A DNA stretch of 64,000 nt from Chloroflexota bacterium (GTDB lineage: Bacteria > Chloroflexota > Anaerolineae > Aggregatilineales > Phototrophicaceae). The position numbers and the translations under genes were made by a program. Of the stretch, positions 1 to 64,000 are shown piece after piece; the stretch's first letter is position 1; each line of letters starts with the position of its first letter. The stretch spans positions 1 to 64,000 of the forward strand of contig JACRPS010000007.1 in assembly GCA_016223085.1 (NCBI GenBank). Reading direction: 5' to 3'. The notes below the pieces were generated by a model that worked only from the letters and a program-made list of their open reading frames with translations, had not been told where the DNA came from and made no database searches.

Positions 1-812
1 AATTCCGCCGGTGTCAGATAGTGCAGCGACGAATGAACCCGCTCGGTCATGTACTCCACCTCCAGCCAGTGCTTCAACTGCTGGTAGGCATCGTCAAAAT
101 CGTGGTAATCGGCATAATCCACCTGCTCCTCCTTGACGGTACGGATAAAGCGTTCAGCTAAGGCATTCTCGGTCGGGCTGGCTTTGTCGACCATGCTGAT
201 GTGTACCCCAGCGTCCAGCAGCAGGCTGGTATGGGCAAAGGAGGCATACTGCGACCCCTGGTCGGAATGGAAGATGAAGGGAACGGCTTTGGTCAACGCC
301 TGTGTCAGTGCCGCTACCGTGAGGGCTTGTTCCAGCGAACGGCTTAACGCCCAACCGCGCACGGCGCGGGTGAAGGCATCCAGGATTACTGCCAGATAGA
401 TAAAGCGTTTGCCCAGCCGAATATAGGTGATGTCTCCCACCCACACCTGATCCGGCGCGGTCAGCTTCAGACCGCGAATCTGGTTGGGATAACGGGGATG
501 CGAGTGGTTACTAGCGGTGGTGACCACCCGCACGCGCCCGACCTGCCGCGTCATGCCCAGCCAGCGCAACACACCTCGCACAGCGCGTTCACCCACTGGT
601 ACGCCTTGCCGCTTCAGTTGGGCCAGCACCCGACGGTAGCCGTAGAACGGCCAGCGCATCAGAATCGCCTCCACTGCTTCCACCAGCCCCTTCGCCGGTT
701 GCTTCTCCTGCCGAGGCGCATAGTAGCTGCTGCGCGGGCAGTCCAGCACGGCACACAACTGCCGGATGGGATACTCACCTTTCATCTGCTCAATTACTCC
801 CCGCTTCGTCAC
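1..812 (-). CDS. IS3-family transposase OrfB (DDE integrase domain), partial
   Basis: Reading the minus strand, this frame is open without a stop from the A7 slippery run to the window edge. It encodes the conserved HTH_21 region (FYGYRRV near 650), then a full rve/DDE catalytic core: first Asp in VWVGDITYI, middle region LDAFTR, second Asp in FHSDQGSQYAS, and Glu in SPTENALAERFIRT. The end SLHYLTPAEF is typical of IS3 OrfB, so only a short C-terminus is missing. A GTG at 812 overlaps the OrfA stop, and an ATG lies at 785. In the family, the active product is normally an OrfAB fusion made by frameshifting. Confidence 0.88.
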   Translation of the reverse strand, partial: MTKRGVIEQMKGEYPIRQLCAVLDCPRSSYYAPRQEKQPAKGLVEAVEAILMRWPFYGYRRVLAQLKRQGVPVGERAVRGVLRWLGMTRQVGRVRVVTTASNHSHPRYPNQIRGLKLTAPDQVWVGDITYIRLGKRFIYLAVILDAFTRAVRGWALSRSLEQALTVAALTQALTKAVPFIFHSDQGSQYASFAHTSLLLDAGVHISMVDKASPTENALAERFIRTVKEEQVDYADYHDFDDAYQQLKHWLEVEYMTERVHSSLHYLTPAE

Positions 813-1120
813 CGGTGCGCTGCCAGTAAGCTGCTGGCTTTTTTTAAGATGTCATTCTCCATCGTCAGCCGGCCCACCATCCGCTCCAACTCGGCGATCC
901 GTGCTGCATTCGGGTCGGCAACCGGCGCGCCACGCTTATCCTCGAATAGCCGCATCGCCTGGCTGAGAAACTGGTCACGCCATTTGTAGTACTACGTGTC
1001 CTTGATACCCCGCTCCCGACAAATCTGCGCAATGCTTTTCTCACCCCGGATGCCTTCCAGCACCGTTTCTAGTTTGAACTGTGCACTGTATACCCGTTGC
1101 CCGGTTGTCGTAAACAACAA
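809..1120 (-). pseudogene. IS3-family OrfA (helix-turn-helix), interrupted by an in-frame TAG
   Basis: The frame encodes a typical OrfA: FKLETVLEGIRGEKSIAQICRERGIKD, then YYKWRDQFLSQAM and a leucine-zipper end (ELERMVGRLTMENDILKKAS) that stops at 809. Family members read through the middle as GIKDxxYYKWR. Here the codon before YYKW is TAG (994-992). No in-frame ATG is visible upstream; TTG codons at 1120 and 1117 are the only start-like codons. The gene therefore looks dead unless the stop is a sequencing error. Without OrfA the OrfAB transposase cannot be made by the usual route. Confidence 0.75.
839..845 (-). other. A7 slippery heptamer for -1 frameshifting (IS3 OrfAB)
   Basis: On the minus strand a run of seven A followed by G sits inside the OrfA codons for Leu-Lys-Lys-Ala (TTA AAA AAA GCC). 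Shifting back one base enters the OrfB frame, which is open from here. This is the standard arrangement for programmed frameshifting in this IS family. Confidence 0.7.
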
Positions 1121-1231
1121 CCGCTTCTGCCTATCTACTACAAGAACCACGCAAAAACTGAGCGGCGCACAGGTATTACTTCCTTACCCCTGCTCCCTCA
1201 GAAACATTTTTGACCGCTAAAGGTGAATTCA

Positions 1232-2884
1232 ATGACTACTTACACACTCCCACAACTCCAACAACCGCAGTCTATTGACGCAAACGAAGCCATCCTCGTC
1301 GCCAGCGGCGACCTGCGGTTGGCCGCCAACCAGACCTGCTGGGCCGCCCAGCATGATATGGAACAACGGGTCATCACCGCCTTCGCCAGAGAGGGCATCA
1401 CCGTCCGGCGCGGCCACCCGTATCATCCTGAAGAAAAACATGGTTTTATCTCCAGCCAGCGGATGGGAATGGATGTGTTCAGCAACATCCCTCCCGATGC
1501 CAAGCTGATCGTAGCCGAGGCCGTCTGGCAGTACAGCCACCATGTGCTGGCCGGTCTGCGCAGCCATCGTGGCCCTATCCTGACGGTCGCCAACTGGAGC
1601 GGCCAGTGGCCGGGACTGGTCGGCCTGCTGAATTTGAATGGGTCGCTGACCAAGATGGGCGTTCAGTACAGCTCCATCTGGAGTGAGAACTTCACTGACG
1701 AGTTTTTCCTCAACGGCATCCGCCAGTGGATTCGGGAAGGCTGCATCACCCATGACACCAGCCACATACGCGATCTGGAACCGGGTCGGATTCCGGCAGC
1801 GGAAGCCGAACTGGGCACGGCGCTGGCCGCACAGCTCAGACGGGAAAAAGCCATCATGGGCGTCTTCGATGAAGGCTGCATGGGCATGTACAATGCCATC
1901 ATTGACGATGAACTGTTGAATCCCGGCGGTGTGTATAAGGAACGCCTTAGCCAGTCGGCGCTGGTCGCCAAGATGCGGACCGTCAGCGATGCCGAGGCGC
2001 GCCAGGTGCGGGAATGGCTAGATGCGCGCGGCGTGAAGTTTATCACCGGCAAGGACGAAGCCACCGAACTCACCGACAATCAAATTCACGAACAATGTAA
2101 GATGTACATCGCGGTGGTGCGCATCGCTTACGAGTTTGGCTGCGACGCCATCGGCATCCAGTATCAGCAGGGACTGAAGGACATGACGCCCGCCTCCGAC
2201 TTGGTGGAAGGGCTGCTGAACAACGTCGAGCGCCCACCAGTCTATCACGAGGAAACGGGCGAGGAACTATACGCTGGTCGCGCGCTGCCCCACTTTAATG
2301 AGGTAGACGAGTGCGCCGGTCTGGACGCGCTGGTGACAAACCGCGTATGGACAGCAATGGGCTTCGACCCGGCGACAACCCTGCACGATCTGCGCTATGG
2401 CGAACACTATTCCGGCGCTGGCGTGGACGATTTTGTCTGGGTATTCCTGATCTCCGGCGCGGCGCCAGCCTCGCATTTTATCGGCGGGTATGCCGGCGCG
2501 TGCAGCGAACGCCAGCCGCCGATGTATTTCCGTCTGGGCGGCGGTACGCTGAAGGGCGTGAGCAAACCGGGTGAAATTGTATGGAGCCGTGTATTTGTGA
2601 TGGATGGCGCGCTGCACTGTGACCTGGGCCGCGCTACAGTGGTGAAGCTGCCGGACGCCGAAACCCAGCGCCGCTGGCAGATGACGACACCCCAGTGGCC
2701 GATCATGCACGCTGTTACACACGGTGTTAGCCGTGACCAGATGATGGCGCGGCATAGGGCTAACCATCTTAACGTCGTTTACGCCCCCTCTGCCGCTGAT
2801 GCCGACCGCGCGTTGGCCGCCAAGGCAGCCATGTTGAATGCAATGGGCATACAGGTCCACCTGTGCGGTGATGTAAAGTTATAA
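1232..2884 (+). CDS. L-fucose isomerase-like protein
   Basis: A 550-residue protein of the L-fucose/L-arabinose isomerase superfamily, which interconverts aldoses and ketoses with a divalent metal. Visible family features are an acidic residue in GVFDEGCMGM (Glu about 214), a second metal-side region around IGIQYQQGLKD, and the C-terminal RANHLNVVYAP with a conserved His. Length is close to FucI (about 590). ATG at 1232 is chosen because AAAGGTG lies 7-8 bases upstream; a GTG at 1223 falls inside that ribosome-binding site. The actual sugar is not known. The IS element ends about 31 bp upstream and may have changed its expression. A DUF1349 gene follows. Confidence 0.75.
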   Translation: MTTYTLPQLQQPQSIDANEAILVASGDLRLAANQTCWAAQHDMEQRVITAFAREGITVRRGHPYHPEEKHGFISSQRMGMDVFSNIPPDAKLIVAEAVWQYSHHVLAGLRSHRGPILTVANWSGQWPGLVGLLNLNGSLTKMGVQYSSIWSENFTDEFFLNGIRQWIREGCITHDTSHIRDLEPGRIPAAEAELGTALAAQLRREKAIMGVFDEGCMGMYNAIIDDELLNPGGVYKERLSQSALVAKMRTVSDAEARQVREWLDARGVKFITGKDEATELTDNQIHEQCKMYIAVVRIAYEFGCDAIGIQYQQGLKDMTPASDLVEGLLNNVERPPVYHEETGEELYAGRALPHFNEVDECAGLDALVTNRVWTAMGFDPATTLHDLRYGEHYSGAGVDDFVWVFLISGAAPASHFIGGYAGACSERQPPMYFRLGGGTLKGVSKPGEIVWSRVFVMDGALHCDLGRATVVKLPDAETQRRWQMTTPQWPIMHAVTHGVSRDQMMARHRANHLNVVYAPSAADADRALAAKAAMLNAMGIQVHLCGDVKL

Positions 2885-2893
2885 GACTGGCTC

Positions 2894-2930
2894 GCAGGGG
2901 CAATCCGGTTGGGTTGTCCCTGCCCTTTTT
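2894..2930 (+). terminator. Rho-independent terminator after the fucose-isomerase-like gene
   Basis: Arms GCAGGGGCAA and TTGTCCCTGC pair over 10 bp (one G-T wobble) around a 10-base loop, followed by CCTTTTT. The arms also match the dispersed GYAGGGGC palindrome family found elsewhere in the window, so this copy seems to serve as a terminator. The next gene's ribosome-binding site starts right after the T-run. Confidence 0.75.
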
Positions 2931-2942
2931 ATGGGAGGAAAC

Positions 2943-3491
2943 ATGGACTGGTTCAACGAACCGCCGTCATGGAAAGAATATGGCAACGCCATTGACGTAA
3001 CTACCGGCACCAAAACCGACTTCTGGCGCAAGACCCACTACGGCTTTATCCGTGATAACGGTCACTTTTACTACCGGCGTGTGTCCGGCAACTTCGTCGC
3101 CGAGGTGAAGTTTACCGGCAAGTACCAGGACCTGTACGATCAGGCCGGAATGATGGTACGTCTGGACGAATACCACTGGCTTAAGTGCGGTGTGGAATAC
3201 GTACATGGCGTGCAGCAGGCCAGTGTGGTCGTTACCCGTGATTATTCCGACTGGTCGGTCATGCCGCTGCACCAGAATCCGCTGTCGCTCTGTCTACGGG
3301 TAGCGCGGCACGGTGATGCCTTCGAGGTCCATTACTCGCTGGATGGTCAGGCTTATACCCTGCTGCGGCTGGCCTATCTCACGCTGGAAGAAACGCTCCA
3401 GGTCGGCCTGATGGCCTGCTCACCGGATGGGAACGGGTTCGAGGTGTCGTTCGAGAATTTTAAGATTCGCACCGATTCCAACGAGATTTGA
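2943..3491 (+). CDS. DUF1349 domain protein
   Basis: A 182-residue soluble protein with the DUF1349 beta-sandwich pattern: TDFWRKTHYGFIRDNGHFYY, DQAGMMVRLDEYHWLKCGVE and a C-terminal VGLMACSPDGNGFEVSFENF. The fold is related to concanavalin-like carbohydrate-binding proteins, and the biochemical role is not established. ATG at 2943 is preferred because GGAGG sits 5 bases upstream (2934-2938); the upstream ATG at 2931 would place that site inside the gene. No signal peptide is seen. It lies downstream of the isomerase-like gene but beyond a terminator. Confidence 0.78.
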   Translation: MDWFNEPPSWKEYGNAIDVTTGTKTDFWRKTHYGFIRDNGHFYYRRVSGNFVAEVKFTGKYQDLYDQAGMMVRLDEYHWLKCGVEYVHGVQQASVVVTRDYSDWSVMPLHQNPLSLCLRVARHGDAFEVHYSLDGQAYTLLRLAYLTLEETLQVGLMACSPDGNGFEVSFENFKIRTDSNEI

Positions 3492-3730
3492 TGTACGTCC
3501 CGGGCCGCTAGGTTTGTCCTTACCCGCCTTGCCTTCCGCTGTCGAAAAATCCGCACAGCGGTGGACTGCGTTTAAGGATTGCAACCTGAAAAACGCAATC
3601 ATCGGTTAATAGGCCACCTGTCCCCCTCCTCCAAGTCATCTTTCCCAACAAAAAATCAAGCCATCTAGCCGATGTTTTGAGTGCCCTTTTGGCATAAGCT
3701 AAGGGTGTTAACATCCAGATGAGGTTGGCA

Positions 3731-6391
3731 GTGACAGACGCGACCATTCAGACAACCACTGGCGCAGCATTCGCGCATTCCGTTGATGAAACCCTGGCGG
3801 CACAGGCAGTGAATCCGACAACTGGCTTAAGTGCCGCCGAAGTGCAACGCCGCCGCGAACGATACGGCCCCAACGCCCTGCGTCAGGTGGAGCAGCGTAG
3901 CGCGCTCCAAATTCTGCTCACGCAGTTTAAAAGCATTATCGTCTACCTGCTGCTGTTTGCGGCAGGGCTAGCGTTTGTCTTTGGTGATGTCATCGAGGGT
4001 GTGGCCGTCCTAATCGTCATCCTCATTAACGCCGGGATTGGTTTTTTCATCGAACTCCAGGCGGTACGCTCGATGGAATCGCTGCGCCAGTTGGGGCAGA
4101 CGACCTCGAAGGTGCGGCGCGATGGCCGCGTTCAGGAAATCCCTGCCGAAGACCTCGTGCCCGGCGACATTGTGTTGCTCGAAGGCGGCGATATTATTTC
4201 TGCTGACATGCGTCTGATCGAAGAATCGCGCTTGCAGATTGACGAATCCCCACTCACGGGTGAATCAGTACCCGTCAACAAGCAGATTGCCCCGCTGCCA
4301 CTCGACACCGAACTGGCCGAACGTACCAACATGGCGTACAAGGGCACGGCTGTAACGCGCGGCTCCGGCGTAGGTGTGGTCATCGGTACTGGCATGAACA
4401 CCGAACTGGGGCGTATCTCCGCGCTGGTGGCCGAAGCCGAAGATGAAACCACACCGCTGGAAGAACGGCTCGATCAGCTTGGGCAGCGGTTGGTCTGGGT
4501 GACGGTCGTTATTGCCATCATCGTCATCATTGGTGGCGTGCTCACTGGCAAAGACCTGATTTTGATGATCGAAACCGCGATTGCGCTGGCGGTGGCCAGT
4601 ATCCCGGAAGGGCTGCCTATTGTTGCTACGATTGCGCTGGCGCGGGGCATGTACCGCATGGCGCAGCACCGGGCGCTGGTCAACCGGCTGTCCGCCGTCG
4701 AAACGCTGGGCGCAACCACGATCATTGCCACCGACAAAACCGGCACGCTGACGGAAAACCGCATGACGGTGGACCAGATCGTCACGCTCCACCGCCAGGT
4801 GGACTTCAGTGCCGATGGCCGCGCGGCGGCTGATGACCCGATTCTACGCGACGCGCTAAAAATCGGCGTGCTGTGCAACAATGCCTCGCTGCCGGCCAGC
4901 GACGATGCCCCGCCGGTTGGTGACCCGCTGGAAGTGGCGCTGCTGCTGGCGGGCGCCAAAGTTGGTCTGCGCCAGGAGGAGCTGCTGCGGGAGTTGCCGG
5001 AAGTACGCGAGAGCGCGTTTGACCCACAGCACAATATGATGGCGACCGTCCACCGTCAGCCGGATGGCCGGTATTACGTAGCTGTCAAGGGCGCGCCGGA
5101 GTCCGTCATCCATGCTTCATCGTTCTTTAAGAGCGAAACCGGTATTGTGCCACTAACGGAAGACCAGCATCACCAGTGGGTTACCCGCAACGATGAACTG
5201 GCAGCCACCGGGCTGCGAATGCTCGGCGTGGCTGAAAAAATCGTGGACTCGCCCGATGTTGACCCTTACACTGATCTCGTACTGGTCGGCCTGGTCGCTC
5301 TGCTTGACCCACCGCGCGCCGATGTACGCGATGCGATACTGGCTGCGCGCCGTGCTGGTATTCGCCTGGTGATGGTCACAGGCGATCAGCCCGCCACCGC
5401 CCTGACGATTGCCCGTGAAATCGGACTGGTCGAAGATGAGCGTGCGGAAGTTATTCGAGGGCGCGACCTCAAGCCTGTCGAACAGCTCAACGACGCCGAG
5501 TGCGACCGTATCGCCAACACCTCGGTCTTTGCGCGCGTCAGCCCAGAACAGAAGCTCGATCTGATCGGTATTCACCAGAGCCGGGGTGAACGGGTGGCGA
5601 TGACCGGTGACGGCGTCAACGATGCGCCTGCGCTCAAGAAGGCGGACATCGGCATTGCGATGGGACAACGCGGGACACAGGTCGCCCGCGAGGCAGCAGA
5701 CATGGTGCTGCAGGACGACGCGCTGTCCACCATCGTCTACGCCATCGAGCAGGGTCGCGTCATCTTTGATAATATCCGCCGCTTTGTCATCTTTCTGCTG
5801 TCGTGCAACATGAGCGAGATTTTTGTGGTCGGGCTGGCGTCGCTGGTCAGCGAAACGCTGCCGATTCTGCCGCTGCAAATTCTGTTCCTTAACCTGGTGA
5901 CAGATGTATTCCCCGCGCTAGCATTGGGCGTAGGCGAAGGCGACAAGGCCGTGATGACCCGCCCGCCGCGTGACCCCGCCGAACCGATTGTCACTCGCCA
6001 ACGCTGGCTGGAGGTAATTGGCTACAGTGCGCTGATTAGCGCCGGCACGCTGGGCGCGTTTGCGCTGGCGACGGTTGGACTGCATGCCAGCACCGAACAG
6101 GCCGTTACGATCGCGTTCCTCACGCTGGCGTTTGCCCAGTTGTGGCACGTCTTTAACATGCGCGATAACCGCGCCTCGATCATCAACAACGATGTGACGC
6201 GCAACCCGTATATCTGGGCGGCGCTGGCATTCTGTACCCTGCTGCTGCTGGCGGCAGTTTATGTACCTGTGCTGAACCGGGTGCTGGAAACCACCAATCC
6301 GGGTTCGGTGGGCTGGGCGCTGGTGCTGCTGATGAGCCTGCTGCCCATGTTTATCACGCAGATCGCCAAACAACTTCTGTCGCGTTCCTAG
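3731..6391 (+). CDS. P-type cation-transporting ATPase (P2 type, Ca2+/Mg2+/Na+-like)
   Basis: About 886 residues with all P-type ATPase landmarks: an N-terminal cation-ATPase domain, the actuator motif TGES (176-179), IPEGLP in M4, phosphorylation site DKTGTLT (Asp335), nucleotide-binding KGAPES, VTGDQP, and hinge GDGVNDAPALK (from 626). It ends in a C-terminal membrane bundle with LVTDVFPALALG. These place it in the P2 subfamily of membrane cation pumps. PEGLP and the M6-region Asn/Asp suggest Ca2+, but the ion cannot be fixed by eye. GTG at 3731 has a GAGG 6 bases upstream; an in-frame ATG at 3719 lacks a ribosome-binding site. An AI-2E permease gene follows after 27 bases. Confidence 0.88.
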   Translation: MTDATIQTTTGAAFAHSVDETLAAQAVNPTTGLSAAEVQRRRERYGPNALRQVEQRSALQILLTQFKSIIVYLLLFAAGLAFVFGDVIEGVAVLIVILINAGIGFFIELQAVRSMESLRQLGQTTSKVRRDGRVQEIPAEDLVPGDIVLLEGGDIISADMRLIEESRLQIDESPLTGESVPVNKQIAPLPLDTELAERTNMAYKGTAVTRGSGVGVVIGTGMNTELGRISALVAEAEDETTPLEERLDQLGQRLVWVTVVIAIIVIIGGVLTGKDLILMIETAIALAVASIPEGLPIVATIALARGMYRMAQHRALVNRLSAVETLGATTIIATDKTGTLTENRMTVDQIVTLHRQVDFSADGRAAADDPILRDALKIGVLCNNASLPASDDAPPVGDPLEVALLLAGAKVGLRQEELLRELPEVRESAFDPQHNMMATVHRQPDGRYYVAVKGAPESVIHASSFFKSETGIVPLTEDQHHQWVTRNDELAATGLRMLGVAEKIVDSPDVDPYTDLVLVGLVALLDPPRADVRDAILAARRAGIRLVMVTGDQPATALTIAREIGLVEDERAEVIRGRDLKPVEQLNDAECDRIANTSVFARVSPEQKLDLIGIHQSRGERVAMTGDGVNDAPALKKADIGIAMGQRGTQVAREAADMVLQDDALSTIVYAIEQGRVIFDNIRRFVIFLLSCNMSEIFVVGLASLVSETLPILPLQILFLNLVTDVFPALALGVGEGDKAVMTRPPRDPAEPIVTRQRWLEVIGYSALISAGTLGAFALATVGLHASTEQAVTIAFLTLAFAQLWHVFNMRDNRASIINNDVTRNPYIWAALAFCTLLLLAAVYVPVLNRVLETTNPGSVGWALVLLMSLLPMFITQIAKQLLSRS

Positions 6392-6418
6392 CTTGCACTG
6401 GCAAACAACCGAGGTCGA

Positions 6419-7534
6419 ATGACAGCTCAACAGGTTTTTCGCAATACGGTCATCGTTCTGGCAACGCTGGCGCTGGCCTACGTACTGGCGCTCAGCGTCC
6501 GCATCTTCGTGGTGGTACTGATTGCGATTCTGATCGCGTCGGCGCTCAGACCGTCCATCATCCGGCTAACGCGCTGGCGCGTACCGCAGGGGTTGGCGAT
6601 TCTGCTGGTCTACAGCCTGCTGCTGGCGCTGATTATCACGCTGCTGATCGGTGTGCTGCCGCCGGTGTTCAGCCAGATCAGCCGGTATATCGAAAACGAC
6701 TGGCAGTTGAGCAGCCGTATTATTGCCGCCCAGAACTGGTTTATGAACTTCGCCAATAACAATCTGAGGGCCAATATCCAGCCAATTGACCCGGAGGAAA
6801 TCCGAACCAGCATTTCCTCGCTGGTGGAACAATTCACCCTGTCGGTTCCTGGGTTAGTGGCTGAATTAAGCGGCGTCGTTGGCGAAGCTATCCTGGCGTT
6901 TGTGATCGGCGTCTACTGGTTGACCTCGCGCGATAGCGCCGTGAACTTTGTGCTACAACTGTTCCCCATCCGCTACCGGGAAGAAATCAACGCGACTATC
7001 CTGGAAATTGAAACGTCGCTGGGTAATTACGTCCGGGGCGTGGTGATGGTCGCCAGTTTTGTTGGTATCGCCAATTTTGCAATTTTAACGATGCTGCGTG
7101 TTCCCAATGCTGCTACCCTCGGCTTCATCATCGGCGTCACCACCATGCTACCGGTGATTGGTGGCTTCCTCGGCGGCGGGCTGGCAACTCTGCTGGCGCT
7201 GCTGGTCAATCCCCTGCATGCCGTTATCACGTTTGGCACCTTCGTTGGTGTGCAGCAGATCGAAACCCACTACCTGACGCCGCGGGTGATGTCCCGCAGC
7301 GTTGGCATTGATCCCATTCTGGTGATTGTAGCCGTGTTTGTCGGCTTCGCGCTGGGGGGCGTGATCGGCGCGATTCTGGCCGTGCCCATCGTTGGCCTCA
7401 TTTACATTGTTGTCCGCCGCTGGATCATTGAGCCGCGCAAGGCTAGCGTGACTCCCTACACCATTCAGGAAGGTTTGATTGTTCTCAACAATGTCAGCGA
7501 TGAAACTGAAGCCGTGCCGCAGCAGCAGCCTTGA
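6419..7534 (+). CDS. AI-2E family (PerM-like) membrane transporter
   Basis: A 371-residue polytopic membrane protein. Paired N-terminal segments (VIVLATLALAYVLALSV, IFVVVLIAILIASALRPSI) precede a soluble middle part (about 90-140), followed by at least five more helices. The C-terminal region GFIIGVTTMLPVIGGFLGGG, the conserved VQQIETHYLTPRVM and GVIGAILAVPIVG are typical of the AI-2E/TqsA/PerM exporter family. Members export autoinducer or act as Na+/H+ antiporters, so the substrate is open. ATG at 6419 follows GAGG. The gene likely shares a transcript with the cation ATPase upstream. Confidence 0.85.
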   Translation: MTAQQVFRNTVIVLATLALAYVLALSVRIFVVVLIAILIASALRPSIIRLTRWRVPQGLAILLVYSLLLALIITLLIGVLPPVFSQISRYIENDWQLSSRIIAAQNWFMNFANNNLRANIQPIDPEEIRTSISSLVEQFTLSVPGLVAELSGVVGEAILAFVIGVYWLTSRDSAVNFVLQLFPIRYREEINATILEIETSLGNYVRGVVMVASFVGIANFAILTMLRVPNAATLGFIIGVTTMLPVIGGFLGGGLATLLALLVNPLHAVITFGTFVGVQQIETHYLTPRVMSRSVGIDPILVIVAVFVGFALGGVIGAILAVPIVGLIYIVVRRWIIEPRKASVTPYTIQEGLIVLNNVSDETEAVPQQQP

Positions 7535-7640
7535 GACACCGCAACGTGCCATCAGCGGGGCGAACCACCCCATTCCGCTTGCGCATCAGTGATACTTGAG
7601 TCAAGATTAAAATAACATCTTCTTAGTATTAATTACTGTG

Positions 7641-9545
7641 ATGGAGCGCGGTGTGTACCAGATTCTCGCTTTACTGGAAGATCAGGCGCTGCTGAACCAG
7701 CTTCAGGTATGGCTCAATGGCAGTTACACGGTGATTCAACCCCATCGTGATAGACCGGTGGATGTCTTGTTTGATGTCGGAATTGTTGATGAAACAACCA
7801 TGGCGCGCCTGCAACCGGAGATTCAGAGCCGGAAACAGGCCGAACATCCGGTGGCATTGCCGTTTCTGCTGCTGACCAGCCGCGAATCCATCCGCAATGG
7901 AAGCTGGCAGCAGTGGCCGCTGGTTGATGACTTCATGACGCTGCCGTTTGATCCCGCCGAACTGCAAACCCGTCTGGGGCTGCTGCTGAAAAACCGCCGC
8001 GCTTCGATGACAGCAGATGCCGAACGCCAGCAGACGCTGGCGTTTTTGCGCCGCAACGAAGAACTGATGGGCTATGTTGCCCAGAATATGCCGGTGATGT
8101 TAAACGCCTGGGGGGAAAACCGGTCATTTGTTTTCTGGAATCAGGAGTGTGAACGAGTCACTGGTTATAGCGCCGAGGAAATCGTTAACAATCCCTGCGC
8201 GATGGAACTGCTGTACCCGGACCGCGCTTACCGGGAAGCCATGATGGCCGAGTGGGAAGCCAGGAACGGCGAATACCGAGACTGGGAATGGCAGCTTACC
8301 ACCCGGGACGGCACGGTAAAAACGATAGCCTGGTCCAGTCTGGCCAGTCAATTCCCTATCCTCGGTTGGGCGACCTGGGGAGTTGGGGTAGATGTCACTG
8401 AGCGCAAGGCGGCGCAGGCCGCCGAACACAACGCCCGCACGCTGGCGGAAGCGCTGCGCAATACAGCGACCACATTGACCAGCACGCTCAAGCTGGATGA
8501 CGTGTTTGATCGCATTCTGGAAAACGTGGGCCGGGTTGTCCCGCACGATGCCGCCAACGTGATGCTGCTGGACGGGGATACCGCGTTTGTCGTTCGTGGT
8601 CGGGGTTATGAGAGGCTAGGCATGGAGCAGTACGCGCGGAACTGGCGCGTTCCCCTCGACCAGACATTCGCGCTCCGGCAGATCGTCAAAACCCGCCAGC
8701 CCATGATCGTGCCGGATATGCGGCACACCCTTTGGAAGGGCGTGCAGGATATGGAGAGCATCCGCTCCATTGTCAGCGCGCCAATCTGCTGGCAGGATGA
8801 GGTGATCGGCTTTATCACCCTCAACAGCACTACGCCCGACTTTTTTACACCGGTTGATGCCGACACCTTGCAGGCCTTTGCCGAGCAATCTGCCATCGCC
8901 ATCCAGAACGCGCGGCTGTACGAAAAAGCGCACCTGCTGGCCGCCTATGAAGAACGCCAGCGGCTGGCGCGTGATCTGCACGACGCGGTCAGCCAGTCAC
9001 TGTTTTCTGCCAGCATCATCACGGAAGCCCTGCCTCGGCAGATGGACTCGCATCCTGATCTGGTGAAAGAACGCCTGACCACCCTGCACCGGCTGATGCG
9101 TGGCGCGTTGGCGGAGACCCGTACCCTGCTGCTCGAACTCCGCCCCAACGATATGGCAAAAATGGACATCGGTCCGCTGCTAACTCAATTTGTTGAGGGT
9201 GTCCAAAGTCGGAAAAATATATGGGTCGAAACGGTAATTGAAAATCAGCCACAATTGGGTTTAAATGTAAAAAAGGCGCTTTACCGCATCGCACAGGAAG
9301 CGCTTAATAATGTCCTGAAACATGCTCATGCTACCCAGGCCAGTGTGTCACTGAAAAAACAGGATCGTCAGATCGTCCTGACTATCGCCGATAATGGACG
9401 CGGCTTCAACAGCGCGCAGGTGGCGCCATCGAGCATGGGTTTGGAAATTATGCGGGAACGTGCCCGCGAGATTGGCGCTGAATTGTCCGTTCACAGCCAG
9501 CTCGGACAAGGGACCGAAGTCACCGTTATTTGGACAGAATCATAG
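7641..9545 (+). CDS. Sensor histidine kinase: pseudo-receiver, PAS, GAF, HisKA_3, HATPase
   Basis: About 634 residues, soluble. The first 120 residues resemble a response-regulator receiver, but the usual acidic pair is reduced (ILALLED) and the Lys of the KPF motif is replaced (MTLPF), so it is probably a non-phosphorylated receiver. PAS is at about 145-265 and GAF at about 285-430. A NarX/DegS-type dimerisation domain has phospho-acceptor His447 in RLARDLHDAVSQ. The C-terminal ATPase has the N box (IAQEALNNVLKHA) and DNGRGF. The start may be ATG 7641 or GTG 7653, which has GGAG upstream. The cognate regulator begins 12 bases after the stop. Confidence 0.88.
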   Translation: MERGVYQILALLEDQALLNQLQVWLNGSYTVIQPHRDRPVDVLFDVGIVDETTMARLQPEIQSRKQAEHPVALPFLLLTSRESIRNGSWQQWPLVDDFMTLPFDPAELQTRLGLLLKNRRASMTADAERQQTLAFLRRNEELMGYVAQNMPVMLNAWGENRSFVFWNQECERVTGYSAEEIVNNPCAMELLYPDRAYREAMMAEWEARNGEYRDWEWQLTTRDGTVKTIAWSSLASQFPILGWATWGVGVDVTERKAAQAAEHNARTLAEALRNTATTLTSTLKLDDVFDRILENVGRVVPHDAANVMLLDGDTAFVVRGRGYERLGMEQYARNWRVPLDQTFALRQIVKTRQPMIVPDMRHTLWKGVQDMESIRSIVSAPICWQDEVIGFITLNSTTPDFFTPVDADTLQAFAEQSAIAIQNARLYEKAHLLAAYEERQRLARDLHDAVSQSLFSASIITEALPRQMDSHPDLVKERLTTLHRLMRGALAETRTLLLELRPNDMAKMDIGPLLTQFVEGVQSRKNIWVETVIENQPQLGLNVKKALYRIAQEALNNVLKHAHATQASVSLKKQDRQIVLTIADNGRGFNSAQVAPSSMGLEIMRERAREIGAELSVHSQLGQGTEVTVIWTES

Positions 9546-9557
9546 GAAGCGCACTTT

Positions 9558-10199
9558 ATGAACGACTTAAAACCGATTCGGATTGTCATTGTTGACGATC
9601 ATGACGTGGTCCGTCAGGGGTTGGCTGTACTGATCGAATCCTTCCCTGATCTGGCACTGGTGGGTCAGGCCGCGAATGGTGAGGAGGGCATCCGCCTGTG
9701 TCTGGAGCAGCAGCCGGACATCCTGTTAACCGATCTGTCGATGCCGGGCATCAACGGCGTCACCGTCATTGAGACCGTTCACCAGCACTGCCCGGATACC
9801 CAGATCGTCGCGCTGACCAATTTCAAGGAGGAGGAGATGGTTTACGCGGCGCTGCAGGCTGGCGCGACCAGCTACCTGCTCAAGAATGTTACGGTAGATG
9901 AACTGGCGACCGCACTGCGCTCCGCCTATCGGGGGCGTTCGACGCTGGCGCCAGAAGCGGCTCAGGTGCTGGTTAAGGTGACAACCCGTCCGCCCACCCT
10001 GGGCTTTGACCTGACTGACCGTGAACGCGAAGTTCTGGGGCTGATTACCCAGGGCATGAATAACCGCGAAATCGCTGACCATTTAACCATCAGCCGGTCA
10101 ACCGTGAAAAACCATGTCAGCAATATCTTCTCCAAGCTCAACGTCTCCAATCGGGCCGAAGCGGTGGCGCTGGCCGTTCAACACCGTTTAGTCAACTGA
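9558..10199 (+). CDS. NarL/FixJ-family response regulator
   Basis: A 213-residue DNA-binding response regulator. The receiver domain has the acidic pair in IVIVDDHDVV, phospho-acceptor Asp59 in LLTDLSMPG, and a Thr in VALTNF. The expected Lys is in YLLKNV. The C-terminal LuxR-type HTH (LTDREREVLGLITQGMNNREIADHL, then STVKNHVSNIFSKL) is complete. AGGAAG upstream overlaps the kinase stop codon, so the pair is one transcript. It should be phosphorylated by the adjacent PAS/GAF kinase. The regulon is not evident from sequence. A terminator follows at 10231. Confidence 0.93.
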   Translation: MNDLKPIRIVIVDDHDVVRQGLAVLIESFPDLALVGQAANGEEGIRLCLEQQPDILLTDLSMPGINGVTVIETVHQHCPDTQIVALTNFKEEEMVYAALQAGATSYLLKNVTVDELATALRSAYRGRSTLAPEAAQVLVKVTTRPPTLGFDLTDREREVLGLITQGMNNREIADHLTISRSTVKNHVSNIFSKLNVSNRAEAVALAVQHRLVN

Positions 10200-10230
10200 C
10201 CCAGACCAGAATCCCCCCGTTGTCCTACTG

Positions 10231-10269
10231 AAAAATCCGCTGAAATAATCATAAATCCGGCGGATTTTT
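10231..10269 (+). terminator. Rho-independent terminator after the NarL-type regulator
   Basis: AAAAATCCGC at 10231-10240 and GCGGATTTTT at 10260-10269 form a perfect 10-bp stem with a 19-base loop, followed by more T-rich sequence. The flanking A and T runs would let it work in both directions. Confidence 0.8.
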
Positions 10270-10331
10270 GCTTTACTCTGGATAGAGAGAGGTCAGAACA
10301 CCTGTCGAATTGTACACAATGTAATGGTCGT

Positions 10332-11093
10332 ATGTTTCAATCTGTAGTGCCGACCGTATTACCTCGTTCGCTGAGACCTAAACGCGCGCCGATGCTCAAA
10401 GGTAATGACTTGATCGGCAAATCTGTGTATCTGTATGGCAAGAGCACGCCGCTGACCACCGTCGCCGATCTGATTTTTGATTATCTTACGAATCAAGTCC
10501 TGGCCTTCGTGATTGATAAGCCTGGCTGGCGCAGCCAGGCACGGATTATCCCCTGGAGCGGCATTCAGTCCGTCAACGCCAGTGGGGTAACGGCCTGGTC
10601 AAAAAACATGGTGGTGCTGGCAGAGCACCTCTATCGGGTCAAGCAGGTGCTGGAGCGCCCCAACCTGACCAAAGGGATGCCGATTATTACCGAAACCGGT
10701 TGGCATCTGGGGGTGATGACCGATGTTTACTTCAGCGAAATGACTGGCACGTTGCTGGGTTACGAGGTCAAAGGGGGCATCTTCGCCACCGATGAAGGCT
10801 ACAGTTATGTTCCGGCGCCGGCCACACTACGGATTCACGGCAACGCGGCTTATGTCCCCAGCCAGATCGTCCGCCAGATGGAAGAACGACCATTGCCCGG
10901 TCAGCGGGGACTGTCGCCGCTCGAACGGACCCTGGGCCGCTGTGTGCGGCATGCCGTCCGCGCCGGTGATGGCAGCCTGATCGCTGCCGCCGGGCAGATT
11001 GTTACTGAAGCCATCATCAACCAGGCGCGCGCTGCCGGCAAGGAAACCGAACTGCTGCGGGCTGTCGGTATCACACCGAACGGCAAAGGTTAA
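10332..11093 (+). CDS. PRC-barrel domain protein
   Basis: A 253-residue protein with two PRC-barrel-like segments. One is near LIGKSVYLYGKSTPLTTVADLIFD through VLAFVIDKPGWR. The second is near KGMPIITETGWHLGVMTDVYFSEMTGTLLGYEV. A helical C-terminal tail follows (QIVRQMEERPLPGQ through ITEAIINQARAAGKETELLRAVG). PRC barrels occur in the photosynthetic reaction-centre H subunit, RimM and many unassigned bacterial proteins. No clear ribosome-binding site precedes ATG 10332; ATG 10392 (MLKGNDLIGK) is a good alternative, because that is where domain similarity begins. It is followed by corA, which suggests co-transcription. Confidence 0.72.
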   Translation: MFQSVVPTVLPRSLRPKRAPMLKGNDLIGKSVYLYGKSTPLTTVADLIFDYLTNQVLAFVIDKPGWRSQARIIPWSGIQSVNASGVTAWSKNMVVLAEHLYRVKQVLERPNLTKGMPIITETGWHLGVMTDVYFSEMTGTLLGYEVKGGIFATDEGYSYVPAPATLRIHGNAAYVPSQIVRQMEERPLPGQRGLSPLERTLGRCVRHAVRAGDGSLIAAAGQIVTEAIINQARAAGKETELLRAVGITPNGKG

Positions 11094-11139
11094 CTTCACC
11101 GCTGACGAAGTGACATTCAAACCGGACGAAAGTTCTTAT

Positions 11140-12132
11140 ATGATGCGTTCGCTTGTTGCGCCTGCCGTTCCTGCCGAGGGTGAAGACCTGACTCTCCGCC
11201 GCAATCTTTCAGAGGCCGATCTGGAAGCAGCCCTGGAGTGCGGAGATTTGTTATGGCTGGATTTCAGCGATGCTACCGAAGCCGAAATCACCTGGCTGGA
11301 GCGGGTGTTTAAGCTGCATCCAGCCGTGGTAACCGACCTCAAACGCGAAGACCGCCGCCCCACCCTGCTGGCTTATCCTGATTACCTGTTCCTGTCCCTG
11401 TTCCAGCCGCGCATCCGGCTAAATAAGGTGATGGGCGAGGAAATCCACTGCATCATCGGGGAGCAGTTTTTTATCACTGTTCGTAAAGACGGCAAAAGCG
11501 CGGTAGACAGCGCCTATGAACGTGCCGCGCAAATTCCTGATAACTGGCGCGGTGGCACTGCTTACCTGCTCTACCTCACCGCGCAGTTTGTCGTAGACGC
11601 TTATTACCCCCTGCTGGACCGCATCAGCAACCAGCTTAACGAGATGGAAGAAGCCATACTGATGAATGGCCGCAGTACAACGCAGAAATCGGTATTTCGC
11701 ATCAAGCAGCAGTTGATCGAACTGCGCCAGATGGTGGCTCCCCAGCGTGAAGTCCTGTCGAATGTGATCGGCGAGGAACGGGTTGCCCGGACCGGCGAAA
11801 GCCGCGATCTGTTCCGCCACCTGTACGAACGCCTGCTGCGGATATACGATGTGATTGACGCCCAGCGTGACCTGACCAGCAACATCCTGGACCTGATCGA
11901 AAGCCAGGAAGCCGCCAAGCTGGGCAACGCGGTTAACCGCCTGACCATCCTCTCAATGATCTTCCTGCCGCTGACGTTTATCACCGGCCTATTTGGTTTG
12001 AACTTCGTGACCACCGACCCGGAGTTTCGCATCCCGCTCAGCGGCGCGCTGGTGATGCTCTTTATCATCATGATTACCCTGTTTTTCGGCGCCGTATTGA
12101 TCTACATGTTTCGCCGCCGAGGCTGGCTCTAA
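11140..12132 (+). CDS. corA: CorA-family magnesium/cobalt transporter
   Basis: A 330-residue inner-membrane ion channel of the CorA family. A large acidic N-terminal cytoplasmic domain (WLDFSDATEAEITWLERVFKLHP) leads to a long helix (about residues 190-265) and two C-terminal membrane segments. The loop between them carries GLN in TGLFGLNF, where classical CorA has GMN; the first and last residues of the signature are kept. The C-terminus FRRRGWL has the usual positive charges. ATG 11140 is chosen because family similarity starts near RSLVAP; no strong ribosome-binding site decides it. It overlaps no neighbour and may follow the PRC-barrel gene in one transcript. Confidence 0.88.
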   Translation: MMRSLVAPAVPAEGEDLTLRRNLSEADLEAALECGDLLWLDFSDATEAEITWLERVFKLHPAVVTDLKREDRRPTLLAYPDYLFLSLFQPRIRLNKVMGEEIHCIIGEQFFITVRKDGKSAVDSAYERAAQIPDNWRGGTAYLLYLTAQFVVDAYYPLLDRISNQLNEMEEAILMNGRSTTQKSVFRIKQQLIELRQMVAPQREVLSNVIGEERVARTGESRDLFRHLYERLLRIYDVIDAQRDLTSNILDLIESQEAAKLGNAVNRLTILSMIFLPLTFITGLFGLNFVTTDPEFRIPLSGALVMLFIIMITLFFGAVLIYMFRRRGWL

Positions 12133-12156
12133 CCGTATCGAAAGGACAATACACCC

Positions 12157-12936
12157 ATGAAACTACCTGACCGCGTGGCGCTGGTAACGGGGGCAGGCTC
12201 CGGCATAGGTGCGGCGGCAGCCCACGCGCTGGCGCACGAAGGCGCGAAAGTGGCGGCGCTGGGCCGCACTGAAGATGAACTCCGGCAGACCGTCGAGGCG
12301 ATCAACCGGAACGGCGGTGAAGCCATCAGCGTTATCGCCGACGTGTCCCAGCCGAACGCGATGCAGCAGGCAGTAGAACAGGTTATCAACCGCTGGGGGC
12401 GGCTGGACATCGTGCTGGCAAACGCGGGAATCAATGGCAAGTGGGCGCCGCTGGAAGACCTGACGCCAGATGACTGGGACAAAACGCTGAACGTGAACCT
12501 GAAAGGTACGTTTCTGACCGTCAAATATGCCGTACCGCATCTCAAACGCCAGGGCGGCTCGGTGATTATCACCTCGTCCATCAATGGCACGCGCGTGTTC
12601 AGCAATACCGGCGCGTCGGCCTACTCTACCTCCAAAGCCGGCCAGGTCGCTTTTGCCAAGATGGTTGCGCTGGAATTGGCACCGCATCACGTCCGGGTTA
12701 ACGTCATTTGCCCCGGCGCCATCAAAACCAACATTGACCAGTCCACCGAGAAGGTTAATGTTGAGAAGGTTGCGCGGGTTGAGTTCCCCGAAGGCGAAGT
12801 GCCACTGACCGAAGGCCAACCGGGCACAGCCGAACAGGTCGCGCAGTTAATCGTTTTCCTCGCTTCCGACGATTCAAGTCACATCACGGGCACGGAAATC
12901 TGGATTGACGGCGGCGAATCGCTGCTGCGGGGATAA
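12157..12936 (+). CDS. Short-chain dehydrogenase/reductase (SDR)
   Basis: A 259-residue classical SDR. The NAD(P)-binding motif TGAGSGIG (11-18), NAG (89-91), catalytic Ser141, Tyr156 and Lys160 (YSTSK), and the PG motif after NVICPGAI are all present. It should oxidise an alcohol or reduce a carbonyl with NAD(P)H in the cytoplasm, but the substrate cannot be read from sequence. The C-terminal LIVFLASDDSSHITGTEIWIDGG is typical of the FabG-like group. AAAGGA lies upstream of ATG 12157. It starts 24 bases after corA and may share its transcript. Confidence 0.9.
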   Translation: MKLPDRVALVTGAGSGIGAAAAHALAHEGAKVAALGRTEDELRQTVEAINRNGGEAISVIADVSQPNAMQQAVEQVINRWGRLDIVLANAGINGKWAPLEDLTPDDWDKTLNVNLKGTFLTVKYAVPHLKRQGGSVIITSSINGTRVFSNTGASAYSTSKAGQVAFAKMVALELAPHHVRVNVICPGAIKTNIDQSTEKVNVEKVARVEFPEGEVPLTEGQPGTAEQVAQLIVFLASDDSSHITGTEIWIDGGESLLRG

Positions 12937-12964
12937 AACATCGGTAGAAAATCGCGGTTTGCCC

Positions 12965-12993
12965 GTAGGGACATAGCGTTGCCATATCCCTGC
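12965..12993. repeat. Intergenic palindrome, GTAGGG family
   Basis: GTAGGGACATAGC and GCCATATCCCTGC form 13-base arms around GTT, pairing with wobbles. It lies just past the SDR stop and belongs to the palindrome family dispersed across this window. Confidence 0.6.
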
Positions 12994-13002
12994 ATTTACC
13001 TC

Positions 13003-13039
13003 TAAAAACACGACGAGTCCGGTGGAGTGCCGGACTCGT
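13003..13039 (-). terminator. Rho-independent terminator for the DUF1328 gene
   Basis: ACGAGTCCGG and CCGGACTCGT form a perfect 10-bp stem with a 7-base loop (13013-13039). On the minus strand the stem is followed by CGTGTTTTTA, which suits a terminator for the leftward small gene at 13064-13228. Confidence 0.7.
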
Positions 13040-13063
13040 TGTCCATCTGCCGCTTGAACGACC

Positions 13064-13228
13064 TTAGCCGATGACGCGGCGGCCAAAGATCAGTGCGACC
13101 ACGAACAGCACCAGGAACAGGAAAAACAGAATCTGCGCAATGGACGACGCTGTGCCTGCGATGCCGCCAAAGCCAAACAGCGCAGCGACAATCGCAATAA
13201 TCAGGAAAAGTACCGCTAGACGTAACAT
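13064..13228 (-). CDS. DUF1328 family small membrane protein (54 aa)
   Basis: A 54-residue hydrophobic protein: [36 protein letters not shown], then [16 protein letters not shown]. Two membrane segments flank a glycine-rich turn, matching the YtjA/DUF1328 family in both length and motif. The family is common near stress genes and its function is unknown. GAGAGGA upstream of the ATG serves as ribosome-binding site, and a terminator follows directly. Its position next to CsbD and DUF892 genes supports a general-stress context. Confidence 0.85.
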
Positions 13229-13485
13229 CTGACGCTGTCCTCTCTTCTACCTCGACCGATCATCTCCTGCATTTCATTGATAGTGTATGGTAAAAGCCGG
13301 GCAGTTTCATGAGGTGCGTAGCGGGTTTTTATCTAGGAAACATGGGCGGTTTGGAGGTGGGTCGGAGTGGCGCTGTTAAACACGTAACTGGCCTATAGCT
13401 AAACCCGCCGCCTGCATCATGACTTTGACGGGCAACTATCGTAGCATAAATATGACGCAGGTTGTACCGTAAAAGGAGCAGTACA

Positions 13486-13698
13486 ATGGCGAGTGGAATT
13501 TGGGATCAGATCGAAGGCCAGTGGAAGCAGCTTAAAGGTCAGGTTCGCACCCAATGGGGTAAGCTGACCGACGATGACCTGGAACAAATCGCCGGTCGCC
13601 GGGACACGTTGGCGGGCAAATTGCAGGAACGGTATGGCATCGCCAAGGAAGAAGCCAACCGCCAGATTGACCGCTGGGCGCAGAACCTTCGCTTCTAA
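13486..13698 (+). CDS. csbD: CsbD family stress-response protein
   Basis: A 70-residue hydrophilic protein beginning ASGIWDQIEGQWKQLKGQ, followed by TQWGKLTDDDLEQIAGRRD and a repeat of the helical pattern (LAGKLQERYGIAKEEANRQ). This is the classic CsbD layout. Family members are strongly induced by general stress in several bacteria, but their molecular role is unknown. AAAGGAG lies 8 bases before ATG 13486, which excludes the upstream TTG as start. A strong terminator follows at 13721. Confidence 0.9.
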   Translation: MASGIWDQIEGQWKQLKGQVRTQWGKLTDDDLEQIAGRRDTLAGKLQERYGIAKEEANRQIDRWAQNLRF

Positions 13699-13720
13699 CA
13701 TCATCCAGCGTTCAGCAACA

Positions 13721-13750
13721 AAGCCGCCGGCATGTAGCCGGCGGCTTTTT
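13721..13750 (+). terminator. Rho-independent terminator after csbD
   Basis: AAGCCGCCGG and CCGGCGGCTT form a perfect 10-bp stem around a 7-base loop (CATGTAG), followed by TTTG. It lies between csbD and the convergent DUF892 gene. Confidence 0.85.
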
Positions 13751-13786
13751 GTTTGGAATGTTGCTGCCCGGTTGCAGCGGCGGATG

Positions 13787-14281
13787 TTACTGCTTCATCG
13801 CCTCGACATTTACCCGCCCGGCGATCTGTGTCAGCTTCTTGTCAGTCATTTCTTCTTCGTCCAGCGTCTGCTGCAGCAGTTGCGCCGCGTCCTGGTAGCC
13901 AAGCTGGTAGGCATACGTCCGCGCCGAGCCGTAAGCGGCCACCTCATAGTGTTCCACCTTCTGCGCCGAGGCGATCAAGCCGGCATCCAGCACCTGTCCC
14001 TTGGGCTGCTCCTTCATCAGTTCGCTGCCCTCCTCGATCAGTCCCTGCATTCCCTTGCAGGGTACGCGCTGGGCCCGCTTGTTCAGCATCTGAAACACCT
14101 GTTTAAGACGGTTAATCTGTTCTTCCGTCTGGTTCAGGTGCTCCTGGAACGCCGCTTTTAACTCCTCAGATGACGCTGCTTCCACCATCTGTGGCAGCGC
14201 CTCGGTGATCTGGTGTTCCGCATCGTACAAATCCTGGAGCTGATGCAGTAGCAGATCGTTTAGCTCTTTCATCTTCTTCAT
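13787..14281 (-). CDS. DUF892 (YciE/YciF-type) ferritin-like protein
   Basis: A 164-residue helical protein. LNDLLLHQLQDLYDAEHQITEALPQM starts the DUF892 family, which adopts a ferritin-like four-helix bundle with a metal site. Candidate ligands are Glu in YDAEHQ, Glu/His in AAFQEHLNQTEEQ, and HYEVAAYGSA plus LDEEEMTDKKL later on. E. coli relatives YciE and YciF respond to stress; their substrates are unknown. The leftward orientation faces csbD, and both are short stress-type proteins. ATG at 14281 follows GGAGGTATTGTAAGC. Confidence 0.88.
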   Translation of the reverse strand: MKKMKELNDLLLHQLQDLYDAEHQITEALPQMVEAASSEELKAAFQEHLNQTEEQINRLKQVFQMLNKRAQRVPCKGMQGLIEEGSELMKEQPKGQVLDAGLIASAQKVEHYEVAAYGSARTYAYQLGYQDAAQLLQQTLDEEEMTDKKLTQIAGRVNVEAMKQ

Positions 14282-14304
14282 GCTTACAATACCTCCATCT
14301 CCGG

Positions 14305-15279
14305 TTAACGATTGGTGTCAGCCAATGGCATGACAAAACGAGCGACCATCACCGGCAGGTCTGCATAGTTGTCCAGCAGACTCCGGTCAAAATCCGGGTA
14401 CACTGTACCCAGGTCGTTCTCAAAATCAGCATCACCCTGCTGGCGCAGCACGCCAAATACCTGCACCCGCTGCCCATCAGTGATGTTGGCGTCCAGTTCG
14501 GCAGGATTAAACACGATTAGGACACGGGCGTTGTCCACCAGTGCGCCTTCGGACAGGACAAACGTGCCGCCGGTGTTCAGTTCTTCGACCACTCCCTGCA
14601 GCAGCATTTCACGGCCTGCATACGATTCAGGCGTACGGGTGACATCATCCAGATTACCGACAAAGACGATATTGTTGGTCGAGGTCAGTTCGAGAATGGT
14701 GTGGTTTTCATAGCCGGCCAGGGTCGTTTGTGCCAGCAGTTCTGCCAGATCAAGCGGCTGACCCGCCAGACCGGCAGCGGTCGCTTCGGCGGTGGGTTCA
14801 GCAGCAGGGATTTCCGCTTCAACCGTTGCTTCAGCAGTCGCTTCGACACCAATTGCGCCTGCTGCCGCTGTCGCCTCAGCGTTCACGTCAACTCTGTCAT
14901 TCATCTCCGCCCAGGATGGATGCACCACACCTGTGATTTGTACCCGCTGCCCTTCTGTCACCGACAGATCGAAATCCTGGCCGCTGGTATTCACCACCAG
15001 CACCTGATCGTTATCAATCACAGCACCTTCGCCCAGCACCAGCATCTTGACGTTGATGATCGTCTCGATCACCCCTTCCAGGGTGATGGTCTGCCCGTAG
15101 AAGGCTTCCGAGTCGGCGGTCACGTCTTCCAGTGACGTGCTTAACTCCCAGGGGCCAGCTATCCGGTTAAACGGCTCCACTGTCGCTTCGGGCGTGGCTT
15201 CCTGCGCCAGCGTGAAGCCGGAACCGGTCGCCAGCAGCGTCAGCACCAGCGCCGCGCCCAATAACAACTTCACTCGCAT
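14305..15279 (-). CDS. Secreted protein with two OB-like repeats
   Basis: A 324-residue exported protein. A signal peptide (VKLLLGAALVLTLLATGSGFTLAQ) is followed by an ATPEAT linker, then two similar modules of about 100 residues. In each, an ITLEGVIE or MLLQGVVEEL strand, a 'VLVLGEG or FVLSEG' segment, 'xxDNxxVLVV/VLIV' and 'DGQRVQITGV/VQVFGV' repeat in order. This looks like a tRNA_anti-like or NlpE-type OB fold, which is a pattern guess. The modules are joined by an Ala/Glu/Thr-rich spacer (about 145-175). Function is unknown. It ends 23 bases before the DUF892 gene and may share its transcript. Confidence 0.65.
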   Translation of the reverse strand: MRVKLLLGAALVLTLLATGSGFTLAQEATPEATVEPFNRIAGPWELSTSLEDVTADSEAFYGQTITLEGVIETIINVKMLVLGEGAVIDNDQVLVVNTSGQDFDLSVTEGQRVQITGVVHPSWAEMNDRVDVNAEATAAAGAIGVEATAEATVEAEIPAAEPTAEATAAGLAGQPLDLAELLAQTTLAGYENHTILELTSTNNIVFVGNLDDVTRTPESYAGREMLLQGVVEELNTGGTFVLSEGALVDNARVLIVFNPAELDANITDGQRVQVFGVLRQQGDADFENDLGTVYPDFDRSLLDNYADLPVMVARFVMPLADTNR

Positions 15280-15354
15280 TGTTTACCCTCTCCTCATGCG
15301 CCTTCTGTTAAACCACCTTCTGTTTTAAGGGTAAAGCAAACGCAGGCGTAAAAC

Positions 15355-15373
15355 ATCAGACGGGTAGTCTGAT
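15355..15373. other. Inverted repeat upstream of the secreted OB-like protein gene
   Basis: ATCAGAC and GTCTGAT form perfect 7-bp arms around GGGTA, 76 bases upstream of the leftward start at 15279. It could be an operator or a weak hairpin. Confidence 0.35.
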
Positions 15374-15434
15374 TCACAATGGGATAATCGGATACTCTTT
15401 TCCCCGCCAATTGGCCTAGCAGGGACAGCCAGAC

Positions 15435-15459
15435 AAAAAGAGCGACCGGCTGGTCGCTC
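15435..15459 (-). terminator. Rho-independent terminator after the DUF2171 gene
   Basis: GAGCGACC and GGTCGCTC form a perfect 8-bp stem with a 4-base loop (15440-15459). On the minus strand five T follow directly. It serves the leftward gene that ends at 15468. Confidence 0.8.
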
Positions 15460-15467
15460 CTGTCTGA

Positions 15468-15833
15468 TTAGTCTTTGATTAGCTCGTCATCAGTGACACG
15501 CAGCCGCACGCCGTCTCCATCCACACCGGCGATCTGATCCGGCAGCGCAAAACGATCTAGCGCCAGCAGCCCGGCATCAATGCGAATAAAACCGTGCCGC
15601 AGCAGTCGGTCACGCAGCGTTTCCGGCAGGTCGTCGTCATTAAACACTTCCGCGATTTCCTCCACCAGTGATGAGCCGTAGTTATCCACCCGCGAGCCGG
15701 TGACAGTTTCCGGGCCAGGCTGGTGTGGGTTTTCGTCGCCGAAGCGCACAAACGACACTTTGCCAATCGCCGCGCCGGTGCGGTCATAGACCGTCATCCC
15801 TTCACGAATCTGCGCCATTACATTCTGAATCAT
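15468..15833 (-). CDS. DUF2171/PRC-barrel-like protein
   Basis: A 121-residue soluble protein. The first part, IREGMTVYDRTGAAIGKVSFVRFGDE, reads like the DUF2171 or PRC-barrel 'internal shift of a beta barrel' pattern seen in many bacterial stress proteins. The end, ALPDQIAGVDGDGVRLRV, is the second strand set. Function is unknown. ATG at 15833 is chosen because GGAGAAG lies 8 bases upstream; the GTG six bases earlier overlaps that spacing. It is flanked by other stress-type small genes and has its own terminator. Confidence 0.7.
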   Translation of the reverse strand: MIQNVMAQIREGMTVYDRTGAAIGKVSFVRFGDENPHQPGPETVTGSRVDNYGSSLVEEIAEVFNDDDLPETLRDRLLRHGFIRIDAGLLALDRFALPDQIAGVDGDGVRLRVTDDELIKD

Positions 15834-16041
15834 TCCCACTTCTCCATCGAACCGCTTACCACTGATACCACTCTATCGGGAAATTAACGTTTTTACATCC
15901 CCATGCTGGCGCATTTCCGCATAGGAGAGGTGGATAGTACATCTGGGGGGCGTGTTTTATCAAAATACGAACATCGCATAAGATAGACTTAAGGTATACT
16001 GAAAGGAGGAGTCTGCTTAAACGGACAAGGGGAACGACGCC

Positions 16042-19000
16042 ATGCGCCTTCTGCGAACCCTATTGCTTCTTGTATTCTGCCTGGCCGTCCTGCTCGCGCC
16101 CGGCCAGGTTTTGCGCGCCGCCACGTTTGTGATCACTACGGATGAAGATACGGATGATGGCTTGTGCGACACGAATCACTGTACCTTACGGGAGGCGGTC
16201 GCGGCAGCCGAAAGCAGCCCCGGCCCAGACACAATCTCATTTAATATAGATAGCGCCGAAGCGCCGTTTGTCATTCAACTGACCAGTACATTAACTATTG
16301 ACAGTCCTGTGACAATTGATGGCAGCACCCAGACAGGTTGGGTCAATGACCCGATCATCCTCATTGATGGCAGCCTGACCACTGCAACAGACGGGCTGGT
16401 ACTTACTGGCGGCAGCACCATCTCAAACCTGATTATCGGCGGTTTTGACGGCGCGGGCATTAAAATCCATACTGGCGGCGGCAACCTCATCGAAAACAAC
16501 TTTATTGGTTTTGGTGTTGACACTGTTACACCGCTGGCAAACGGCGATGGCATTAATGTGCAAAGTGATAGCAACCAGATTCGAGCTAACCACATCGCCA
16601 ATAACACCGGCGCTGGTGTTTACGTAGCCGGAACGGCAGCCAACAACAGCATTCTGAACAATTTTATTTTCGATAACGGCGGTCTGGGCATTGATCTCGA
16701 CCCCGCCGGCGTCACCCCGAATGATGCTGGCGACGCCGACACCGGCCCGAACGGCCTCCAGAATTTTCCGGTCATCACGGATGCCACGCCTACGATGGTG
16801 ATGGGCACGTTTAATAGCACGACGGGCAGCGCGTTCCGCCTTCAGTTTTTCAGCAGCACCACCTGCGCTGCGCCGGATGCTGAAGGCGAGGCCTTCGTGG
16901 ACGAAATCATCATCACTACCGACAGCAACGGGAACGCGAGCTTCAGCGCGCCGCTGTCAGTTAGCGTTGGTCAATTCGTGACTGCCACCGCCACCGGCGA
17001 CCCGCTTCCCGGCAGCACATCGGAATTTTCGGCTTGCGTGCAGGTGGTGGACGCGCCGATTTACAGTTCCAACCCGGCGCCGGAGCCTGACCCAGCCAGC
17101 GCCCTCACCCTGACGACGACCGAGGGCACATCGGCAAACGCTACTATTACAGTATCCAACCTCGGCAGCGCAGCGCTGGACATAACCGATGTTGTTCTCA
17201 GCAACACCACCGACTTTACGCTGCTTTCGTCGCCCACGTTCAGCATTGCGCCGGGCGGCAGCGCGGTAGACCTTGACATCCAGTGTGACGCTGATCTGGG
17301 CACGTCCGGGACGTTCACGACCGACATCACGGTTACACACAATGACAGCGCCCGCAGCCCGGCGCGCTACACCTTAAGCTGCACCGTAAACGCTTTGCCT
17401 GTGCCCCAGTTTGAGTCCAGCCCTCCCCCCTCACCACCTGGTGTCACCTGGGATGCGCCATTTGGCGGCTCGGCCATTTTTACCTTGAATCTTCGAAATG
17501 TGGGGGATGTTGGCTCAACCCTCACGGTTGATGGCACACTGACCGACACCAACAATCCGCGCATCTTCGATGTGGTCGGCGGCGACACCTTTAACTTTGG
17601 CATCAGCGGCGGCGGCAGCCGCGATGTGCAGCTTCGCTGCCAGCCGCGCGCGCTCATCACCTACACGGCTACGCTGACCCTGACCACCAATGACCCGGAC
17701 ACTGCCGATCAGACTGTTACCTACAACCTGAGCTGTACCGGCACGCAGCCGCCGGGCACAGACTACGTTTCGACGCCGGCGCCCGGCAACCCGATCAACT
17801 TCGCCACCACCGTCGTTGGCACCGCTGTCACAGCTGATCTGGAGATACAAAACGCCGGGACGGCTATTCTGTTCGTCAGCGAACCGACCGGCGGTTATTT
17901 CAGCGGCGCGCACGCGGCAGATTTCAGCTTCGTTAACGGGACCCAGCCGCCAATCCCCGTAGCGCCAAGCGACTCGTGGACAATCCGCATCCAGTGTTTG
18001 CCCTCGGCGGCAGGGACGCGCACCGCCACGCTCACCCTGCAAACCAACGACCCGGTTGAACCGACGCCATCCTATCCACTGAACTGCCCGGCCACGCTGC
18101 TGCTCAACCCGGCAACCCTGCCCGATGGTACAGTAAGCGTCGTCTACCCGAACCAGACCATCACGGCGACCGGCGGCTCTGGCACGTACACGTTTGCCGT
18201 CACCACCGGCGCGCTGCCGCCCGGCCTGAATCTGGCAGCCGACGGCGTACTGTCCGGCACACCGACACAGGAAGGCACGTACCCATTTACGGTCACGGCG
18301 ACCGATACCAGCGACGGCACGATCACCGGCAGGCGCGATTATACGATTGTGATTAACCCGCCCGCGCCGATCTATACATCTGTCCCCGCCCCCGCACCTG
18401 ATCCGGCCAGCACCATTTCGCTGACGACCACCCGGGGAACGCCAGTTTCGACCTCAATTGTGGTTACAAACACCGGCACCGCCCAGCTTGACATCACAGA
18501 CATTGCGTTGAGTGATACCACGAACTTTACCGTCATCACTTCACCGCCGATCAACATCGCGCCGAACAATGGCACGGGCACGATCACTGTCCAGTGCAAC
18601 GCCACCACCGCCGGCCCGCAGACAACCACGATTACGGTCACGCATAACGCATCCGGCAGTCCGGGGGTTTACACCTTCAACTGTACGGTTAATGCTCCCG
18701 TTTACACATCCAGCCCCGCGCCCGCGCCCGACTCCGCCAGCACGATTTCACTGCCAACCACCCAGGGCACACCCGTTTCAACCTTGATTGTGGTCACAAA
18801 CACCGGCACCGCCCAGCTTGACATCACGGCGATCACCCTGACGGATAGCAGCAATTTCACCGTCACGACCCCGCCGCCGATCAACATCGCGCCGAACAAT
18901 GGCACGGGCACGATTACCGTCCAGTGTAATGCCACGACCGCCAGCGGGACACCTTTCACCACCAACATCACCGTCGCTCACAACGCGGCAGGCAGTCCGG

Positions 19001-20922
19001 CAGTTTACACCCTCAACTGTACCGTCAACGCGCCGCCGTCCCAACCGGGTTATGACTCCGTCCCCCCGCCCGGAGGTACGATTGACTTTGGTTCATCACA
19101 AGTTGGCACGCCTATAACAAACAATACCCTCACCATCAGTGAAACGGGTAACGCTGCCCTCACGATCAGCAATCCGTCCATAACAGGAGCAAATGCGACA
19201 GATTTCAGTGTCACTGCTCCAAGTTTTCCGATCACAATCAACGATGGCGGCGCGACTCAGGCGGTAACACTTCGGTGCAACCCAAGCGCTACCGGATTGC
19301 GCACGGCTAACCTAACCTTTACCACTAACGATCCTGCCCGCCCCAATCCTAGTTATACGCTGCAATGCACGGGAACAGCCGCGCCAGCGCCAAGTTATCA
19401 ATCCGTTCCAGCACCTGGCTCAACGATTGACCTGGGTTCAAGCACTGTCGGCACATCGATTACGGTTGATGCTTTGACCATCAGCGAAACCGGCACATTG
19501 CCACTGACGGTCAGCAATCCGACGATAACAGGTGCAAATGCGGCAGAATTTAGTATCACTGCCCCAGCATCCTTCCCCTTCACAATCAATGACGGTGGCG
19601 CGCCCCAAGTGGTTAGCATTCGTTGTACGCCGGGCGGAGCTGGGCTGCGACAAGCAACACTCACCCTAACAACCAATGACCCAACACAGACAGCCGTTTC
19701 GTACACCTTGCAATGCACCGGCACAACTGCCCCTACGATTAACCTCTCTCCGCCCTCACTGCCTAGTGGTACAGTTGGCGTACGCTACAACCAGACCGTT
19801 ACGGCCACTGGAGGTACTGGGCCATATACACTCACTCAAACTGGCACCCTACCCCCCGGCATAAGTTTCATTCCCAGCACTCCATCAGCGACTCTCTCAG
19901 GTACACCAACCAGTGCCGGGTCATTTACATTCACGGTAACAGCGACAGATGCGATCGGTGCGACTGGTAGCCAAAACTACACACTGGTGATTGCCCCGTC
20001 AACCCCGCCTAGCCAGCCAATTTACACGTCGTTCCCCACGCCAGGCGGCTTCATCACCCTCAATACCACGCCCAACGCGCAGGTGAACGGCAACATCATC
20101 ATTTCCAATACAGGTACGGCGGTGCTGCGGATTAGCTCGATTGCCCTGAGCAACCCGGTCAACTTCGCCCTGCTGACACCCGCCGCGTTTGACGTGGCAG
20201 CGGGCACGTCGCAGACGGCAACCATTCGCTGTCTGTCGCCGGTGGTTGGTACGTTTTTGACCGCCGTCGTCGTCAGCCACAACGCCAGCGGTAGCCCGGC
20301 CAGCTACACTATTGTCTGCAACGTCACGACGACGCTGCTGCCGACAGCCACGCCGATTGGCACGCTGCCCGGCACACTGGCGCCAACCGCCATTCCACCG
20401 ACGCCCACACCTGCCGCCCCCAGCACCGGCGCGGTGAATAACGAGGTGAAAGGCCAGGCGCTGCGCACCGGGCCGTACCTGGGCGCAACGCTGATTGGCG
20501 AGGTGCTGTCCGGCCAGCAGTACCCCATCCTGGCGCGCAGCCGCGACGAAGGCGGCGAATTCGCCTGGTACCTGATTCGCGTTGGTAACGTCACCGGCTG
20601 GACGTCGGGACGGTTCTTCAAATTCACCGGCAACCCCGATCTGCTGCCGACCGCCGGCTCGATCTTCGACCAGATTGACAACGCGCCGGACACGGGCATG
20701 ACCACGACTCTGCCGGCCATGACCGACATGCGCCGACGACCCAGCGGGCGCGCTGCGATTATCCGCACGCTGCCGCAGGGTGCGGTGGTATCCGTCATTG
20801 GCCGCACGCGCCAGAACGGGGGCAACTACTGGCTGCATGTGCGTTATGAAGGTCAGGTGGGTTGGATTCCGGCCTATGTGGAGAACTCGCGTGGGAACTG
20901 GGAGAACGTGCCGATACGATAA
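16042..20922 (+). CDS. Large secreted repeat protein: CSLREA, beta-helix, HYDIN-like and Ig-like modules, SH3
   Basis: A 1626-residue exported protein. After a signal peptide (LLRTLLLLVFCLAVLLAPG) comes a CSLREA-type motif (DGLCDTNHCTLREAV, about 35-50) and a right-handed beta-helix region (to about 220). About eight 100-residue choice-of-anchor/ASPM-SPD2-Hydin modules follow (TLTISETGNAALTISNP type). Two putative-Ig modules carry LPPGLNLAADGVLSGTP and LPPGISFIPSTPSATLSGTP. A Thr/Pro-rich linker leads to two bacterial SH3 domains (about 1475-1625). No LPXTG or membrane anchor is visible. TATACT at 15995 and AAGGGGAA before the ATG are the likely expression signals. A surface or matrix role is inferred. 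Confidence 0.75.
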   Translation: MRLLRTLLLLVFCLAVLLAPGQVLRAATFVITTDEDTDDGLCDTNHCTLREAVAAAESSPGPDTISFNIDSAEAPFVIQLTSTLTIDSPVTIDGSTQTGWVNDPIILIDGSLTTATDGLVLTGGSTISNLIIGGFDGAGIKIHTGGGNLIENNFIGFGVDTVTPLANGDGINVQSDSNQIRANHIANNTGAGVYVAGTAANNSILNNFIFDNGGLGIDLDPAGVTPNDAGDADTGPNGLQNFPVITDATPTMVMGTFNSTTGSAFRLQFFSSTTCAAPDAEGEAFVDEIIITTDSNGNASFSAPLSVSVGQFVTATATGDPLPGSTSEFSACVQVVDAPIYSSNPAPEPDPASALTLTTTEGTSANATITVSNLGSAALDITDVVLSNTTDFTLLSSPTFSIAPGGSAVDLDIQCDADLGTSGTFTTDITVTHNDSARSPARYTLSCTVNALPVPQFESSPPPSPPGVTWDAPFGGSAIFTLNLRNVGDVGSTLTVDGTLTDTNNPRIFDVVGGDTFNFGISGGGSRDVQLRCQPRALITYTATLTLTTNDPDTADQTVTYNLSCTGTQPPGTDYVSTPAPGNPINFATTVVGTAVTADLEIQNAGTAILFVSEPTGGYFSGAHAADFSFVNGTQPPIPVAPSDSWTIRIQCLPSAAGTRTATLTLQTNDPVEPTPSYPLNCPATLLLNPATLPDGTVSVVYPNQTITATGGSGTYTFAVTTGALPPGLNLAADGVLSGTPTQEGTYPFTVTATDTSDGTITGRRDYTIVINPPAPIYTSVPAPAPDPASTISLTTTRGTPVSTSIVVTNTGTAQLDITDIALSDTTNFTVITSPPINIAPNNGTGTITVQCNATTAGPQTTTITVTHNASGSPGVYTFNCTVNAPVYTSSPAPAPDSASTISLPTTQGTPVSTLIVVTNTGTAQLDITAITLTDSSNFTVTTPPPINIAPNNGTGTITVQCNATTASGTPFTTNITVAHNAAGSPAVYTLNCTVNAPPSQPGYDSVPPPGGTIDFGSSQVGTPITNNTLTISETGNAALTISNPSITGANATDFSVTAPSFPITINDGGATQAVTLRCNPSATGLRTANLTFTTNDPARPNPSYTLQCTGTAAPAPSYQSVPAPGSTIDLGSSTVGTSITVDALTISETGTLPLTVSNPTITGANAAEFSITAPASFPFTINDGGAPQVVSIRCTPGGAGLRQATLTLTTNDPTQTAVSYTLQCTGTTAPTINLSPPSLPSGTVGVRYNQTVTATGGTGPYTLTQTGTLPPGISFIPSTPSATLSGTPTSAGSFTFTVTATDAIGATGSQNYTLVIAPSTPPSQPIYTSFPTPGGFITLNTTPNAQVNGNIIISNTGTAVLRISSIALSNPVNFALLTPAAFDVAAGTSQTATIRCLSPVVGTFLTAVVVSHNASGSPASYTIVCNVTTTLLPTATPIGTLPGTLAPTAIPPTPTPAAPSTGAVNNEVKGQALRTGPYLGATLIGEVLSGQQYPILARSRDEGGEFAWYLIRVGNVTGWTSGRFFKFTGNPDLLPTAGSIFDQIDNAPDTGMTTTLPAMTDMRRRPSGRAAIIRTLPQGAVVSVIGRTRQNGGNYWLHVRYEGQVGWIPAYVENSRGNWENVPIR
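18370..19029 (+). repeat. Two tandem 330-bp repeats inside the secreted repeat protein gene
   Basis: The unit starting at 18370 is repeated from 18700 with the same reading frame (110 codons). An identical stretch of about 40 bases recurs at 18544 and 18874. Both copies encode TGTAQLDIT and PPINIAPNNGTGTITVQCNATT-type modules. A second, more diverged tandem pair of about 112 codons (ISETG...TGANA modules) follows at about 19040-19740. Confidence 0.8.
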
Positions 20923-20928
20923 TACCGT

Positions 20929-20957
20929 GTAGGGGAGGGTCTCAGACCCTCCCCTAC
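20929..20957. repeat. Perfect 14-bp palindrome, GTAGGGG family, between convergent genes
   Basis: GTAGGGGAGGGTCT and AGACCCTCCCCTAC flank a single C. It lies 6 bases after the large secreted protein gene and contains the stop codon of the convergent PfkB gene (20954-20956). It could terminate both transcripts. A near-identical copy (27 of 29 bases) is at 45641-45669. Confidence 0.85.
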
Positions 20958-21922
20958 CTCGACTCTCGCGCCTGTAATTCGGCCATCACCTGCTCAAGGC
21001 TCGGCATGGTCTGCGAACCGCCAACGCCGGTCACGGTGAACCCGGCGGCGATGCCGGCGAACAGCGCCCGCCGTTCCAGTGACCAGTCGTGCAGCGTGCC
21101 GTACAGGAAGCCCGCGTCAAACGCATCGCCCGCACCAATCGTATCTACCACCCCGCCCAGCGCGACCGCCGGTTGGTGCAGCCGCGTGCCTTCGCGGTAT
21201 ATCGTCGCGCCCTCCCCCCCCTGCTTGATAACCACAACTCCCGCGCCGGCGCGCAGCAGGCAGCGGGCAGCGTCATCCAGGCTGCTTTTCGCCGTCAGGC
21301 TGCGGGCTTCCGTTTCGTCACAAAACAGAACATCCACGTTCGGCAGCACATCTTCCAGCGCCGGCAGCCAGGGTCGCGGCAGGTCAAACAGCGGAAACTG
21401 CGGGTCAAGCGAGGTAACGAGTCCCCGTTCCCGCGCCTGCCGATACAGGCCAACCAGATCGCCATGCCATGCCGCCTCAAAATGCAGATAGCCGCCCGTG
21501 TGCAGCAGGCGCGCGTCCAGCAGCCTTTCGACCTCGTCCGGGGTGAAGTACAGCGGCCAGAAGTCATGCGTCGGCAGGCGGTAGGTCAGCGGACGTTTGC
21601 GGCTGCCAAACAGCAGCATGTACACGCCGATTGCTCCCACCGTATCCTGCACCACGCGCACCAGTTCGGTATCCACACTGGCGCGCTGTAACGCCGCCTG
21701 GATGAACGTACCCAGCGGATCATCCGGCAGGCAGGAACAGACCTGCACCGACAGCCCCAGCTTTGCCAAATCCTGCGCGGTGTAACCGACCGACCCCGCC
21801 GCCGTCATCTCCACATTCGACGGTCCGTCCCAGGTGGTGATGGCCTCCCAGTTGGCTGGCCCCTGCCCGGTTATCAACAGGTCTACGTTCAGCGGCCCGA
21901 TGGCCGATACGTCGCGCGGCAT
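20954..21922 (-). CDS. PfkB-family carbohydrate kinase
   Basis: A 322-residue ribokinase-like sugar kinase. The N-terminal IGPLNVDLLITGQGP, the substrate-binding GSVGYTAQDLAKLGLSV, and the C-terminal signature DTIGAGDAFDAGF with catalytic Asp266 are present. It should phosphorylate a sugar or nucleoside with ATP. It is the last gene of the leftward ABC-importer operon, so its substrate is probably the imported or isomerised sugar. ATG 21922 follows GGGGGAG closely. Starting further up at the GTG (21943) would run into the palindrome at 21934. The stop codon lies inside another palindrome. Confidence 0.88.
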   Translation of the reverse strand: MPRDVSAIGPLNVDLLITGQGPANWEAITTWDGPSNVEMTAAGSVGYTAQDLAKLGLSVQVCSCLPDDPLGTFIQAALQRASVDTELVRVVQDTVGAIGVYMLLFGSRKRPLTYRLPTHDFWPLYFTPDEVERLLDARLLHTGGYLHFEAAWHGDLVGLYRQARERGLVTSLDPQFPLFDLPRPWLPALEDVLPNVDVLFCDETEARSLTAKSSLDDAARCLLRAGAGVVVIKQGGEGATIYREGTRLHQPAVALGGVVDTIGAGDAFDAGFLYGTLHDWSLERRALFAGIAAGFTVTGVGGSQTMPSLEQVMAELQARESR

Positions 21923-21933
21923 ACTCCCCCTCT

Positions 21934-21961
21934 GTACGGACACGATAGATCGTGTCCCTAC
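21934..21961. repeat. 28-bp palindrome between SIS-domain and PfkB genes
   Basis: GGACACGAT and ATCGTGTCC flank AG within a larger GTAC...GTCCCTAC frame. It is almost the same sequence (26 of 28 bases) as the palindrome at 47460-47487, and both sit between genes of one operon. Confidence 0.8.
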
Positions 21962-21964
21962 CAG

Positions 21965-23209
21965 TTAATGTGTATCTTTCGGGAACAGCCAGTTCCAGAC
22001 CTTCGCGTGGCGGGCGATATTGGCCCGCTGGGTATCCGGGTTGATGTCCCCCTGCGCCACGGCACCCCAGTACGGCAGCAGTTGCCCCGGCAAAATCGCC
22101 AGAATCGAGAACAGAATCGGGTCGGTTTCCGGCAGGCGGAACACGTCGTCCACCTGCTCCGCTACCGCCTCGTCGTCCTCGCTGATGATGCCGATGGACG
22201 GTGACTTAAGCATATACGTCACCTGGGCGATGTCCCGCAGTTCCTGATAGGCTGGGTCCTCCAGTGGCGCGACAACAATAGTGAGAATATCCGGCTGCGT
22301 CAGTCCCAGCGCGCCGTGAATGTGCCGCCCCGGGCACATCCCTTTCGTCGGGATATGGCTCATCTCGTCGTACTTCAGCGCGATTTCTTCGGCAGTCCCT
22401 TCGTTTGCGCCGCTGCCGACGACAAGAATACTGCGCACGCCTTTGTAACGCGCAGACAGAATACGAGCACGTTCGCTCACCCAATCAAACATCTGCTCCA
22501 TTTTGTCGGCGGTGGCAAACAGGCGGCTCCGCAGATCGTCCCAGTCGCGGGCATCAGGCCGCGTCAGTGCGCCGATTTCCAGCGCCAGCCAGATCGAAAC
22601 GGCCAGCCGCGTCGTGTAGTGGAAAGTATCCGAGCCGCCGGTGTCAAAGCCGCCGGCGCATACAATCGTTTCGTCACACTTCTGCGTGATCGGGCTGCCG
22701 GCGATGCTGGTGAACGCGACCTGATATGCGCCCAGTTCCTTGGCCTTGGCGGCGGCGCGGTTGCTGTCTACCGTGCTGCCGCTGCCGGAATACGAAAAAA
22801 ACACGGTTTTGGTGAAGTCAATCGGATGGCCGTGAACGACGTACTCCAGCGAATCGAGGTCACGCGCGTCCCATCCGGCATACGTCCAGAAGGCCGCTGA
22901 CGCAGTATGGGCCACAAACTGCGACGTGCCCAGGCCGTGCCCCGCCATGCCGGTGAAGCCCCGTTCCACCAGCCGCCGGGCAATGGCCGGTACGTTCTCG
23001 CGGTTATTGTTGAACGTATCCCGCAGCGCCTTCGGCTGGCTTCGGATGTCGCCGTAGAGGTTAAACGGGTGCTGCGTCTGCGGCTGCGTGCCAAGCGCGC
23101 GGTACATAATGGGGTATTCGCCGGTTGCTTCGATGTGCCGCCGGATATCCCCGTCTATCCCCCACTGTTTGATGCGCTTCCCGGCCTCGCGTTGAACCCT
23201 GTCATCCAT
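21965..23209 (-). CDS. SIS-domain sugar isomerase/phosphosugar-binding protein
   Basis: A 414-residue cytoplasmic protein with two SIS (sugar isomerase) halves. The first has GMAGHGLGTSQFVAHTASAAFW and FFSYSGSGSTVDSNRAAAKAKELGA; the second has SILVVGSGANEGTAEEIALKYDEMSHIPTKGM, resembling the GlmS/AgaS isomerase half. SIS proteins isomerise or deaminate phosphosugars, or sense them. Its place between an ABC importer and a PfkB kinase suggests it acts on the phosphorylated sugar, for instance as an aldose-ketose isomerase. ATG at 23209 starts 15 bases after the ATPase gene stop. Confidence 0.82.
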   Translation of the reverse strand: MDDRVQREAGKRIKQWGIDGDIRRHIEATGEYPIMYRALGTQPQTQHPFNLYGDIRSQPKALRDTFNNNRENVPAIARRLVERGFTGMAGHGLGTSQFVAHTASAAFWTYAGWDARDLDSLEYVVHGHPIDFTKTVFFSYSGSGSTVDSNRAAAKAKELGAYQVAFTSIAGSPITQKCDETIVCAGGFDTGGSDTFHYTTRLAVSIWLALEIGALTRPDARDWDDLRSRLFATADKMEQMFDWVSERARILSARYKGVRSILVVGSGANEGTAEEIALKYDEMSHIPTKGMCPGRHIHGALGLTQPDILTIVVAPLEDPAYQELRDIAQVTYMLKSPSIGIISEDDEAVAEQVDDVFRLPETDPILFSILAILPGQLLPYWGAVAQGDINPDTQRANIARHAKVWNWLFPKDTH

Positions 23210-23223
23210 GATTGCCTTCCTGT

Positions 23224-24750
23224 CTATTCTTGGCGCTCTTGGCGTCTTGGCGGTTCAACCGTTCCGACCGCGCCAAGCGCATGTCGCAAAATTTCTTCCT
23301 GGCTGGTCTGCGCGGCGTCCAGTTCGGCGGTGATACGTCCTTCCCGCATCACCAGAATCCGGTGAGCCAGTCCCAGGATTTCTGCCAGTTCCGACGAGAT
23401 CAGCAGCACCGACCGCCCTGCTGCCGCCTGCGCCGCGATGAACTGGTACACTTCGAACTTCACGCCAACGTCAATCCCCTGCGTTGGCTCCATCAGAATC
23501 AGCACGTCCGGCTGCGCCGCCAGGCACTTCGCTAGCGCAACCTTTTGCTGGTTGCCGCCGGACAGGTTCAACACCAGTTGTTCCATTGTCGGCGTTTTGA
23601 TCGCCAGCGCCTTGATCTGCTCCGCCGCCACCCGGCGTTCCTCAGCGGCCTTGATAAAACCGATCCCGTTCGCCACACGCTCCAGGCTCGCCATAGCGAT
23701 GTTGCGCCGGACGCTGAGTTCGGGCATCACCCCTTCCGTCTTACGGTCTTCCGGCAAATACATCAGCCCATGTCGAATCGCCCGCCCCGGTGTTGGCGTA
23801 AAGGGTTTGCCCTGAAAGATGATTTGCCCTCGGTCCAGCGGCAGATCCCCAAACAACGCCTTGCCCAGTTCGGTCTTGCCGCTGCCGGACAGCCCGGCGA
23901 CCGCCAGCACCTCTCCCCGGCGCAGGCTGAAACTTACGTCATGCAGCAGGCGGTTGACGGTCAAGCCTTCGACGCGCAGCACCGTTTCGCTTCCTGGCTG
24001 TGCCTTGTTCGGGAACACGCCTGTCAGCTTACGCCCGATCATATCCTGAATCAGCGAGTCGCGGGTCATGGCGGCTAACGGCTGCGTGCTGATGTGCCGT
24101 CCATCGCGCAGCACGGTAACGGCGTCAGCCAGTTGGAAAATCTCATCCAGCCGGTGCGACACGTACAGCACGGTGACACCCTCGGCCTTCAGCCGTGCGA
24201 TCATCTCAAACAGCGCGGCGGCTTCATTCTGGTTCAGCGCGGAGGTTGGCTCATCCATGATAACCAGGCGGCTGCGGTTCAGCAGCGCTCGGGCAATTTC
24301 GAGAATTTGTTTGTCGCTGACTTTCAGCCCACCCACCAGCGCATCCGGTGGCAAATGCGACGCGCCCAGCCGGTTCAGAATATCCCGCGTCTGCGCGCGC
24401 ATCGCGTTCCGGTCAAGAAAGCCCAGGCGCGTGTGTGGTTCCTTGCCGAGCAGCACGTTCTGGGCAACGGTGCGGTCGGGCATCAGGTTAAACATCTGGT
24501 AAATGGTGCTAATGTTCGCCGCCAGCGCGTCTTTTGGCTGGCGCGGGCGATACGGCTGGCCGTCCAGCCATAGATGGCCGGCGTCCGGCTGTTCCGCGCC
24601 GGACAGGATTTTGATGAGCGTGGACTTGCCGGCGCCGTTTTCCCCTACCAGCGCATGAACGCAGCCGGCCTGAATCTCGAACGACACGGTTCGCAGCGCC
24701 TGCACGCCCGGATAAGCCTTGCTGATGTTTTCCAGCCGCAGCAGGCTCAT
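23224..24750 (-). CDS. Sugar ABC transporter ATP-binding protein (RbsA-like, two NBDs)
   Basis: A 508-residue fused ATPase of a monosaccharide importer. The first half has Walker A GENGAGKST and Walker B RLVIMDEPTSAL. Its signature LKVSDKQ is degenerate, as usual for this subfamily. The second half has GLSGSGKTE, LSGGNQQKVALAKCL and DVLILMEPTQGIDVG. The layout and length match RbsA/XylG/MglA. It overlaps the permease gene by four bases (ATGA) and so is translationally coupled to it. Energises uptake by the adjacent permease and binding protein. Confidence 0.92.
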   Translation of the reverse strand: MSLLRLENISKAYPGVQALRTVSFEIQAGCVHALVGENGAGKSTLIKILSGAEQPDAGHLWLDGQPYRPRQPKDALAANISTIYQMFNLMPDRTVAQNVLLGKEPHTRLGFLDRNAMRAQTRDILNRLGASHLPPDALVGGLKVSDKQILEIARALLNRSRLVIMDEPTSALNQNEAAALFEMIARLKAEGVTVLYVSHRLDEIFQLADAVTVLRDGRHISTQPLAAMTRDSLIQDMIGRKLTGVFPNKAQPGSETVLRVEGLTVNRLLHDVSFSLRRGEVLAVAGLSGSGKTELGKALFGDLPLDRGQIIFQGKPFTPTPGRAIRHGLMYLPEDRKTEGVMPELSVRRNIAMASLERVANGIGFIKAAEERRVAAEQIKALAIKTPTMEQLVLNLSGGNQQKVALAKCLAAQPDVLILMEPTQGIDVGVKFEVYQFIAAQAAAGRSVLLISSELAEILGLAHRILVMREGRITAELDAAQTSQEEILRHALGAVGTVEPPRRQERQE

Positions 24751-25766
24751 AGCCGTACCGTCCGCAGGCGATCTAATGACAGCGCGACAATCAATATCGC
24801 GCCGGAAACGACGCGCTGCGTGTAAATACTGATGCCCAGCAGCACCATACCGTTAGTGATGGTGGTCAGGAAAATGGCCGCGATCAGCGTATGGATGATC
24901 TTGCCGCGCCCGCCGGTCAGACTCGCGCCGCCCAAAACCACTGCCGTCAGGATGGGAAACAGGAAATCCGACCCCATGCCGCCGGTTGCCGTGCCCTGGC
25001 GCGCCACCTGCATCACGCCGCCGAACGCTGCCAGCATCCCGGCCACCGCGTATGTGAGCAGTTTGACCCGATCTACGTTGATGCCGGACAGCCATGCCGC
25101 CTTGGTGTTGTTGCCAACGGCATACACCCGCGCGCCGTAGGTCGTTCGCGCCAGAACGATGTAGGCCACCGCATAGAAGGCGAACAGGATGATAACCGGC
25201 AGCGGCAGTGATAGTGGCGGCAGCAGCGGCAAGGATAGATATAGTGTAGCGCGCGACAAAAACTCAATGGACTCCAGCTCATCACCAAAAATCGTCTTGC
25301 CCTGCGTGATGATAAACGCCAGTCCTTCCAGGATGCTTAACATACCGAGCGTGGTGATGATGGCGTTGATCTTCAGACGTGTAATCACCAGCCCATTCAC
25401 CAGACCGATGAATGCTCCCAGTGCCAGCGCGATCACCACCGCTGGCAGCGGTGGCACAGCCTGGTTCACCATCAGCGCGGCCATGACCACACCGGACAGC
25501 GTCAGATTCGACGCCAGCGACAAATCCATATCGCCCATCAGAATGATGAGGTGCGCGCCGATGGCGACGATGCCGATAATGGCGGCCTGCCGCAGGATGG
25601 TGAATAAGTTCTGCGTCGTCGCAAAGTTATCGGTACTAGCCGCCAGGTACAGCGCCCACAGCACAAAAATGACGATAAACCCCTGCTCGCCCAGGAAATT
25701 CACGGCGCGGCGCGCGCTATACTGCCGTTCCGGCGGCACGGGCGTCGCCTTGTCAGGAGCAGCCAT
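24747..25766 (-). CDS. Sugar ABC transporter permease (RbsC-like)
   Basis: A 339-residue inner-membrane permease of the BPD_transp_2 family with about ten helices. It shows GIVAIGAHLIILMGDMDLSLASN and ARTTYGARVYAVGNNTKAAWLSGI, the cytoplasmic coupling region for RbsA-type ATPases. A second conserved patch is VVLGGASLTGGRGKI near the C-terminus. ATG at 25766 is chosen for its GAGG 6 bases upstream; an in-frame GTG lies at 25784. Downstream, the ATPase gene overlaps by four bases. It should import a pentose or hexose; the substrate is not certain. Confidence 0.92.
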   Translation of the reverse strand: MAAPDKATPVPPERQYSARRAVNFLGEQGFIVIFVLWALYLAASTDNFATTQNLFTILRQAAIIGIVAIGAHLIILMGDMDLSLASNLTLSGVVMAALMVNQAVPPLPAVVIALALGAFIGLVNGLVITRLKINAIITTLGMLSILEGLAFIITQGKTIFGDELESIEFLSRATLYLSLPLLPPLSLPLPVIILFAFYAVAYIVLARTTYGARVYAVGNNTKAAWLSGINVDRVKLLTYAVAGMLAAFGGVMQVARQGTATGGMGSDFLFPILTAVVLGGASLTGGRGKIIHTLIAAIFLTTITNGMVLLGISIYTQRVVSGAILIVALSLDRLRTVRL

Positions 25767-25810
25767 AAACGGCCTCGCAATCACGCAACATGCTTACAAA
25801 CATTTTCTTT

Positions 25811-25838
25811 GCAGGGGCACAGTCCGCCATGCCCCTAC
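25811..25838. repeat. Intergenic palindrome, GYAGGGGC family
   Basis: GCAGGGGCA and TGCCCCTAC form the arms of an imperfect hairpin between the binding-protein gene and the permease gene. Same family as the copies at 38379 and 57843. It may lower expression of the permease relative to the binding protein, a usual pattern for such spacers. Confidence 0.7.
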
Positions 25839-25957
25839 ACCGATGGTTTCAATTTGTCTGTATACACCAGATAACCAAATTCATTTCGCCGGGTTCGACA
25901 GTAGGCTAAAGTCCACTGTCACCAGAGCAGAATCAGAATGTAACCGCTAACCGCCAG

Positions 25958-27016
25958 TTACGACCCCGGCGTCGCCTCCGGCGTGGCTTCCACCAGATAC
26001 TCGTTCACGTTGTCCGCCGTAATCAGCGTCACCGGCACGGCGATATTCTGTGGGAATTGGCTCCCGGCCAGCAGCTTGACGGCGGCGTTGATCGTCATCT
26101 CGCCGGTTTTGGCCGGGGAGGTATCCACCGTGCCCCGGTACATGCCGCCCGCCTGAATCAATTCCTTTGCCTGCTGTTCGGCGTCAATGCCGACGATGAT
26201 GGCATCCTCCACGCCCGCGTTTTGCAGCGCCTGCATCGCGCCATACGCGCCGGCATCGTTGATACTGACCACGACGTTGATGTCAGGGTGTTCGACCAGC
26301 GCCGCTTCCATCGAAGCCAGGCCGTTTTCGGTTGTACCACCCAGGTAACTGCCAACGATGGTCGCATCCGGCGCGCCCTCGCTGATGGCGCTGCGAATCG
26401 CGTCCGCTCGCACCACCACGTTGGCGATGTCAGGATAATCCAGTACAGCGACATTCGCCGCGCCGCCCAGTTCGTCGTTAATCAACTGTGCTGCGTATTC
26501 GCCCGCCGCCCGGCCCAGGTCAGCGTCTTCAATGCTGATGGTCACGCCGCCCAGGTCGGCCAACTGCCGCCCGGCGAACTGGACAATCTTCACCCCCTGC
26601 GCGGCGGCTTCTTCCAGCGCAGACAGCACGCTCGGCGGGTCAAACAGGCAGATGATAATCACATCTGCGCCGCTGGCGGTCAGGTTTTCAATCGCGCTGA
26701 TCTGCTTTTCGACGTTGATCTCTGAATCGACCAGTTCGACCCTTAACCCCAGTTCCTCGGCGCGCTGGCGGGCGCTGTCCGCCACTGTGAAGTGATACTC
26801 GGTTGAAAAGGTGCAGGCGATCACGCCGATAAAGCCGTCGTCGCCCAGCGCCGCCTTCGCCGCCTCCACTTCCTCGTCGGTCACTTCCAGGTCTGCCGCC
26901 GTGCCCAGTTCGGTCATATCTGGCGTCGCTTCCGGCGTGGCGTCCTGTGCCAGAACAACCATACCGGACAGCACGATGAGACAAAACAGGAGTCCAATGA
27001 ACCCAATCTTTTTCAT
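25958..27016 (-). CDS. Sugar ABC transporter substrate-binding protein
   Basis: A 352-residue exported protein. A signal peptide (FIGLLFCLIVLSGMVVLAQ) precedes an ATPEAT linker. The mature part is a Peripla_BP_4 (RbsB-like) fold: FIGVIACTFSTEYHFTVADSARQRAEELG, VDSEINVEKQISAIENLTASGADVIIICLFDP, IVQFAGRQLADLGG, and late NDAGAYGAMQALQNAG. Sugar-binding periplasmic proteins bind the substrate and hand it to the permease. The C-terminus repeats ATPEATPGS, a linker type seen in Anaerolineae secreted proteins. No lipobox Cys is visible. It starts 12 bases after the regulator gene stops. Confidence 0.88.
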   Translation of the reverse strand: MKKIGFIGLLFCLIVLSGMVVLAQDATPEATPDMTELGTAADLEVTDEEVEAAKAALGDDGFIGVIACTFSTEYHFTVADSARQRAEELGLRVELVDSEINVEKQISAIENLTASGADVIIICLFDPPSVLSALEEAAAQGVKIVQFAGRQLADLGGVTISIEDADLGRAAGEYAAQLINDELGGAANVAVLDYPDIANVVVRADAIRSAISEGAPDATIVGSYLGGTTENGLASMEAALVEHPDINVVVSINDAGAYGAMQALQNAGVEDAIIVGIDAEQQAKELIQAGGMYRGTVDTSPAKTGEMTINAAVKLLAGSQFPQNIAVPVTLITADNVNEYLVEATPEATPGS

Positions 27017-27027
27017 GATTTTGCTCC

Positions 27028-27951
27028 TTAATCAACTGAAATCCCTGAATTCTTTGTATCATCCAACTCCAGAATACGCTGGATGGTTTTTTCGTCGCTG
27101 ACCAGTACGTTGATGATGCCGCCCCGCAGCGCGCCCAGTAGCGGCGCAACTTTATCCGCCCCGCCGGCTACCCCGACCGCAAACGCCGCGCCGCGCAAAT
27201 CGTCCAGTTCAACACCCACAATCCGGTCAGCAAAAGCCGATGGCTGCTCCTGCCCATGAATGTCAATAAATCTTCCGCAAATATCGCCAACCGCCCGCGT
27301 TTTCAGATCGTCCAATTCGTCCTGCCCGATCAAGCCGCTGCGGACGTACAACTGGTCGCTTTCCAGCGAACCGATGCCCACGACATAGACATTGGCCTGC
27401 CGTGCCAGCGACAGGGCATAGTCCAGTGGCGGATTGGCGCGGATTAAATCCGCCGCCCGGCCTGACCCCTTGCCCAGAATCGCCGGGGCGCTCAGGTAAT
27501 ACACCTTGCCGCCCAGCGCCTCCGCTGCGTGGCGGGCGATCTCGTTGTAATCAATTTTGTGGGCTTCGTGGCCGATGTTGCCCATTGCCTGGACAACCTG
27601 CACGCCGGGAACGGTTTTGGCTTGCAGCGCCTCCACCATCGCCCGCAGGGTGCGCCCACAGCCAAGCGCCAGCGTTTGACCAGGCTGCAAAATGGACGTG
27701 AGCGCGTTGGCAGCGAAGCGGCCAATCAGGGTTTGCACGGCGTTGGCGTCATCACTGAAGGTCGGTACAACCACTACGTCCTTCAGACGCGGGAAGCGCT
27801 GGCCCAACGCCTGCCCGACGACATGCGTGCTTTCTTCCGGTGCGATGATGCGGATTTCGACGATGCCCAGTTTGCGGGCGGCGGAGAGCTGGCGTGAGAC
27901 CAGGCTGCGGGATATGCCCAGGATGCGGGCAATATTAGCCTGCGTCTGGTG
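27028..27951 (-). CDS. SorC/DeoR-type sugar-responsive regulator with unclear N-terminus
   Basis: The open frame runs from just after a TAA (27954-27952) to the stop at 27028, about 307 residues. It begins directly in a helix-turn-helix (TQANIARILGISRSLVSRQLSAARKLGI), followed by the SorC sugar-binding domain (ALGCGRTLRAMVEALQ, NIGHEAHKIDYNEIARHAAEALGG, VGIGSLES). Family members have about 20 residues before the HTH. Here no start codon precedes it: the first usual start is TTG at 27807, past the HTH. An ATG at 27959 is in another frame. Probably a 1-base frameshift, a nonstandard start, or a lesion. It should control the downstream sugar operon. Confidence 0.72.
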   Translation of the reverse strand, partial: HQTQANIARILGISRSLVSRQLSAARKLGIVEIRIIAPEESTHVVGQALGQRFPRLKDVVVVPTFSDDANAVQTLIGRFAANALTSILQPGQTLALGCGRTLRAMVEALQAKTVPGVQVVQAMGNIGHEAHKIDYNEIARHAAEALGGKVYYLSAPAILGKGSGRAADLIRANPPLDYALSLARQANVYVVGIGSLESDQLYVRSGLIGQDELDDLKTRAVGDICGRFIDIHGQEQPSAFADRIVGVELDDLRGAAFAVGVAGGADKVAPLLGALRGGIINVLVSDEKTIQRILELDDTKNSGISVD

Positions 27952-27954
27952 TTA

Positions 27955-27983
27955 ACCATAACGCGGATTGGGGTATGAGTCAA
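27955..27983 (-). promoter_or_regulatory. Sigma-70-type promoter for the leftward sugar operon
   Basis: On the minus strand TTGACT and TATGGT are separated by 17 bases (27983 to 27955). The predicted start of transcription would fall at about 27947, inside the HTH codons of the regulator, which makes the regulator's start codon a puzzle. The divergent promoter lies 20-50 bases away. Confidence 0.6.
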
Positions 27984-28000
27984 GCCAACGAGGCCGGTGA

Positions 28001-28030
28001 TTGTGGCACCGCGCCACGAGTGGATATAAT
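28001..28030 (+). promoter_or_regulatory. Promoter for the GH3 gene with a GTGGC palindrome inside it
   Basis: TTGTGG and a perfect TATAAT (28025-28030) are 18 bases apart. The spacer region holds an inverted repeat GTGGC-N5-GCCAC (28003-28017) that overlaps the -35 element. A repressor bound there could block this promoter; the leftward regulator promoter is 20 bases away, so it could control both. Confidence 0.55.
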
Positions 28031-28066
28031 CGCTGGCGCACATCTACCGATAGCAAGGATCGCTTC

Positions 28067-30211
28067 ATGACTCCGCCCCTGCCTCTCTATAAGGACACAC
28101 TGCAACAACCAGAAACACGCGCCGCCGATCTCGTTTCGCGCATGACGCTGGAAGAAAAAGTCTCGCAAACGCTGCACGACGCGCCAGCGATTGAACGGCT
28201 GGGCGTGCCCGCTTATAACTGGTGGAACGAGTGTCTGCACGGCGTCGGGCGCGCCGGTATCGCTACTGTGTTTCCGCAGGCCATTGGTCTGGCTGCGATG
28301 TGGAACGATAAATTACTGGCGGAGATCGCAGCGGCCATCAGCGACGAGGCCCGCGCCAAACACCACGATGCGCTGCGGCGCGGCATCCACGAGATTTATT
28401 ACGGCCTCACCTTCTGGACGCCAAACATCAATATTTTCCGTGACCCGCGCTGGGGGCGCGGCCAGGAAACCTATGGCGAAGACCCGTATCTAACTGCGCG
28501 GTTGGGTGTGACGTTCGTCAAGGGCTTACAGGGCGACGACCCGCGTTATTTGAAGCTGGTTGCCACGCCCAAACATTATGCCGTCCACAGCGGCCCGGAA
28601 GCCGACCGTCACCGCTTCAACGCCGAAACTGGCCCGCGCGATTTGTGGGACACGTACCTGCCGGCATTTGAAGCGTGTGTCAGGGAAGGTCAGGCTGCTT
28701 CGATCATGGGCGCTTACAACCGCACCAACGGCGAACCGTGCTGCGCTAGTCCCACGCTGCTGCAAACGATTTTGCGCGACCGTTGGGGCTTTGCCGGTTT
28801 CGTCGTCTCTGACTGCGGCGCGATTGACGACATTTACCGTGACCACAAAGTCGTTGACACGCCGGAGGAAGCGGCGGCGCTGGCACTCAAAAACGGCTGC
28901 GACCTCAACTGCGGCTGCACTTACGAGGCGTTGGTGGATGCGGTCAAACAGGGCTTGCTGGACGAAGCCACGCTTGATCGCGCCGTTGTCCGGCTGTTTA
29001 CGGCGCGCTTCCGGCTGGGCATGTTCGACGCACCGGAACAGGTCGCTTACGCGCAGATTCCGATCAGTGTCAACGACTGTGATGCACACCGGGCGCTGGC
29101 TTTGCGCGCCGCCCGCGAGTCCATCGTGCTGCTGAAAAACGCGGACAACATGCTGCCGCTGCCAAAAACGTTAAAAATCATCGCCGTGATTGGCCCGAAC
29201 GCCGACGACGAAAAAGTACTGTGGGGCAACTACAACGGCACGCCCTCGTTTACCGTCACGCCGCTGGCCGGTATCCGCGCTGCCGTTAGCCCGCAGACAA
29301 CCGTCCTGTACGCGCGCGGCTGTTCGGTGCTGCGTAATGATACCAGTGGCTATCCTGAAGCGTTGACCGCCGCTGCCCGCGCCGACGTGGTGATCTTTGT
29401 TGGTGGGCTGTCGCAGGCCATCGAAGGCGAGGAAGGCCAGGAAGAAGGTGTGACCGACGGCAAGAGCCAGGGCGACCGGACGGACATCGCCCTGCCCCGC
29501 GTGCAGGAAAATCTGTTAAAGGAACTGCACACCCTCGGCAAGCCGGTTGTGCTGGTGCTGGTCGGCGGCAGCGCGGTAGCAATCAACTGGGCGGACGCAC
29601 ATCTGCCGGCCATTCTTGAAACCTGGTACGGTGGTCAGAGCGCTGGTACTGCCCTTGCCGACGTGCTGTTTGGTGATTGTAACCCGGCTGGACGGCTGCC
29701 GATTACATTCTATAAATCGGTAAATGATCTGCCGCCGTTTGAGGATTACAACATGGAAGGCCGCACCTATCGCTATTTCCGGGGCGAACCGCTGTACCCC
29801 TTCGGCTACGGGCTAAGCTATACGACTTTCTCCTACTCCAACCTGCGCCTGAATCAAGACAGCGTAACCACCGCCGATACGATTACGGTCAGCGCCGATG
29901 TGCAAAATACCGGCGCGCGCGCAGGTGATGAAGTTGTACAGCTTTACATCAGTGATCTGGAAGCGTCTGCCCCCGTGCCTATCCGCAAGCTGCAAGGGTT
30001 TCACCGGATACACCTTAAGCCGGGTGAAACGACTACAGTCAGTTTCACACTTACGCCGGAGGCGCTATCGTTTGTGGACGAGCGCGGCCAGCGGGTGATT
30101 GAACCCGGCGCGTTCCAGATCACCATCGGCGGAGGGCAGCCGGGCGCGCGGGCTGCCACTGGCGCCACGCTGAGGGTGAAGGTTAGCGGCAAAAAACGTA
30201 TTCTGGGTTAA
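28067..30211 (+). CDS. Glycoside hydrolase family 3 (beta-glucosidase/xylosidase-like)
   Basis: A 714-residue enzyme with the standard GH3 layout. An N-terminal TIM barrel starts near LVSRMTLEEKVSQ and has the substrate Lys/His region KHYAVHSGPEADRH. The nucleophile is Asp249 in GFVVSDCGAID. A C-terminal alpha/beta sandwich (IVLLKNADNMLPLP) precedes an Fn3-like domain (about 620-700). WNECLHGVGR at about 50 is a pattern of xylosidase-like members. No signal peptide is seen, so it should act in the cytoplasm on imported oligosaccharides. ATG 28067 has AAGGA 8 bases upstream; it is divergent from the sugar ABC operon. Confidence 0.9.
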   Translation: MTPPLPLYKDTLQQPETRAADLVSRMTLEEKVSQTLHDAPAIERLGVPAYNWWNECLHGVGRAGIATVFPQAIGLAAMWNDKLLAEIAAAISDEARAKHHDALRRGIHEIYYGLTFWTPNINIFRDPRWGRGQETYGEDPYLTARLGVTFVKGLQGDDPRYLKLVATPKHYAVHSGPEADRHRFNAETGPRDLWDTYLPAFEACVREGQAASIMGAYNRTNGEPCCASPTLLQTILRDRWGFAGFVVSDCGAIDDIYRDHKVVDTPEEAAALALKNGCDLNCGCTYEALVDAVKQGLLDEATLDRAVVRLFTARFRLGMFDAPEQVAYAQIPISVNDCDAHRALALRAARESIVLLKNADNMLPLPKTLKIIAVIGPNADDEKVLWGNYNGTPSFTVTPLAGIRAAVSPQTTVLYARGCSVLRNDTSGYPEALTAAARADVVIFVGGLSQAIEGEEGQEEGVTDGKSQGDRTDIALPRVQENLLKELHTLGKPVVLVLVGGSAVAINWADAHLPAILETWYGGQSAGTALADVLFGDCNPAGRLPITFYKSVNDLPPFEDYNMEGRTYRYFRGEPLYPFGYGLSYTTFSYSNLRLNQDSVTTADTITVSADVQNTGARAGDEVVQLYISDLEASAPVPIRKLQGFHRIHLKPGETTTVSFTLTPEALSFVDERGQRVIEPGAFQITIGGGQPGARAATGATLRVKVSGKKRILG

Positions 30212-30299
30212 GATTTCCGCAGGGAAATGTTCGTCCCATCACGGCAACTTTTGCGGTACAATCGAAAAAAACGACGCTGGAACGGGGTTAACGTCCGTT

Positions 30300-30722
30300 A
30301 TGGGTATCCGAATCGAATGGGGCGATGCCGGCAAAACAATTATCCATCATGTTTATGACGGCAACTGGACCATCGAAGATTACTACAACCTCATCAGCGA
30401 ACATCATAAACTGCTGACCGCGCTTGATCACGGGGTAGCGGTGGTGAATGACCTTCGGCTGTCTGGCGCGATACCCGCCGGAATCGGGGCGGCGGTCAAA
30501 TATGCTGCCCGCAAAGCGCCGGCCAACGAAGAAATCAAGATACTGGTGGGCGGCGACCGTTCTATCAAGACGCTGATTGACCTCATCAACATGACGGCAG
30601 GCGCTGATGTCACCGAACTGATTTATGTGGCGACGATGGAAGAAGCCTACGCGATTATTCGGGAAAATCGGGCGCGGCTGAAGGCGGCGCACAACAACCC
30701 GGACGTTCCGGTAACGGAATAG
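30300..30722 (+). CDS. STAS/SpoIIAA-like conserved protein
   Basis: A 140-residue soluble protein: IRIEWGDAGKTIIHHVYDGNWTIEDYYN, AVVNDLRLSG, IKILVGGDRSIKTLIDLINMTAG, FxATMEEAYAIIRENRA. The alternation of strands with the 'YxGxWTxEDYYN' helix start resembles STAS-fold (SpoIIAA-like) proteins. The family is not clear from sequence alone. It sits between the GH3 and phosphoglucose isomerase genes, 36 bases before the latter, and probably shares its transcript. No catalytic motif is visible. Confidence 0.5.
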   Translation: MGIRIEWGDAGKTIIHHVYDGNWTIEDYYNLISEHHKLLTALDHGVAVVNDLRLSGAIPAGIGAAVKYAARKAPANEEIKILVGGDRSIKTLIDLINMTAGADVTELIYVATMEEAYAIIRENRARLKAAHNNPDVPVTE

Positions 30723-30758
30723 CAGGTGATTTTCAGGCAACGGAAAGACAGGCACATC

Positions 30759-31334
30759 ATGGACTACATGACTCCCTTCACCCGCAGGGTGAACTTTGAC
30801 GAAGGCACGATTCCTGACGCGGTAGCGGTGCAGGAACGGCGGCTGGCTGACCTTCAGGGCATGTTCGCCGATGCGGCGGCGGAAGCAGCGCTGCTGCCCA
30901 CTAATCCCCTGATTTACCGGGTGTACGAAGCGACGCAGAACCCGGCCATCCCCGGCCAGCTTCGTTATTCGACCACTGTCATTTACCCCGGCACCGTTGG
31001 TGGTGAGTATTTTATGACCAAAGGCCATTACCACGCCCAGGGCGATCGCGCCGAACTGTACCTGGGGCTGGTCGGCGAAGGTTACCTGATCCTGCAAACG
31101 CCCGAAGGCGAGATCAACGTTCAGCGCATGACCCCCGGCGCGGCAGCGTATGTCCCGCCCTACTGGGGACACCGCACCATTAACGTCGGCAAGGGCAATT
31201 TTGCCTTTTTCGCCTGCTATCCCGCCGATGCCGGTTACGATTACGGCAGCATTGCGCAAACCGGCTTCGCTTCAATTGTCGTGGAACGGGACGGCCAGCC
31301 ACAGGTAGTGTCAAACCCCCGTTTTCGGAAGTAA
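30759..31334 (+). CDS. Cupin-type phosphoglucose isomerase
   Basis: A 191-residue cupin enzyme of the archaeal-type phosphoglucose isomerase family (cPGI). It interconverts glucose 6-phosphate and fructose 6-phosphate with a bound metal. The key signature is TKGHYHAQGDRAELYLGLVGEG (about 85-105), holding the His/His/Glu metal ligands. The later His in PPYWGHRTINVG completes the site. It feeds the sugar taken up by the neighbouring genes into glycolysis. ATG 30759 is chosen for similarity at MTPFTRRVNF; the ribosome-binding site is weak. A PTE-like gene follows. Confidence 0.85.
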   Translation: MDYMTPFTRRVNFDEGTIPDAVAVQERRLADLQGMFADAAAEAALLPTNPLIYRVYEATQNPAIPGQLRYSTTVIYPGTVGGEYFMTKGHYHAQGDRAELYLGLVGEGYLILQTPEGEINVQRMTPGAAAYVPPYWGHRTINVGKGNFAFFACYPADAGYDYGSIAQTGFASIVVERDGQPQVVSNPRFRK

Positions 31335-31413
31335 CCTCAGCAGAGGCGCTTGAAGTTGTCGCCTCTTGCGAGGCACTGGAACCGACCGATGATCGGATGG
31401 CCGAGGACCAGGG

Positions 31414-32343
31414 ATGAAGCTGTTGACGGTGACGGGGGAAGTACCGGTTGAAGCCGTAACACTGGCTGACGCACACGCGCATGTCTGGATTAAGCCGCCG
31501 CCCAGCGTGCTGGATGATGACGCGCCGGTGCTCGACGATTACGACGCGATAGTGGATGAACTGCTGGAATTTCGGGATGCTGGCGGCACAACCATTATTG
31601 ACTGTCAGCCGGGTGGCTGCGGGCGGGATGCACGTATGCTCGCCAACCTGGCGGAAGTTACCGGGCTGCATATCACCGCCACCACCGGCTTCCACCTCAA
31701 ACGCTATTACCCGATGGAAAGCTGGCTGTGGACGGCGACCGAAACGCAGGCGGCGGCGTATTTTGTGGAAGAGCTGACTGCCGGCATCAGCGAAAGCAGC
31801 CGTACCGTCCGTGCGACCACCATCAAAATTGGCTACGACGGGACATTCGACGGCCAGAACCGGGTGCTGCTGGAAGCGGCTGCGGCTGCCGCCCGGCAGA
31901 CCGGAGCAGCGGTTCTGGTTCACACCGAACGCGGGCAGAATGCCGAGCAGCTCCCGATTTTCTTTGCGGATCGCGGCATTCCCCCAACCCGGCTGTACCT
32001 GTGCCACATGGACAAACGCACCGATACTGGCCTGCATACTGACCTCGCAAAAGCCGGGGTGCTGCTCGGCTACGATACATTTTTGCGCCCCCAATACGCC
32101 CCTGACGAAAACGTGTGGCCGCTGCTGAAGACAATGGTAGACGCCGGTTACAGCGACTGCATCGCGCTTGGCCTGGACATGGCCTTACCACGCCTGTGGG
32201 CGCATCAGGGCGGTGAATGGGGTCTGCTGGCGCTGCCGCAGTTGATTATCCCGCGACTGCGCAGCGAAGGCCTGGACGGCACGGCAATTGCCAACCTCAC
32301 CGGCCAGAATATCGCCCGGCGGCTGGTCTGGCAGCCGGTGTAG
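31414..32343 (+). CDS. Phosphotriesterase-family metal-dependent hydrolase
   Basis: A 309-residue TIM-barrel enzyme of the phosphotriesterase family. The first metal pair is HxH in DAHAHVW (about 20-22), a bridging Lys is in IKIGYDG, the later His residues are in LVHTERG and CHMDKRTD, and the Asp in LGLDMAL ends the metal site. Members hydrolyse lactones or phosphoesters; here a sugar-lactone substrate would fit the carbohydrate genes around, which is inference. GGG at 31408 is a weak ribosome-binding site. Upstream it follows the cupin isomerase in the same direction. Confidence 0.8.
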   Translation: MKLLTVTGEVPVEAVTLADAHAHVWIKPPPSVLDDDAPVLDDYDAIVDELLEFRDAGGTTIIDCQPGGCGRDARMLANLAEVTGLHITATTGFHLKRYYPMESWLWTATETQAAAYFVEELTAGISESSRTVRATTIKIGYDGTFDGQNRVLLEAAAAAARQTGAAVLVHTERGQNAEQLPIFFADRGIPPTRLYLCHMDKRTDTGLHTDLAKAGVLLGYDTFLRPQYAPDENVWPLLKTMVDAGYSDCIALGLDMALPRLWAHQGGEWGLLALPQLIIPRLRSEGLDGTAIANLTGQNIARRLVWQPV

Positions 32344-32511
32344 CGCCAATTCCGCACCGACATCCCTTCCTTACTACGCAACATGCCGGAAAGCTGCATG
32401 TTTACGAGCTGTTCCCCTGCCCGATTCACGGAATGAATGGAAGAATCAGGCTGCTGGGGTATACTGTTTGCCATGAAAATGAACTGATTCTTCATCGGCA
32501 AAGGACACCTC

Positions 32512-33426
32512 ATGACGGCAAAAATTGTGATTGTTGGCAGCTTTAATATGGACCTTACAGCCTACATGGAACGGATGCCACGCCCTGGCGAAACCGTCAA
32601 CGGGCGTAAATTTGTGACCGGGCCAGGGGGCAAAGGTTCGAATCAGGCAGTAGCAGCGGCCCGGCTGGGAGCGGACGTCACCTTCATCGGGCGTGTTGGA
32701 CACGACACTTTTGGCGATCAGGCAGTCAGCACCTGGCAGCGCGAACACATTAGTACCCGTTACGTCGTGCGTGACCCTGACCATGCCACCGGCGTTGCGC
32801 CTATCTTTGTGGATGACACCGGCGAAAACAGCATTGTTGTCGTGCTGGGGGCAAACCTCAACCTTCAGGCGGCGGACATTGATGCGGCAGCAGACGTGAT
32901 CGCCGGGGCAGATGTGCTGGTGGTGCAGCTTGAAATCAACTACGACATGGTGGCCTATGCGCTGAAGGTCGCCAAGCAAAAAGGTATCCGCACAATTTTA
33001 AATCCGGCGCCGGCGGGGCACCTGCCGGCAGAGGTAGTGGCGCTGGCCGACTTTATCACGCCGAATGAAACGGAACTGGAAGTGCTGGCCGGCAAAACCG
33101 GGCTGGCGGTGGAAGAAGCGGTGCGGTCGCTGCTCACTACAGCGGAGCAGACAGTGATCGTGACGATGGGGGCGCAGGGTGCGCGTTACGTGCGGCGCGA
33201 CAGCAGCGAGTTAATCCCGACCTTCAAGGTGGAAGTGGTGGATACCACTGGCGCAGGTGATGCCTTCAACGGCGGGCTGGCGGTGGCGCTGGCCGAGGGT
33301 AAAGACCTGCGATCCGCCATCGCCTTCGCTAACGCAACGGCGGCACTGTGCGTAACACGCCCCGGCACTGCACCGAGTATGCCTGCACGTGTGGAAGTGG
33401 ACCGGTTATTGGCCGCGCAACGGTAA
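32512..33426 (+). CDS. rbsK: Ribokinase (PfkB family)
   Basis: A 304-residue sugar kinase. It has IVIVGSFNMDLTAYMERMPRPGETV at the N-terminus and GGKGSNQAVAAARLG, the ribokinase signature. Later come NPAPA, TPNETELEVLAGK and the active-site loop DTTGAGDAFNGGL with catalytic Asp250. These match ribokinase better than fructokinase. It phosphorylates ribose or a related sugar with ATP. AAAGGA 7 bases before ATG 32512 gives a good ribosome-binding site. It closes the rightward sugar gene group and is followed by a palindrome that may act as terminator. Confidence 0.9.
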   Translation: MTAKIVIVGSFNMDLTAYMERMPRPGETVNGRKFVTGPGGKGSNQAVAAARLGADVTFIGRVGHDTFGDQAVSTWQREHISTRYVVRDPDHATGVAPIFVDDTGENSIVVVLGANLNLQAADIDAAADVIAGADVLVVQLEINYDMVAYALKVAKQKGIRTILNPAPAGHLPAEVVALADFITPNETELEVLAGKTGLAVEEAVRSLLTTAEQTVIVTMGAQGARYVRRDSSELIPTFKVEVVDTTGAGDAFNGGLAVALAEGKDLRSAIAFANATAALCVTRPGTAPSMPARVEVDRLLAAQR

Positions 33427-33432
33427 TCACGG

Positions 33433-33464
33433 GGGTAGGGGCGAAGCGGCGGTCGCCCCTACCC
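33433..33464. repeat. Palindrome, GTAGGGGCGA family, after ribokinase
   Basis: GGGTAGGGGCGA and TCGCCCCTACCC pair over 12 bp around an 8-base loop. It lies 7 bases after the ribokinase stop and is convergent with the AlaX gene, so it may act as a terminator. Same family as 57843-57871. Confidence 0.8.
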
Positions 33465-33523
33465 GTTACACCATCATTTGTTTGCGTACTGTGCGTTACG
33501 GTTTTTCTCTCTGTGCCTCTGTG

Positions 33524-34732
33524 TTACACCTTTAGGGCCTGCTCGGCAGCATCCAGTGCCGCCTGCACCTGCTCAGCGCTGGCCTGCACACCCCCACCCT
33601 GCGCCAGTGCCGGCGGGCCTCCACCCCGCGCCTGTCCCAGCAGCGGCAGCGCCTGCCGGATGATTGCGTTCATGTCGAAGGGTAAATCGGCGCTGCGTCC
33701 CAACACCAGTTGAGCTTTGTCGCCACTGCTCCCCAGCAAAGCCACCACCTTCGGCTGTTCCACCAGCCGGCTAGCGAGCAGTTTTAAGTCACTCGCCTCT
33801 CGTCCGTCATAGCTTCTCCTGACTATACGAATACCTTTCTCCTGTGATGCTTCATGCAGTAGACGGTCCGCTTCATACTCGATCAACTGCGCGTTGGCAG
33901 CCTTCAGGCTGCGCGACAGGTTCCGAATCTCATCCTGCAACCGAAGCACCGCCGGCTCGATTTCGTCGGCTTTGCAGGTCAATGTGGCGACAACAGCATT
34001 CACAATCGCATTTTTTTGCTGGTAATCGCGCAGCGCCCTCCCGCCGCAGCGAAACTCAACCCGCGTCTTGTCGCCGCGTCGTTCCAGCTTCAGCACCTTA
34101 ATTACACCGATTTCGCCGGTGCGCGCCACGTGTGTGCCGCCGCAGGCCGTTTTATCGAAGCCTTCGATTTCGATCACCCGCAGGCCACCGGTCAGCAGAT
34201 GGCCGGGTTTCTTCCGCATCCGCACATCGGCTGCCTCGTCCTCGGCCACCAGTTGCGCTGTCACAGGGCGATTGTCCCAGACAATCCGATTTGCCAGGTC
34301 TTCCGCTTGAGCGACGATTTCTGCTGAAAGATTCGTTTTGTTCAGGTCAATCGTCACGCTGTCCGGGCTGAGGTGAAAGCCGACGGTATGCGCGTCCGCC
34401 ACTTGCACAAACGCCTGCGTCAGAATGTGCTGGCCTGTATGGTGCTGCATGTGGTCAAAGCGCCGCCCCCAGTCTACGCAGCAGTTCACCGTTTCGCCCA
34501 GCACGTCCTGCGCCAGCAGATGCAGCACCGCGCCATCCTCGTCCCGCGTTCGTAAATCCACCACTGGTGTGCCGTTAATCGTGCCGCTATCGGCGGGCTG
34601 GCCGCCACTGGCCGGGTAAAAATACGTTCCGTCGAGCACCAGCGCCGGCTGACCGTCCACGTTCAGCCGTTCCAATACGCGGGCGTTGAACTCGGAGGTG
34701 TAGGAATCGTTGTAGTACAGTCTGGCGGCCAT
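33524..34732 (-). CDS. Alanyl-tRNA editing protein with DHHA1 domain (AlaX-L type)
   Basis: A 402-residue protein with the second half of alanyl-tRNA synthetase: a barrel start (LDGTYFYPASGGQPADSG), the editing site MQHHTGQHILTQAF with the HxxxH zinc ligands, and CGGTHVARTGEIG for the other two. A coiled helix follows, then a C-terminal DHHA1 domain (KAQLVLGRSADLPFD through GGGPPALAQGGG). This should remove serine or glycine wrongly attached to tRNA-Ala. The start overlaps the stop of the radical SAM gene by four bases (ATGA), so the two are translated together. Confidence 0.9.
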   Translation of the reverse strand: MAARLYYNDSYTSEFNARVLERLNVDGQPALVLDGTYFYPASGGQPADSGTINGTPVVDLRTRDEDGAVLHLLAQDVLGETVNCCVDWGRRFDHMQHHTGQHILTQAFVQVADAHTVGFHLSPDSVTIDLNKTNLSAEIVAQAEDLANRIVWDNRPVTAQLVAEDEAADVRMRKKPGHLLTGGLRVIEIEGFDKTACGGTHVARTGEIGVIKVLKLERRGDKTRVEFRCGGRALRDYQQKNAIVNAVVATLTCKADEIEPAVLRLQDEIRNLSRSLKAANAQLIEYEADRLLHEASQEKGIRIVRRSYDGREASDLKLLASRLVEQPKVVALLGSSGDKAQLVLGRSADLPFDMNAIIRQALPLLGQARGGGPPALAQGGGVQASAEQVQAALDAAEQALKV

Positions 34733-35943
34733 CAGTAAATAAACTCCCGTATATCGTAGCGGCTGATCTGCGGCGACTCGCCCGCGAACCGCAGCCCGTG
34801 CTCGATCAATTCACCCTGCACGAGCCGCTCTGCCGGAGACAGCGGCTTCAATCCGGCGTGGTACGCATCCCTGGCGTAGGGCAGATCATCGTCTACTACC
34901 AGTTCGGAAAAATAGAGGATGTCCTCTCCATCCAGCCCCATCGCGTTAATCGCGCGAATCGTATCACGTACATGCGCTTCAGCATACGTCTGGCCGCCGG
35001 CGCCCAGCAGTACAATCACGCCAACAGCAATTCCGGCTGCTTTCATCGCCCGCACCGCCTGCACGCTGTCGTCCGCCTGACCGGGCTTTTTCAGGAATGC
35101 CAGCAGGTCCTCATTCCCGCTTTCCAGCCCGACATAAACCCGCGTTAACCCTTGCTGCGCCAACCGGCGGTAATCGCTGGCCGTCTTTTTCTCACCGCTG
35201 AAACCGTCGAGAAAGGCATACAGGCCGCCCAGTGCCGCAACGTTGTAAACCTCGTGCACCACATCCAGCAGCGGCAGCAGCCGGGGCATTGGCACCACTA
35301 GCGCATTAGCATCGCCCAGGAAAATGGTGCGGCGCAGGCTTAACCCGTCGCCCAGGAAGTCCTTAACCGCACAGGCATGGGCGCGGAACTCGTCCGGTTG
35401 TTTGATGCGGAACGGGCGATTCTTGTAGAAACTGCAAAAGGTGCAGGTGTTAAACGAACAGCCTTCGGTTGCCTGCAGCACAACCGCCATATACTGGTCG
35501 GGGGGTAAGATGCCGACCGGCTGGTAGACCTGATGGTAAGCAGCGACATCGGCCTGCGACCGCGCCATATCAAACGCGATGGCGCGCTCAAAACCGGTAC
35601 AGCCCCGCGGCGGTAGCGGCGTATTTAACTGCGCTACACCGGACTGGATGGCGGCGTATAACCCGGCCACCTGCTGGCGGGCACGTTCCTCAATGGACAG
35701 CGCCTCGTCCCGGTCGAGCCAGCGGCGTTCGCGCGCTTCGCCTGCCTCGCGGCGCTTGGCGACCATTTTGCCATCCAGCCCGCGCCGGTAGGCGATGCCA
35801 CCCAGAAACGCCGTCCACAGCCGCCCGGCATAATCGTAGCTGAAAACGTCAGCCTCTTTTGGGTTATCCAGGCTGATGGTGATGCAATTCAGTTTGACGC
35901 TGATTGTCACCGGGCGCGCATCCCAGCGACCGAGGGTAATCAT
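34732..35943 (-). CDS. Radical SAM protein
   Basis: A 403-residue radical SAM enzyme. The [4Fe-4S] binding motif CxxxxCxxC is at GCSFNTCTFCSFYKNRPF (about 160-175). The later SAM-binding region GVIVLLGAGGQTYAEAHVRDTIRAINAMG and the 'ESGNEDLLAFLKKPGQ' segment resemble HemN-like and B12-independent ring enzymes. The substrate is not clear. The first ~155 residues contain no named domain. The gene overlaps AlaX by four bases, which is an unusual partner and suggests shared regulation rather than shared chemistry. Expression may start at about 35960. Confidence 0.82.
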   Translation of the reverse strand: MITLGRWDARPVTISVKLNCITISLDNPKEADVFSYDYAGRLWTAFLGGIAYRRGLDGKMVAKRREAGEARERRWLDRDEALSIEERARQQVAGLYAAIQSGVAQLNTPLPPRGCTGFERAIAFDMARSQADVAAYHQVYQPVGILPPDQYMAVVLQATEGCSFNTCTFCSFYKNRPFRIKQPDEFRAHACAVKDFLGDGLSLRRTIFLGDANALVVPMPRLLPLLDVVHEVYNVAALGGLYAFLDGFSGEKKTASDYRRLAQQGLTRVYVGLESGNEDLLAFLKKPGQADDSVQAVRAMKAAGIAVGVIVLLGAGGQTYAEAHVRDTIRAINAMGLDGEDILYFSELVVDDDLPYARDAYHAGLKPLSPAERLVQGELIEHGLRFAGESPQISRYDIREFIY

Positions 35944-36066
35944 CGAAGTGTGACCTCAGTTATACCTGTACTGCCGTTTGGAGCGGCGGACAGTATTGTA
36001 TGCCCTCAGTCGGTCTACGCAAAGGCCTTTATTCGCCTGCGATAAGGGATATGTTCCGGCCAACGC

Positions 36067-36148
36067 GCCTTCAGTTCAAAACCGAAGGCTAACAGGAAAA
36101 CGGGAAGCCGCTAAAGCGGTTACTGCTGGACCACTTCAGCGGTTTTTT
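36067..36148. other. Hairpin-rich intergenic segment
   Basis: GCCTTCAGTT/AACCGAAGGC (36067-36089) is a 9-of-10-bp stem. Next come GCCGCT and AGCGGT, and then AGCGG with six T at 36143-36148. One or two could be terminators for the leftward gene ending at 36231. No gene is seen between 35944 and 36230. Confidence 0.4.
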
Positions 36149-36230
36149 CTCTAAATCGGTAGCTGGATGTTTTGAACGTCCAGCGTGGCTGTTGGCTTTA
36201 GAACCAGCCGCGCCAGGCGTTCCAGCACCA

Positions 36231-37010
36231 CTAACTGCCCGGTGTAGTGTCCAGCACCCTGTTTGTGGCAATGTCCACCAGCGCGTAAAACAGCCGCTGG
36301 CCGTCCGCCTCAAACGACACGCTCCAGCGCGTGCCACCCTGATTTTCGACATAGGTTTTCCAGTTATCGTATCCCTCCAGCGCCGCGTCAATCCCCTCTG
36401 CCGAATAAGCCAGATTAACCGCCTGGTCGCGTTTCGCCTGTGCTGCCTGCTCTTCCGCCAGCTCGTTTGGATCAGTGATGGATGAAATCGAGAAGTAGTC
36501 GTTTTCGTCCAGCGAGGCTTTCACCAGCAGCGCCTGCTGCCCCCGGTACAGGTACACCTCCCACACCGCCTCCCAGCGATTGTAATCGGTGTACACATCC
36601 CATAGCGCCGGGTCAATCAGGCGCGCCTGTACTTCCGGGTCGGCCAGCACCAGCGTTTGAATACGCGGCTGCTGTTCAGCATAGACCTCGGTTGGCAGCG
36701 GGCGCGGCGCAAAGGCTTCGATAATCTCGCCCGTTTCGGCGTGAATGACGCCATACCCCAGCCATTCGGTTTCCGACGAGTCGTAAAACTCCACGTACCA
36801 GAAAGTCGGGGCATCCTCACCGGGATACCCGTGCCCGATCCAGCCCGGATGCTCGTCCAGCCAGCCAGCGATTTCGTCTGACTGGGCAACAATCTGAATT
36901 AGCGCCTGCTCGGTCTCCTCCTGCGACTGCGCCAGCGCCGGAACAAGGCTGAACGCGACCAGCAGCGCCAGCAGGCAGGTTGCTATGACAAACCGTGTAA
37001 AGCGTACCAT
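36231..37010 (-). CDS. Secreted protein with PepSY-like features
   Basis: A 259-residue exported protein with a signal peptide (FVIATCLLALLVAFSLVPALAQ). Segments such as WYVEFYDSSETEWLGYGVIHAETGEIIEAF and WEVYLYRGQQALLVKASLDEND, plus VSFEADGQRLFYALVDIATNRVL, look like PepSY repeats (strand, strand, 'D/ETGxIxE' turn). The assignment is weak. It lies upstream of the DUF1501 gene with 38 bases between, in the opposite order of transcription (leftward, after DUF1501), and could share its transcript. Function is unknown. Confidence 0.5.
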   Translation of the reverse strand: MVRFTRFVIATCLLALLVAFSLVPALAQSQEETEQALIQIVAQSDEIAGWLDEHPGWIGHGYPGEDAPTFWYVEFYDSSETEWLGYGVIHAETGEIIEAFAPRPLPTEVYAEQQPRIQTLVLADPEVQARLIDPALWDVYTDYNRWEAVWEVYLYRGQQALLVKASLDENDYFSISSITDPNELAEEQAAQAKRDQAVNLAYSAEGIDAALEGYDNWKTYVENQGGTRWSVSFEADGQRLFYALVDIATNRVLDTTPGS

Positions 37011-37048
37011 TACGATTTCCTCCTGTAGACGGGGTCGAGTGATGGCGA

Positions 37049-38317
37049 TTAACGCGGCAGCACCAGCCCTAAATCGGTGGTCTGAAAATTAGGAAACACC
37101 TTATCGAGCGCCGGGTTCAGCAGCCGCTTGCTGACAACTTCCGCCAGCACGTCGCGGTAATCGGTAGTAATCGGTAAATCACCGTCGTTCAGCGCGTCCG
37201 GCGCGAGAGTTGGCCACCGACTGTAGACACCCCCTTTCACTCCGCCGCCCAGTAGCAGCATGAAGTTGCCGTGTCCGTGATCTGTGCCCTGGCTGGCGTT
37301 TTCGGTCACACGACGTCCAAACTCGCTCATCGTGACAACGCTGACGCTGCCCATCCGGTCGTCCAGATCGGTGTAGAATGCGCCGAGTCCGCTGCCCAGC
37401 ACGCCCAGCAGATTGCTGAAGTAGCCACCGGTCGTGCCCTGGTTTTCGTGGGTGTCCCAGCCGCCCAGATCAAGGCAGGCCACTTCCAGCCCCACGTCCG
37501 CTTTAATGAGTTGAGCGATCTGCCGCAAACCCATGCCGAAACCGTATTCATCAGTTGGGTAGGTTACGCCGTTCGCCGGTTGATAATCGGCGGCGCTCAA
37601 CGATTGCAGCAAATCCACCGTTTCGAACACCAATCCGGCCTGTGCGCTCAGGGCATCGGCGGGTGCTTCAACCGTGTACAACTGCGCCAGCGCCTGCCGC
37701 GCGCGGATCAGTTCGCTCTCCCGCCCGCGCAGGTGGAAATCAGCGATGGACCGCAGCGACAGCGGCGCGATCCCCCCGCGCAGCGAATTGGGTACCATCG
37801 CGCCCATGCCCACTGCCCGGAATGGTGAGTCGTTCTGCCACGCGGCAGATTGCAAATGGCGGCCAATCCAACCCGTGCCGGTGGTTTTGTTGCCGGGCGT
37901 GCCATATTCCATAAACTGCATGGCGTCGAAGTGCGACCGGCTAGGGTCAATTGAGCCGGTGGCATGGACGATGGTCAGTCCGCCCTCATCGTAAATATCT
38001 TTCAGCGGTGCGAGCGACGGGTGCAGACCGAAATAGCCGTCCAGATCAAGCGTGGCGCCGGTCCCCGCGCCCGGTTCGGGTACCGCCAGAGTCGGGCGGG
38101 CGTCGTAATAGTGCGCGCCGTCACCGTAGGGCACGACCGCGCTCAGGCCATCAATGCCACCGCGCAGGAAGATCGTCACCAGTACGTCGCCAGGGCCGGG
38201 CTGGAGCGCCGGGCGGAAGGCCAAACGTGGCATCCACGCCGGAAACAGCGCCCTGCTCACCCCGACCGCGCCCGATGCAGTCATCTGCTGTAAAAAGTTA
38301 CGCCGTGTTTGAATCAT
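37049..38317 (-). CDS. DUF1501 domain protein, Tat-exported
   Basis: A 422-residue protein with a twin-arginine signal (TRRNFLQQMTASGAVG). Body motifs of DUF1501 are present: VTIFLRGGIDGLSAVVPYGD, HPSLAPLKDIYDEGGLTIVHATGS, and GGWDTHENQGTTGGYF with the conserved Asp/His. Near the end are MSEFGRRVTENASQGTDHGHGNFMLLLGGG. DUF1501 proteins resemble the alkaline-phosphatase-like fold and are usually paired with DUF1800, as here. The function is not established. It is the second gene after DUF1800 in the leftward direction, with a palindrome between them. Confidence 0.85.
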   Translation of the reverse strand: MIQTRRNFLQQMTASGAVGVSRALFPAWMPRLAFRPALQPGPGDVLVTIFLRGGIDGLSAVVPYGDGAHYYDARPTLAVPEPGAGTGATLDLDGYFGLHPSLAPLKDIYDEGGLTIVHATGSIDPSRSHFDAMQFMEYGTPGNKTTGTGWIGRHLQSAAWQNDSPFRAVGMGAMVPNSLRGGIAPLSLRSIADFHLRGRESELIRARQALAQLYTVEAPADALSAQAGLVFETVDLLQSLSAADYQPANGVTYPTDEYGFGMGLRQIAQLIKADVGLEVACLDLGGWDTHENQGTTGGYFSNLLGVLGSGLGAFYTDLDDRMGSVSVVTMSEFGRRVTENASQGTDHGHGNFMLLLGGGVKGGVYSRWPTLAPDALNDGDLPITTDYRDVLAEVVSKRLLNPALDKVFPNFQTTDLGLVLPR

Positions 38318-38378
38318 CGGTTACATCCTTCCGTTCGCCATTGTGCCAACAACTACTGGGCCAGAACGTTCTACACCC

Positions 38379-38406
38379 GCAGGGGCACGGCATGTCGTGC
38401 CCCTAC
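38379..38406. repeat. Palindrome, GYAGGGGCAC family
   Basis: GCAGGGGCACG and CGTGCCCCTAC pair over 11 bp (one wobble) around six bases. It lies between the leftward DUF1800 and DUF1501 genes. Confidence 0.75.
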
Positions 38407-38431
38407 ACATAGACAGAGACTACAGCATTGT

Positions 38432-39922
38432 TTACCGCCACTGATACAGCGGCGAGGCCAACATCAGCCCGTACAGTGTGCCGAGCTTGCGCGACAGCAG
38501 CAGCGGCGTGACCGGCGTGACCGATTCACCGCCATCTGCGGCGAACGCGATAAAGGCGGCGCGTGCCGCGTCCGGTATCCGGCCCCCGAACACCCGCGCC
38601 GCTGCCCTATCCACCAGCTCGCCGACGGTCGCCGCGCTACCGACGTATTCGTGCAAGTGAGCGGTCATCGTCTTTTGCAGTTCAAGGTCACTGTACGCGC
38701 CATGCGTTAGCATCATCGCTACGTTCCAGCGCGCCAGCAGCCCGGCGGAACTCATCCACGCTCCGGCTTTATCCGGGTAGCCATCCGGCGGATGCCAGCC
38801 AAATGGCGGCTGCGCCAGTTCCAGCAGCAGATTCTCCATCGTGTAAAAGTCGTGAATCTCGGTACCCGTTGCCCGCAGCACACCGATGAAGAAGTCCAGC
38901 GGGCGGCGCAGCTTTTGTCCGGCAGACGTCTGAAATTCTGCTGATAGCAGGATATGGCGTAGCACGGGTTTGATCGCGCCCCGGTTCGCCGTCCAGATCG
39001 CTGCCGCGCTGTCTACCAGCGACGAGGGTGGGTCGTCGCTGACAAAGCGCACGCATAGCTTGTAACAGAGATACCGCGCCGTGGCCGGGTGGTTCGTCAA
39101 GATGCTCAGGACATGCAGCCCGTCTTCAATGCCCCGGTCGGCGGGCAGGGGATGCCCTAGCACGTTTTTTTTGCCGGTATCGTGAGTGGAGGGGTCGAAG
39201 TAGAAGCCGGTATCCGTGCCGTCGTGTACCGTCCAGCCGGTAAAGGCGCGCGCCACCTCCTTCACGTCCCGTTCGGTGTAGCCGCCGTCCACGCCCAGCG
39301 TGTGCAGTTCCATCAGTTCACGGGCATAGTTCTCGTTGGGATGTTCGGCATTGTTAAGGTAGTTATCCAGATAGTACAGCACGGCCGGGGACTGCGCGGA
39401 CGCAAACAGCAGATCGCGGAAATTGCCCAGCGCGTGCTGGCGTATCTGCCGCTGGAATGTCACCAGTTCCACGCCCAGTTCGTCGCTGGGGATGTTAAAG
39501 TGATCGGTCCAGAACTCAGCCATACGCTCCAGCAACTGCCGTTCGCTGTACACTGCCCGCCAGACCATGCCCGCCATCAGTGCCTTGTAGGTGCGGTATT
39601 CGCGCTCCGGCAACAGCGACGCCGCGTAGCGATCCATATTCAGAATCGGCAGTTCCAGCAGCCGCGCATCCATCGCCGAATCGTCAATCCGTTCCGGGTT
39701 CAATTGCTCGTCGAGATATGCTTCGATGCCCAGCGCCGCCGCGCGTTCGCTATCCTGTGGCCTGACACCGTAGGTGATGCGATTGAGCAGATGCAGCGCC
39801 AGGTTACTGGCTACCAGCGGCGCGTCGAACTGCTCCCAAGCCAGCAGCGATTGGCCGCCAATGGCTACTGCTGCGCTGGTCAGCCCCATCAGCCGTAAAA
39901 AGTCTCGTCGTGATGTCTGCAT
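38432..39922 (-). CDS. DUF1800 domain protein, Tat-exported
   Basis: A 496-residue protein starting with a twin-arginine signal (TSRRDFLRLMGLTSAAVA). The DUF1800 core is visible: HLLNRITYGVRPQD near the start, FWTDHFNIPSDELG, HALGNFRDLLFASAQSPAVLYYLDN, NENYARELMELHTLGVDGGYTERDVKEVARAFTGWT, and KLRRPLDFFIGVLRATG. It is a large alpha-helical exported protein of unknown function that co-occurs with DUF1501. ATG 39922 is chosen because AGGA precedes it and the RR motif follows within 5 residues. A pho-box-like repeat lies upstream at 40027. Confidence 0.88.
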   Translation of the reverse strand: MQTSRRDFLRLMGLTSAAVAIGGQSLLAWEQFDAPLVASNLALHLLNRITYGVRPQDSERAAALGIEAYLDEQLNPERIDDSAMDARLLELPILNMDRYAASLLPEREYRTYKALMAGMVWRAVYSERQLLERMAEFWTDHFNIPSDELGVELVTFQRQIRQHALGNFRDLLFASAQSPAVLYYLDNYLNNAEHPNENYARELMELHTLGVDGGYTERDVKEVARAFTGWTVHDGTDTGFYFDPSTHDTGKKNVLGHPLPADRGIEDGLHVLSILTNHPATARYLCYKLCVRFVSDDPPSSLVDSAAAIWTANRGAIKPVLRHILLSAEFQTSAGQKLRRPLDFFIGVLRATGTEIHDFYTMENLLLELAQPPFGWHPPDGYPDKAGAWMSSAGLLARWNVAMMLTHGAYSDLELQKTMTAHLHEYVGSAATVGELVDRAAARVFGGRIPDAARAAFIAFAADGGESVTPVTPLLLSRKLGTLYGLMLASPLYQWR

Positions 39923-40026
39923 AAGACCATCCTGCGTTTTGCAGTTTGAACTGGATGATTGGCACAGAAACATCGTGCCGTTTCTGCACGTTGCCGCTAT
40001 CGTACTGATGAAGGTTGAAAAGGTTA

Positions 40027-40053
40027 TGACGGAGATGTGACGGATTCGTCACA
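40027..40053 (-). promoter_or_regulatory. Pho-box-like direct repeat and overlapping palindrome upstream of DUF1800
   Basis: TGACGGA occurs at 40027-40033 and 40038-40044, an 11-base period (on the minus strand TCCGTCA twice with a 4-base gap). OmpR/PhoB regulators typically bind such pairs. A 7-bp palindrome, TGTGACG-GATT-CGTCACA (40036-40053), overlaps the second copy. It lies about 105-130 bases before the DUF1800 start. Confidence 0.45.
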
Positions 40054-40105
40054 AATTGAGGGAATAATGGTTTAGAATCTGATCATAAATTGCGTTTGAT
40101 CTTAT

Positions 40106-40134
40106 GTAGGGGCAAGGGCATGTTGTGGCCCTAT
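40106..40134. repeat. Imperfect palindrome, GTAGGGGC family
   Basis: GTAGGGGCAA and TTGTGGCCCTAT form a partly paired hairpin about 10 bases after the lipoprotein gene stop on the leftward strand. A weaker member of the dispersed family. Confidence 0.5.
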
Positions 40135-40143
40135 GGATAGTGC

Positions 40144-41424
40144 TTATTCGTCACCCCTCTCTGCCGCTGCGGTCGCAGTGGCGTCAACCTTGACGGCATC
40201 CAGCCATGCCTGAAGCGGTTCGGCCTGGGGCAAACCACGATTGTTGAACTCGCCAACGACATACTCGGCGTAGTCGGTAGCGTTCCAGTACACGGAGAAT
40301 TGCGCTGCCGTGAACAGGCCGCCAATCCAGTCACCGATCTGGTTCTGAAGCTGGTTCGCCTGGTTCAGCCAGTAATCACCCTCCTCTGACCGTCCCGCCC
40401 AGATTAGCACCGTTCCTAGATTGTGCAGCGAATGTGCCACGCCGACCGCATCGTCTTCCGCCTGCCACAGATTCAACGCCTCGCGGAAGTTGCGGGCGGC
40501 GATGTTCCACTGGCTGTTGACAGCGGCCAGCATCCCCAACTGACCGCGCACCGTCGCCAGAATGCGGGGGTTCTGTTCCGCGTCCAGCGTTTGTTGCAGG
40601 TTGACCGCCGCCGCGTTCAGGTCGCCCGCTTCAACCGACAGACAGGCGGCGTCCAGCAGGCGGGTGACAGTTTCGTTATCGGTTGTCACCGCGCACGGCC
40701 CGAACGCCCAGCCGCGCCAGTCCGGGAACAGTCCCTGACTTTCTAGATCGCCAAAGGTCGGCACAAAATATTCATTGGAGGATGGAATTCCCTCCGGCGG
40801 CACGCTCAGCACCAGCAACTGTGTTTCAAAGATTGCCTGACTACCGCGTTCGCCCACGTTCTCAATCCACGTATGGACCTCCACCATTGCCCGTACCCGG
40901 TATAATCCCGGCGTGTCCAGCCACAGCGTTGAGTCCAGCAGTTCGTTTTGGAAGTCCGGCCCCCAGGCCTCGCGGTCTTCGGTCGAAACCCAATCCCACG
41001 ATTCGTAGTCGCTGCTCCAGGGCGGCTGCACAAACGTTTCCATCGTCACCCGTCCTGTCCCGTGTACGTCCTGCAACCACAACATGCGCCAGTCTACCCG
41101 CAGGCGAAAACCGTAGCCACTATTGGCGGAGATGTACTCCTGCGGCAGCAGCGTTTGCTCAAACGGTTCGATCTCCGCGCCATTCCTGCCCAGGACGATG
41201 TGCGGATAAGCGACCGTCCGCACCACCATGCTGTCGTCGTCCTCGGCGCCATAGCTCAACGCGCCGCCGCTGGCGCTTGCCTGCCGGAAGGGTGTGGCAG
41301 TTGGCTGCGGCACAGGCGTTAACGTTTCCTCGACGCGCACGTCAACCAGCCCGCAGGCCGCCAGCAGCACCGCCGCACTCCATAGGGCAACCAGAGAACG
41401 AATACGCCGTTGACCTCGAATCAC
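40144..41424 (-). CDS. Predicted lipoprotein with TPR-like repeats
   Basis: A 426-residue exported protein. The N-terminus LWSAAVLLAACGLVD holds a lipobox ending in Cys24, followed by a Thr/Pro linker. The C-terminal half (about 255-395) has three helical repeats (NAAAVNLQQTLDAEQ, WNIAARNFREALNLWQAEDD, VAHSLHNLGTVLIWAGRSEEGDYWLNQANQ) of tetratricopeptide type. The middle part (about 70-230) is unassigned. The start overlaps the kinase stop by four bases, which makes it the third gene of a two-component operon. It may be an accessory sensor or target. Confidence 0.7.
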   Translation of the reverse strand: MIRGQRRIRSLVALWSAAVLLAACGLVDVRVEETLTPVPQPTATPFRQASASGGALSYGAEDDDSMVVRTVAYPHIVLGRNGAEIEPFEQTLLPQEYISANSGYGFRLRVDWRMLWLQDVHGTGRVTMETFVQPPWSSDYESWDWVSTEDREAWGPDFQNELLDSTLWLDTPGLYRVRAMVEVHTWIENVGERGSQAIFETQLLVLSVPPEGIPSSNEYFVPTFGDLESQGLFPDWRGWAFGPCAVTTDNETVTRLLDAACLSVEAGDLNAAAVNLQQTLDAEQNPRILATVRGQLGMLAAVNSQWNIAARNFREALNLWQAEDDAVGVAHSLHNLGTVLIWAGRSEEGDYWLNQANQLQNQIGDWIGGLFTAAQFSVYWNATDYAEYVVGEFNNRGLPQAEPLQAWLDAVKVDATATAAAERGDE

Positions 41425-42590
41425 CTGTCCACCTCGCCCGGCTTTGGTAGTCGCACGGTCATGGTTGTACCCACGCCCACCTTACTTTGCACGCTGATGC
41501 TACCGCTATGCATTTCCACGATCTTTTTGGAGATGGATAGGCCTAACCCGCTGCCCATTTTCTGCGACCGCGCCCGCACCAGCGGCTCAAAAATCCGGTC
41601 AGGCAGATACTCTGGCGGGATGCCAATGCCGTTGTCCACAAACGATATAACGTAACAGCCGGGCTGCTGTTCCAGCCGAACCTGCACCCGCGCACCTGTC
41701 TCGGAATATTTCAGGCTGTTGTCAATCAGGTTTTCGAAGGCGCGTGCCAGCAGATCACGGTCGCCTTCGGCCCGCATGGGTTCTGGCGGCGCTTCGATCT
41801 CCAGCGTTTTGCCTTCCTGCTGCGCCATCTCATCCCGCGAGTAAACCGCTTCTTCCAGCACGTCCACCAGATCAAGCATCGTCGGTTCGAGCGGCACGTA
41901 GGCCAGGCGTGCATCAAACAGCATACTGTCCACCAGCCGCGCCAGCCGCTGCGCCTCGTTCTCAATTGTTCCGGCGGCTTTGTGCCACGCTGCCGGGTCT
42001 ACCAGCGGTGCCTGCCGAATGTTCGCGGCGTGGCCGATGATCGCCGCCAGCGGATTTCGCATGTCGTGGACGATGCGCCGGATGAAGTTTTCGTAGAAGG
42101 CGCTGCGGGTGCCGTCCACGCCGAGCGGCTTGCAGATCAGTGCATACATTCCCCGGTTGAGCGGCACCGCCTGCACCGACAGCCGCAGCCCTTCGCCCAG
42201 CGCCACGTTCTGGATCGCAATCCGCCGCGTTGTCCGCGCCCGCTCCAGCACCGCCCGCGCCGAATCCAGCACGAATTTGCCGTTCACCAGTTCGGCGGCG
42301 GCCTCGTTCGCCCACTGCACCCGCCCGCGCGCGTTGCAAATGATAACACCCTCGCTGAGATACGCCGCAATTGCGGCGTAGTGCTCGGCCCGGCCCAGCC
42401 GCGCCGAGCGCCGCCCAAAAGCGATCAGAAGCAGCGCCGCGAGTCCCAGCCCCCACCCAAACCAGATCAGCCCAAAATCGGATGCAAACCGGATGCTGAC
42501 CAGATTCAGCGGCGATAGCAGCAGGAACAGTGTCACCACCAGCCACGAAATGAGGACAAAAGCAAACAGCACGCGGTACCGGAACATCAT
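41421..42590 (-). CDS. Sensor histidine kinase (HisKA, PhoR-like)
   Basis: A 389-residue membrane kinase. Two N-terminal membrane segments (about 5-57) are followed by a short PAS-like region (about 75-150). A HisKA dimerisation domain has phospho-acceptor His175 in RRIVHDMRNPLAA, and the HATPase has the N box (LLARAFENLIDNSLKYS), VDNGIGIPPEYL and GLGLSISK. There is almost no periplasmic loop, so sensing is likely in the membrane or the cytoplasm. It overlaps the regulator stop by one base, forming a two-component operon with the OmpR-type regulator. Confidence 0.9.
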   Translation of the reverse strand: MMFRYRVLFAFVLISWLVVTLFLLLSPLNLVSIRFASDFGLIWFGWGLGLAALLLIAFGRRSARLGRAEHYAAIAAYLSEGVIICNARGRVQWANEAAAELVNGKFVLDSARAVLERARTTRRIAIQNVALGEGLRLSVQAVPLNRGMYALICKPLGVDGTRSAFYENFIRRIVHDMRNPLAAIIGHAANIRQAPLVDPAAWHKAAGTIENEAQRLARLVDSMLFDARLAYVPLEPTMLDLVDVLEEAVYSRDEMAQQEGKTLEIEAPPEPMRAEGDRDLLARAFENLIDNSLKYSETGARVQVRLEQQPGCYVISFVDNGIGIPPEYLPDRIFEPLVRARSQKMGSGLGLSISKKIVEMHSGSISVQSKVGVGTTMTVRLPKPGEVDR

Positions 42591-43312
42591 CAGTCCTGCG
42601 TAAGCTGGTAGCCGATGCCGTGAATCGTTTCGATCAACTCGTCCCGCTCCAGACCCAGCTTGCGCCGCAGCGCCGCGATGTGCCGGTCAACCGTGCGTTC
42701 GTACCCCGCCCAGGCATCGTCCCACACGTGGTTCAGCAGTTCCTCGCGCGTCCAGCGGCGGTTGGGATGCCGCGCCAGGAACGCCAGCAGCGCAAATTCC
42801 ATCGGCGTCAGGTCAATCTGTCGCCCGCGCCGGGTGATACGAAAGTGTTCGAGGTCAATCTGAAGATCAGGCTGAATATGTATGACATTCCCGCGCTGGT
42901 CCTCCGCCGGCACGATCTCCCGCCGGATGTGCTGCACCGCCCCCAGCGTAGCGCGTATCTGACTCGCCAGCGCGTTGTTGTCCCAGGGTTTGGTGACAAA
43001 CGCAATCGCGCCCTGCCCCAGGCTTTCGACCTGCCACTCCGGGTACGAGGTGAGCATGATGATCGGGATAAAACGTTCCCGCTTGCGAAGCTGCTGGCAT
43101 ACTTCCAGACCGCTCATGTGGTCGGGCTGGCTTTCGTCCAGCACTACGTCCAGCAGTACCAGATCAGGCTCGACCGCTTCAACCAGCGCCAACGCCTCGG
43201 GCCCGCTGGCCGCTGTCTGCACCCGGTAGCCGATACGCCCCAGCAGCGTGCTCAGCGCCGAACGAATGGATTCTTCGTCATCTATAACCAGAATGCGCGG
43301 TTTCTCGTCCAT
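42590..43312 (-). CDS. OmpR/PhoB-family response regulator
   Basis: A 240-residue DNA-binding response regulator. The receiver has IDDEES (acidic pair 11-12), Asp55 in DLVLLDVVLD, Thr in IMLTS and Lys in FVTKPW. The C-terminal winged helix shows LTPMEFALLAFLARHPNRRWTREELLNHVW and RTVDRHIAALRRKLG. On the minus strand TATAGT ends 8 bases before the ATG and there is no ribosome-binding site, so the mRNA may be leaderless. A pho-box-like site upstream of DUF1800 is a candidate target. The kinase gene follows directly. Confidence 0.92.
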   Translation of the reverse strand: MDEKPRILVIDDEESIRSALSTLLGRIGYRVQTAASGPEALALVEAVEPDLVLLDVVLDESQPDHMSGLEVCQQLRKRERFIPIIMLTSYPEWQVESLGQGAIAFVTKPWDNNALASQIRATLGAVQHIRREIVPAEDQRGNVIHIQPDLQIDLEHFRITRRGRQIDLTPMEFALLAFLARHPNRRWTREELLNHVWDDAWAGYERTVDRHIAALRRKLGLERDELIETIHGIGYQLTQD

Positions 43313-43391
43313 ATCGGAACACTATACAGCAGAATATCTTTCCGACGCCATAAATGTGGGATTGCGCAAGGGCGGATGGTGACACAGCTTG

Positions 43392-43429
43392 ATAAAAATA
43401 ACCTCATCCTGACAGAAGATGAGGTTATT
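43392..43429 (-). terminator. Rho-independent terminator for the pterin-dehydratase-like gene
   Basis: AATAACCTCATC and GATGAGGTTATT form a perfect 12-bp stem with a 9-base loop (43397-43429). On the minus strand TTTTTATC follows, suiting the leftward gene ending at 43498. Confidence 0.85.
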
Positions 43430-43497
43430 CCAGCACTGAGGGTAAGCGGGACGGATATAACGTGCGGCAGATGTTACCGGTCAAGGCTTGTACCCTT

Positions 43498-43953
43498 TCA
43501 GGTGTTTTGCCCACGCCGACTGTCTGCCCACGAAGGCGCATCGCTGGCCGGGAAGGATTCTTCCGAGGCTTGCTGCACCACGTCCTTTTGCCCGCTGATG
43601 ACATCCCAGCGCGAACACAAATCATCCGTGCGCGACGCCATGATAAAATCGTTGCGGTGCAGCCCGCCAATTACCGGCGACCCCCACTCCACGATCACCT
43701 TTTTTGGCAGAATCGTCAGGCGCGGATAATGTCCCTGCGTGTTTGCCAGTTCGGCCACTTTATCGGCAAACAGCATCGCCTCCTTAAAATCGGCAAAGGT
43801 AAATTCCCGCCGCAGTAGCTTCAAACCGCCGGTCGTGGTCGGCTGCCAGCGGTCAAGCTGCCGCAGCAGCACGCTGATTTCCCGCCCGGACAGCGGTCGC
43901 TCCCGGTTGGTCAGCAGTGTGCAGCGTTGTTCCAGCAATGTCGTCGTTGCCAT
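43498..43953 (-). CDS. Divergent pterin-4a-carbinolamine dehydratase
   Basis: A 151-residue protein of the PCD/DCoH family. Helix 1 reads LLTNRERPLSGREISVLLRQLDRW, the core has LLRREFTFADFKEAMLFADKVAELANTQ, and then comes GHYPRL. The family's usual active-site HHP is replaced here by HYP, and the later THxxGGLT region reads SPVIGGLHRND, so catalysis is uncertain. The C-terminal extension ASEESFPASDAPSW is not part of the core fold but is common in small bacterial stress proteins. ATG 43953 was chosen for the GAGG about 11 bases upstream. It has its own terminator. Confidence 0.7.
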   Translation of the reverse strand: MATTTLLEQRCTLLTNRERPLSGREISVLLRQLDRWQPTTTGGLKLLRREFTFADFKEAMLFADKVAELANTQGHYPRLTILPKKVIVEWGSPVIGGLHRNDFIMASRTDDLCSRWDVISGQKDVVQQASEESFPASDAPSWADSRRGQNT

Positions 43954-44034
43954 TGTATGCATCACCTCGCTTGGTTTTCTCACAGCTTAAACCAAAAGCG
44001 TTGGAGGTACATCAGACACACGAGACTACGGGAT

Positions 44035-45597
44035 TCACGAAGCTGCCGGACGATGCCCGCCGGTGATCTGCCGGATGCGATGATACAGCGGCTGAAGCTG
44101 GCCGTACAGCTTTTGATAAACCCCCTGATACAAATCCTCGTAGATCGTCCGCGTCTGCCGGTTGGGTTCAAACGCCTGTCCCATGCGCGTCATTTCCCGC
44201 ACCGCTGTCGCAAAATCCGGGTGCAGTTTGAGACCGACTGCCGCGTCAATCGCCGCGCCCAGCCCCGACGTTTCATAAGTATGTGGGCGCGCGGTCGGCA
44301 GGCCGAAGATGTCCGCCGTAAGCTGCAAAGCGGCGTCACTCTGCGACCCGCCGCCGGATACGCGCAGTTCCGTGACCGGCACGTGGCTGCGCGCCTCGCT
44401 GCGCTCCTTGCCCTCGCGCAGCGCGAAGGCCAGCCCTTCCAGAATCGCCCGGTACAGGTGCGCCCGCGTGTGCCAGTCGCCAAAGCCAATAATCGCGCCG
44501 CGCGCCTCCGGCCCCGGCACCTTCAGTCCGGGCGTCCAGTACGGCTGCAACACCAGCCCATCCGATCCCGGCGGGACCTGCTTCACCAGTTCGTCAAACA
44601 ATACCTCCGGCTCGATGCCGCGTTCTTCCGCGAGCGTCATCTCACGCTGGCCGAATTCGCGCTTGAACCAGCTTACCAGCCAGAAGCCGCGATAAATCTG
44701 GATTTCCAGGCTGTACGCGCCGGGAATGGCCGACGGATACGGCGGTATCAGGGGGATGGGTTCGATGTACTTCTGGTGCGTGGTATTAAACGTCGCGGTC
44801 GTGCCATAGCTGATACAGCCGATATGCGGTTCCAGGCAGCCGGAACCGATGACCTCGCAGGCCTTGTCAGCCGCCGCCGCCACCAGTGGCAGCCCAGCAG
44901 GGATGCCGGTTGCCTCGCAGGCTTCCGGCGTGACCTGGCCGATAATCTGCGCCGGCGGCACCAGATCAACCAGTTTCGCCGGGTCAATCGGGACCGCCTG
45001 CCATTTCCAGTCGCTCGGTTTTGCCCAGGTATGGGCCTTATAATCAAACGGCAGGTACGATACCTGACAGCCAACCGAATCGGCCAGCCGCCCGGTGAGG
45101 TGGTACGTCAGGTAACCGGACAGCAACAGGAACTTATGCGTTTTCTCCCAGATGTCCGGTTGGTGGGTTCGTATCCAGTTGCCTTCCGCTTCGGCCTGCA
45201 GGTACGCAACCGTCTCCGACATCCTGACCAGCCGGAACGCCAGTCCCCACAACCCTCCCACTGGCGGCAGCCCTTCGGTACGGCGCTGGTCCAGCCAGAC
45301 AATCGCCGGGCGCAGCGGCTTTCCATCTTTACCGAGATTGATAACCGTGCCGCGCTGCGTGGTCAAGGCCACACCCGCCACCGCCGTTTTTGGCACTGGC
45401 GAGGTTTGCCATAACTGCTGGCACGCCCGGCAGGTCGCGTCCCAGTACACCGACGGTTCCTGCTCTGCCCAGCCGGGATGGCGCGAAAAATACGGTTCAA
45501 TCGGCACGCGCGCTTTGGTAACCAGATTGCCCTTGAGATCAAACAGCAGCGCCCGAACACTCTGCGTACCGTTGTCAATCGCCAGAATATACGACAT
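44035..45597 (-). CDS. FGGY-family carbohydrate kinase
   Basis: A 520-residue kinase. N-terminal [21 protein letters not shown] is the ATP-binding start of the FGGY family. Later come CRAxxQ-type [13 protein letters not shown], [15 protein letters not shown] and the C-terminal [23 protein letters not shown]. It phosphorylates a sugar or polyol (glycerol, xylulose or similar). The last position in the GntR-oxidase-GlpD-FGGY operon suggests glycerol or a related polyol, as does the partner GlpD. ATG 45597 has GGGGGAGG just upstream, so the longer frame to 45639 is rejected. Stop at 44035. Confidence 0.88.
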
Positions 45598-45640
45598 AAG
45601 CCTCCCCCGTAACAACCCATATTTCGCCCATAAATGCACC

Positions 45641-45669
45641 GTAGGGGAAGGTCTGAGACCCTCCCCTAC
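45641..45669. repeat. GTAGGGGA-family palindrome within the polyol operon
   Basis: GTAGGGGAAGGTCT and AGACCCTCCCCTAC flank a G; one mismatch. The copy at 20929-20957 differs at only two of 29 bases. It lies between the GlpD and FGGY kinase genes. Confidence 0.85.
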
Positions 45670-45710
45670 GTATGATTATCGCTTATTTTGCGCCATCTTC
45701 GCCCGCGCCG

Positions 45711-47441
45711 TTACAACATTTCCGGCGAACGGCGACTCCGTCGCCACAGCAGGAGCACAATCACCAGTAACGCCAGAAACACAACCAGCCGTGTCCGACT
45801 GCGGTGTTCTTTGGACGCACGTGGTTTTTCCGCCGCTGCACGCAGTATGGCGTTCCAATCCGGGATGCGGTCGCGTTCTGGCAGGCTGTAGCGCGCCCGC
45901 CGTAGAGCCAGGTAAGCCGCGGCTTCCGCCTCCCATTGGCGATCATCCCAACCCAGTTCGGACTGGCAGATGGTACGAATGCGGGGCAGCAGCGACTCGC
46001 CGCCATCCGGCAGCAACAGCCCCAGCCGGACACGGCGCAGCAGCAGGTCGTCCAGATGAACCACGCCTTCGGCGCGCGCCGCCCAGCGCAGTTCTGCCCA
46101 CAGCGTCACCGTGCCCGGAATCACGTCCAGTTCGCCGGGCTGCGCGGCGGACACCAGCGCCGGCGCAGCCGCGCCGTAGCGCCCTAGCAGACGGCGGCGC
46201 GTTAATTCATCCAGGTTGCCCGGCAGTTCCACATCCACCGCGTTTAAGACCGGCACTTTGTCGGTCACGGCGGCCACTTCCGGCAGCCGATCGCGCACCG
46301 ATTTCAGCGCATCCAGCGCAATTGAGCGAAAGGTGGTCAGTTTGCCACCGGTGACAGTCAGCAGGCCATTTTCCTGCCACACCACATGTTCGCGTGACTC
46401 TTTGGACGGGTCGGCTTTGCCCGTACCGATCACCGGGCGCACCCCGGCATAAGTCGCTATCACATCGTCCAGCGTCAGCGCCCGCGCCGGGAACTGATAG
46501 GCAACCGCCGCCATCAGGTAGGCCACTTCCTCCGGCGTGATTCCCGGTTCGTCCCGCAGTGGCGCATCGTGGTCAACATCAGTCGTGCCGACCAGCGTCA
46601 CCCCTTCCCAGGGGAAGGCAAACACCGGACGGCGGTCAAGCGGGTGCAGGAACGACACCGCCTGCGCCAGCGGCAGCCGCCAGGCCGGAAACACGAGATG
46701 GCTACCGCGCAGCGGGCGAATCCGCGCCGCCGCGCCGACCTGCCCGCGCAGGCCATCGGCAAACGCGCCGGTCGCATTGATGATAACCCTGGCGCGGACC
46801 TCGGCGGTTTGCCCGCTGACCTGATCGCACAGCCGCGCCCCAACCACCTGCCCTTCTTCCAGCAGCAGTTCATCGGCGCTGACGTAATTGATCGCCGCGC
46901 CGCCGTCGGCCACCGCTTCCTGAATCACCCGCAGCACCAGCCGCGCGTCGTCGGTCTGCGCGTCCTCATAGCGGAAGCCGCCGCGCAGATTCTCCCGGCT
47001 GATGTACGGCATCAGCAGGCGAAATTCTTCCGCGCTGTAATAACGATGTGACCATTGCAGCGCCATCAGGTCATACACCGCCAGCCCCGCGCCATAGGTG
47101 AAGCGCCCCGGCCTGTCGCCCTTGTGGGTCGCCACCAGAAAGCCCAGCGGGTCAATCAGCCCCGGCCCATCCTCGATCAGATTTTCGCGCTCCCGCACCG
47201 AGGTCAGCGTTACGCCCACCTGTCCCGTCGCCAGGTAACGCAGCCCGCCATGCACCAGCTTGGATGACCGGCTGGACGTTCCCCAGGCAAAATCGCGCTG
47301 CTCGACCAGCAACACGCGCAGTTTCATCCGCGCCGCCTCGCGCAGGATGCCCGCGCCGGTGATGCCTCCGCCCATCACCAGCACGTCCCAGGGCTGGCCG
47401 ATTTGCGACCACAGGTTCTCGCGCCAGTTTTTGTCCCACAT
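45711..47441 (-). CDS. glpD: Glycerol-3-phosphate dehydrogenase-like protein with C-terminal membrane anchor
   Basis: A 576-residue FAD enzyme of the GlpD family. It has the FAD motif VMGGGITGAGILREAA, RSSKLVHGGLRYL, GGGxTLV/IxxTT-type LVGTTDVDHDAPL, and TGGKLTTFRSIA. It should oxidise sn-glycerol 3-phosphate to dihydroxyacetone phosphate, passing electrons to the quinone pool. The C-terminus carries an extra hydrophobic segment (LVVFLALLVIVLLLW) followed by RRSRR, which E. coli GlpD lacks. It would fix the enzyme to the membrane. ATG 47441 has AAGGGG upstream; the palindrome at 47460 lies just before it. Second structural gene of the operon. Confidence 0.88.
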   Translation of the reverse strand: MWDKNWRENLWSQIGQPWDVLVMGGGITGAGILREAARMKLRVLLVEQRDFAWGTSSRSSKLVHGGLRYLATGQVGVTLTSVRERENLIEDGPGLIDPLGFLVATHKGDRPGRFTYGAGLAVYDLMALQWSHRYYSAEEFRLLMPYISRENLRGGFRYEDAQTDDARLVLRVIQEAVADGGAAINYVSADELLLEEGQVVGARLCDQVSGQTAEVRARVIINATGAFADGLRGQVGAAARIRPLRGSHLVFPAWRLPLAQAVSFLHPLDRRPVFAFPWEGVTLVGTTDVDHDAPLRDEPGITPEEVAYLMAAVAYQFPARALTLDDVIATYAGVRPVIGTGKADPSKESREHVVWQENGLLTVTGGKLTTFRSIALDALKSVRDRLPEVAAVTDKVPVLNAVDVELPGNLDELTRRRLLGRYGAAAPALVSAAQPGELDVIPGTVTLWAELRWAARAEGVVHLDDLLLRRVRLGLLLPDGGESLLPRIRTICQSELGWDDRQWEAEAAAYLALRRARYSLPERDRIPDWNAILRAAAEKPRASKEHRSRTRLVVFLALLVIVLLLWRRSRRSPEML

Positions 47442-47459
47442 AAAACCACCCCTTGCCAT

Positions 47460-47487
47460 GTAGAGACACGATAGATCGTGTCCCTAC
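47460..47487. repeat. 28-bp palindrome between GlpD and FAD-oxidase genes
   Basis: GTAGAGACACGAT and ATCGTGTCCCTAC flank AG. It differs from the copy at 21934-21961 at only two of 28 positions. It occupies the gap between two genes of one operon. Confidence 0.82.
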
Positions 47488-47494
47488 TCAACAT

Positions 47495-49087
47495 CTATCC
47501 AATCAATTTCCCCGGATTCATCAAACCTGCCGGGTCAAACGTCTTCAGCACGTCCTCAATCGCTTTCATCCCCAGGCCGCCTTTTTCACCCGCCAGGTAC
47601 GGCATGTGGTCAAGGCCAACGCCGTGCTGGTGGCTGATCGTGCCGCCGTGGGCCATCACCGCCGCGCTGGCGGCCTGTTTAAGAAGCTGCCAGCGGTGCA
47701 GCGTTTCATCCGGGTCAGGCGCGAGGCGAAATGCATAGGTGGTGTACACGCTCGTGCCGTGTGGGTAAACATGCGACAGGTGCGTAAAAGCGTGGATGCG
47801 CTCACCCTGCTCTGCTATCACCCCACGCAGCGCGCCTTCAATCGCGGCGATCATCGCCGGCGTGGTCGTCCAGTTGGTCGCCGTTTCCAGCGTGTCTACG
47901 GCGTAGCCGTTATCCCAGAGCGTATTGCGCAGGTACGGCGTGCGGAAGCGGTTCTTCTGCCACTGGCGACCAAAGGTTTTGCCGACGTGAACGCCACCCC
48001 GCGACCGGGCGATACGCAGCGTTTCCTTCACTGCCGCGCTGCTGAGCGTCTTCTGCCCGGTGAAGCCGAACACCAGCATACACTTTTGATCTTTGACACC
48101 ACGCAGCGCCAGATACTGTTCCAGCGCGCCGATCACGCGCTCATGACCGGCCAGTTTCAGCGTTGTTTCGGTTTCAACCGGCGTGCTCAGGCGCAGCATG
48201 GACAGCGGCAGCCGCGCCTGCACCATCTGGCGCACGGCAGCCATCCCGCTGTCGAAATCGGCGAAAAACACGGCGCGGAATTCCTCGCGCTCCGGCAGCG
48301 GCGATATTTTAACCGTCGCCTCGGTAATCAGCCCTAACCGCCCTTCCGACCCCAACACCAGTTCACGGAGATTTGGCCCGGCGGCGGAGGCGGGCAGCGC
48401 CGGCAGCACCAAAGCGCCGGCGGGTGTTTCCACTCTACCCCCAACAAACAGCCCCTCAATACGCCCGTAATGGAGCGACTGCTGCCCGCTGGAACGTGCT
48501 GCAATCCAGCCGCCCAGCGTGGAATATTCAAACGACTGCGGGTAATGGCCGAGCGTGTACCCGCGCGCGCGAAGCTGCGCTTCCAAATCCGGGCCGGTTA
48601 CGCCCGCGCCGAAGGTCGCCAGCAGCGTGTTTTCGTCCAGTTTGTGCAGGCGGTTCATCCGGCTCATGTCCACCGTCAGCACCGGCGCGTCGCCGGGTAT
48701 CGGGTTAATGTGCCCGACGACACTGGTCCCACCACCATAGGGGATTAACCGCGCCCCAATCTCTGCCGCGTAGCGAATCAGGCTGCATACGTCCTCGGCG
48801 CTCATCGGATACGCTACGCCATCTGGGAAAACGCCGATACGCCCACTGCGCAGCGCAATCCAGTCCGGCATACTTTGACCGCGCGCGTGCCGGACTCGCT
48901 CTGCCGCGTCGGTTGTCACCAGCGGATGCCGGGGCAAGCGCGAGTTTGAAACGCTCGCCACCACGTCCTTAAACGCGGCGTCCGTTGGCGGCATTCCAGC
49001 CCCCAGCCGCCCACGCAAAAACGCCTCCGCGCTGGCCGGCAGCGGATACCGCACCGAGTCATCGCCCCAACCGTTCCATCGCCGCAT
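47495..49087 (-). CDS. FAD-linked oxidase of the AGPS/YgcU type
   Basis: A 530-residue flavoprotein of the FAD_binding_4 group. The N-terminal FAD region has IPYGGGTSVVGHINP, then GHYPQSFEYSTLGGWIAARSSGQQS and GSEGRLGLITEATVKI. The C-terminal cap has GGTISHQHGVGLDH and MNPGKL. These match the family of alkyldihydroxyacetonephosphate synthase. In true AGPS the motif has three His in a row, but here it is HQH, as in bacterial oxidases such as E. coli YgcU. An ether-lipid role is therefore unlikely; oxidation of a polyol or sugar acid is favoured. ATG 49087 has AAAGGGG upstream. It follows the regulator gene. Confidence 0.82.
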   Translation of the reverse strand: MRRWNGWGDDSVRYPLPASAEAFLRGRLGAGMPPTDAAFKDVVASVSNSRLPRHPLVTTDAAERVRHARGQSMPDWIALRSGRIGVFPDGVAYPMSAEDVCSLIRYAAEIGARLIPYGGGTSVVGHINPIPGDAPVLTVDMSRMNRLHKLDENTLLATFGAGVTGPDLEAQLRARGYTLGHYPQSFEYSTLGGWIAARSSGQQSLHYGRIEGLFVGGRVETPAGALVLPALPASAAGPNLRELVLGSEGRLGLITEATVKISPLPEREEFRAVFFADFDSGMAAVRQMVQARLPLSMLRLSTPVETETTLKLAGHERVIGALEQYLALRGVKDQKCMLVFGFTGQKTLSSAAVKETLRIARSRGGVHVGKTFGRQWQKNRFRTPYLRNTLWDNGYAVDTLETATNWTTTPAMIAAIEGALRGVIAEQGERIHAFTHLSHVYPHGTSVYTTYAFRLAPDPDETLHRWQLLKQAASAAVMAHGGTISHQHGVGLDHMPYLAGEKGGLGMKAIEDVLKTFDPAGLMNPGKLIG

Positions 49088-49098
49088 GAAGACCCCTT

Positions 49099-49797
49099 TC
49101 ACTCGCTGCCCAGGTGCGACCGCGCCCACAGGTTGATGCTCTCCAGCATCACGGCACGCACCACATTTTCCGCTGCGTCACCATCGCCTGCCCGTGCCGC
49201 TTCCAACAGCGCCGCGTAAAACGCGCGCGATGTATCCCGCGCTTCCGCCAGACTAAAGTATTCACGGGCCAGCGGTTCGTAAAAGCCGTTGAACCCGTTT
49301 AAGATCATGGCGTAAACCGGATTGCCGGAGGCCACCGCCAGCCGACGCTGTAGCAGCCAGTCAAATGCGGCGTAAGCCGGCGGCGTATCGGGCAGGTCAG
49401 CCGCCCGCGACAGCAGGTCCACCACTGATTCGGCGGCGCGTTCCACCGCCAGCCGCGTGTACGACGGCGCGATGTCCAGCCGGACACGCAGCAGGTTCGG
49501 CACAAAGTCCGGCGGCAGGATACGGCTGCACCGGACGATGCCGCTGAGAACATTCAACCCGCCATCCCACCAGAAATCGTTGACGACGGTTGATTTACCC
49601 TGCCGGATGGTAATCCAGCCGTCGCGCTCCAACCGCCCCAGCACCTCCCGCAGTGTCGGACGGGTAACGCCCAGCATGTCCGCCAGATCGCGTTCCCCCG
49701 GCAGGGTTGAATCGGGTGGAAACTGCCCTTCGACGATAGCAGTAATAAGAGCATGTTCGGCGTAATCAACGGGACGTTCAGGCTTCGACCAGTTCAT
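49099..49797 (-). CDS. FadR-type GntR transcriptional regulator
   Basis: A 232-residue GntR regulator. The winged-helix HTH at the N-terminus reads LPGERDLADMLGVTRPTLREVLGRLERDGWI (about 30-62). The C-terminal FCD/FadR effector domain is all-helical (RLAVERAAESVVDLLSRAAD to AENVVRAVMLESINLWA). FCD domains bind small organic acids or lipids. It is the first gene of the polyol operon. A perfect FadR-type operator lies at 49823-49844 within its own promoter region, so autoregulation is likely. It stops 12 bases before the FAD-oxidase start. Confidence 0.9.
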   Translation of the reverse strand: MNWSKPERPVDYAEHALITAIVEGQFPPDSTLPGERDLADMLGVTRPTLREVLGRLERDGWITIRQGKSTVVNDFWWDGGLNVLSGIVRCSRILPPDFVPNLLRVRLDIAPSYTRLAVERAAESVVDLLSRAADLPDTPPAYAAFDWLLQRRLAVASGNPVYAMILNGFNGFYEPLAREYFSLAEARDTSRAFYAALLEAARAGDGDAAENVVRAVMLESINLWARSHLGSE

Positions 49798-49822
49798 GCT
49801 ATTTCCATTTATAACAGTCCTT

Positions 49823-49844
49823 ACTGGTCAGTGGTCTGACCAGT
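49823..49844. promoter_or_regulatory. FadR/GntR-type operator of the polyol operon
   Basis: ACTGGTCAG and CTGACCAGT are perfect 9-bp arms with a 4-base gap (TGGT). Inside it, TGGTCTGACCA (49832-49842) fits the FadR-subfamily consensus TNGTNNNACNA exactly. It is placed from about the start of transcription onward, where a bound repressor would block the polymerase. Confidence 0.85.
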
Positions 49845-49851
49845 TAATGTT

Positions 49852-49880
49852 AGTATGCACTTGTTTTTGCGTGGTGTCAA
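49852..49880 (-). promoter_or_regulatory. Sigma-70-type promoter of the GntR/polyol operon
   Basis: On the minus strand a perfect TTGACA (49880-49875) and CATACT (49857-49852) are 17 bases apart. The operator at 49823-49844 starts just after the predicted transcription start at about 49845. Confidence 0.75.
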
Positions 49881-49989
49881 GTCGTATGGCGAAAGAGAGG
49901 TTCGGAAAACTTAACCGAAAGAGCAGAGCAAAGGGTTAGCAAAACTATCGCACACCGGTATAACTAAAGCCTTGACGGTGTCTGAAACC

Positions 49990-50008
49990 AGCCGCCTTCC
50001 AGGCGGCT
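49990..50008 (-). terminator. Hairpin downstream of the group 4 hydrogenase operon
   Basis: AGCCGCCT and AGGCGGCT form a perfect 8-bp stem with a 3-base loop, about 40 bases past the leftward HycI stop. No clear T-run follows on the minus strand, so termination is uncertain. Confidence 0.45.
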
Positions 50009-50047
50009 TTAAGGTTCAGCCGGGCGGCTTCCGGCGTCCGGCGCGGC

Positions 50048-50560
50048 TTAGGCAACGAATGAGGTCAGGAACTGGACGAGGGAATCAACCGCCGCATCCA
50101 CCGACGCCGACAGCGGTGTATCAAAATCGCACTGCGCTGGCTGAATCAGCACCAGCCAGACGGCGCAGTTCAGTTCATCACTCAAATATTTTGCCAGCAT
50201 ATGCAATGGAAAGGTGTGGGTACTCGCTTCCAAGCCGACGACCTCCTGCCACGACAGGCAGCGGATTGCGCCCGGCTCGGCGTTCATCAGCGCGGCGTCC
50301 ACCAGCAGCACCGTATCCGGCGCAAACCGCCGGAGCGCGCCGGTACAGTTCTCCGGCACGTTGCCGGCATCCAGCACCAGCACATCAACGCGCTTTGCGG
50401 TGGCTTGCAGCCGCCGGGCGATCATTACCCCAGTGGCATCATCGCCGTATAACTCGTTACCAATCCCCAGTAGCGCTAACCGGGAGTGGCCGTCAGGGCA
50501 TATCAACCGCTGGCGGAGGGGCTTTTCCCAGGAGGGGTTCAAGATCGGCTTCGTTTCCAT
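50048..50560 (-). CDS. hycI: [NiFe]-hydrogenase maturation protease (HycI type)
   Basis: A 170-residue protease that clips the C-terminus of the hydrogenase large subunit after nickel insertion. The key motif LLGIGNELYGDDATG holds the acidic residue that binds Ni. A second acidic residue is in VLVLDAGNVPENCTG, and a His sits in THTFPLHMLA. It ends the leftward group 4 operon and fits the large subunit, which has a 28-residue tail after DPCFSCNDR. ATG 50560 would overlap the ferredoxin gene by 68 bases; a TTG at about 50503 is the alternative start and lacks a ribosome-binding site. Confidence 0.85.
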   Translation of the reverse strand: METKPILNPSWEKPLRQRLICPDGHSRLALLGIGNELYGDDATGVMIARRLQATAKRVDVLVLDAGNVPENCTGALRRFAPDTVLLVDAALMNAEPGAIRCLSWQEVVGLEASTHTFPLHMLAKYLSDELNCAVWLVLIQPAQCDFDTPLSASVDAAVDSLVQFLTSFVA

Positions 50561-50909
50561 AATAGACGGTAAACGGCTCGGTGCTGGTTGACGCCAGTTC
50601 CCACTCGCCGCTTGCCATGCTGATGCAGCTAAAACGGCAGTTCTGCACGCACTGCGCGCAGTAGGTACAGCGGTCAGCGTGGTAGCGCATCACAAACTTT
50701 TTGGCTTTCTTGTCAATCGTGATAACCTCAATCGCATCCGATGGGCAGTCCTTCGCGCACAGGCAGCAGCCGGTGCAGTTGTCGGGATTCCAGTGCAGCT
50801 TGCCGCGCAGCCGTTCCGGACTGGCGTTACGTTCAAACGGGTACAGGCGGGTGACGGGCTTCTGGAAAAACGAGCGCAGCGTATCCACCAGCATGGAACC
50901 GATTCTCAT
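50493..50909 (-). CDS. Group 4 hydrogenase ferredoxin subunit (NuoI/EchF/HyfH-like)
   Basis: A 138-residue polyferredoxin with two [4Fe-4S] motifs: CTGCCLCAKDCP (about 44-55) and CTYCAQCVQNC (about 83-93). It matches NuoI, EchF and HyfH, which carry electrons between the catalytic site and ferredoxin. It overlaps the membrane subunit gene by four bases (ATGA). ATG 50909 (MRIGSMLVD) is preferred over the upstream frame, which lies in the membrane subunit gene. In this complex it should receive electrons from reduced ferredoxin. Confidence 0.9.
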   Translation of the reverse strand: MRIGSMLVDTLRSFFQKPVTRLYPFERNASPERLRGKLHWNPDNCTGCCLCAKDCPSDAIEVITIDKKAKKFVMRYHADRCTYCAQCVQNCRFSCISMASGEWELASTSTEPFTVYYGNEADLEPLLGKAPPPAVDMP

Positions 50910-51829
50910 AGCACCATCCCTTTCAGCAGCAGCGTAACCAGCCATTGCAGCAGCACCAGCAGCGTCCCGTAGCGCCACCACAGGCCAACGATCTGATCAA
51001 TCCGCAGCCGGGTCATCAGTGTTTGCACCCCGGCCAGCGCCAGCAGCAGCACGAGTGTTTTGACAATATAATCCAGCTGATTGTGAATCCCACCCAGGTA
51101 GAACGCCGACATCAGCGTTAACCCGGCGATCAGTTCCGCATAGCGCCCCAGGTAAAACAGCGCCAGCCCGCGCCCGCTGTATTCGGTCAGCGCCCCGGCC
51201 ACGATCTCGGTTTCGGCTTCCGGCGCGTCGAACGGGCGCATTTCCAGCTTGCCCATCAGGCCGATCAGCGCGATCACAAACCCGACCGGCTGGAGCAGAA
51301 TTACGGGATGCGTGCTGGAGTAGGCCATGATGTCGCTGATCTTCCAGCTTCCAGCGGCCACTGCCGGCCCCAGCATCGCCAGCAGGAACGGCGCTTCGTA
51401 GGAGAACAACTGCGTCAGGGTGCGGGTCGCGCCCACCAGCGAAAAGCGGTTATTGGTATTCGCGCCCGCGATGCCGGTACACAGCGTCAGCATACTGAAC
51501 AGATAAACCGCGACGATCAGATCGCCGGAAAAGCTGTACGATGGCTGCAAGCCCGCAATCGGCAGGTACAAAGCACCGGTTAACACCCCGGCCAGCGCCA
51601 CAATTGGCAGCCACACAAACAGGCGGGCATTCACGCTTTCCGGCACAACTTCTTCTTTTGCCAGCAGCTTCAGCAGGTCGGCCAGGGGTTGAAACCAGCG
51701 CGGCCCAACCCGGTTTTGCAACCGGGCAACCAGCTTGCGGTCGGCCCACTCGTACACCATACCGTTTGCCAGCACAAACAGCCCGCCGGGGAAAATCAGC
51801 AGGATAAACAGGGTTTTCAGGACATCCAT
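50906..51829 (-). CDS. Membrane subunit NuoH/EchB/HyfC-like
   Basis: A 307-residue polytopic protein with about eight helices. Markers are QNRVGPRWFQPLADLLKLLAKEE (the loop that contacts the catalytic module), FSLVGATRTLTQLFSYEAPFLLAMLG, and MRPFDAPEAETEIVAGALTEYSG (the conserved acidic loop in NuoH and HyfC). It should link H2 chemistry to ion movement at the inner membrane. ATG 51829 follows the large subunit stop at 51831 after one base. It resembles a group 4 hydrogenase HyfC more than a quinone-binding NuoH only by context. Confidence 0.9.
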   Translation of the reverse strand: MDVLKTLFILLIFPGGLFVLANGMVYEWADRKLVARLQNRVGPRWFQPLADLLKLLAKEEVVPESVNARLFVWLPIVALAGVLTGALYLPIAGLQPSYSFSGDLIVAVYLFSMLTLCTGIAGANTNNRFSLVGATRTLTQLFSYEAPFLLAMLGPAVAAGSWKISDIMAYSSTHPVILLQPVGFVIALIGLMGKLEMRPFDAPEAETEIVAGALTEYSGRGLALFYLGRYAELIAGLTLMSAFYLGGIHNQLDYIVKTLVLLLALAGVQTLMTRLRIDQIVGLWWRYGTLLVLLQWLVTLLLKGMVL

Positions 51830-51830
51830 C

Positions 51831-53021
51831 TCACTTGTTCTCCTGATGCGCCAGCCGGCGCTGCCGCAGCGATTCCCAGGTGACCAGCGCCCCCGCCGCG
51901 TCCCGTACCGCTACCGTCCGGTCGTTGCAGGAGAAACACGGGTCAATCCCGGCCAGAATCATCGGCATATCCGCCAGTTGGTGGCCGACCGCCGTCGCCA
52001 CCACCGACCCCATGTTACATAGCGTCGGCGTCCGCACCTTAATCCGTTCCGGGTTATCGCTGCCGTTGCTTTTGATGAAATAAAACGCCTCACCGCGCGG
52101 CGCTTCCACCCGGCTGATGGTTTCCCCCGCCTTGATTTTGCGCGGCATTCTTGTTTGTAGTTCGCCCGGCGGCAGCTTATCAATTACTTCGTGGATGAGG
52201 CGGTAGCTTTCAAACAGTTCCTTAATCCGCACCACAAACCGCGCCTCCAGATCGCCCGCCTCCGCCAGCACGATTTGCACCGGGAAATCGGCGTAGGCCG
52301 CGTATGGCGCTTCGATACGAATATCCCGCGCCACGCCGGACGCCCGCGCCGTCGGCCCGACCACGCCCAGCCGTTCAGCTACCTCCTTGCTCATCGTGCC
52401 CACGCCGCGTGTGCGCTGTAAAAACACCTCGTCAGTCGTGACAACGTTCAGGTAGTGGCGCGACCGTTCTTCCAGAAAATCCACACCTTTGAGGATGGCG
52501 CTGGCGAGATCGGGTGTCACGTCACACTTGACGCCGCCGAGGATATTGGCGGAATAATTCACGCGGTTGCCGGTGAAACTTTCCAGCAGGTCCATCACGG
52601 TTTCGCGGTCGCGCCAGCTATACATAAACAGCGTATCAAACCCGGCTTCGTGCGCGGCCACGCCCAGCCACAGCAGATGGCTGTGAACCCGTTCCAGTTC
52701 CGCCACCAGCACACGGATCGCCTGCGCGCGCGGCGGGACTTCCGCCCCGGCCAGTTTTTCCACCCCCAGACAGTACGTCATCGCGTGGACGTGCGAGCAA
52801 ATGCCGCAGATGCGTTCCAGCAGATACAGGCTTTGCGTCCAGTTGCGGCTCTCGACGGCCTTCTCAATCCCGCGATGTGCGTAGCCTAGCCGCACCGTCG
52901 CGCCGGTCACGATCTCGCCATCCACGGTAAATTCAAAGTGTCCCGGCTCCTTGAGCGCCGGGTGCTGCGGGCCAATCGGGACGACAAATCGTTTTTTATC
53001 CTGCACGACCGCTTCACTCAT
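51831..53021 (-). CDS. Group 4 [NiFe]-hydrogenase large (catalytic) subunit
   Basis: A 396-residue protein in the NuoD/HycE family. Unlike NuoD it keeps both nickel-binding pairs: Cys72 and Cys75 in ERICGICSHVHAM, and Cys362 and Cys365 in DPCFSCNDR. The H2-binding NiFe(CN)2CO site is therefore expected. A 28-residue tail follows DPCFSCNDR, as in HycE, and should be removed by the HycI-type protease encoded two genes down. Like other group 4 enzymes it should make or use H2 with ferredoxin. It overlaps the NuoC-like gene by 8 bases. Confidence 0.95.
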   Translation of the reverse strand: MSEAVVQDKKRFVVPIGPQHPALKEPGHFEFTVDGEIVTGATVRLGYAHRGIEKAVESRNWTQSLYLLERICGICSHVHAMTYCLGVEKLAGAEVPPRAQAIRVLVAELERVHSHLLWLGVAAHEAGFDTLFMYSWRDRETVMDLLESFTGNRVNYSANILGGVKCDVTPDLASAILKGVDFLEERSRHYLNVVTTDEVFLQRTRGVGTMSKEVAERLGVVGPTARASGVARDIRIEAPYAAYADFPVQIVLAEAGDLEARFVVRIKELFESYRLIHEVIDKLPPGELQTRMPRKIKAGETISRVEAPRGEAFYFIKSNGSDNPERIKVRTPTLCNMGSVVATAVGHQLADMPMILAGIDPCFSCNDRTVAVRDAAGALVTWESLRQRRLAHQENK

Positions 53022-53490
53022 TACCCTGCTCCTTCACGCCGCGTTCCAGTACCGCATCCTTCCGCAGCGGATATACGTCATCCGGCCAGTCATCTGCCAG
53101 AAACAGGCGGCTGTTATCCGGCGTCCCGACGACCTGAATCCCCATCATTTCCACCAGTTCGCGCTCGAACACGCTGGCCGAGGGGATAAGCGGGCAAACA
53201 CTCGGTACGGACGCCGAAGCGCGCGGCGTGGCGACCCGCAGTGTCAGCACCGCCGCGCCTTCGCAGAAGTGATACAGCACTTCAATCTGACCCGCCTCGA
53301 CACCCAGATCAAGGCCGGTGATGGCGGACAGATAACCCCAGCGCGCGCCGATCAACGCCTCAATGGCGGCGATTAAATTCTGGGCGGCCACGCCAACATC
53401 CAGCCGGTTCGGTTCGGGTGACTGGGTGTCGCCCGCCCAGGACGCTAACACCTGCTGCGCCGCTTGCAGCCGTTCTTCCGGCGATGTCAT
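53014..53490 (-). CDS. NuoC/EchD-like subunit
   Basis: A 158-residue soluble protein of the complex I 30-kDa (NuoC) family. It has LSAITGLDLGVEAGQIEVLYHFCEGAAVLTLRV and the family end SASVFERELVEMMGIQVVGTPD, plus RLFLADDWPDD followed by PLRKD. In hydrogenases the same domain is EchD or the N-terminal part of HycE. It lies between the small subunit gene (4-base overlap) and the large subunit gene (8-base overlap), in the usual B-C-D order. It should help join the catalytic subunits. Confidence 0.9.
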   Translation of the reverse strand: MTSPEERLQAAQQVLASWAGDTQSPEPNRLDVGVAAQNLIAAIEALIGARWGYLSAITGLDLGVEAGQIEVLYHFCEGAAVLTLRVATPRASASVPSVCPLIPSASVFERELVEMMGIQVVGTPDNSRLFLADDWPDDVYPLRKDAVLERGVKEQGNE

Positions 53491-53969
53491 ACAATTTCCT
53501 CCTGCGGCGGCTGTTTGGCCGGTTGCAGTTTGCCCAGCAGCTTCACCACGCCGTCAATAATCGCTTCCGGGCGCGGCGGACAGCCCGGCACGTAAACATC
53601 TACCGGAATGACCTCATCCACATGGCCGACCACGTTGTAGCAGCCCTGGAATGCCCCGCCGGAAATGGCACACGAGCCAACCGCGATCACAAACTTGGGT
53701 TCGGGCATCTGCTCATACACGCGCAGCAAACGGTCGCGTGCCTGGAGTGTCACCGGCCCGGTGCAGATCAATACATCCGCATGGCGCGGGCTGCCTTGCA
53801 ACTTGATGCCAAATCGCTCCACGTCATAACGCGGCGTCAATGTCGCCAGGATTTCGATATCACAGCCGTTGCACGAGCCACTATTGAAGTGAATCACCCA
53901 GGGCGAATTCAGCCTTGCCCAGGTTTTCACCCGGTCTAATACTTCGTTCCATGTCTTACCGAAGTCCAT
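53487..53969 (-). CDS. Group 4 [NiFe]-hydrogenase small subunit (NuoB/EchC/HyfI-like)
   Basis: A 160-residue iron-sulfur protein. The proximal [4Fe-4S] ligands are in FNSGSCNGCDIEILATL (two Cys), VGSCAISGG and VPGCPPRPEAII. This is the short, single-cluster small subunit of group 4 hydrogenases and complex I. It passes electrons from the ferredoxin subunit to the NiFe site. It precedes the NuoC-like gene with a four-base overlap. Upstream it is separated from the NuoA-like gene by a long inverted repeat. Confidence 0.93.
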   Translation of the reverse strand: MDFGKTWNEVLDRVKTWARLNSPWVIHFNSGSCNGCDIEILATLTPRYDVERFGIKLQGSPRHADVLICTGPVTLQARDRLLRVYEQMPEPKFVIAVGSCAISGGAFQGCYNVVGHVDEVIPVDVYVPGCPPRPEAIIDGVVKLLGKLQPAKQPPQEEIV

Positions 53970-53990
53970 TATGGTTCACCCTTATCCTTA

Positions 53991-54075
53991 ACCCCTCCCC
54001 CGTCCCCTCCCCGAATTCGGAGAGGGGTGCAAGTGCTGTGTTTTCTCCCCTCTCCGAATTCAGGGGTGAGGGGGT
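53991..54075. repeat. Long imperfect inverted repeat inside the group 4 hydrogenase operon
   Basis: GAATTCGGAGAGGGG (54013-54027) and CCCCTCTCCGAATTC (54047-54061) are perfect 15-base arms with a 19-base loop. C-rich and G-rich outer flanks extend the pairing partly to 53991-54075. It fills the gap between the NuoA-like and small subunit genes. Unlike the GTAGGGG family it is built of CCCCTC units. Confidence 0.8.
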
Positions 54076-54079
54076 CGCT

Positions 54080-54391
54080 TCACCCCAGAATCAGCGCCAG
54101 CAGCGCCGCGCCCAATCCTGCCAGATACACCCCCTCGATGCCCGTCAGGCTGCCGCTGCCCAGCACCAGCACGCCCAGATGCAGCACCGCAAAAAACAGC
54201 GCCACGCGGAAAAACGGTTTGTAACCCGGCGCGGCCAGATGCTGCGCCGCTTCCTCACCGCTGCCGTAGGTGCTGCGCTTCAGCGGCGAATCAGGCGCGT
54301 TCGGCGCGAGCGATTTGCCGAACCGGGACAATATTCCGACCAGCACGAGGTAGATCAGGAACGCAATCGGAGGCGCGAGTAAAATCTCCAT
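54080..54391 (-). CDS. NuoA-like membrane subunit
   Basis: A 103-residue membrane protein with about three helices. It shows PIAFLIYLVLVGILSRFGKSLAP, the conserved loop KRSTYGSGEEAAQHL of the NuoA family and YKPFFRVALFFAVLHLGVLVL with an acidic-poor C-terminal helix. NuoA is a hallmark of complex I; most group 4 hydrogenases described as Hyc/Hyf/Ech lack it. ATG 54391 has AGGAGG 6 bases upstream. Upstream is the NuoN-like gene with 10 bases between. Confidence 0.8.
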   Translation of the reverse strand: MEILLAPPIAFLIYLVLVGILSRFGKSLAPNAPDSPLKRSTYGSGEEAAQHLAAPGYKPFFRVALFFAVLHLGVLVLGSGSLTGIEGVYLAGLGAALLALILG

Positions 54392-54401
54392 GTTTATCCT
54401 C

Positions 54402-55883
54402 CTATCCACCAAACGCGGCCAGCAGACCGGCGCTGGCCGGCTGCGTCAGCCACGTCAGCGCGTCCGGCCACAGGCCGACCAGCAGCAGCGCCGCCGCCAG
54501 AACAATGATGGGTATGATGATCGCCAATGGCAGCGTCCGCCCACGTTCGATCAGCGCCGACGGCGTTTCGCGGAACAGAACGTTGATGACCGGCAGGTAA
54601 TACGCCAGCGACAGCACACTGTTGAGCGCCGCGACGATCACCAGCAGCGTAATCAGGCTTTCGCCCGTGCCCACCCCGGCGACAAAGATTTGCCACTTCG
54701 ACATAAACCCGGCCAGGGGCGGCACGCCCCCCAGGCTGAGGAGCGCCAGCGTCAGCGCCAGCGCCAGCAGCGGGTAACGCCGCGCCGCGCCGGAAAGATC
54801 GTCAATTTTGAGCGCATGTTCGTTGCCGTTGATGCGCCCCGCCGCGTACAGCAGCGCCCCGGCACAGAAGAACGCCAGCCCTTTCATCAGGCCGTGATTC
54901 AGCAGATGGAACAGGCCGCCCTGCAGGCCGGAACTTTCACCGACGTACAATCCCACGCCCAGGCCAAACAGGATGTAACCGATCTGGCTCATGCTGGAAT
55001 ACGCCAGCAGCCGTTTCAACTCCCGCTGGCGCAGCGCCAGCAGATTGCCCGTGAAGATATTAAGGACGCCGAACAGCATCAGTGCCGCGCTCCACGACAG
55101 CGTAAACCCGGCCAGCGCCGCCAGTGCCCGCAGCAGCGCGATCAGCCCCGCTTTGGTGACGACGCCGGACAGCACCGCGCTGACCGGGCTGGGTGACTGG
55201 CTGTAGGCATCCGGCAGCCAGGTATGCAGCGGCACGATGGCGATTTTGACGCCGAAGCCGATCAGGAACAGCACGCCGGCCACCAGCAGCAGCGGCGACG
55301 TTCCTGCCGCGCGGATTGCGTCCAGATCAAGCGCGCCGGTCTGCGCCAGCACCAGCGCGATGCCCAGCACGACCAGCACCGAGCCAACCGCGCTCTGCAC
55401 CAGATACTTGACGGCGGCTTCCAGCGATGCGCTTTTTTCACGGTAGAACACCACCAGCAGATACGACGCGACCACCATCGCCTCGAACCACACCCACAGG
55501 TTAAACAGATCGGCGGCGCAGGCCAGGCCGATCATCGTGCCGGTCAGCGCCAGTAGCAGCGCATAATATTTTTCCTCGCCTGTCTTCCCGGCCATGTATG
55601 GCCCGGAGAAAATCACCGCCAGCGTGCCCAGCGCCAGCGCCAGCGCCGCGAACAGCAGGCTCAGTCCGTCTACGCGGAAGACGATGCCCTCCAGCCGAAA
55701 CTCGACCGGCGCGGTGTAGTCCCGCACGACCAGCGCGAACACCAGCCACGCGCCGAGCAGCGCCAGCAGGCTGATGGTGCGCGCCAGCGCCGTCTGGCGC
55801 GGCAGCAGCCGCCCGGCGAAATACGTCAGCGGCGACGATACCAGGGGCAGAACGATCAAACTAACGGGTATCACGGTGTTCAT
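54402..55883 (-). CDS. Antiporter-like membrane subunit (NuoN/HyfB/MrpD-like)
   Basis: A 493-residue proton-conducting subunit with about 14 helices. Key charged residues are Glu in WVWFEAMVVASYL, Lys in GFGVKIAIVPLHTWLPDAYSQSP, His/Lys in FHLLNHGLMKGLAFF, and the YSSMSQIGYI segment. It should pump ions as one of two antiporter-like units of this hydrogenase. Whether it is a NuoM or NuoN relative needs a tree. It overlaps the NuoL-like gene by four bases. Confidence 0.9.
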   Translation of the reverse strand: MNTVIPVSLIVLPLVSSPLTYFAGRLLPRQTALARTISLLALLGAWLVFALVVRDYTAPVEFRLEGIVFRVDGLSLLFAALALALGTLAVIFSGPYMAGKTGEEKYYALLLALTGTMIGLACAADLFNLWVWFEAMVVASYLLVVFYREKSASLEAAVKYLVQSAVGSVLVVLGIALVLAQTGALDLDAIRAAGTSPLLLVAGVLFLIGFGVKIAIVPLHTWLPDAYSQSPSPVSAVLSGVVTKAGLIALLRALAALAGFTLSWSAALMLFGVLNIFTGNLLALRQRELKRLLAYSSMSQIGYILFGLGVGLYVGESSGLQGGLFHLLNHGLMKGLAFFCAGALLYAAGRINGNEHALKIDDLSGAARRYPLLALALTLALLSLGGVPPLAGFMSKWQIFVAGVGTGESLITLLVIVAALNSVLSLAYYLPVINVLFRETPSALIERGRTLPLAIIIPIIVLAAALLLVGLWPDALTWLTQPASAGLLAAFGG

Positions 55884-57781
55884 ACACCCCTCCCGATAGC
55901 GACGATAAGCAGTAGAATCGCCAGCCCGGCTACAATTCCGGCCACGTTCCAGTTGAGTTGGCCGGTCTGCGTCCGGCGTACCGCTTCCGCCACCCGTTCG
56001 GTCGCCCGCCCTAGCGCCAGGCCCGCGCCGTCCACCGCCGTTTTGTCGAAAGTGGCGATCAGGCGCGAAAGTGTGTTATACGGGCCGATAAACAGCCGTT
56101 CGTACAGTTCATCTACCCACCAGCGGCGGTTGAGCGCGGTAAACAGCGCGCTTTGCAGTGGGTCGCGTTCGCCCGCCGGCTGCCGACCGTACCGCCAGTA
56201 CGCCAGCAGAATGCCCAGCAGCGCCAGCACCGTTGAAATTCCGGCGACGGTCGCGTTAAACACGCCTGCTTCGGCTTCGTGCGTGGTATGTTCCAGCCAG
56301 CCGCCCAGCGTGTGCTGCCCCGGCAGATTCAACGCGCCACCGACAACCGACAGCGCCGCCAGCACGATCAGCGGCACGAGCATGATTCGCCCGCTGTCAT
56401 GCGCGTGATGGGCAGCATCGCTGCGACCACGCCCGAAAAACACCAGGAACGCCTGCCGCGCGATGTAGAACGCGGTCAAAAAGGCCGTGATCGTCAGCAA
56501 AACGTAGATGACAGGCCGGTGTTCAAACGCTGCCGTCAGAATTTCGTCTTTGGAGAAAAACCCGGCCAGCGGCGGTAGTCCCGCCAGCGCCAGCGCCCCG
56601 GCCAGATACGTCCAGAATGTGACCGGCATTCTGCCGCGCAGACCGCCCATGTGACGCATATCCTGCGCGTCGAATTTCGCCGTGTGCGCGCCGTGCGCGA
56701 CGCCGTGAATGACGGACCCGGCGGCCATAAACAGCAGCGCCTTAAAAAACGCATGAGTAACCAGGTGGAACATGCCGGCGGTGTACGCACCCAGGCCAAC
56801 CGCCGCCACCATAAAACCAAGCTGGCTGATGGTCGAATAGGCCAGCACGCGCTTGATGTCAAACTGCCCAACCGCGATGCTCGCCGCCAGCAGCGCGGTG
56901 CACGTGCCGACGACGGCCACCACGTCCTGCGTGAACGGCGCCAGCGTGAACAGCGGCGCGGCACGGACGATCAGGTACACACCTGCTGTGACCATCGTCG
57001 CAGCGTGGATGAGCGCCGATGCTGGCGTTGGGCCGGCCATCGCATCCGGCAACCACACAAACAGCGGAATCTGCGCGCTCTTGCCGGTGACGCCCAACAG
57101 CAGCAGCAGCGTTATCAGCGTTGCCAGCGGCGCGCCGACGGCCAGCGACTTTTCCGCCGTGCCAAACACGTCAGCGAAGTTGAGCGAACCAAACGCCCAG
57201 AACAGCGCAAACATCGCCAGCAGCAGACCGGCATCGCCAATCCGGTTGGCGATCATGGCTTTACGGGCAGCGTTACTGTTGCGCCAGCCTTCGCCGCCGC
57301 TTTTATCAAACCAGAAGCCAATCAGCAGGAACGAACACAGCCCCACGCCTTCCCAGCCGACAAACAGCAGCAGGAAGTTATCCGCCGTCACCAGCAGCAG
57401 CATCGCCGCCAGGAACAGGTTGAGATAGACAAAAAAACGCGCAAACCGCGCATCGCCCTGCATATAACCAATCGAATAGGCGTGGATGAGCGTGCCCACG
57501 CCGGTGACAACCAGCATCATCGTGACCGAGAGCGTATCTACCCGGAAGGCCCATGCGACTTGGAAGCTGCCAATCGTTATCCAGTTACCCAGGCTAACAA
57601 CCGCGCCTTCCGGTTCAGCTTGAAGCGCGATCAACAGCAGCACCGCGACGGCAAAGGCCAGCCCCGCCGCAAGGGTGGCGACGATACCGGCCTGCGGTCC
57701 GCGCAGGCGTTTGCCCAGCGCCAGATTGACCAGCAGTCCCGCGATGGGTAACGCGATCACCAACGGAACGAGATTAAACAT
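55880..57781 (-). CDS. NuoL-like membrane subunit
   Basis: A 633-residue antiporter-like protein with the extra C-terminal part of NuoL. It has LLLFVGWEGVGLCSFLLIGFWF, GKSAQIPLFVWLPDAMAGPTPASALIHAATMVTAGVYL, YSTISQLGFMVAAVGLGAYTAGMFHLVTHAFFKALLFMAAGSVIH and a C-terminal long helix region (about 560-600). The length equals that of NuoL, which carries the lateral helix. It follows a 126-base gap holding a palindrome, and its start has AGGGAG upstream. Confidence 0.93.
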   Translation of the reverse strand: MFNLVPLVIALPIAGLLVNLALGKRLRGPQAGIVATLAAGLAFAVAVLLLIALQAEPEGAVVSLGNWITIGSFQVAWAFRVDTLSVTMMLVVTGVGTLIHAYSIGYMQGDARFARFFVYLNLFLAAMLLLVTADNFLLLFVGWEGVGLCSFLLIGFWFDKSGGEGWRNSNAARKAMIANRIGDAGLLLAMFALFWAFGSLNFADVFGTAEKSLAVGAPLATLITLLLLLGVTGKSAQIPLFVWLPDAMAGPTPASALIHAATMVTAGVYLIVRAAPLFTLAPFTQDVVAVVGTCTALLAASIAVGQFDIKRVLAYSTISQLGFMVAAVGLGAYTAGMFHLVTHAFFKALLFMAAGSVIHGVAHGAHTAKFDAQDMRHMGGLRGRMPVTFWTYLAGALALAGLPPLAGFFSKDEILTAAFEHRPVIYVLLTITAFLTAFYIARQAFLVFFGRGRSDAAHHAHDSGRIMLVPLIVLAALSVVGGALNLPGQHTLGGWLEHTTHEAEAGVFNATVAGISTVLALLGILLAYWRYGRQPAGERDPLQSALFTALNRRWWVDELYERLFIGPYNTLSRLIATFDKTAVDGAGLALGRATERVAEAVRRTQTGQLNWNVAGIVAGLAILLLIVAIGRGV

Positions 57782-57842
57782 CAGGCTCCCTCTTTTACAA
57801 AAATTTCTCTACTGAAGGACACGATCAATAGGGTTTTCGCGG

Positions 57843-57871
57843 GTAGGGGCGACCGGTGTGGTCGCCCCTAC
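57843..57871. repeat. GTAGGGGCGACC palindrome between NuoL- and NuoK-like genes
   Basis: GTAGGGGCGACC and GGTCGCCCCTAC are perfect 12-bp arms with a 5-base loop. It sits in the gap between the NuoK-like and NuoL-like genes of the leftward operon. Confidence 0.88.
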
Positions 57872-57907
57872 GTCATTTACGTTAAACTCTGCCGTGTCCG
57901 TCCACCA

Positions 57908-58213
57908 TTAACCCCGCAGGGTCGAAAGTTCGTTTACGTCCAGCGAACCGAAGCGCCGCCGCACCTGCACCGCCAGCGCCAGCCCAACCACCGCCACCAC
58001 CGTGTCGGCGACGATCAGCGTGACGGCCACGCTCTGCCCCAGGTTGGTCTGGCCGCTGATCGCGCCTGCCGCCACCAGCGCCAGAATCGCGCCCTTGCCC
58101 AGGATTTGCAGCGCGATGACGATCTTGATGAGATTGCGCATGATAAGCAGGCCGTACAACCCGACGCCGAGCAGCACCAGCGCCCCGGCGATGGCGATAT
58201 TTAACGAGGTCAT
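57908..58213 (-). CDS. NuoK/MnhC-like membrane subunit
   Basis: A 101-residue three-helix protein: LNIAIAGALVLLGVGLYGLLIMRNLIKIVIALQILGKGAILALVAAGA is the NuoK/MrpC pattern. Conserved Lys residues sit in helix 1-2 and the second helix. It overlaps the NuoJ-like gene by four bases (ATGA). In place of the two Glu found in NuoK helices 2 and 3, Lys and Asp (VADTVVAVVGLALAV) are visible, as in MnhC/HyfE-type proteins. It forms part of the proton path. Confidence 0.88.
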   Translation of the reverse strand: MTSLNIAIAGALVLLGVGLYGLLIMRNLIKIVIALQILGKGAILALVAAGAISGQTNLGQSVAVTLIVADTVVAVVGLALAVQVRRRFGSLDVNELSTLRG

Positions 58214-58761
58214 GCCAGCTCCTTCTCCGGTTCGACAATCTCCGTAACAAGTTCCGGCGTTACATCTTCAACCATATCGGCGGTCTGAACGCCGGGTGTC
58301 GCGGGGCGTTTTTCGTCTGCCAGTATGCCCAGCACACCCAGCACCCCGGCGAAGATCAACACAATCTGCACCAGAACGTCCGCGCCGCGATTCTGCCACA
58401 GCAGTGTCCCGAACGGTGACTCACCCGTTACCGGTTGCTCGATGAGCGGCAGCGCCAGCCATGCAATAGCGACCACCGACACACCGACCAGCGCCAGCGC
58501 CAGCGGTCGCGAGATGAGCGATTTCAGCGGAGTCAGGTCTTCGCCCGCCATGCTGATCGCAAACACAAACAGCACGGTGACGAGTCCCGCGCCAACGCTG
58601 AGTTCGATAACCGCAACTTCATGAGCGCCCAGCCAGTAGAGGAGAAGCGCCACCAGCGCGCTCACACCCGCCAGCCAGATCGCGGAAACAAGTAGCCGCG
58701 CGGCGCGAACAGCCTGAACAGCGCACAGGACAGCGACGATCAATAAAGCCAGTGGTAACAT
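58210..58761 (-). CDS. NuoJ/MnhB-like membrane subunit, first gene of the group 4 operon
   Basis: A 183-residue membrane protein with five or six helices. It has LLPLALLIVAVLCAVQAVRAARLLVSAIWLAGVSALVALLLYWLGAHEVAVIELSVGAGLVTVLFVFAI, the NuoJ-type start with Glu in HEVAVIELSVGAG, followed by further helices and a charged tail. AAGGAG lies upstream of ATG 58761. Being first in the leftward operon, its promoter must lie in the 189-base region shared with the hydrogenase operon on the other strand. Confidence 0.85.
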   Translation of the reverse strand: MLPLALLIVAVLCAVQAVRAARLLVSAIWLAGVSALVALLLYWLGAHEVAVIELSVGAGLVTVLFVFAISMAGEDLTPLKSLISRPLALALVGVSVVAIAWLALPLIEQPVTGESPFGTLLWQNRGADVLVQIVLIFAGVLGVLGILADEKRPATPGVQTADMVEDVTPELVTEIVEPEKELA

Positions 58762-58842
58762 CTTAAAATAATCACTCCTTTATCTAAACTGACTGTACCC
58801 CCTGTACCCCCCATCAAACAGTGAAAAACAGCATATGACAGG

Positions 58843-58856
58843 ATGATGTTTATCAT
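58843..58856. promoter_or_regulatory. FNR-like palindrome between the hydrogenase operons
   Basis: ATGAT-GTTT-ATCAT has the same five-base half-site and four-base gap as the FNR consensus TTGAT-N4-ATCAA, with one mismatch per half. It lies four bases before the CRP-type site. Its role in oxygen or redox control is inference. Confidence 0.6.
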
Positions 58857-58859
58857 TAC

Positions 58860-58877
58860 TTGTGACATATTTCACAA
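58860..58877. promoter_or_regulatory. Perfect CRP-type palindrome between the hydrogenase operons
   Basis: TTGTGA-CATATT-TCACAA has perfect 6-bp arms and carries the CRP core half-sites TGTGA and TCACA with a six-base gap. It lies between two divergent hydrogenase operons, about 75 bases before HydB and 100 bases before NuoJ, so a CRP/FNR-family regulator could control both. Confidence 0.8.
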
Positions 58878-58950
58878 TTTATCCTGTAGTTTAGCAGATG
58901 TTTGGAAAAGGGCATGGCTCATACAATCGAGTGTAGGAGGAATAGACATT

Positions 58951-60093
58951 ATGGCCTTACAGTCTTTTTTTCGTGACTCTCCCCCTCTCGTCCTCGAACA
59001 GCAGCATTTTCAGGCCCTGCTGGACGCCCTCCGCGCGCGCGGCTACCGCCTGATCGGGCCAACGGTGCAGGATGACGCGGTGGTTTACGACGACGTGGAG
59101 TCCGTAGACGACTTCCCCACCGGCTGGATGGACACGCAGTCCGGCGGCACGTACCGCCTGGAAAGCGGCGGGGGTGAAACCCTGTTCGGGTACACCGCCA
59201 GCCCGCAGTCGTGGAAGCGCTACCTGCACCCGCCGGTGCTGGAACTGTGGAAGGCGCTTCGCACCAACGGCACCTACCGCGTTGCTTCCGCCGACCCCCC
59301 GCCCCGCCTCGCCTTCATCGGCGTCCGCCCCTGTGAACTTCATGCCATCGCCATTCAGGATAAAGTGTTTCTGCACAGCGAGTTTGTTGACCCCCACTAC
59401 CAGGCCCGCCGCGACAACGTGTTTATCGTCGCCGTGAATTGCGGGCAGGCAGGTGGCACCTGTTTTTGTGTCTCGATGAACACCGGCCCGAAGGCCGCCG
59501 CCGGCTTTGACCTGGCGCTAACAGAAGTAGTAGATGGCGATCTGCACTATTTTCTGGTCGAAGTCGGTTCGGAACGCGGCGCGGACGTGATGCGCGACCT
59601 GCCCCACCGGCCTGCCGGCGAAGGGGAAATCGAAGCCGCTGACGCAATCCTGACCAATACTGCCGCCAGCATGGGGCGCGAACTGGACACCAACGGCCTG
59701 AAAGAACTGCTGTACCGCAGCTACGAAAGCCCGCGCTGGGACGAAGTGGCGGCGCGCTGCCTGACCTGTGGCAACTGTACCCAGGTCTGCCCGACCTGCT
59801 TCTGTACCACCATCGAAGACGTAACCGACCTGACTGGCTCGGAGGCTACTCGCGTTCGCAAGTGGGATTCGTGTTTCACGATGGATTTCTCCTACATTCA
59901 CGGCGGCAGCATCCGGTACTCGGCCAAATCGCGCTACCGCCAGTGGATGACTCACAAGCTGGCAACCTGGGTAGATCAGTTTGGTTCGTTTGGTTGTGTG
60001 GGTTGCGGACGGTGCATTACCTGGTGCCCGGTGGGGATTGACATCACCGAAGAAGCGCAGGCGATCCGTGACGGCAGCGGCGCAGCGAAATGA
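58951..60093 (+). CDS. hydB: Group 3b hydrogenase beta subunit (HydB-like, two [4Fe-4S])
   Basis: A 380-residue iron-sulfur protein of the sulfhydrogenase/HydB type. Late in the sequence are [16 protein letters not shown] and [14 protein letters not shown], each a [4Fe-4S] site. The first half ([38 protein letters not shown]) matches the beta subunit of group 3b [NiFe]-hydrogenases. It carries electrons between the hydrogenase module and the flavin subunit. ATG 58951 is preceded by TAGGAGG 10 bases away. It is the first gene of the rightward operon. Confidence 0.9.
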
Positions 60094-60101
60094 GGTGAAA
60101 C

Positions 60102-60554
60102 ATGCAGACCTTTGCCGAAATACTGAAAGAAACCCGGTTCTTCAAAGACCTCAACCCTGAATACATCGAACTCCTGGCCGGGTGCGGTAGCAATGCGCGG
60201 TTTGACCCCGGTGACTACATTTTTAAGGAAGGCGGCGACGCTGATACGTTCTACCTCATCCGGCACGGGCAGGTGGCGCTGGAAGTCCACGACCCGCGGC
60301 GCGGGCAGATCGTGGTGGACACTCTGCATGAGGACGACATCCTCGGCTGGTCGTGGCTGTTTCCACCCTACAAGTGGCACTACAGCGCCCGCGCCATGAG
60401 CCTGACACGCGGCGTGGCGATGGATGGCAAATGCCTGCGCGGCAAGTGCGACATGGACACCGCCCTCGGCTATGAACTGATGAAACGTTTTGCCGTCATC
60501 ATGGTGGACCGCTTGCAGGCCACCCGACTACAGGTGTTAAACATTTATGGTTGA
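60102..60554 (+). CDS. Cyclic nucleotide-binding domain protein without HTH
   Basis: A 150-residue protein covering only a cNMP-binding (CAP_ED) beta-roll: [50 protein letters not shown] through [21 protein letters not shown], with a short C-terminal helix. There is no DNA-binding domain. The usual phosphate-binding cassette (GExA...RTA) is altered to [18 protein letters not shown], so nucleotide binding is uncertain. Such proteins are frequent partners of group 3b hydrogenases. It sits between HydB and HydG genes and is likely part of the complex or a sensor. Confidence 0.75.
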
Positions 60555-61407
60555 ACAACTTCTCACCCAACCCCGGACGACAACCGACCCGATGCTGCCG
60601 AATCTGTTCCGCATCCATCGGGTGCTCAAAGAATCGTACGACACCTTCACGGTTGAACTCGTCTCGCTCGAAGGTTATCAGACGTTCCCGTTCGCGCCAG
60701 GGCAGTTTAACATGCTCTACGTCTTCGGCGTCGGGGAGATTCCCATCTCCATCAGCGGCGACCCGCTGCACCCGGAAACGCTGGTGCATACTACCCGCGC
60801 CGTTGGCACGGTCACGAAGGCCATGCGTGAGCTGAAACCGGGCGACGTGATCGGCGTGCGCGGCCCGTTTGGCAGTGCCTGGCCGGTGAAGGAAGCGCGG
60901 GGCGCGGACGTGGTGTTTGTGGCGGGCGGCATCGGCCTCGCCCCGCTACGCTCGTCGCTCTATCACATCCTGTCCCAGCGCGAGAAATACGGCAAGATCG
61001 TGCTGCTGTACGGCTGCCGCAGCCCGGAGGACATCCTGTTCCGCAAGGAACTGGAGAAATGGCGTGCCCGCTTCGACCTCGAAATCTTCGTTACGGTGGA
61101 CTATGCCAACAGCCGCTGGCATGGCAACGTCGGCGTCGTCACCAAACTGATTCCGAAAGCGCCGTTTGACCCGCTGAACACGGTGGCGATGGTGTGCGGG
61201 CCGGAAGTGATGATGCGCTTCACCGCCATCGAACTGGTCAAGCGCGGCGTCAACCCGGAAAACGTCTACCTCTCGATGGAGCGCAACATGAAGTGCGCCG
61301 TCGGCTTCTGCGGCCACTGCCAGTTCGGGCCAACGTTTATCTGCAAAAACGGCCCGGTTTATCCCTACAGCCAGATTCAAAGCTGGCTCTCGATGTGGGA
61401 GGTCTAA
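60547..61407 (+). CDS. hydG: Group 3b hydrogenase gamma subunit (HydG-like FAD/NAD(P) reductase)
   Basis: A 286-residue reductase of the ferredoxin-NADP reductase family. The FAD-binding barrel includes [25 protein letters not shown], the NAD(P) part has [18 protein letters not shown], and the C-terminus binds [2Fe-2S] ([21 protein letters not shown]). It exchanges electrons with NAD(P)H. It overlaps the cyclic-nucleotide-binding gene by 8 bases and precedes the small subunit with GGGAGG near its stop. Confidence 0.93.
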
Positions 61408-61409
61408 CG

Positions 61410-62204
61410 ATGCAGCGCGATCATAAACCCAAACTCGCCGTCTGGAAATTTGCCTCCTGCGATGGCTGCCAGCTCAGCATACTGGACTGTGAAGATGAAC
61501 TTCTGGCTGTCGCCGGGGAAGTGGACATCGCCTATTTCCCTGAAGCGACCCGCGCCGTCGCGCGCGGCCCGTATGACGTGTCGCTGGTGGAAGGTTCGAT
61601 CACCACCGAACACGACGCCGAACGGATTCACCAAATTCGCAAACAGTCGAAATTCCTGGTCACGATTGGCGCGTGCGCTACATCCGGCGGAATTCAGGCG
61701 CTCCGCAACTTCAGGGACGTAGACCAGTTGGTCAAGGCTGTTTACGCCACGCCCGGTTACATTGATACGCTGGATAAGTCCACGCCGATTGCCGACCACG
61801 TGTTTGTGGACTTCCAACTGCGCGGCTGCCCGGTCAATAAATACCAGTTGGTGGAAGTCCTTAGCGCCTATCTGAACGGGCGCAAACCGAACACCCCCTC
61901 GTACAGCGTGTGTGTCGAATGCAAGCAGCGCGGCACAACCTGCGTCATGGTGGCGCAGGGCACGCCCTGTATGGGGCCGGTCACACACGCCGGCTGCAAC
62001 GCGCTCTGCCCGGCTTACAATCGGGGCTGCTTCGGCTGCTTCGGCCCGATGGAAACACCGAATACCGCCGCGCTCAGCGCGTGGTGGCAAAAACTGGGCA
62101 TGAACGCCCCGGACATCGTGCGTGCTTTCCGTACCTTCAACGCCTATGCCGATGCGTTCCGAAAGGAGAGCGAGGTCTATGAACATCCGCACCATCAAGG
62201 TTGA
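61410..62204 (+). CDS. hydD: Group 3b [NiFe]-hydrogenase small subunit (HydD-like)
   Basis: A 264-residue iron-sulfur subunit. Proximal-cluster ligands are in [25 protein letters not shown] and [13 protein letters not shown]. Further Cys-rich motifs at the C-terminus ([38 protein letters not shown]) bind additional [4Fe-4S] clusters, as in group 3b. It relays electrons from the NiFe site to HydB. ATG 61410 has GGGAGG 6 bases upstream. It overlaps the large subunit gene by 26 bases, so they are translated together. Confidence 0.93.
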
Positions 62205-63468
62205 TATGCTCGCCCGCGTCGAAGGCGAAGGCGGCCTGCACGTCAAAATCAAAAATGACCGCGTGGCCGATGTGAAGCTGAAAATCTTCGAGCCGCCGCG
62301 TTTCTTCGAGGGCTTCCTGCGCGGGCGTAAGTTCACCGAAGCGCCGGACATCACCGCCCGCATCTGCGGCATCTGTCCCGTCGCCTACCAGATGAGCAGC
62401 GTCCACGCGATGGAGCGTGCGCTCGGCGTTGTTGTGGACGGCCAACTCCGCGCGCTGCGGCGGTTGCTGTACTGCGGCGAGTGGATTGAAAGCCACGCGC
62501 TGCACGTTTACCTGCTGCATACGCCGGACTTCCTGGGCTACCCGGACGCTATTCAACTGGCGAAGGTGTATCCCGACGTGGTCAAAAACGGGCTGGAACT
62601 GAAGAAGCTCGGCAATGACATTGTGAACCTGGTCGGCGGGCGCGAGATTCACCCGATTAACGTGCGCGTCGGCGGCTTCTACAAAGCTCCGACTCCACGG
62701 CAGGTGCGCGAATTGGGCCAACGGCTGACTGCTGCCCGAACGCTGGCGCAGGAGATGGTGCGGTTTACCGCCGGTCTGCCCTTCCCGGAATTCGAGCAGA
62801 ACTACGAGTTTGTCGCGCTGCGCCATCCCGACGAATACGCCATCAACGAGGGGCGGCTGGTGTCGAATCGCGGGCTGGATATTGACATCGCCGAGTACGA
62901 GGCCAATTTCGCCGAGGAACACGTCCAGCATACAACCGCGCTGCAATCAGTCATCAAAGCGCGCGGCGCGTACTTCGTCGGCCCGATGGCACGCTATAAC
63001 CTGAACTTTGACCAGCTTGACCCGGACATCCGGGCGTTGGCCTGCGAAGTCGGTTTAGAGCCGCCGGTGAACAATCCGTTTAAGAGCATCGTCATCCGCA
63101 GCCTGGAAACGCTGTACGCGGTCGAAGAAGCGTTACGCATCATCGAAGCCTACGAGATACCGGTCAGACCGTTTGTTGATGTGACCCCCGGCGTGGGTGT
63201 GGGCTGGGGCTGCACCGAGGCGCCGCGCGGCATCCTCTATCACCGCTACACCCTGGACAAAGACGGCCTGATCGTGGACGCGAAGATCGTGCCGCCCACA
63301 TCGCAGAACCAAAAGACGATTGAGGGTGATCTATGGCATTTCGTCGAAAAAGCGGTTGACCTGCCCGACGACCGCCTGACCTGGCAGTGCGAGCAGGCCA
63401 TCCGCAACTATGACCCGTGTATCTCCTGTTCCGTTCACTTCATTAAACTGGACATCGAACGGGAATAG
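62179..63468 (+). CDS. hydA: Group 3b [NiFe]-hydrogenase large subunit (HydA-like)
   Basis: A 429-residue catalytic subunit. The first nickel ligand pair is in [20 protein letters not shown] (about 55-75), the second in DPCISCSVH (about 412-420). A short tail FIKLDIERE follows and should be cut after His by the adjacent protease. Catalyses H2 oxidation or proton reduction, coupled to NAD(P)(H) through HydB and HydG. The start ATG 62179 has GAGG and AGGAG upstream. It ends before a palindrome and the protease gene. Confidence 0.95.
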
Positions 63469-63477
63469 AATAAAACC

Positions 63478-63506
63478 GTAGGGGCGGGTTTAGAAACCCG
63501 CCCTAC
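63478..63506. repeat. GTAGGGGCGG palindrome between HydA and protease genes
   Basis: GTAGGGGCGGGTTT and AAACCCGCCCTAC pair over 13 bp with one bulged G and a 2-base loop. It lies 9 bases after the HydA stop and 9 bases before the protease start. Confidence 0.8.
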
Positions 63507-63514
63507 ACGTCAAT

Positions 63515-63997
63515 ATGACTCCTTTACCCCTCATCATCATCGGTATCGGCAACGACTGGCGCGGCGACGATGCTGCCGGGCTGCTGGCCGCGCGCGCGCT
63601 GCGCAAACTAAATCTACCCAACGTCACCATCACCGAGCACGGTGGCGACGGCGCGAGTTTGATGCAGACATGGGCAGGTGCGGCGGTGGTCATCCTGATT
63701 GATGCGGTATCAGCCGGTGGCAATCCTGGCACGATTTACCGGATAGACGCGAACCATGAAACCACTGCCCCGGATTCGTTTAGTACGTCCAGCCACCTGC
63801 TCGGCGTGGGGGAGGCGGTCGAACTGGCGCGGGCGCTGGGCCAACTCCCGCCGCGTCTGGTCATCTTTGGCATCGAAGGCCGTGATTTTGCGGTCAATGC
63901 GGCGCTGTCCCCGGCGGTTGCCGCGAACCTGCCCGTCCTGGTCGAACGCATCGTTCAGGAAATATTGAATGGGACAAATGACAGGCTAAGTCTGTGA
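63515..63997 (+). CDS. [NiFe]-hydrogenase maturation protease (HyaD/HoxW-like)
   Basis: A 160-residue protease. IGIGNDWRGDDAAGLLAAR carries the first acidic Ni-contact residue, VVILIDAVSAGG the second, and SSHLLGVGEAVEL the conserved His. It should clip the HydA tail after nickel insertion. It is the last gene of the rightward operon that can be seen, and the coding sequence is complete before the window edge. It is clearly different from the HycI-type protease in the other hydrogenase operon (about a quarter identical by eye). Confidence 0.88.
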   Translation: MTPLPLIIIGIGNDWRGDDAAGLLAARALRKLNLPNVTITEHGGDGASLMQTWAGAAVVILIDAVSAGGNPGTIYRIDANHETTAPDSFSTSSHLLGVGEAVELARALGQLPPRLVIFGIEGRDFAVNAALSPAVAANLPVLVERIVQEILNGTNDRLSL

Positions 63998-64000
63998 CAT

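Follow-up and report, generated by a model that had tools for sequence, protein, structure and literature searches.

Two [NiFe] hydrogenase operons diverge from 189 bases of DNA in a Chloroflexota bacterium, raising the question of whether a regulatory site between them governs one or both, and which protein would recognize it. The operons lie within the window, the whole 64,000-nucleotide stretch analysed, in a 6.0-Mb genome of 37 contigs; we refer to this genome as G000, and to the family genomes and loci compared with it by G- and L-numbers. A first-pass annotation had placed a group 4 operon to the left and a group 3b operon to the right of positions 58762–58950, and gene calls together with the nickel motifs confirm this arrangement.

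The leftward operon begins at 58761 and encodes a group 4-type [NiFe] hydrogenase, with complex I-like subunits and both CxxC nickel motifs. Its genes are:

58210–58761, minus strand: NuoJ/MbhD-like subunit, first gene (PF00499, PF13244)
57908–58213, minus strand: NuoK-like subunit (PF00420)
55880–57781, minus strand: NuoL-like antiporter subunit (PF00361, PF00662; NCBIfam subunit L above cut-off)
54402–55883, minus strand: second antiporter-like subunit (PF00361)
54080–54391, minus strand: small NuoA-like membrane subunit (weak PF00507, E 0.013, below cut-off)
53487–53969, minus strand: NuoB-like small subunit (PF01058)
53014–53490, minus strand: NuoC-like subunit (PF00329)
51831–53021, minus strand: group 4 [NiFe] large subunit with CGIC and DPCFSC (profile and motif)
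50906–51829, minus strand: NuoH-like subunit (PF00146)
50493–50909, minus strand: NuoI-like ferredoxin subunit, start approximate (profile search)
50048–50560, minus strand: HycI-type maturation protease of the group 4 operon (PF01750)

The nearest solved sequences to the large subunit are those of MBH (6cfw) and formate hydrogenlyase (7z0s). With its NuoA-like, NuoJ/K/L/B/C/D/H/I-like and second antiporter subunits, the predicted complex is strikingly complex I-like for an enzyme with both nickel motifs. PF00507 recurs in 10 of 12 homologues of the NuoA-like subunit, at E-values up to 1, and the gap between the NuoA-like and NuoB-like genes (approximately 53986–54080) holds a G+C-rich, inverted-repeat-like spacer (CCCTCTCCGAATTCGGGGAGGGG, minus strand).

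The rightward operon, called from an ATG at 58951, encodes a group 3b-type [NiFe] hydrogenase, assigned from its sulfhydrogenase-type beta, gamma, delta and alpha subunits, which do not reach the NCBIfam equivalog cut-offs:

58951–60093, plus strand: 3b beta subunit (PF17179)
60102–60554, plus strand: stand-alone cyclic-nucleotide-binding-fold protein with no DNA-binding domain, HoxI-like (profile; available part of PMC12319191)
60547–61407, plus strand: 3b gamma subunit, NAD-binding (profile)
61404–62204, plus strand: 3b delta (small) subunit (profile)
62179–63468, plus strand: 3b alpha (large) subunit, carrying CGIC and DPCISC (start picked by eye)
63515–63997, plus strand: HycI-type protease of the 3b operon (profile)

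HypA- and HypB-like genes lie just past the window end (L045), and the best named record for the beta protein is from an Aggregatilineales metagenome-assembled genome (L047, 81% identity). The protein at 60102–60554 has a homologue at most of the 80 named 3b loci surveyed, which span many phyla, and C28, C111 and C116 are invariant in 14 aligned homologues. We liken it to HoxI by description and gene context: HoxI, the NADPH-activation subunit of the Cupriavidus soluble hydrogenase, is likewise a small protein encoded with its hydrogenase (PMC3702609, as excerpted), and the cyclic-nucleotide-binding-domain protein of a methanotroph Hyd-3b cluster is named HoxI in the available part of PMC12319191.

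The leftward ATG (58761) and the rightward ATG (58951) are separated by the 189 bases, within which we recognize the following:

58793–58810, no strand: two exact CTGTACCCC units (58793–58801 and 58802–58810), in the predicted leftward leader
58820–58825, minus strand: −10-like hexamer TTCACT, prediction only
58843–58856, no strand: ATGATGTTTATCAT, the FNR-type palindrome of the first-pass annotation (from sequence)
58860–58877, no strand: 18-bp palindrome TTGTGACATATTTCACAA, probable Rex operator (conservation and published consensus)
58922–58927, plus strand: −10-like hexamer TACAAT, 44 bases past the 18-bp box, prediction only
58935–58940, plus strand: AGGAGG ribosome-binding sequence ahead of the 3b beta gene (from sequence)

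Both palindromes and the two 9-base units had been described earlier and are present, with three bases between the palindromes. Six genomes have the divergent layout (G000, G015, G013, G004, G017 and G049); among them the CTGTACCCC tandem is not conserved, G015 having one imperfect unit, and we set it aside as incidental. A mechanical open reading frame begins at 58843 and would lengthen the beta gene at its N-terminus, but we rejected placement of the palindromes inside such an extension given that in G004 (L012) the frame is closed by a stop codon 36 bases before the start; the window box is intergenic despite that frame. The predicted rightward TACAAT is kept in five of the six divergent genomes (absent in G049), and the leftward hexamer reads TACACT in four of the five other genomes and TTCACT in G015. 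Relative to these predictions the box lies at about −64 for the 3b promoter and about −55 for the group 4 promoter (the latter placed by hand), and simple occlusion of the core promoter is therefore not evident here; at predicted promoters, the box overlaps the −35 in some relatives only (L017, L018, L022 and L023). Its distance to the predicted −10 is consistent leftward and variable rightward.

To what extent is the box kept at 3b promoters? The beta protein was sought in 98 family genomes and matched in 20, of which 15 are close orthologues; a fragment with no upstream sequence (L027) and a locus representing the same gene as L028 (L030) were left out. A TTGTGA-N6-TCACAA box with no more than one mismatch in its 12 specified positions lies within 220 bp of the start in 13 of the 15 orthologous 3b operons, against 0.02 expected by Markov resampling of the same sequences, although the 13 genomes are related and hence not independent. 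The remaining two orthologues, in G016 and G007, have Rex and the 3b operon and no box. Five more distant family loci include three with the box (L025, L026 and L029) and two without (L024 and L028), and a divergent group 4 neighbour is no requirement for the box, as L018 and L022 show. We also surveyed named loci, the best 80 of 533 relatives and from many phyla, of which 78 had usable upstream sequence (all but L088 and L091; 103 bases only for L105). A box with one mismatch or fewer occurs in five of the 78, all Chloroflexota and four of them repeating loci of the family set; other Chloroflexota loci in the survey do not have one (L048, L075, L086, L093 and L118), and two-mismatch boxes occur in three loci of non-Chloroflexota groups (L051, L066 and L112). 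Because boxes of one mismatch or fewer are confined to Chloroflexota among the named loci, the 18-bp box is a lineage-restricted feature of the 3b promoter. The hypD promoters were considered as extra targets and rejected, with such a box in one of 12 hypD loci (1.5-kb flanks).

A genome-wide motif search, which had been proposed for both palindromes, recovers both patterns at little above shuffled expectation. TGTGAN6TCACA is found once in the 64 kb (0.06 expected from shuffles) and nine times in the genome, against about 5.6 scaled from the window shuffles and one for the reversed control; WTGATN4ATCAW is found once in the 64 kb (0.17 expected), and the FNR-type pattern 25 times in the genome, against about 16 expected from shuffles and none for the reversed control. 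With scaled expectations this close to the numbers found, single-genome counts are weak evidence, and conservation decides. The counts would suit an explanation of the palindromes by chance or by the structure of AT-rich intergenic DNA, but the box at 13 of 15 orthologous promoters contradicts chance for the 18-bp box, and we find this explanation scarcely credible.

The smaller palindrome fares differently. The FNR consensus is TTGAT-N4-ATCAA, and the window palindrome reads ATGAT..ATCAT. Only G000 and G015 have it as a perfect palindrome, and its right half is lost in the other four of the six divergent genomes (G013, G004, G017 and G049); moreover, 14 of the 15 inspected matches, from the 25 in the genome, fall inside mechanical reading frames, and the seven Crp/Fnr-family regulators, read by eye, show no FNR-like cysteine cluster. 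We consequently rejected a genuine FNR-type oxygen-responsive site as a working explanation on counts, frame location and non-conservation, and consider it very unlikely; the FNR-type label given by the first-pass annotation is not the best one. That annotation had staked its reading on a CRP/FNR-family protein in the genome and on conservation of both palindromes: CRP-family proteins exist and the 18-bp box is conserved, but the FNR-like palindrome is not. All six divergent genomes carry (T/G)GA-N6-TCA exactly 18 bases ahead of the leftward TACACT/TTCACT hexamer. In the window this element coincides with ATGATGTTTATCAT, and the combined TGA-N6-TCA and hexamer pattern, a single match in the 64 kb, is present in the five other divergent genomes. 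We suggest that ATGATGTTTATCAT is better read as a weak TGA-N6-TCA element of a putative leftward promoter or its regulator.

Which protein, then, would recognize the 18-bp box? It contains an exact TGTGAN6TCACA core, so the CRP-core match reported earlier stands, but CRP is not the best label, the box being a published operator of Rex, a repressor that senses NADH/NAD+. TTGTGACATATTTCACAA matches 13 of the 14 specified bases of the general Rex operator TTGTGAANNNNTTCACAA, with one off (excerpts of PMC5317091 and PMC6391272); the Staphylococcus aureus Rex operator is given as TTGTGAAW4TTCACAA (PMC2883068, in part), and TTGTGA-N6-TCACAA is described as a Rex-like box in the available text on Calderihabitans (PMC7306483). 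On the consensus and its conservation, we think it reasonably probable that the 18-bp box is a Rex operator, forming a redox switch over the 3b operon that is probably shared with the group 4 operon. There is one rex match in the window genome, at about 201 kb on contig C22 (G000:C22), scoring 282 bits to NCBIfam NF003995 against a cut-off of 126, and seven of the eight solved sequences (PDB) listed for it are named Rex. The Rex helix-turn-helix (HTH) family is matched in 91 of the 98 family genomes and in seven not at all, and the match is weak or partial in G017, G027 and G097. G017 has the box and the operons, yet no convincing Rex match in a genome that is 85% complete, which counts against Rex.

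The rex loci themselves carry related sites. Of 42 rex loci, 28, including that of the window genome, have an exact copy of the half-site TTTCACAA or TTGTGAAA no more than 140 bp ahead of the Rex HTH, against 0.36 expected from resampled sequences; the other half is poor, and the site often reads NTGNGTNNTCTTTCACAA. Base counts at these sites hold by construction, the lines having been chosen for having a half-site. The arrangement looks like autoregulation with one weak half. At the 3b promoters, the base before TGTGA in 12 distinct boxes is T in 23 of 24 halves, which is partly built into the search. The base after TGTGA is not built into it, and is A in 14 halves, T in 4, C in 5 and G in 1, compared with A 40, T 53, C 40 and G 13 at 73 other TGTGAN6TCACA places (Fisher P 0.009 for A versus T, kinship ignored). 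The 73 places are among the matches listed for G000–G008 (9 of 17 for G008); they exclude the window box and the 3b box of G006 and retain repeats of one sequence, and many of them may lie in genes. The 3b boxes prefer A, the Rex-type base, next to TGTGA, and the 73 other places do not.

The window genome as a whole has 20 copies of TTGTGAN6TCACAA at one mismatch or fewer (reversed control, four), and of the 15 inspected, 10 are intergenic by mechanical calls, or 11 with the window box. Two such boxes belong to a divergent P450 and formate/nitrite transporter gene pair, one between the genes and one overlapping the transporter's mechanical start; they lie 118 bp apart at G000:C33:25431–25566 (L046). 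Two boxes at a formate/nitrite transporter gene start count for Rex, which binds upstream of nirC in S. aureus (PMC2883068, as excerpted). Others are near an ArsR-type gene before a multihaem cytochrome gene, a methyltransferase gene, glycyl- and prolyl-tRNA synthetase genes, a wax-ester synthase gene and several unknowns. The transporter and cytochrome fit a Rex or anaerobic regulon, and most of the other box-linked genes are uninformative. An identical 18-mer, TTGTAAAAAGTTTCACAA, is present at G000:C4:59065 and G000:C12:60119, one copy ahead of the prolyl-tRNA synthetase gene.

The serious rival to Rex is a CRP homologue whose recognition helix is CRP-like. A GlxR/Rv3676-type global regulator of the CRP family, with a ligand other than or beyond cAMP, would account for the exact TGTGAN6TCACA core, and we give it a real but clearly smaller chance than Rex. 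The genome has 16 cyclic-nucleotide-domain matches, seven of which also match the Crp HTH family, and the candidate is a 232-aa protein of the L130 type (G000:C17:278192–278887) whose recognition helix TTREVVGR aligns with ASRETVNK of the best PDB chains. We take PDB entries 4byy, 4cyd and 3d0s to be GlxR/Rv3676-type CRP proteins with the target TGTGAN6TCACA; the local system has in common with them the core motif and the Arg-Glu recognition helix, and differs in that the pocket residues are not kept in the homologue and the flanks of the window box are Rex-like. TGTGAN6TCACA occurs at 1.88 per Mb in the 59 of 98 genomes with an orthologue (called at E ≤ 1e-40) versus 0.34 in the 39 without, and the reversed-pattern control gives 0.28 and 0.13, respectively. 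Density does not track rex across genomes, and the counted pattern is not Rex-specific. In genus g22, 33 of 34 genomes match Rex and all but G062 have zero to three such places, and G062 has the CRP orthologue and 28. Density follows the L130-type CRP homologue and not Rex, which we count as the strongest evidence against Rex and for a CRP-type regulon at large, but taken together those places do not have the base preference of the 3b boxes. The correlation is largely that of one genus (g22), with kinship ignored, and G040 and G060 are without the orthologue yet have nine and eight places.

Also against a CRP-family reading are the Rex-type inner base of the 3b boxes and the finding of no box of one mismatch or fewer at 25 loci of the regulator's own gene. 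In the pocket alignment to 4cyd/4byy/3r6s (FGELSIFDPGPRTSSAV versus FNEVAAVDGGPNPFNAV), the Gly, Arg and Ser of GlxR-type chains, which we take to be cAMP-contact residues, are replaced. cAMP is therefore doubtful as a signal for the 232-aa protein even though seven matches to class III cyclase domains exist in the genome, and the cyclic nucleotide offered by the first-pass annotation as a signal is not borne out by its best CRP-type candidate. Tandem Crp/Fnr-family regulators are encoded at G000:C18, approximately 13000–14500 (L044, L128 and L129), beside TGTGACCCAAGTCACA and TGTGACCTAAATCAC, and TGTGACCCAAGTCACA recurs next to their homologues in G004, G006 and G007; these TGTGACC-type boxes are unlike the hydrogenase box and were set aside. 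It is also conceivable that Rex and a CRP-family protein recognize overlapping sequence and compete. The box satisfies both consensuses and both proteins are encoded, but we regard dual control as unlikely, if less so than an FNR site. Rex remains the preferred reading of the 18-bp box.

The extent to which a Rex operator would also serve the group 4 operon depends on how the two operons are paired. Twelve genomes have both, counting close orthologues, and in 10 of these the operons are side by side in one of three layouts: divergent in the six genomes given above, 3b followed by group 4 in G010 and G035, and group 4 followed by 3b in G016 and G024. G028 and G038 have both operons, on broken or short contigs, and in G026 and G033, which have group 4, the sole 3b homologue is distant and lies on a different contig. 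Among the 10 non-divergent group 4 operons compared (G043, G005, G037, G059, G026, G016, G024, G028, G010 and G035; contigs of G033 and G038 end before the first gene, and these were left out), two have a box of one mismatch or fewer within 320 bp, centred about 60 bp before the start in G043 and 231 bp before it in G059, and eight have none within that distance. Because the box lies between both promoters and a similar box precedes some non-divergent group 4 operons, the group 4 operon probably shares its control. Of the shared switch proposed in the first-pass annotation, control over 3b is thus upheld by a strong phylogenetic footprint, and control over both operons is only probable. More tentatively, and with odds that we put below even, the ferredoxin-type group 4 and the NAD(P)-type 3b enzyme may be a fixed pair in this family, with the Rex operator and the weaker leftward element forming a bidirectional NADH-gated switch in the divergent layout.

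We infer repression as the effect because Rex represses elsewhere. At low NADH, Rex with NAD+ would sit on 58860–58877 and hold the 3b operon down, and the same operator would probably limit the group 4 operon too; rising NADH would release Rex, such that an over-reduced cell makes its hydrogenases. On the more tentative reading of a bidirectional switch in the divergent layout, both H2 routes would open together in such a cell.

Known systems share parts of this arrangement. In Calderihabitans maritimus KKC1, a motif search placed boxes before cooS2-ech1, hyd-3b, kor, fdh, nap and three mhc genes, so that TTGTGA-N6-TCACAA-like boxes are likewise predicted before group 4 and 3b clusters, but these are in several transcriptional units and the available part of the paper mentions no shared divergent intergenic region (PMC7306483). 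In Caldicellulosiruptor bescii, Rex likewise acts on NiFe (Ech) hydrogenase genes: the Ech operon is in the table of Rex sites, and repression of the NiFe hydrogenase structural genes is described with gel-shift tests and a rex deletion; the excerpted text concerns group 4 and FeFe enzymes and mentions no 3b operon (PMC6391272). Rex control of a CODH/ECH operon has also been predicted (PMC13077300, in part). In S. aureus, Rex controls nirC and fermentation genes, so that a formate/nitrite transporter gene is a target, as may be the case here, and the word hydrogenase is absent from that paper (PMC2883068, as excerpted). Across the titles and abstract openings covered, which represent the literature in part, none describes a switch of CRP/FNR or Rex type that group 4 and 3b operons have in common.

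If the box is a Rex operator, the reach of NADH/NAD+ sensing by Rex would come to include the paired hydrogenases of a Chloroflexota lineage represented here mostly by metagenome-assembled genomes, and a tempting mis-assignment would be corrected, in that TTGTGA-N6-TCACAA resembles a CRP site but is a Rex operator; motif-only CRP/FNR annotation of hydrogenase promoters would therefore need a check for rex. The finding would also predict when these bacteria make or use H2.
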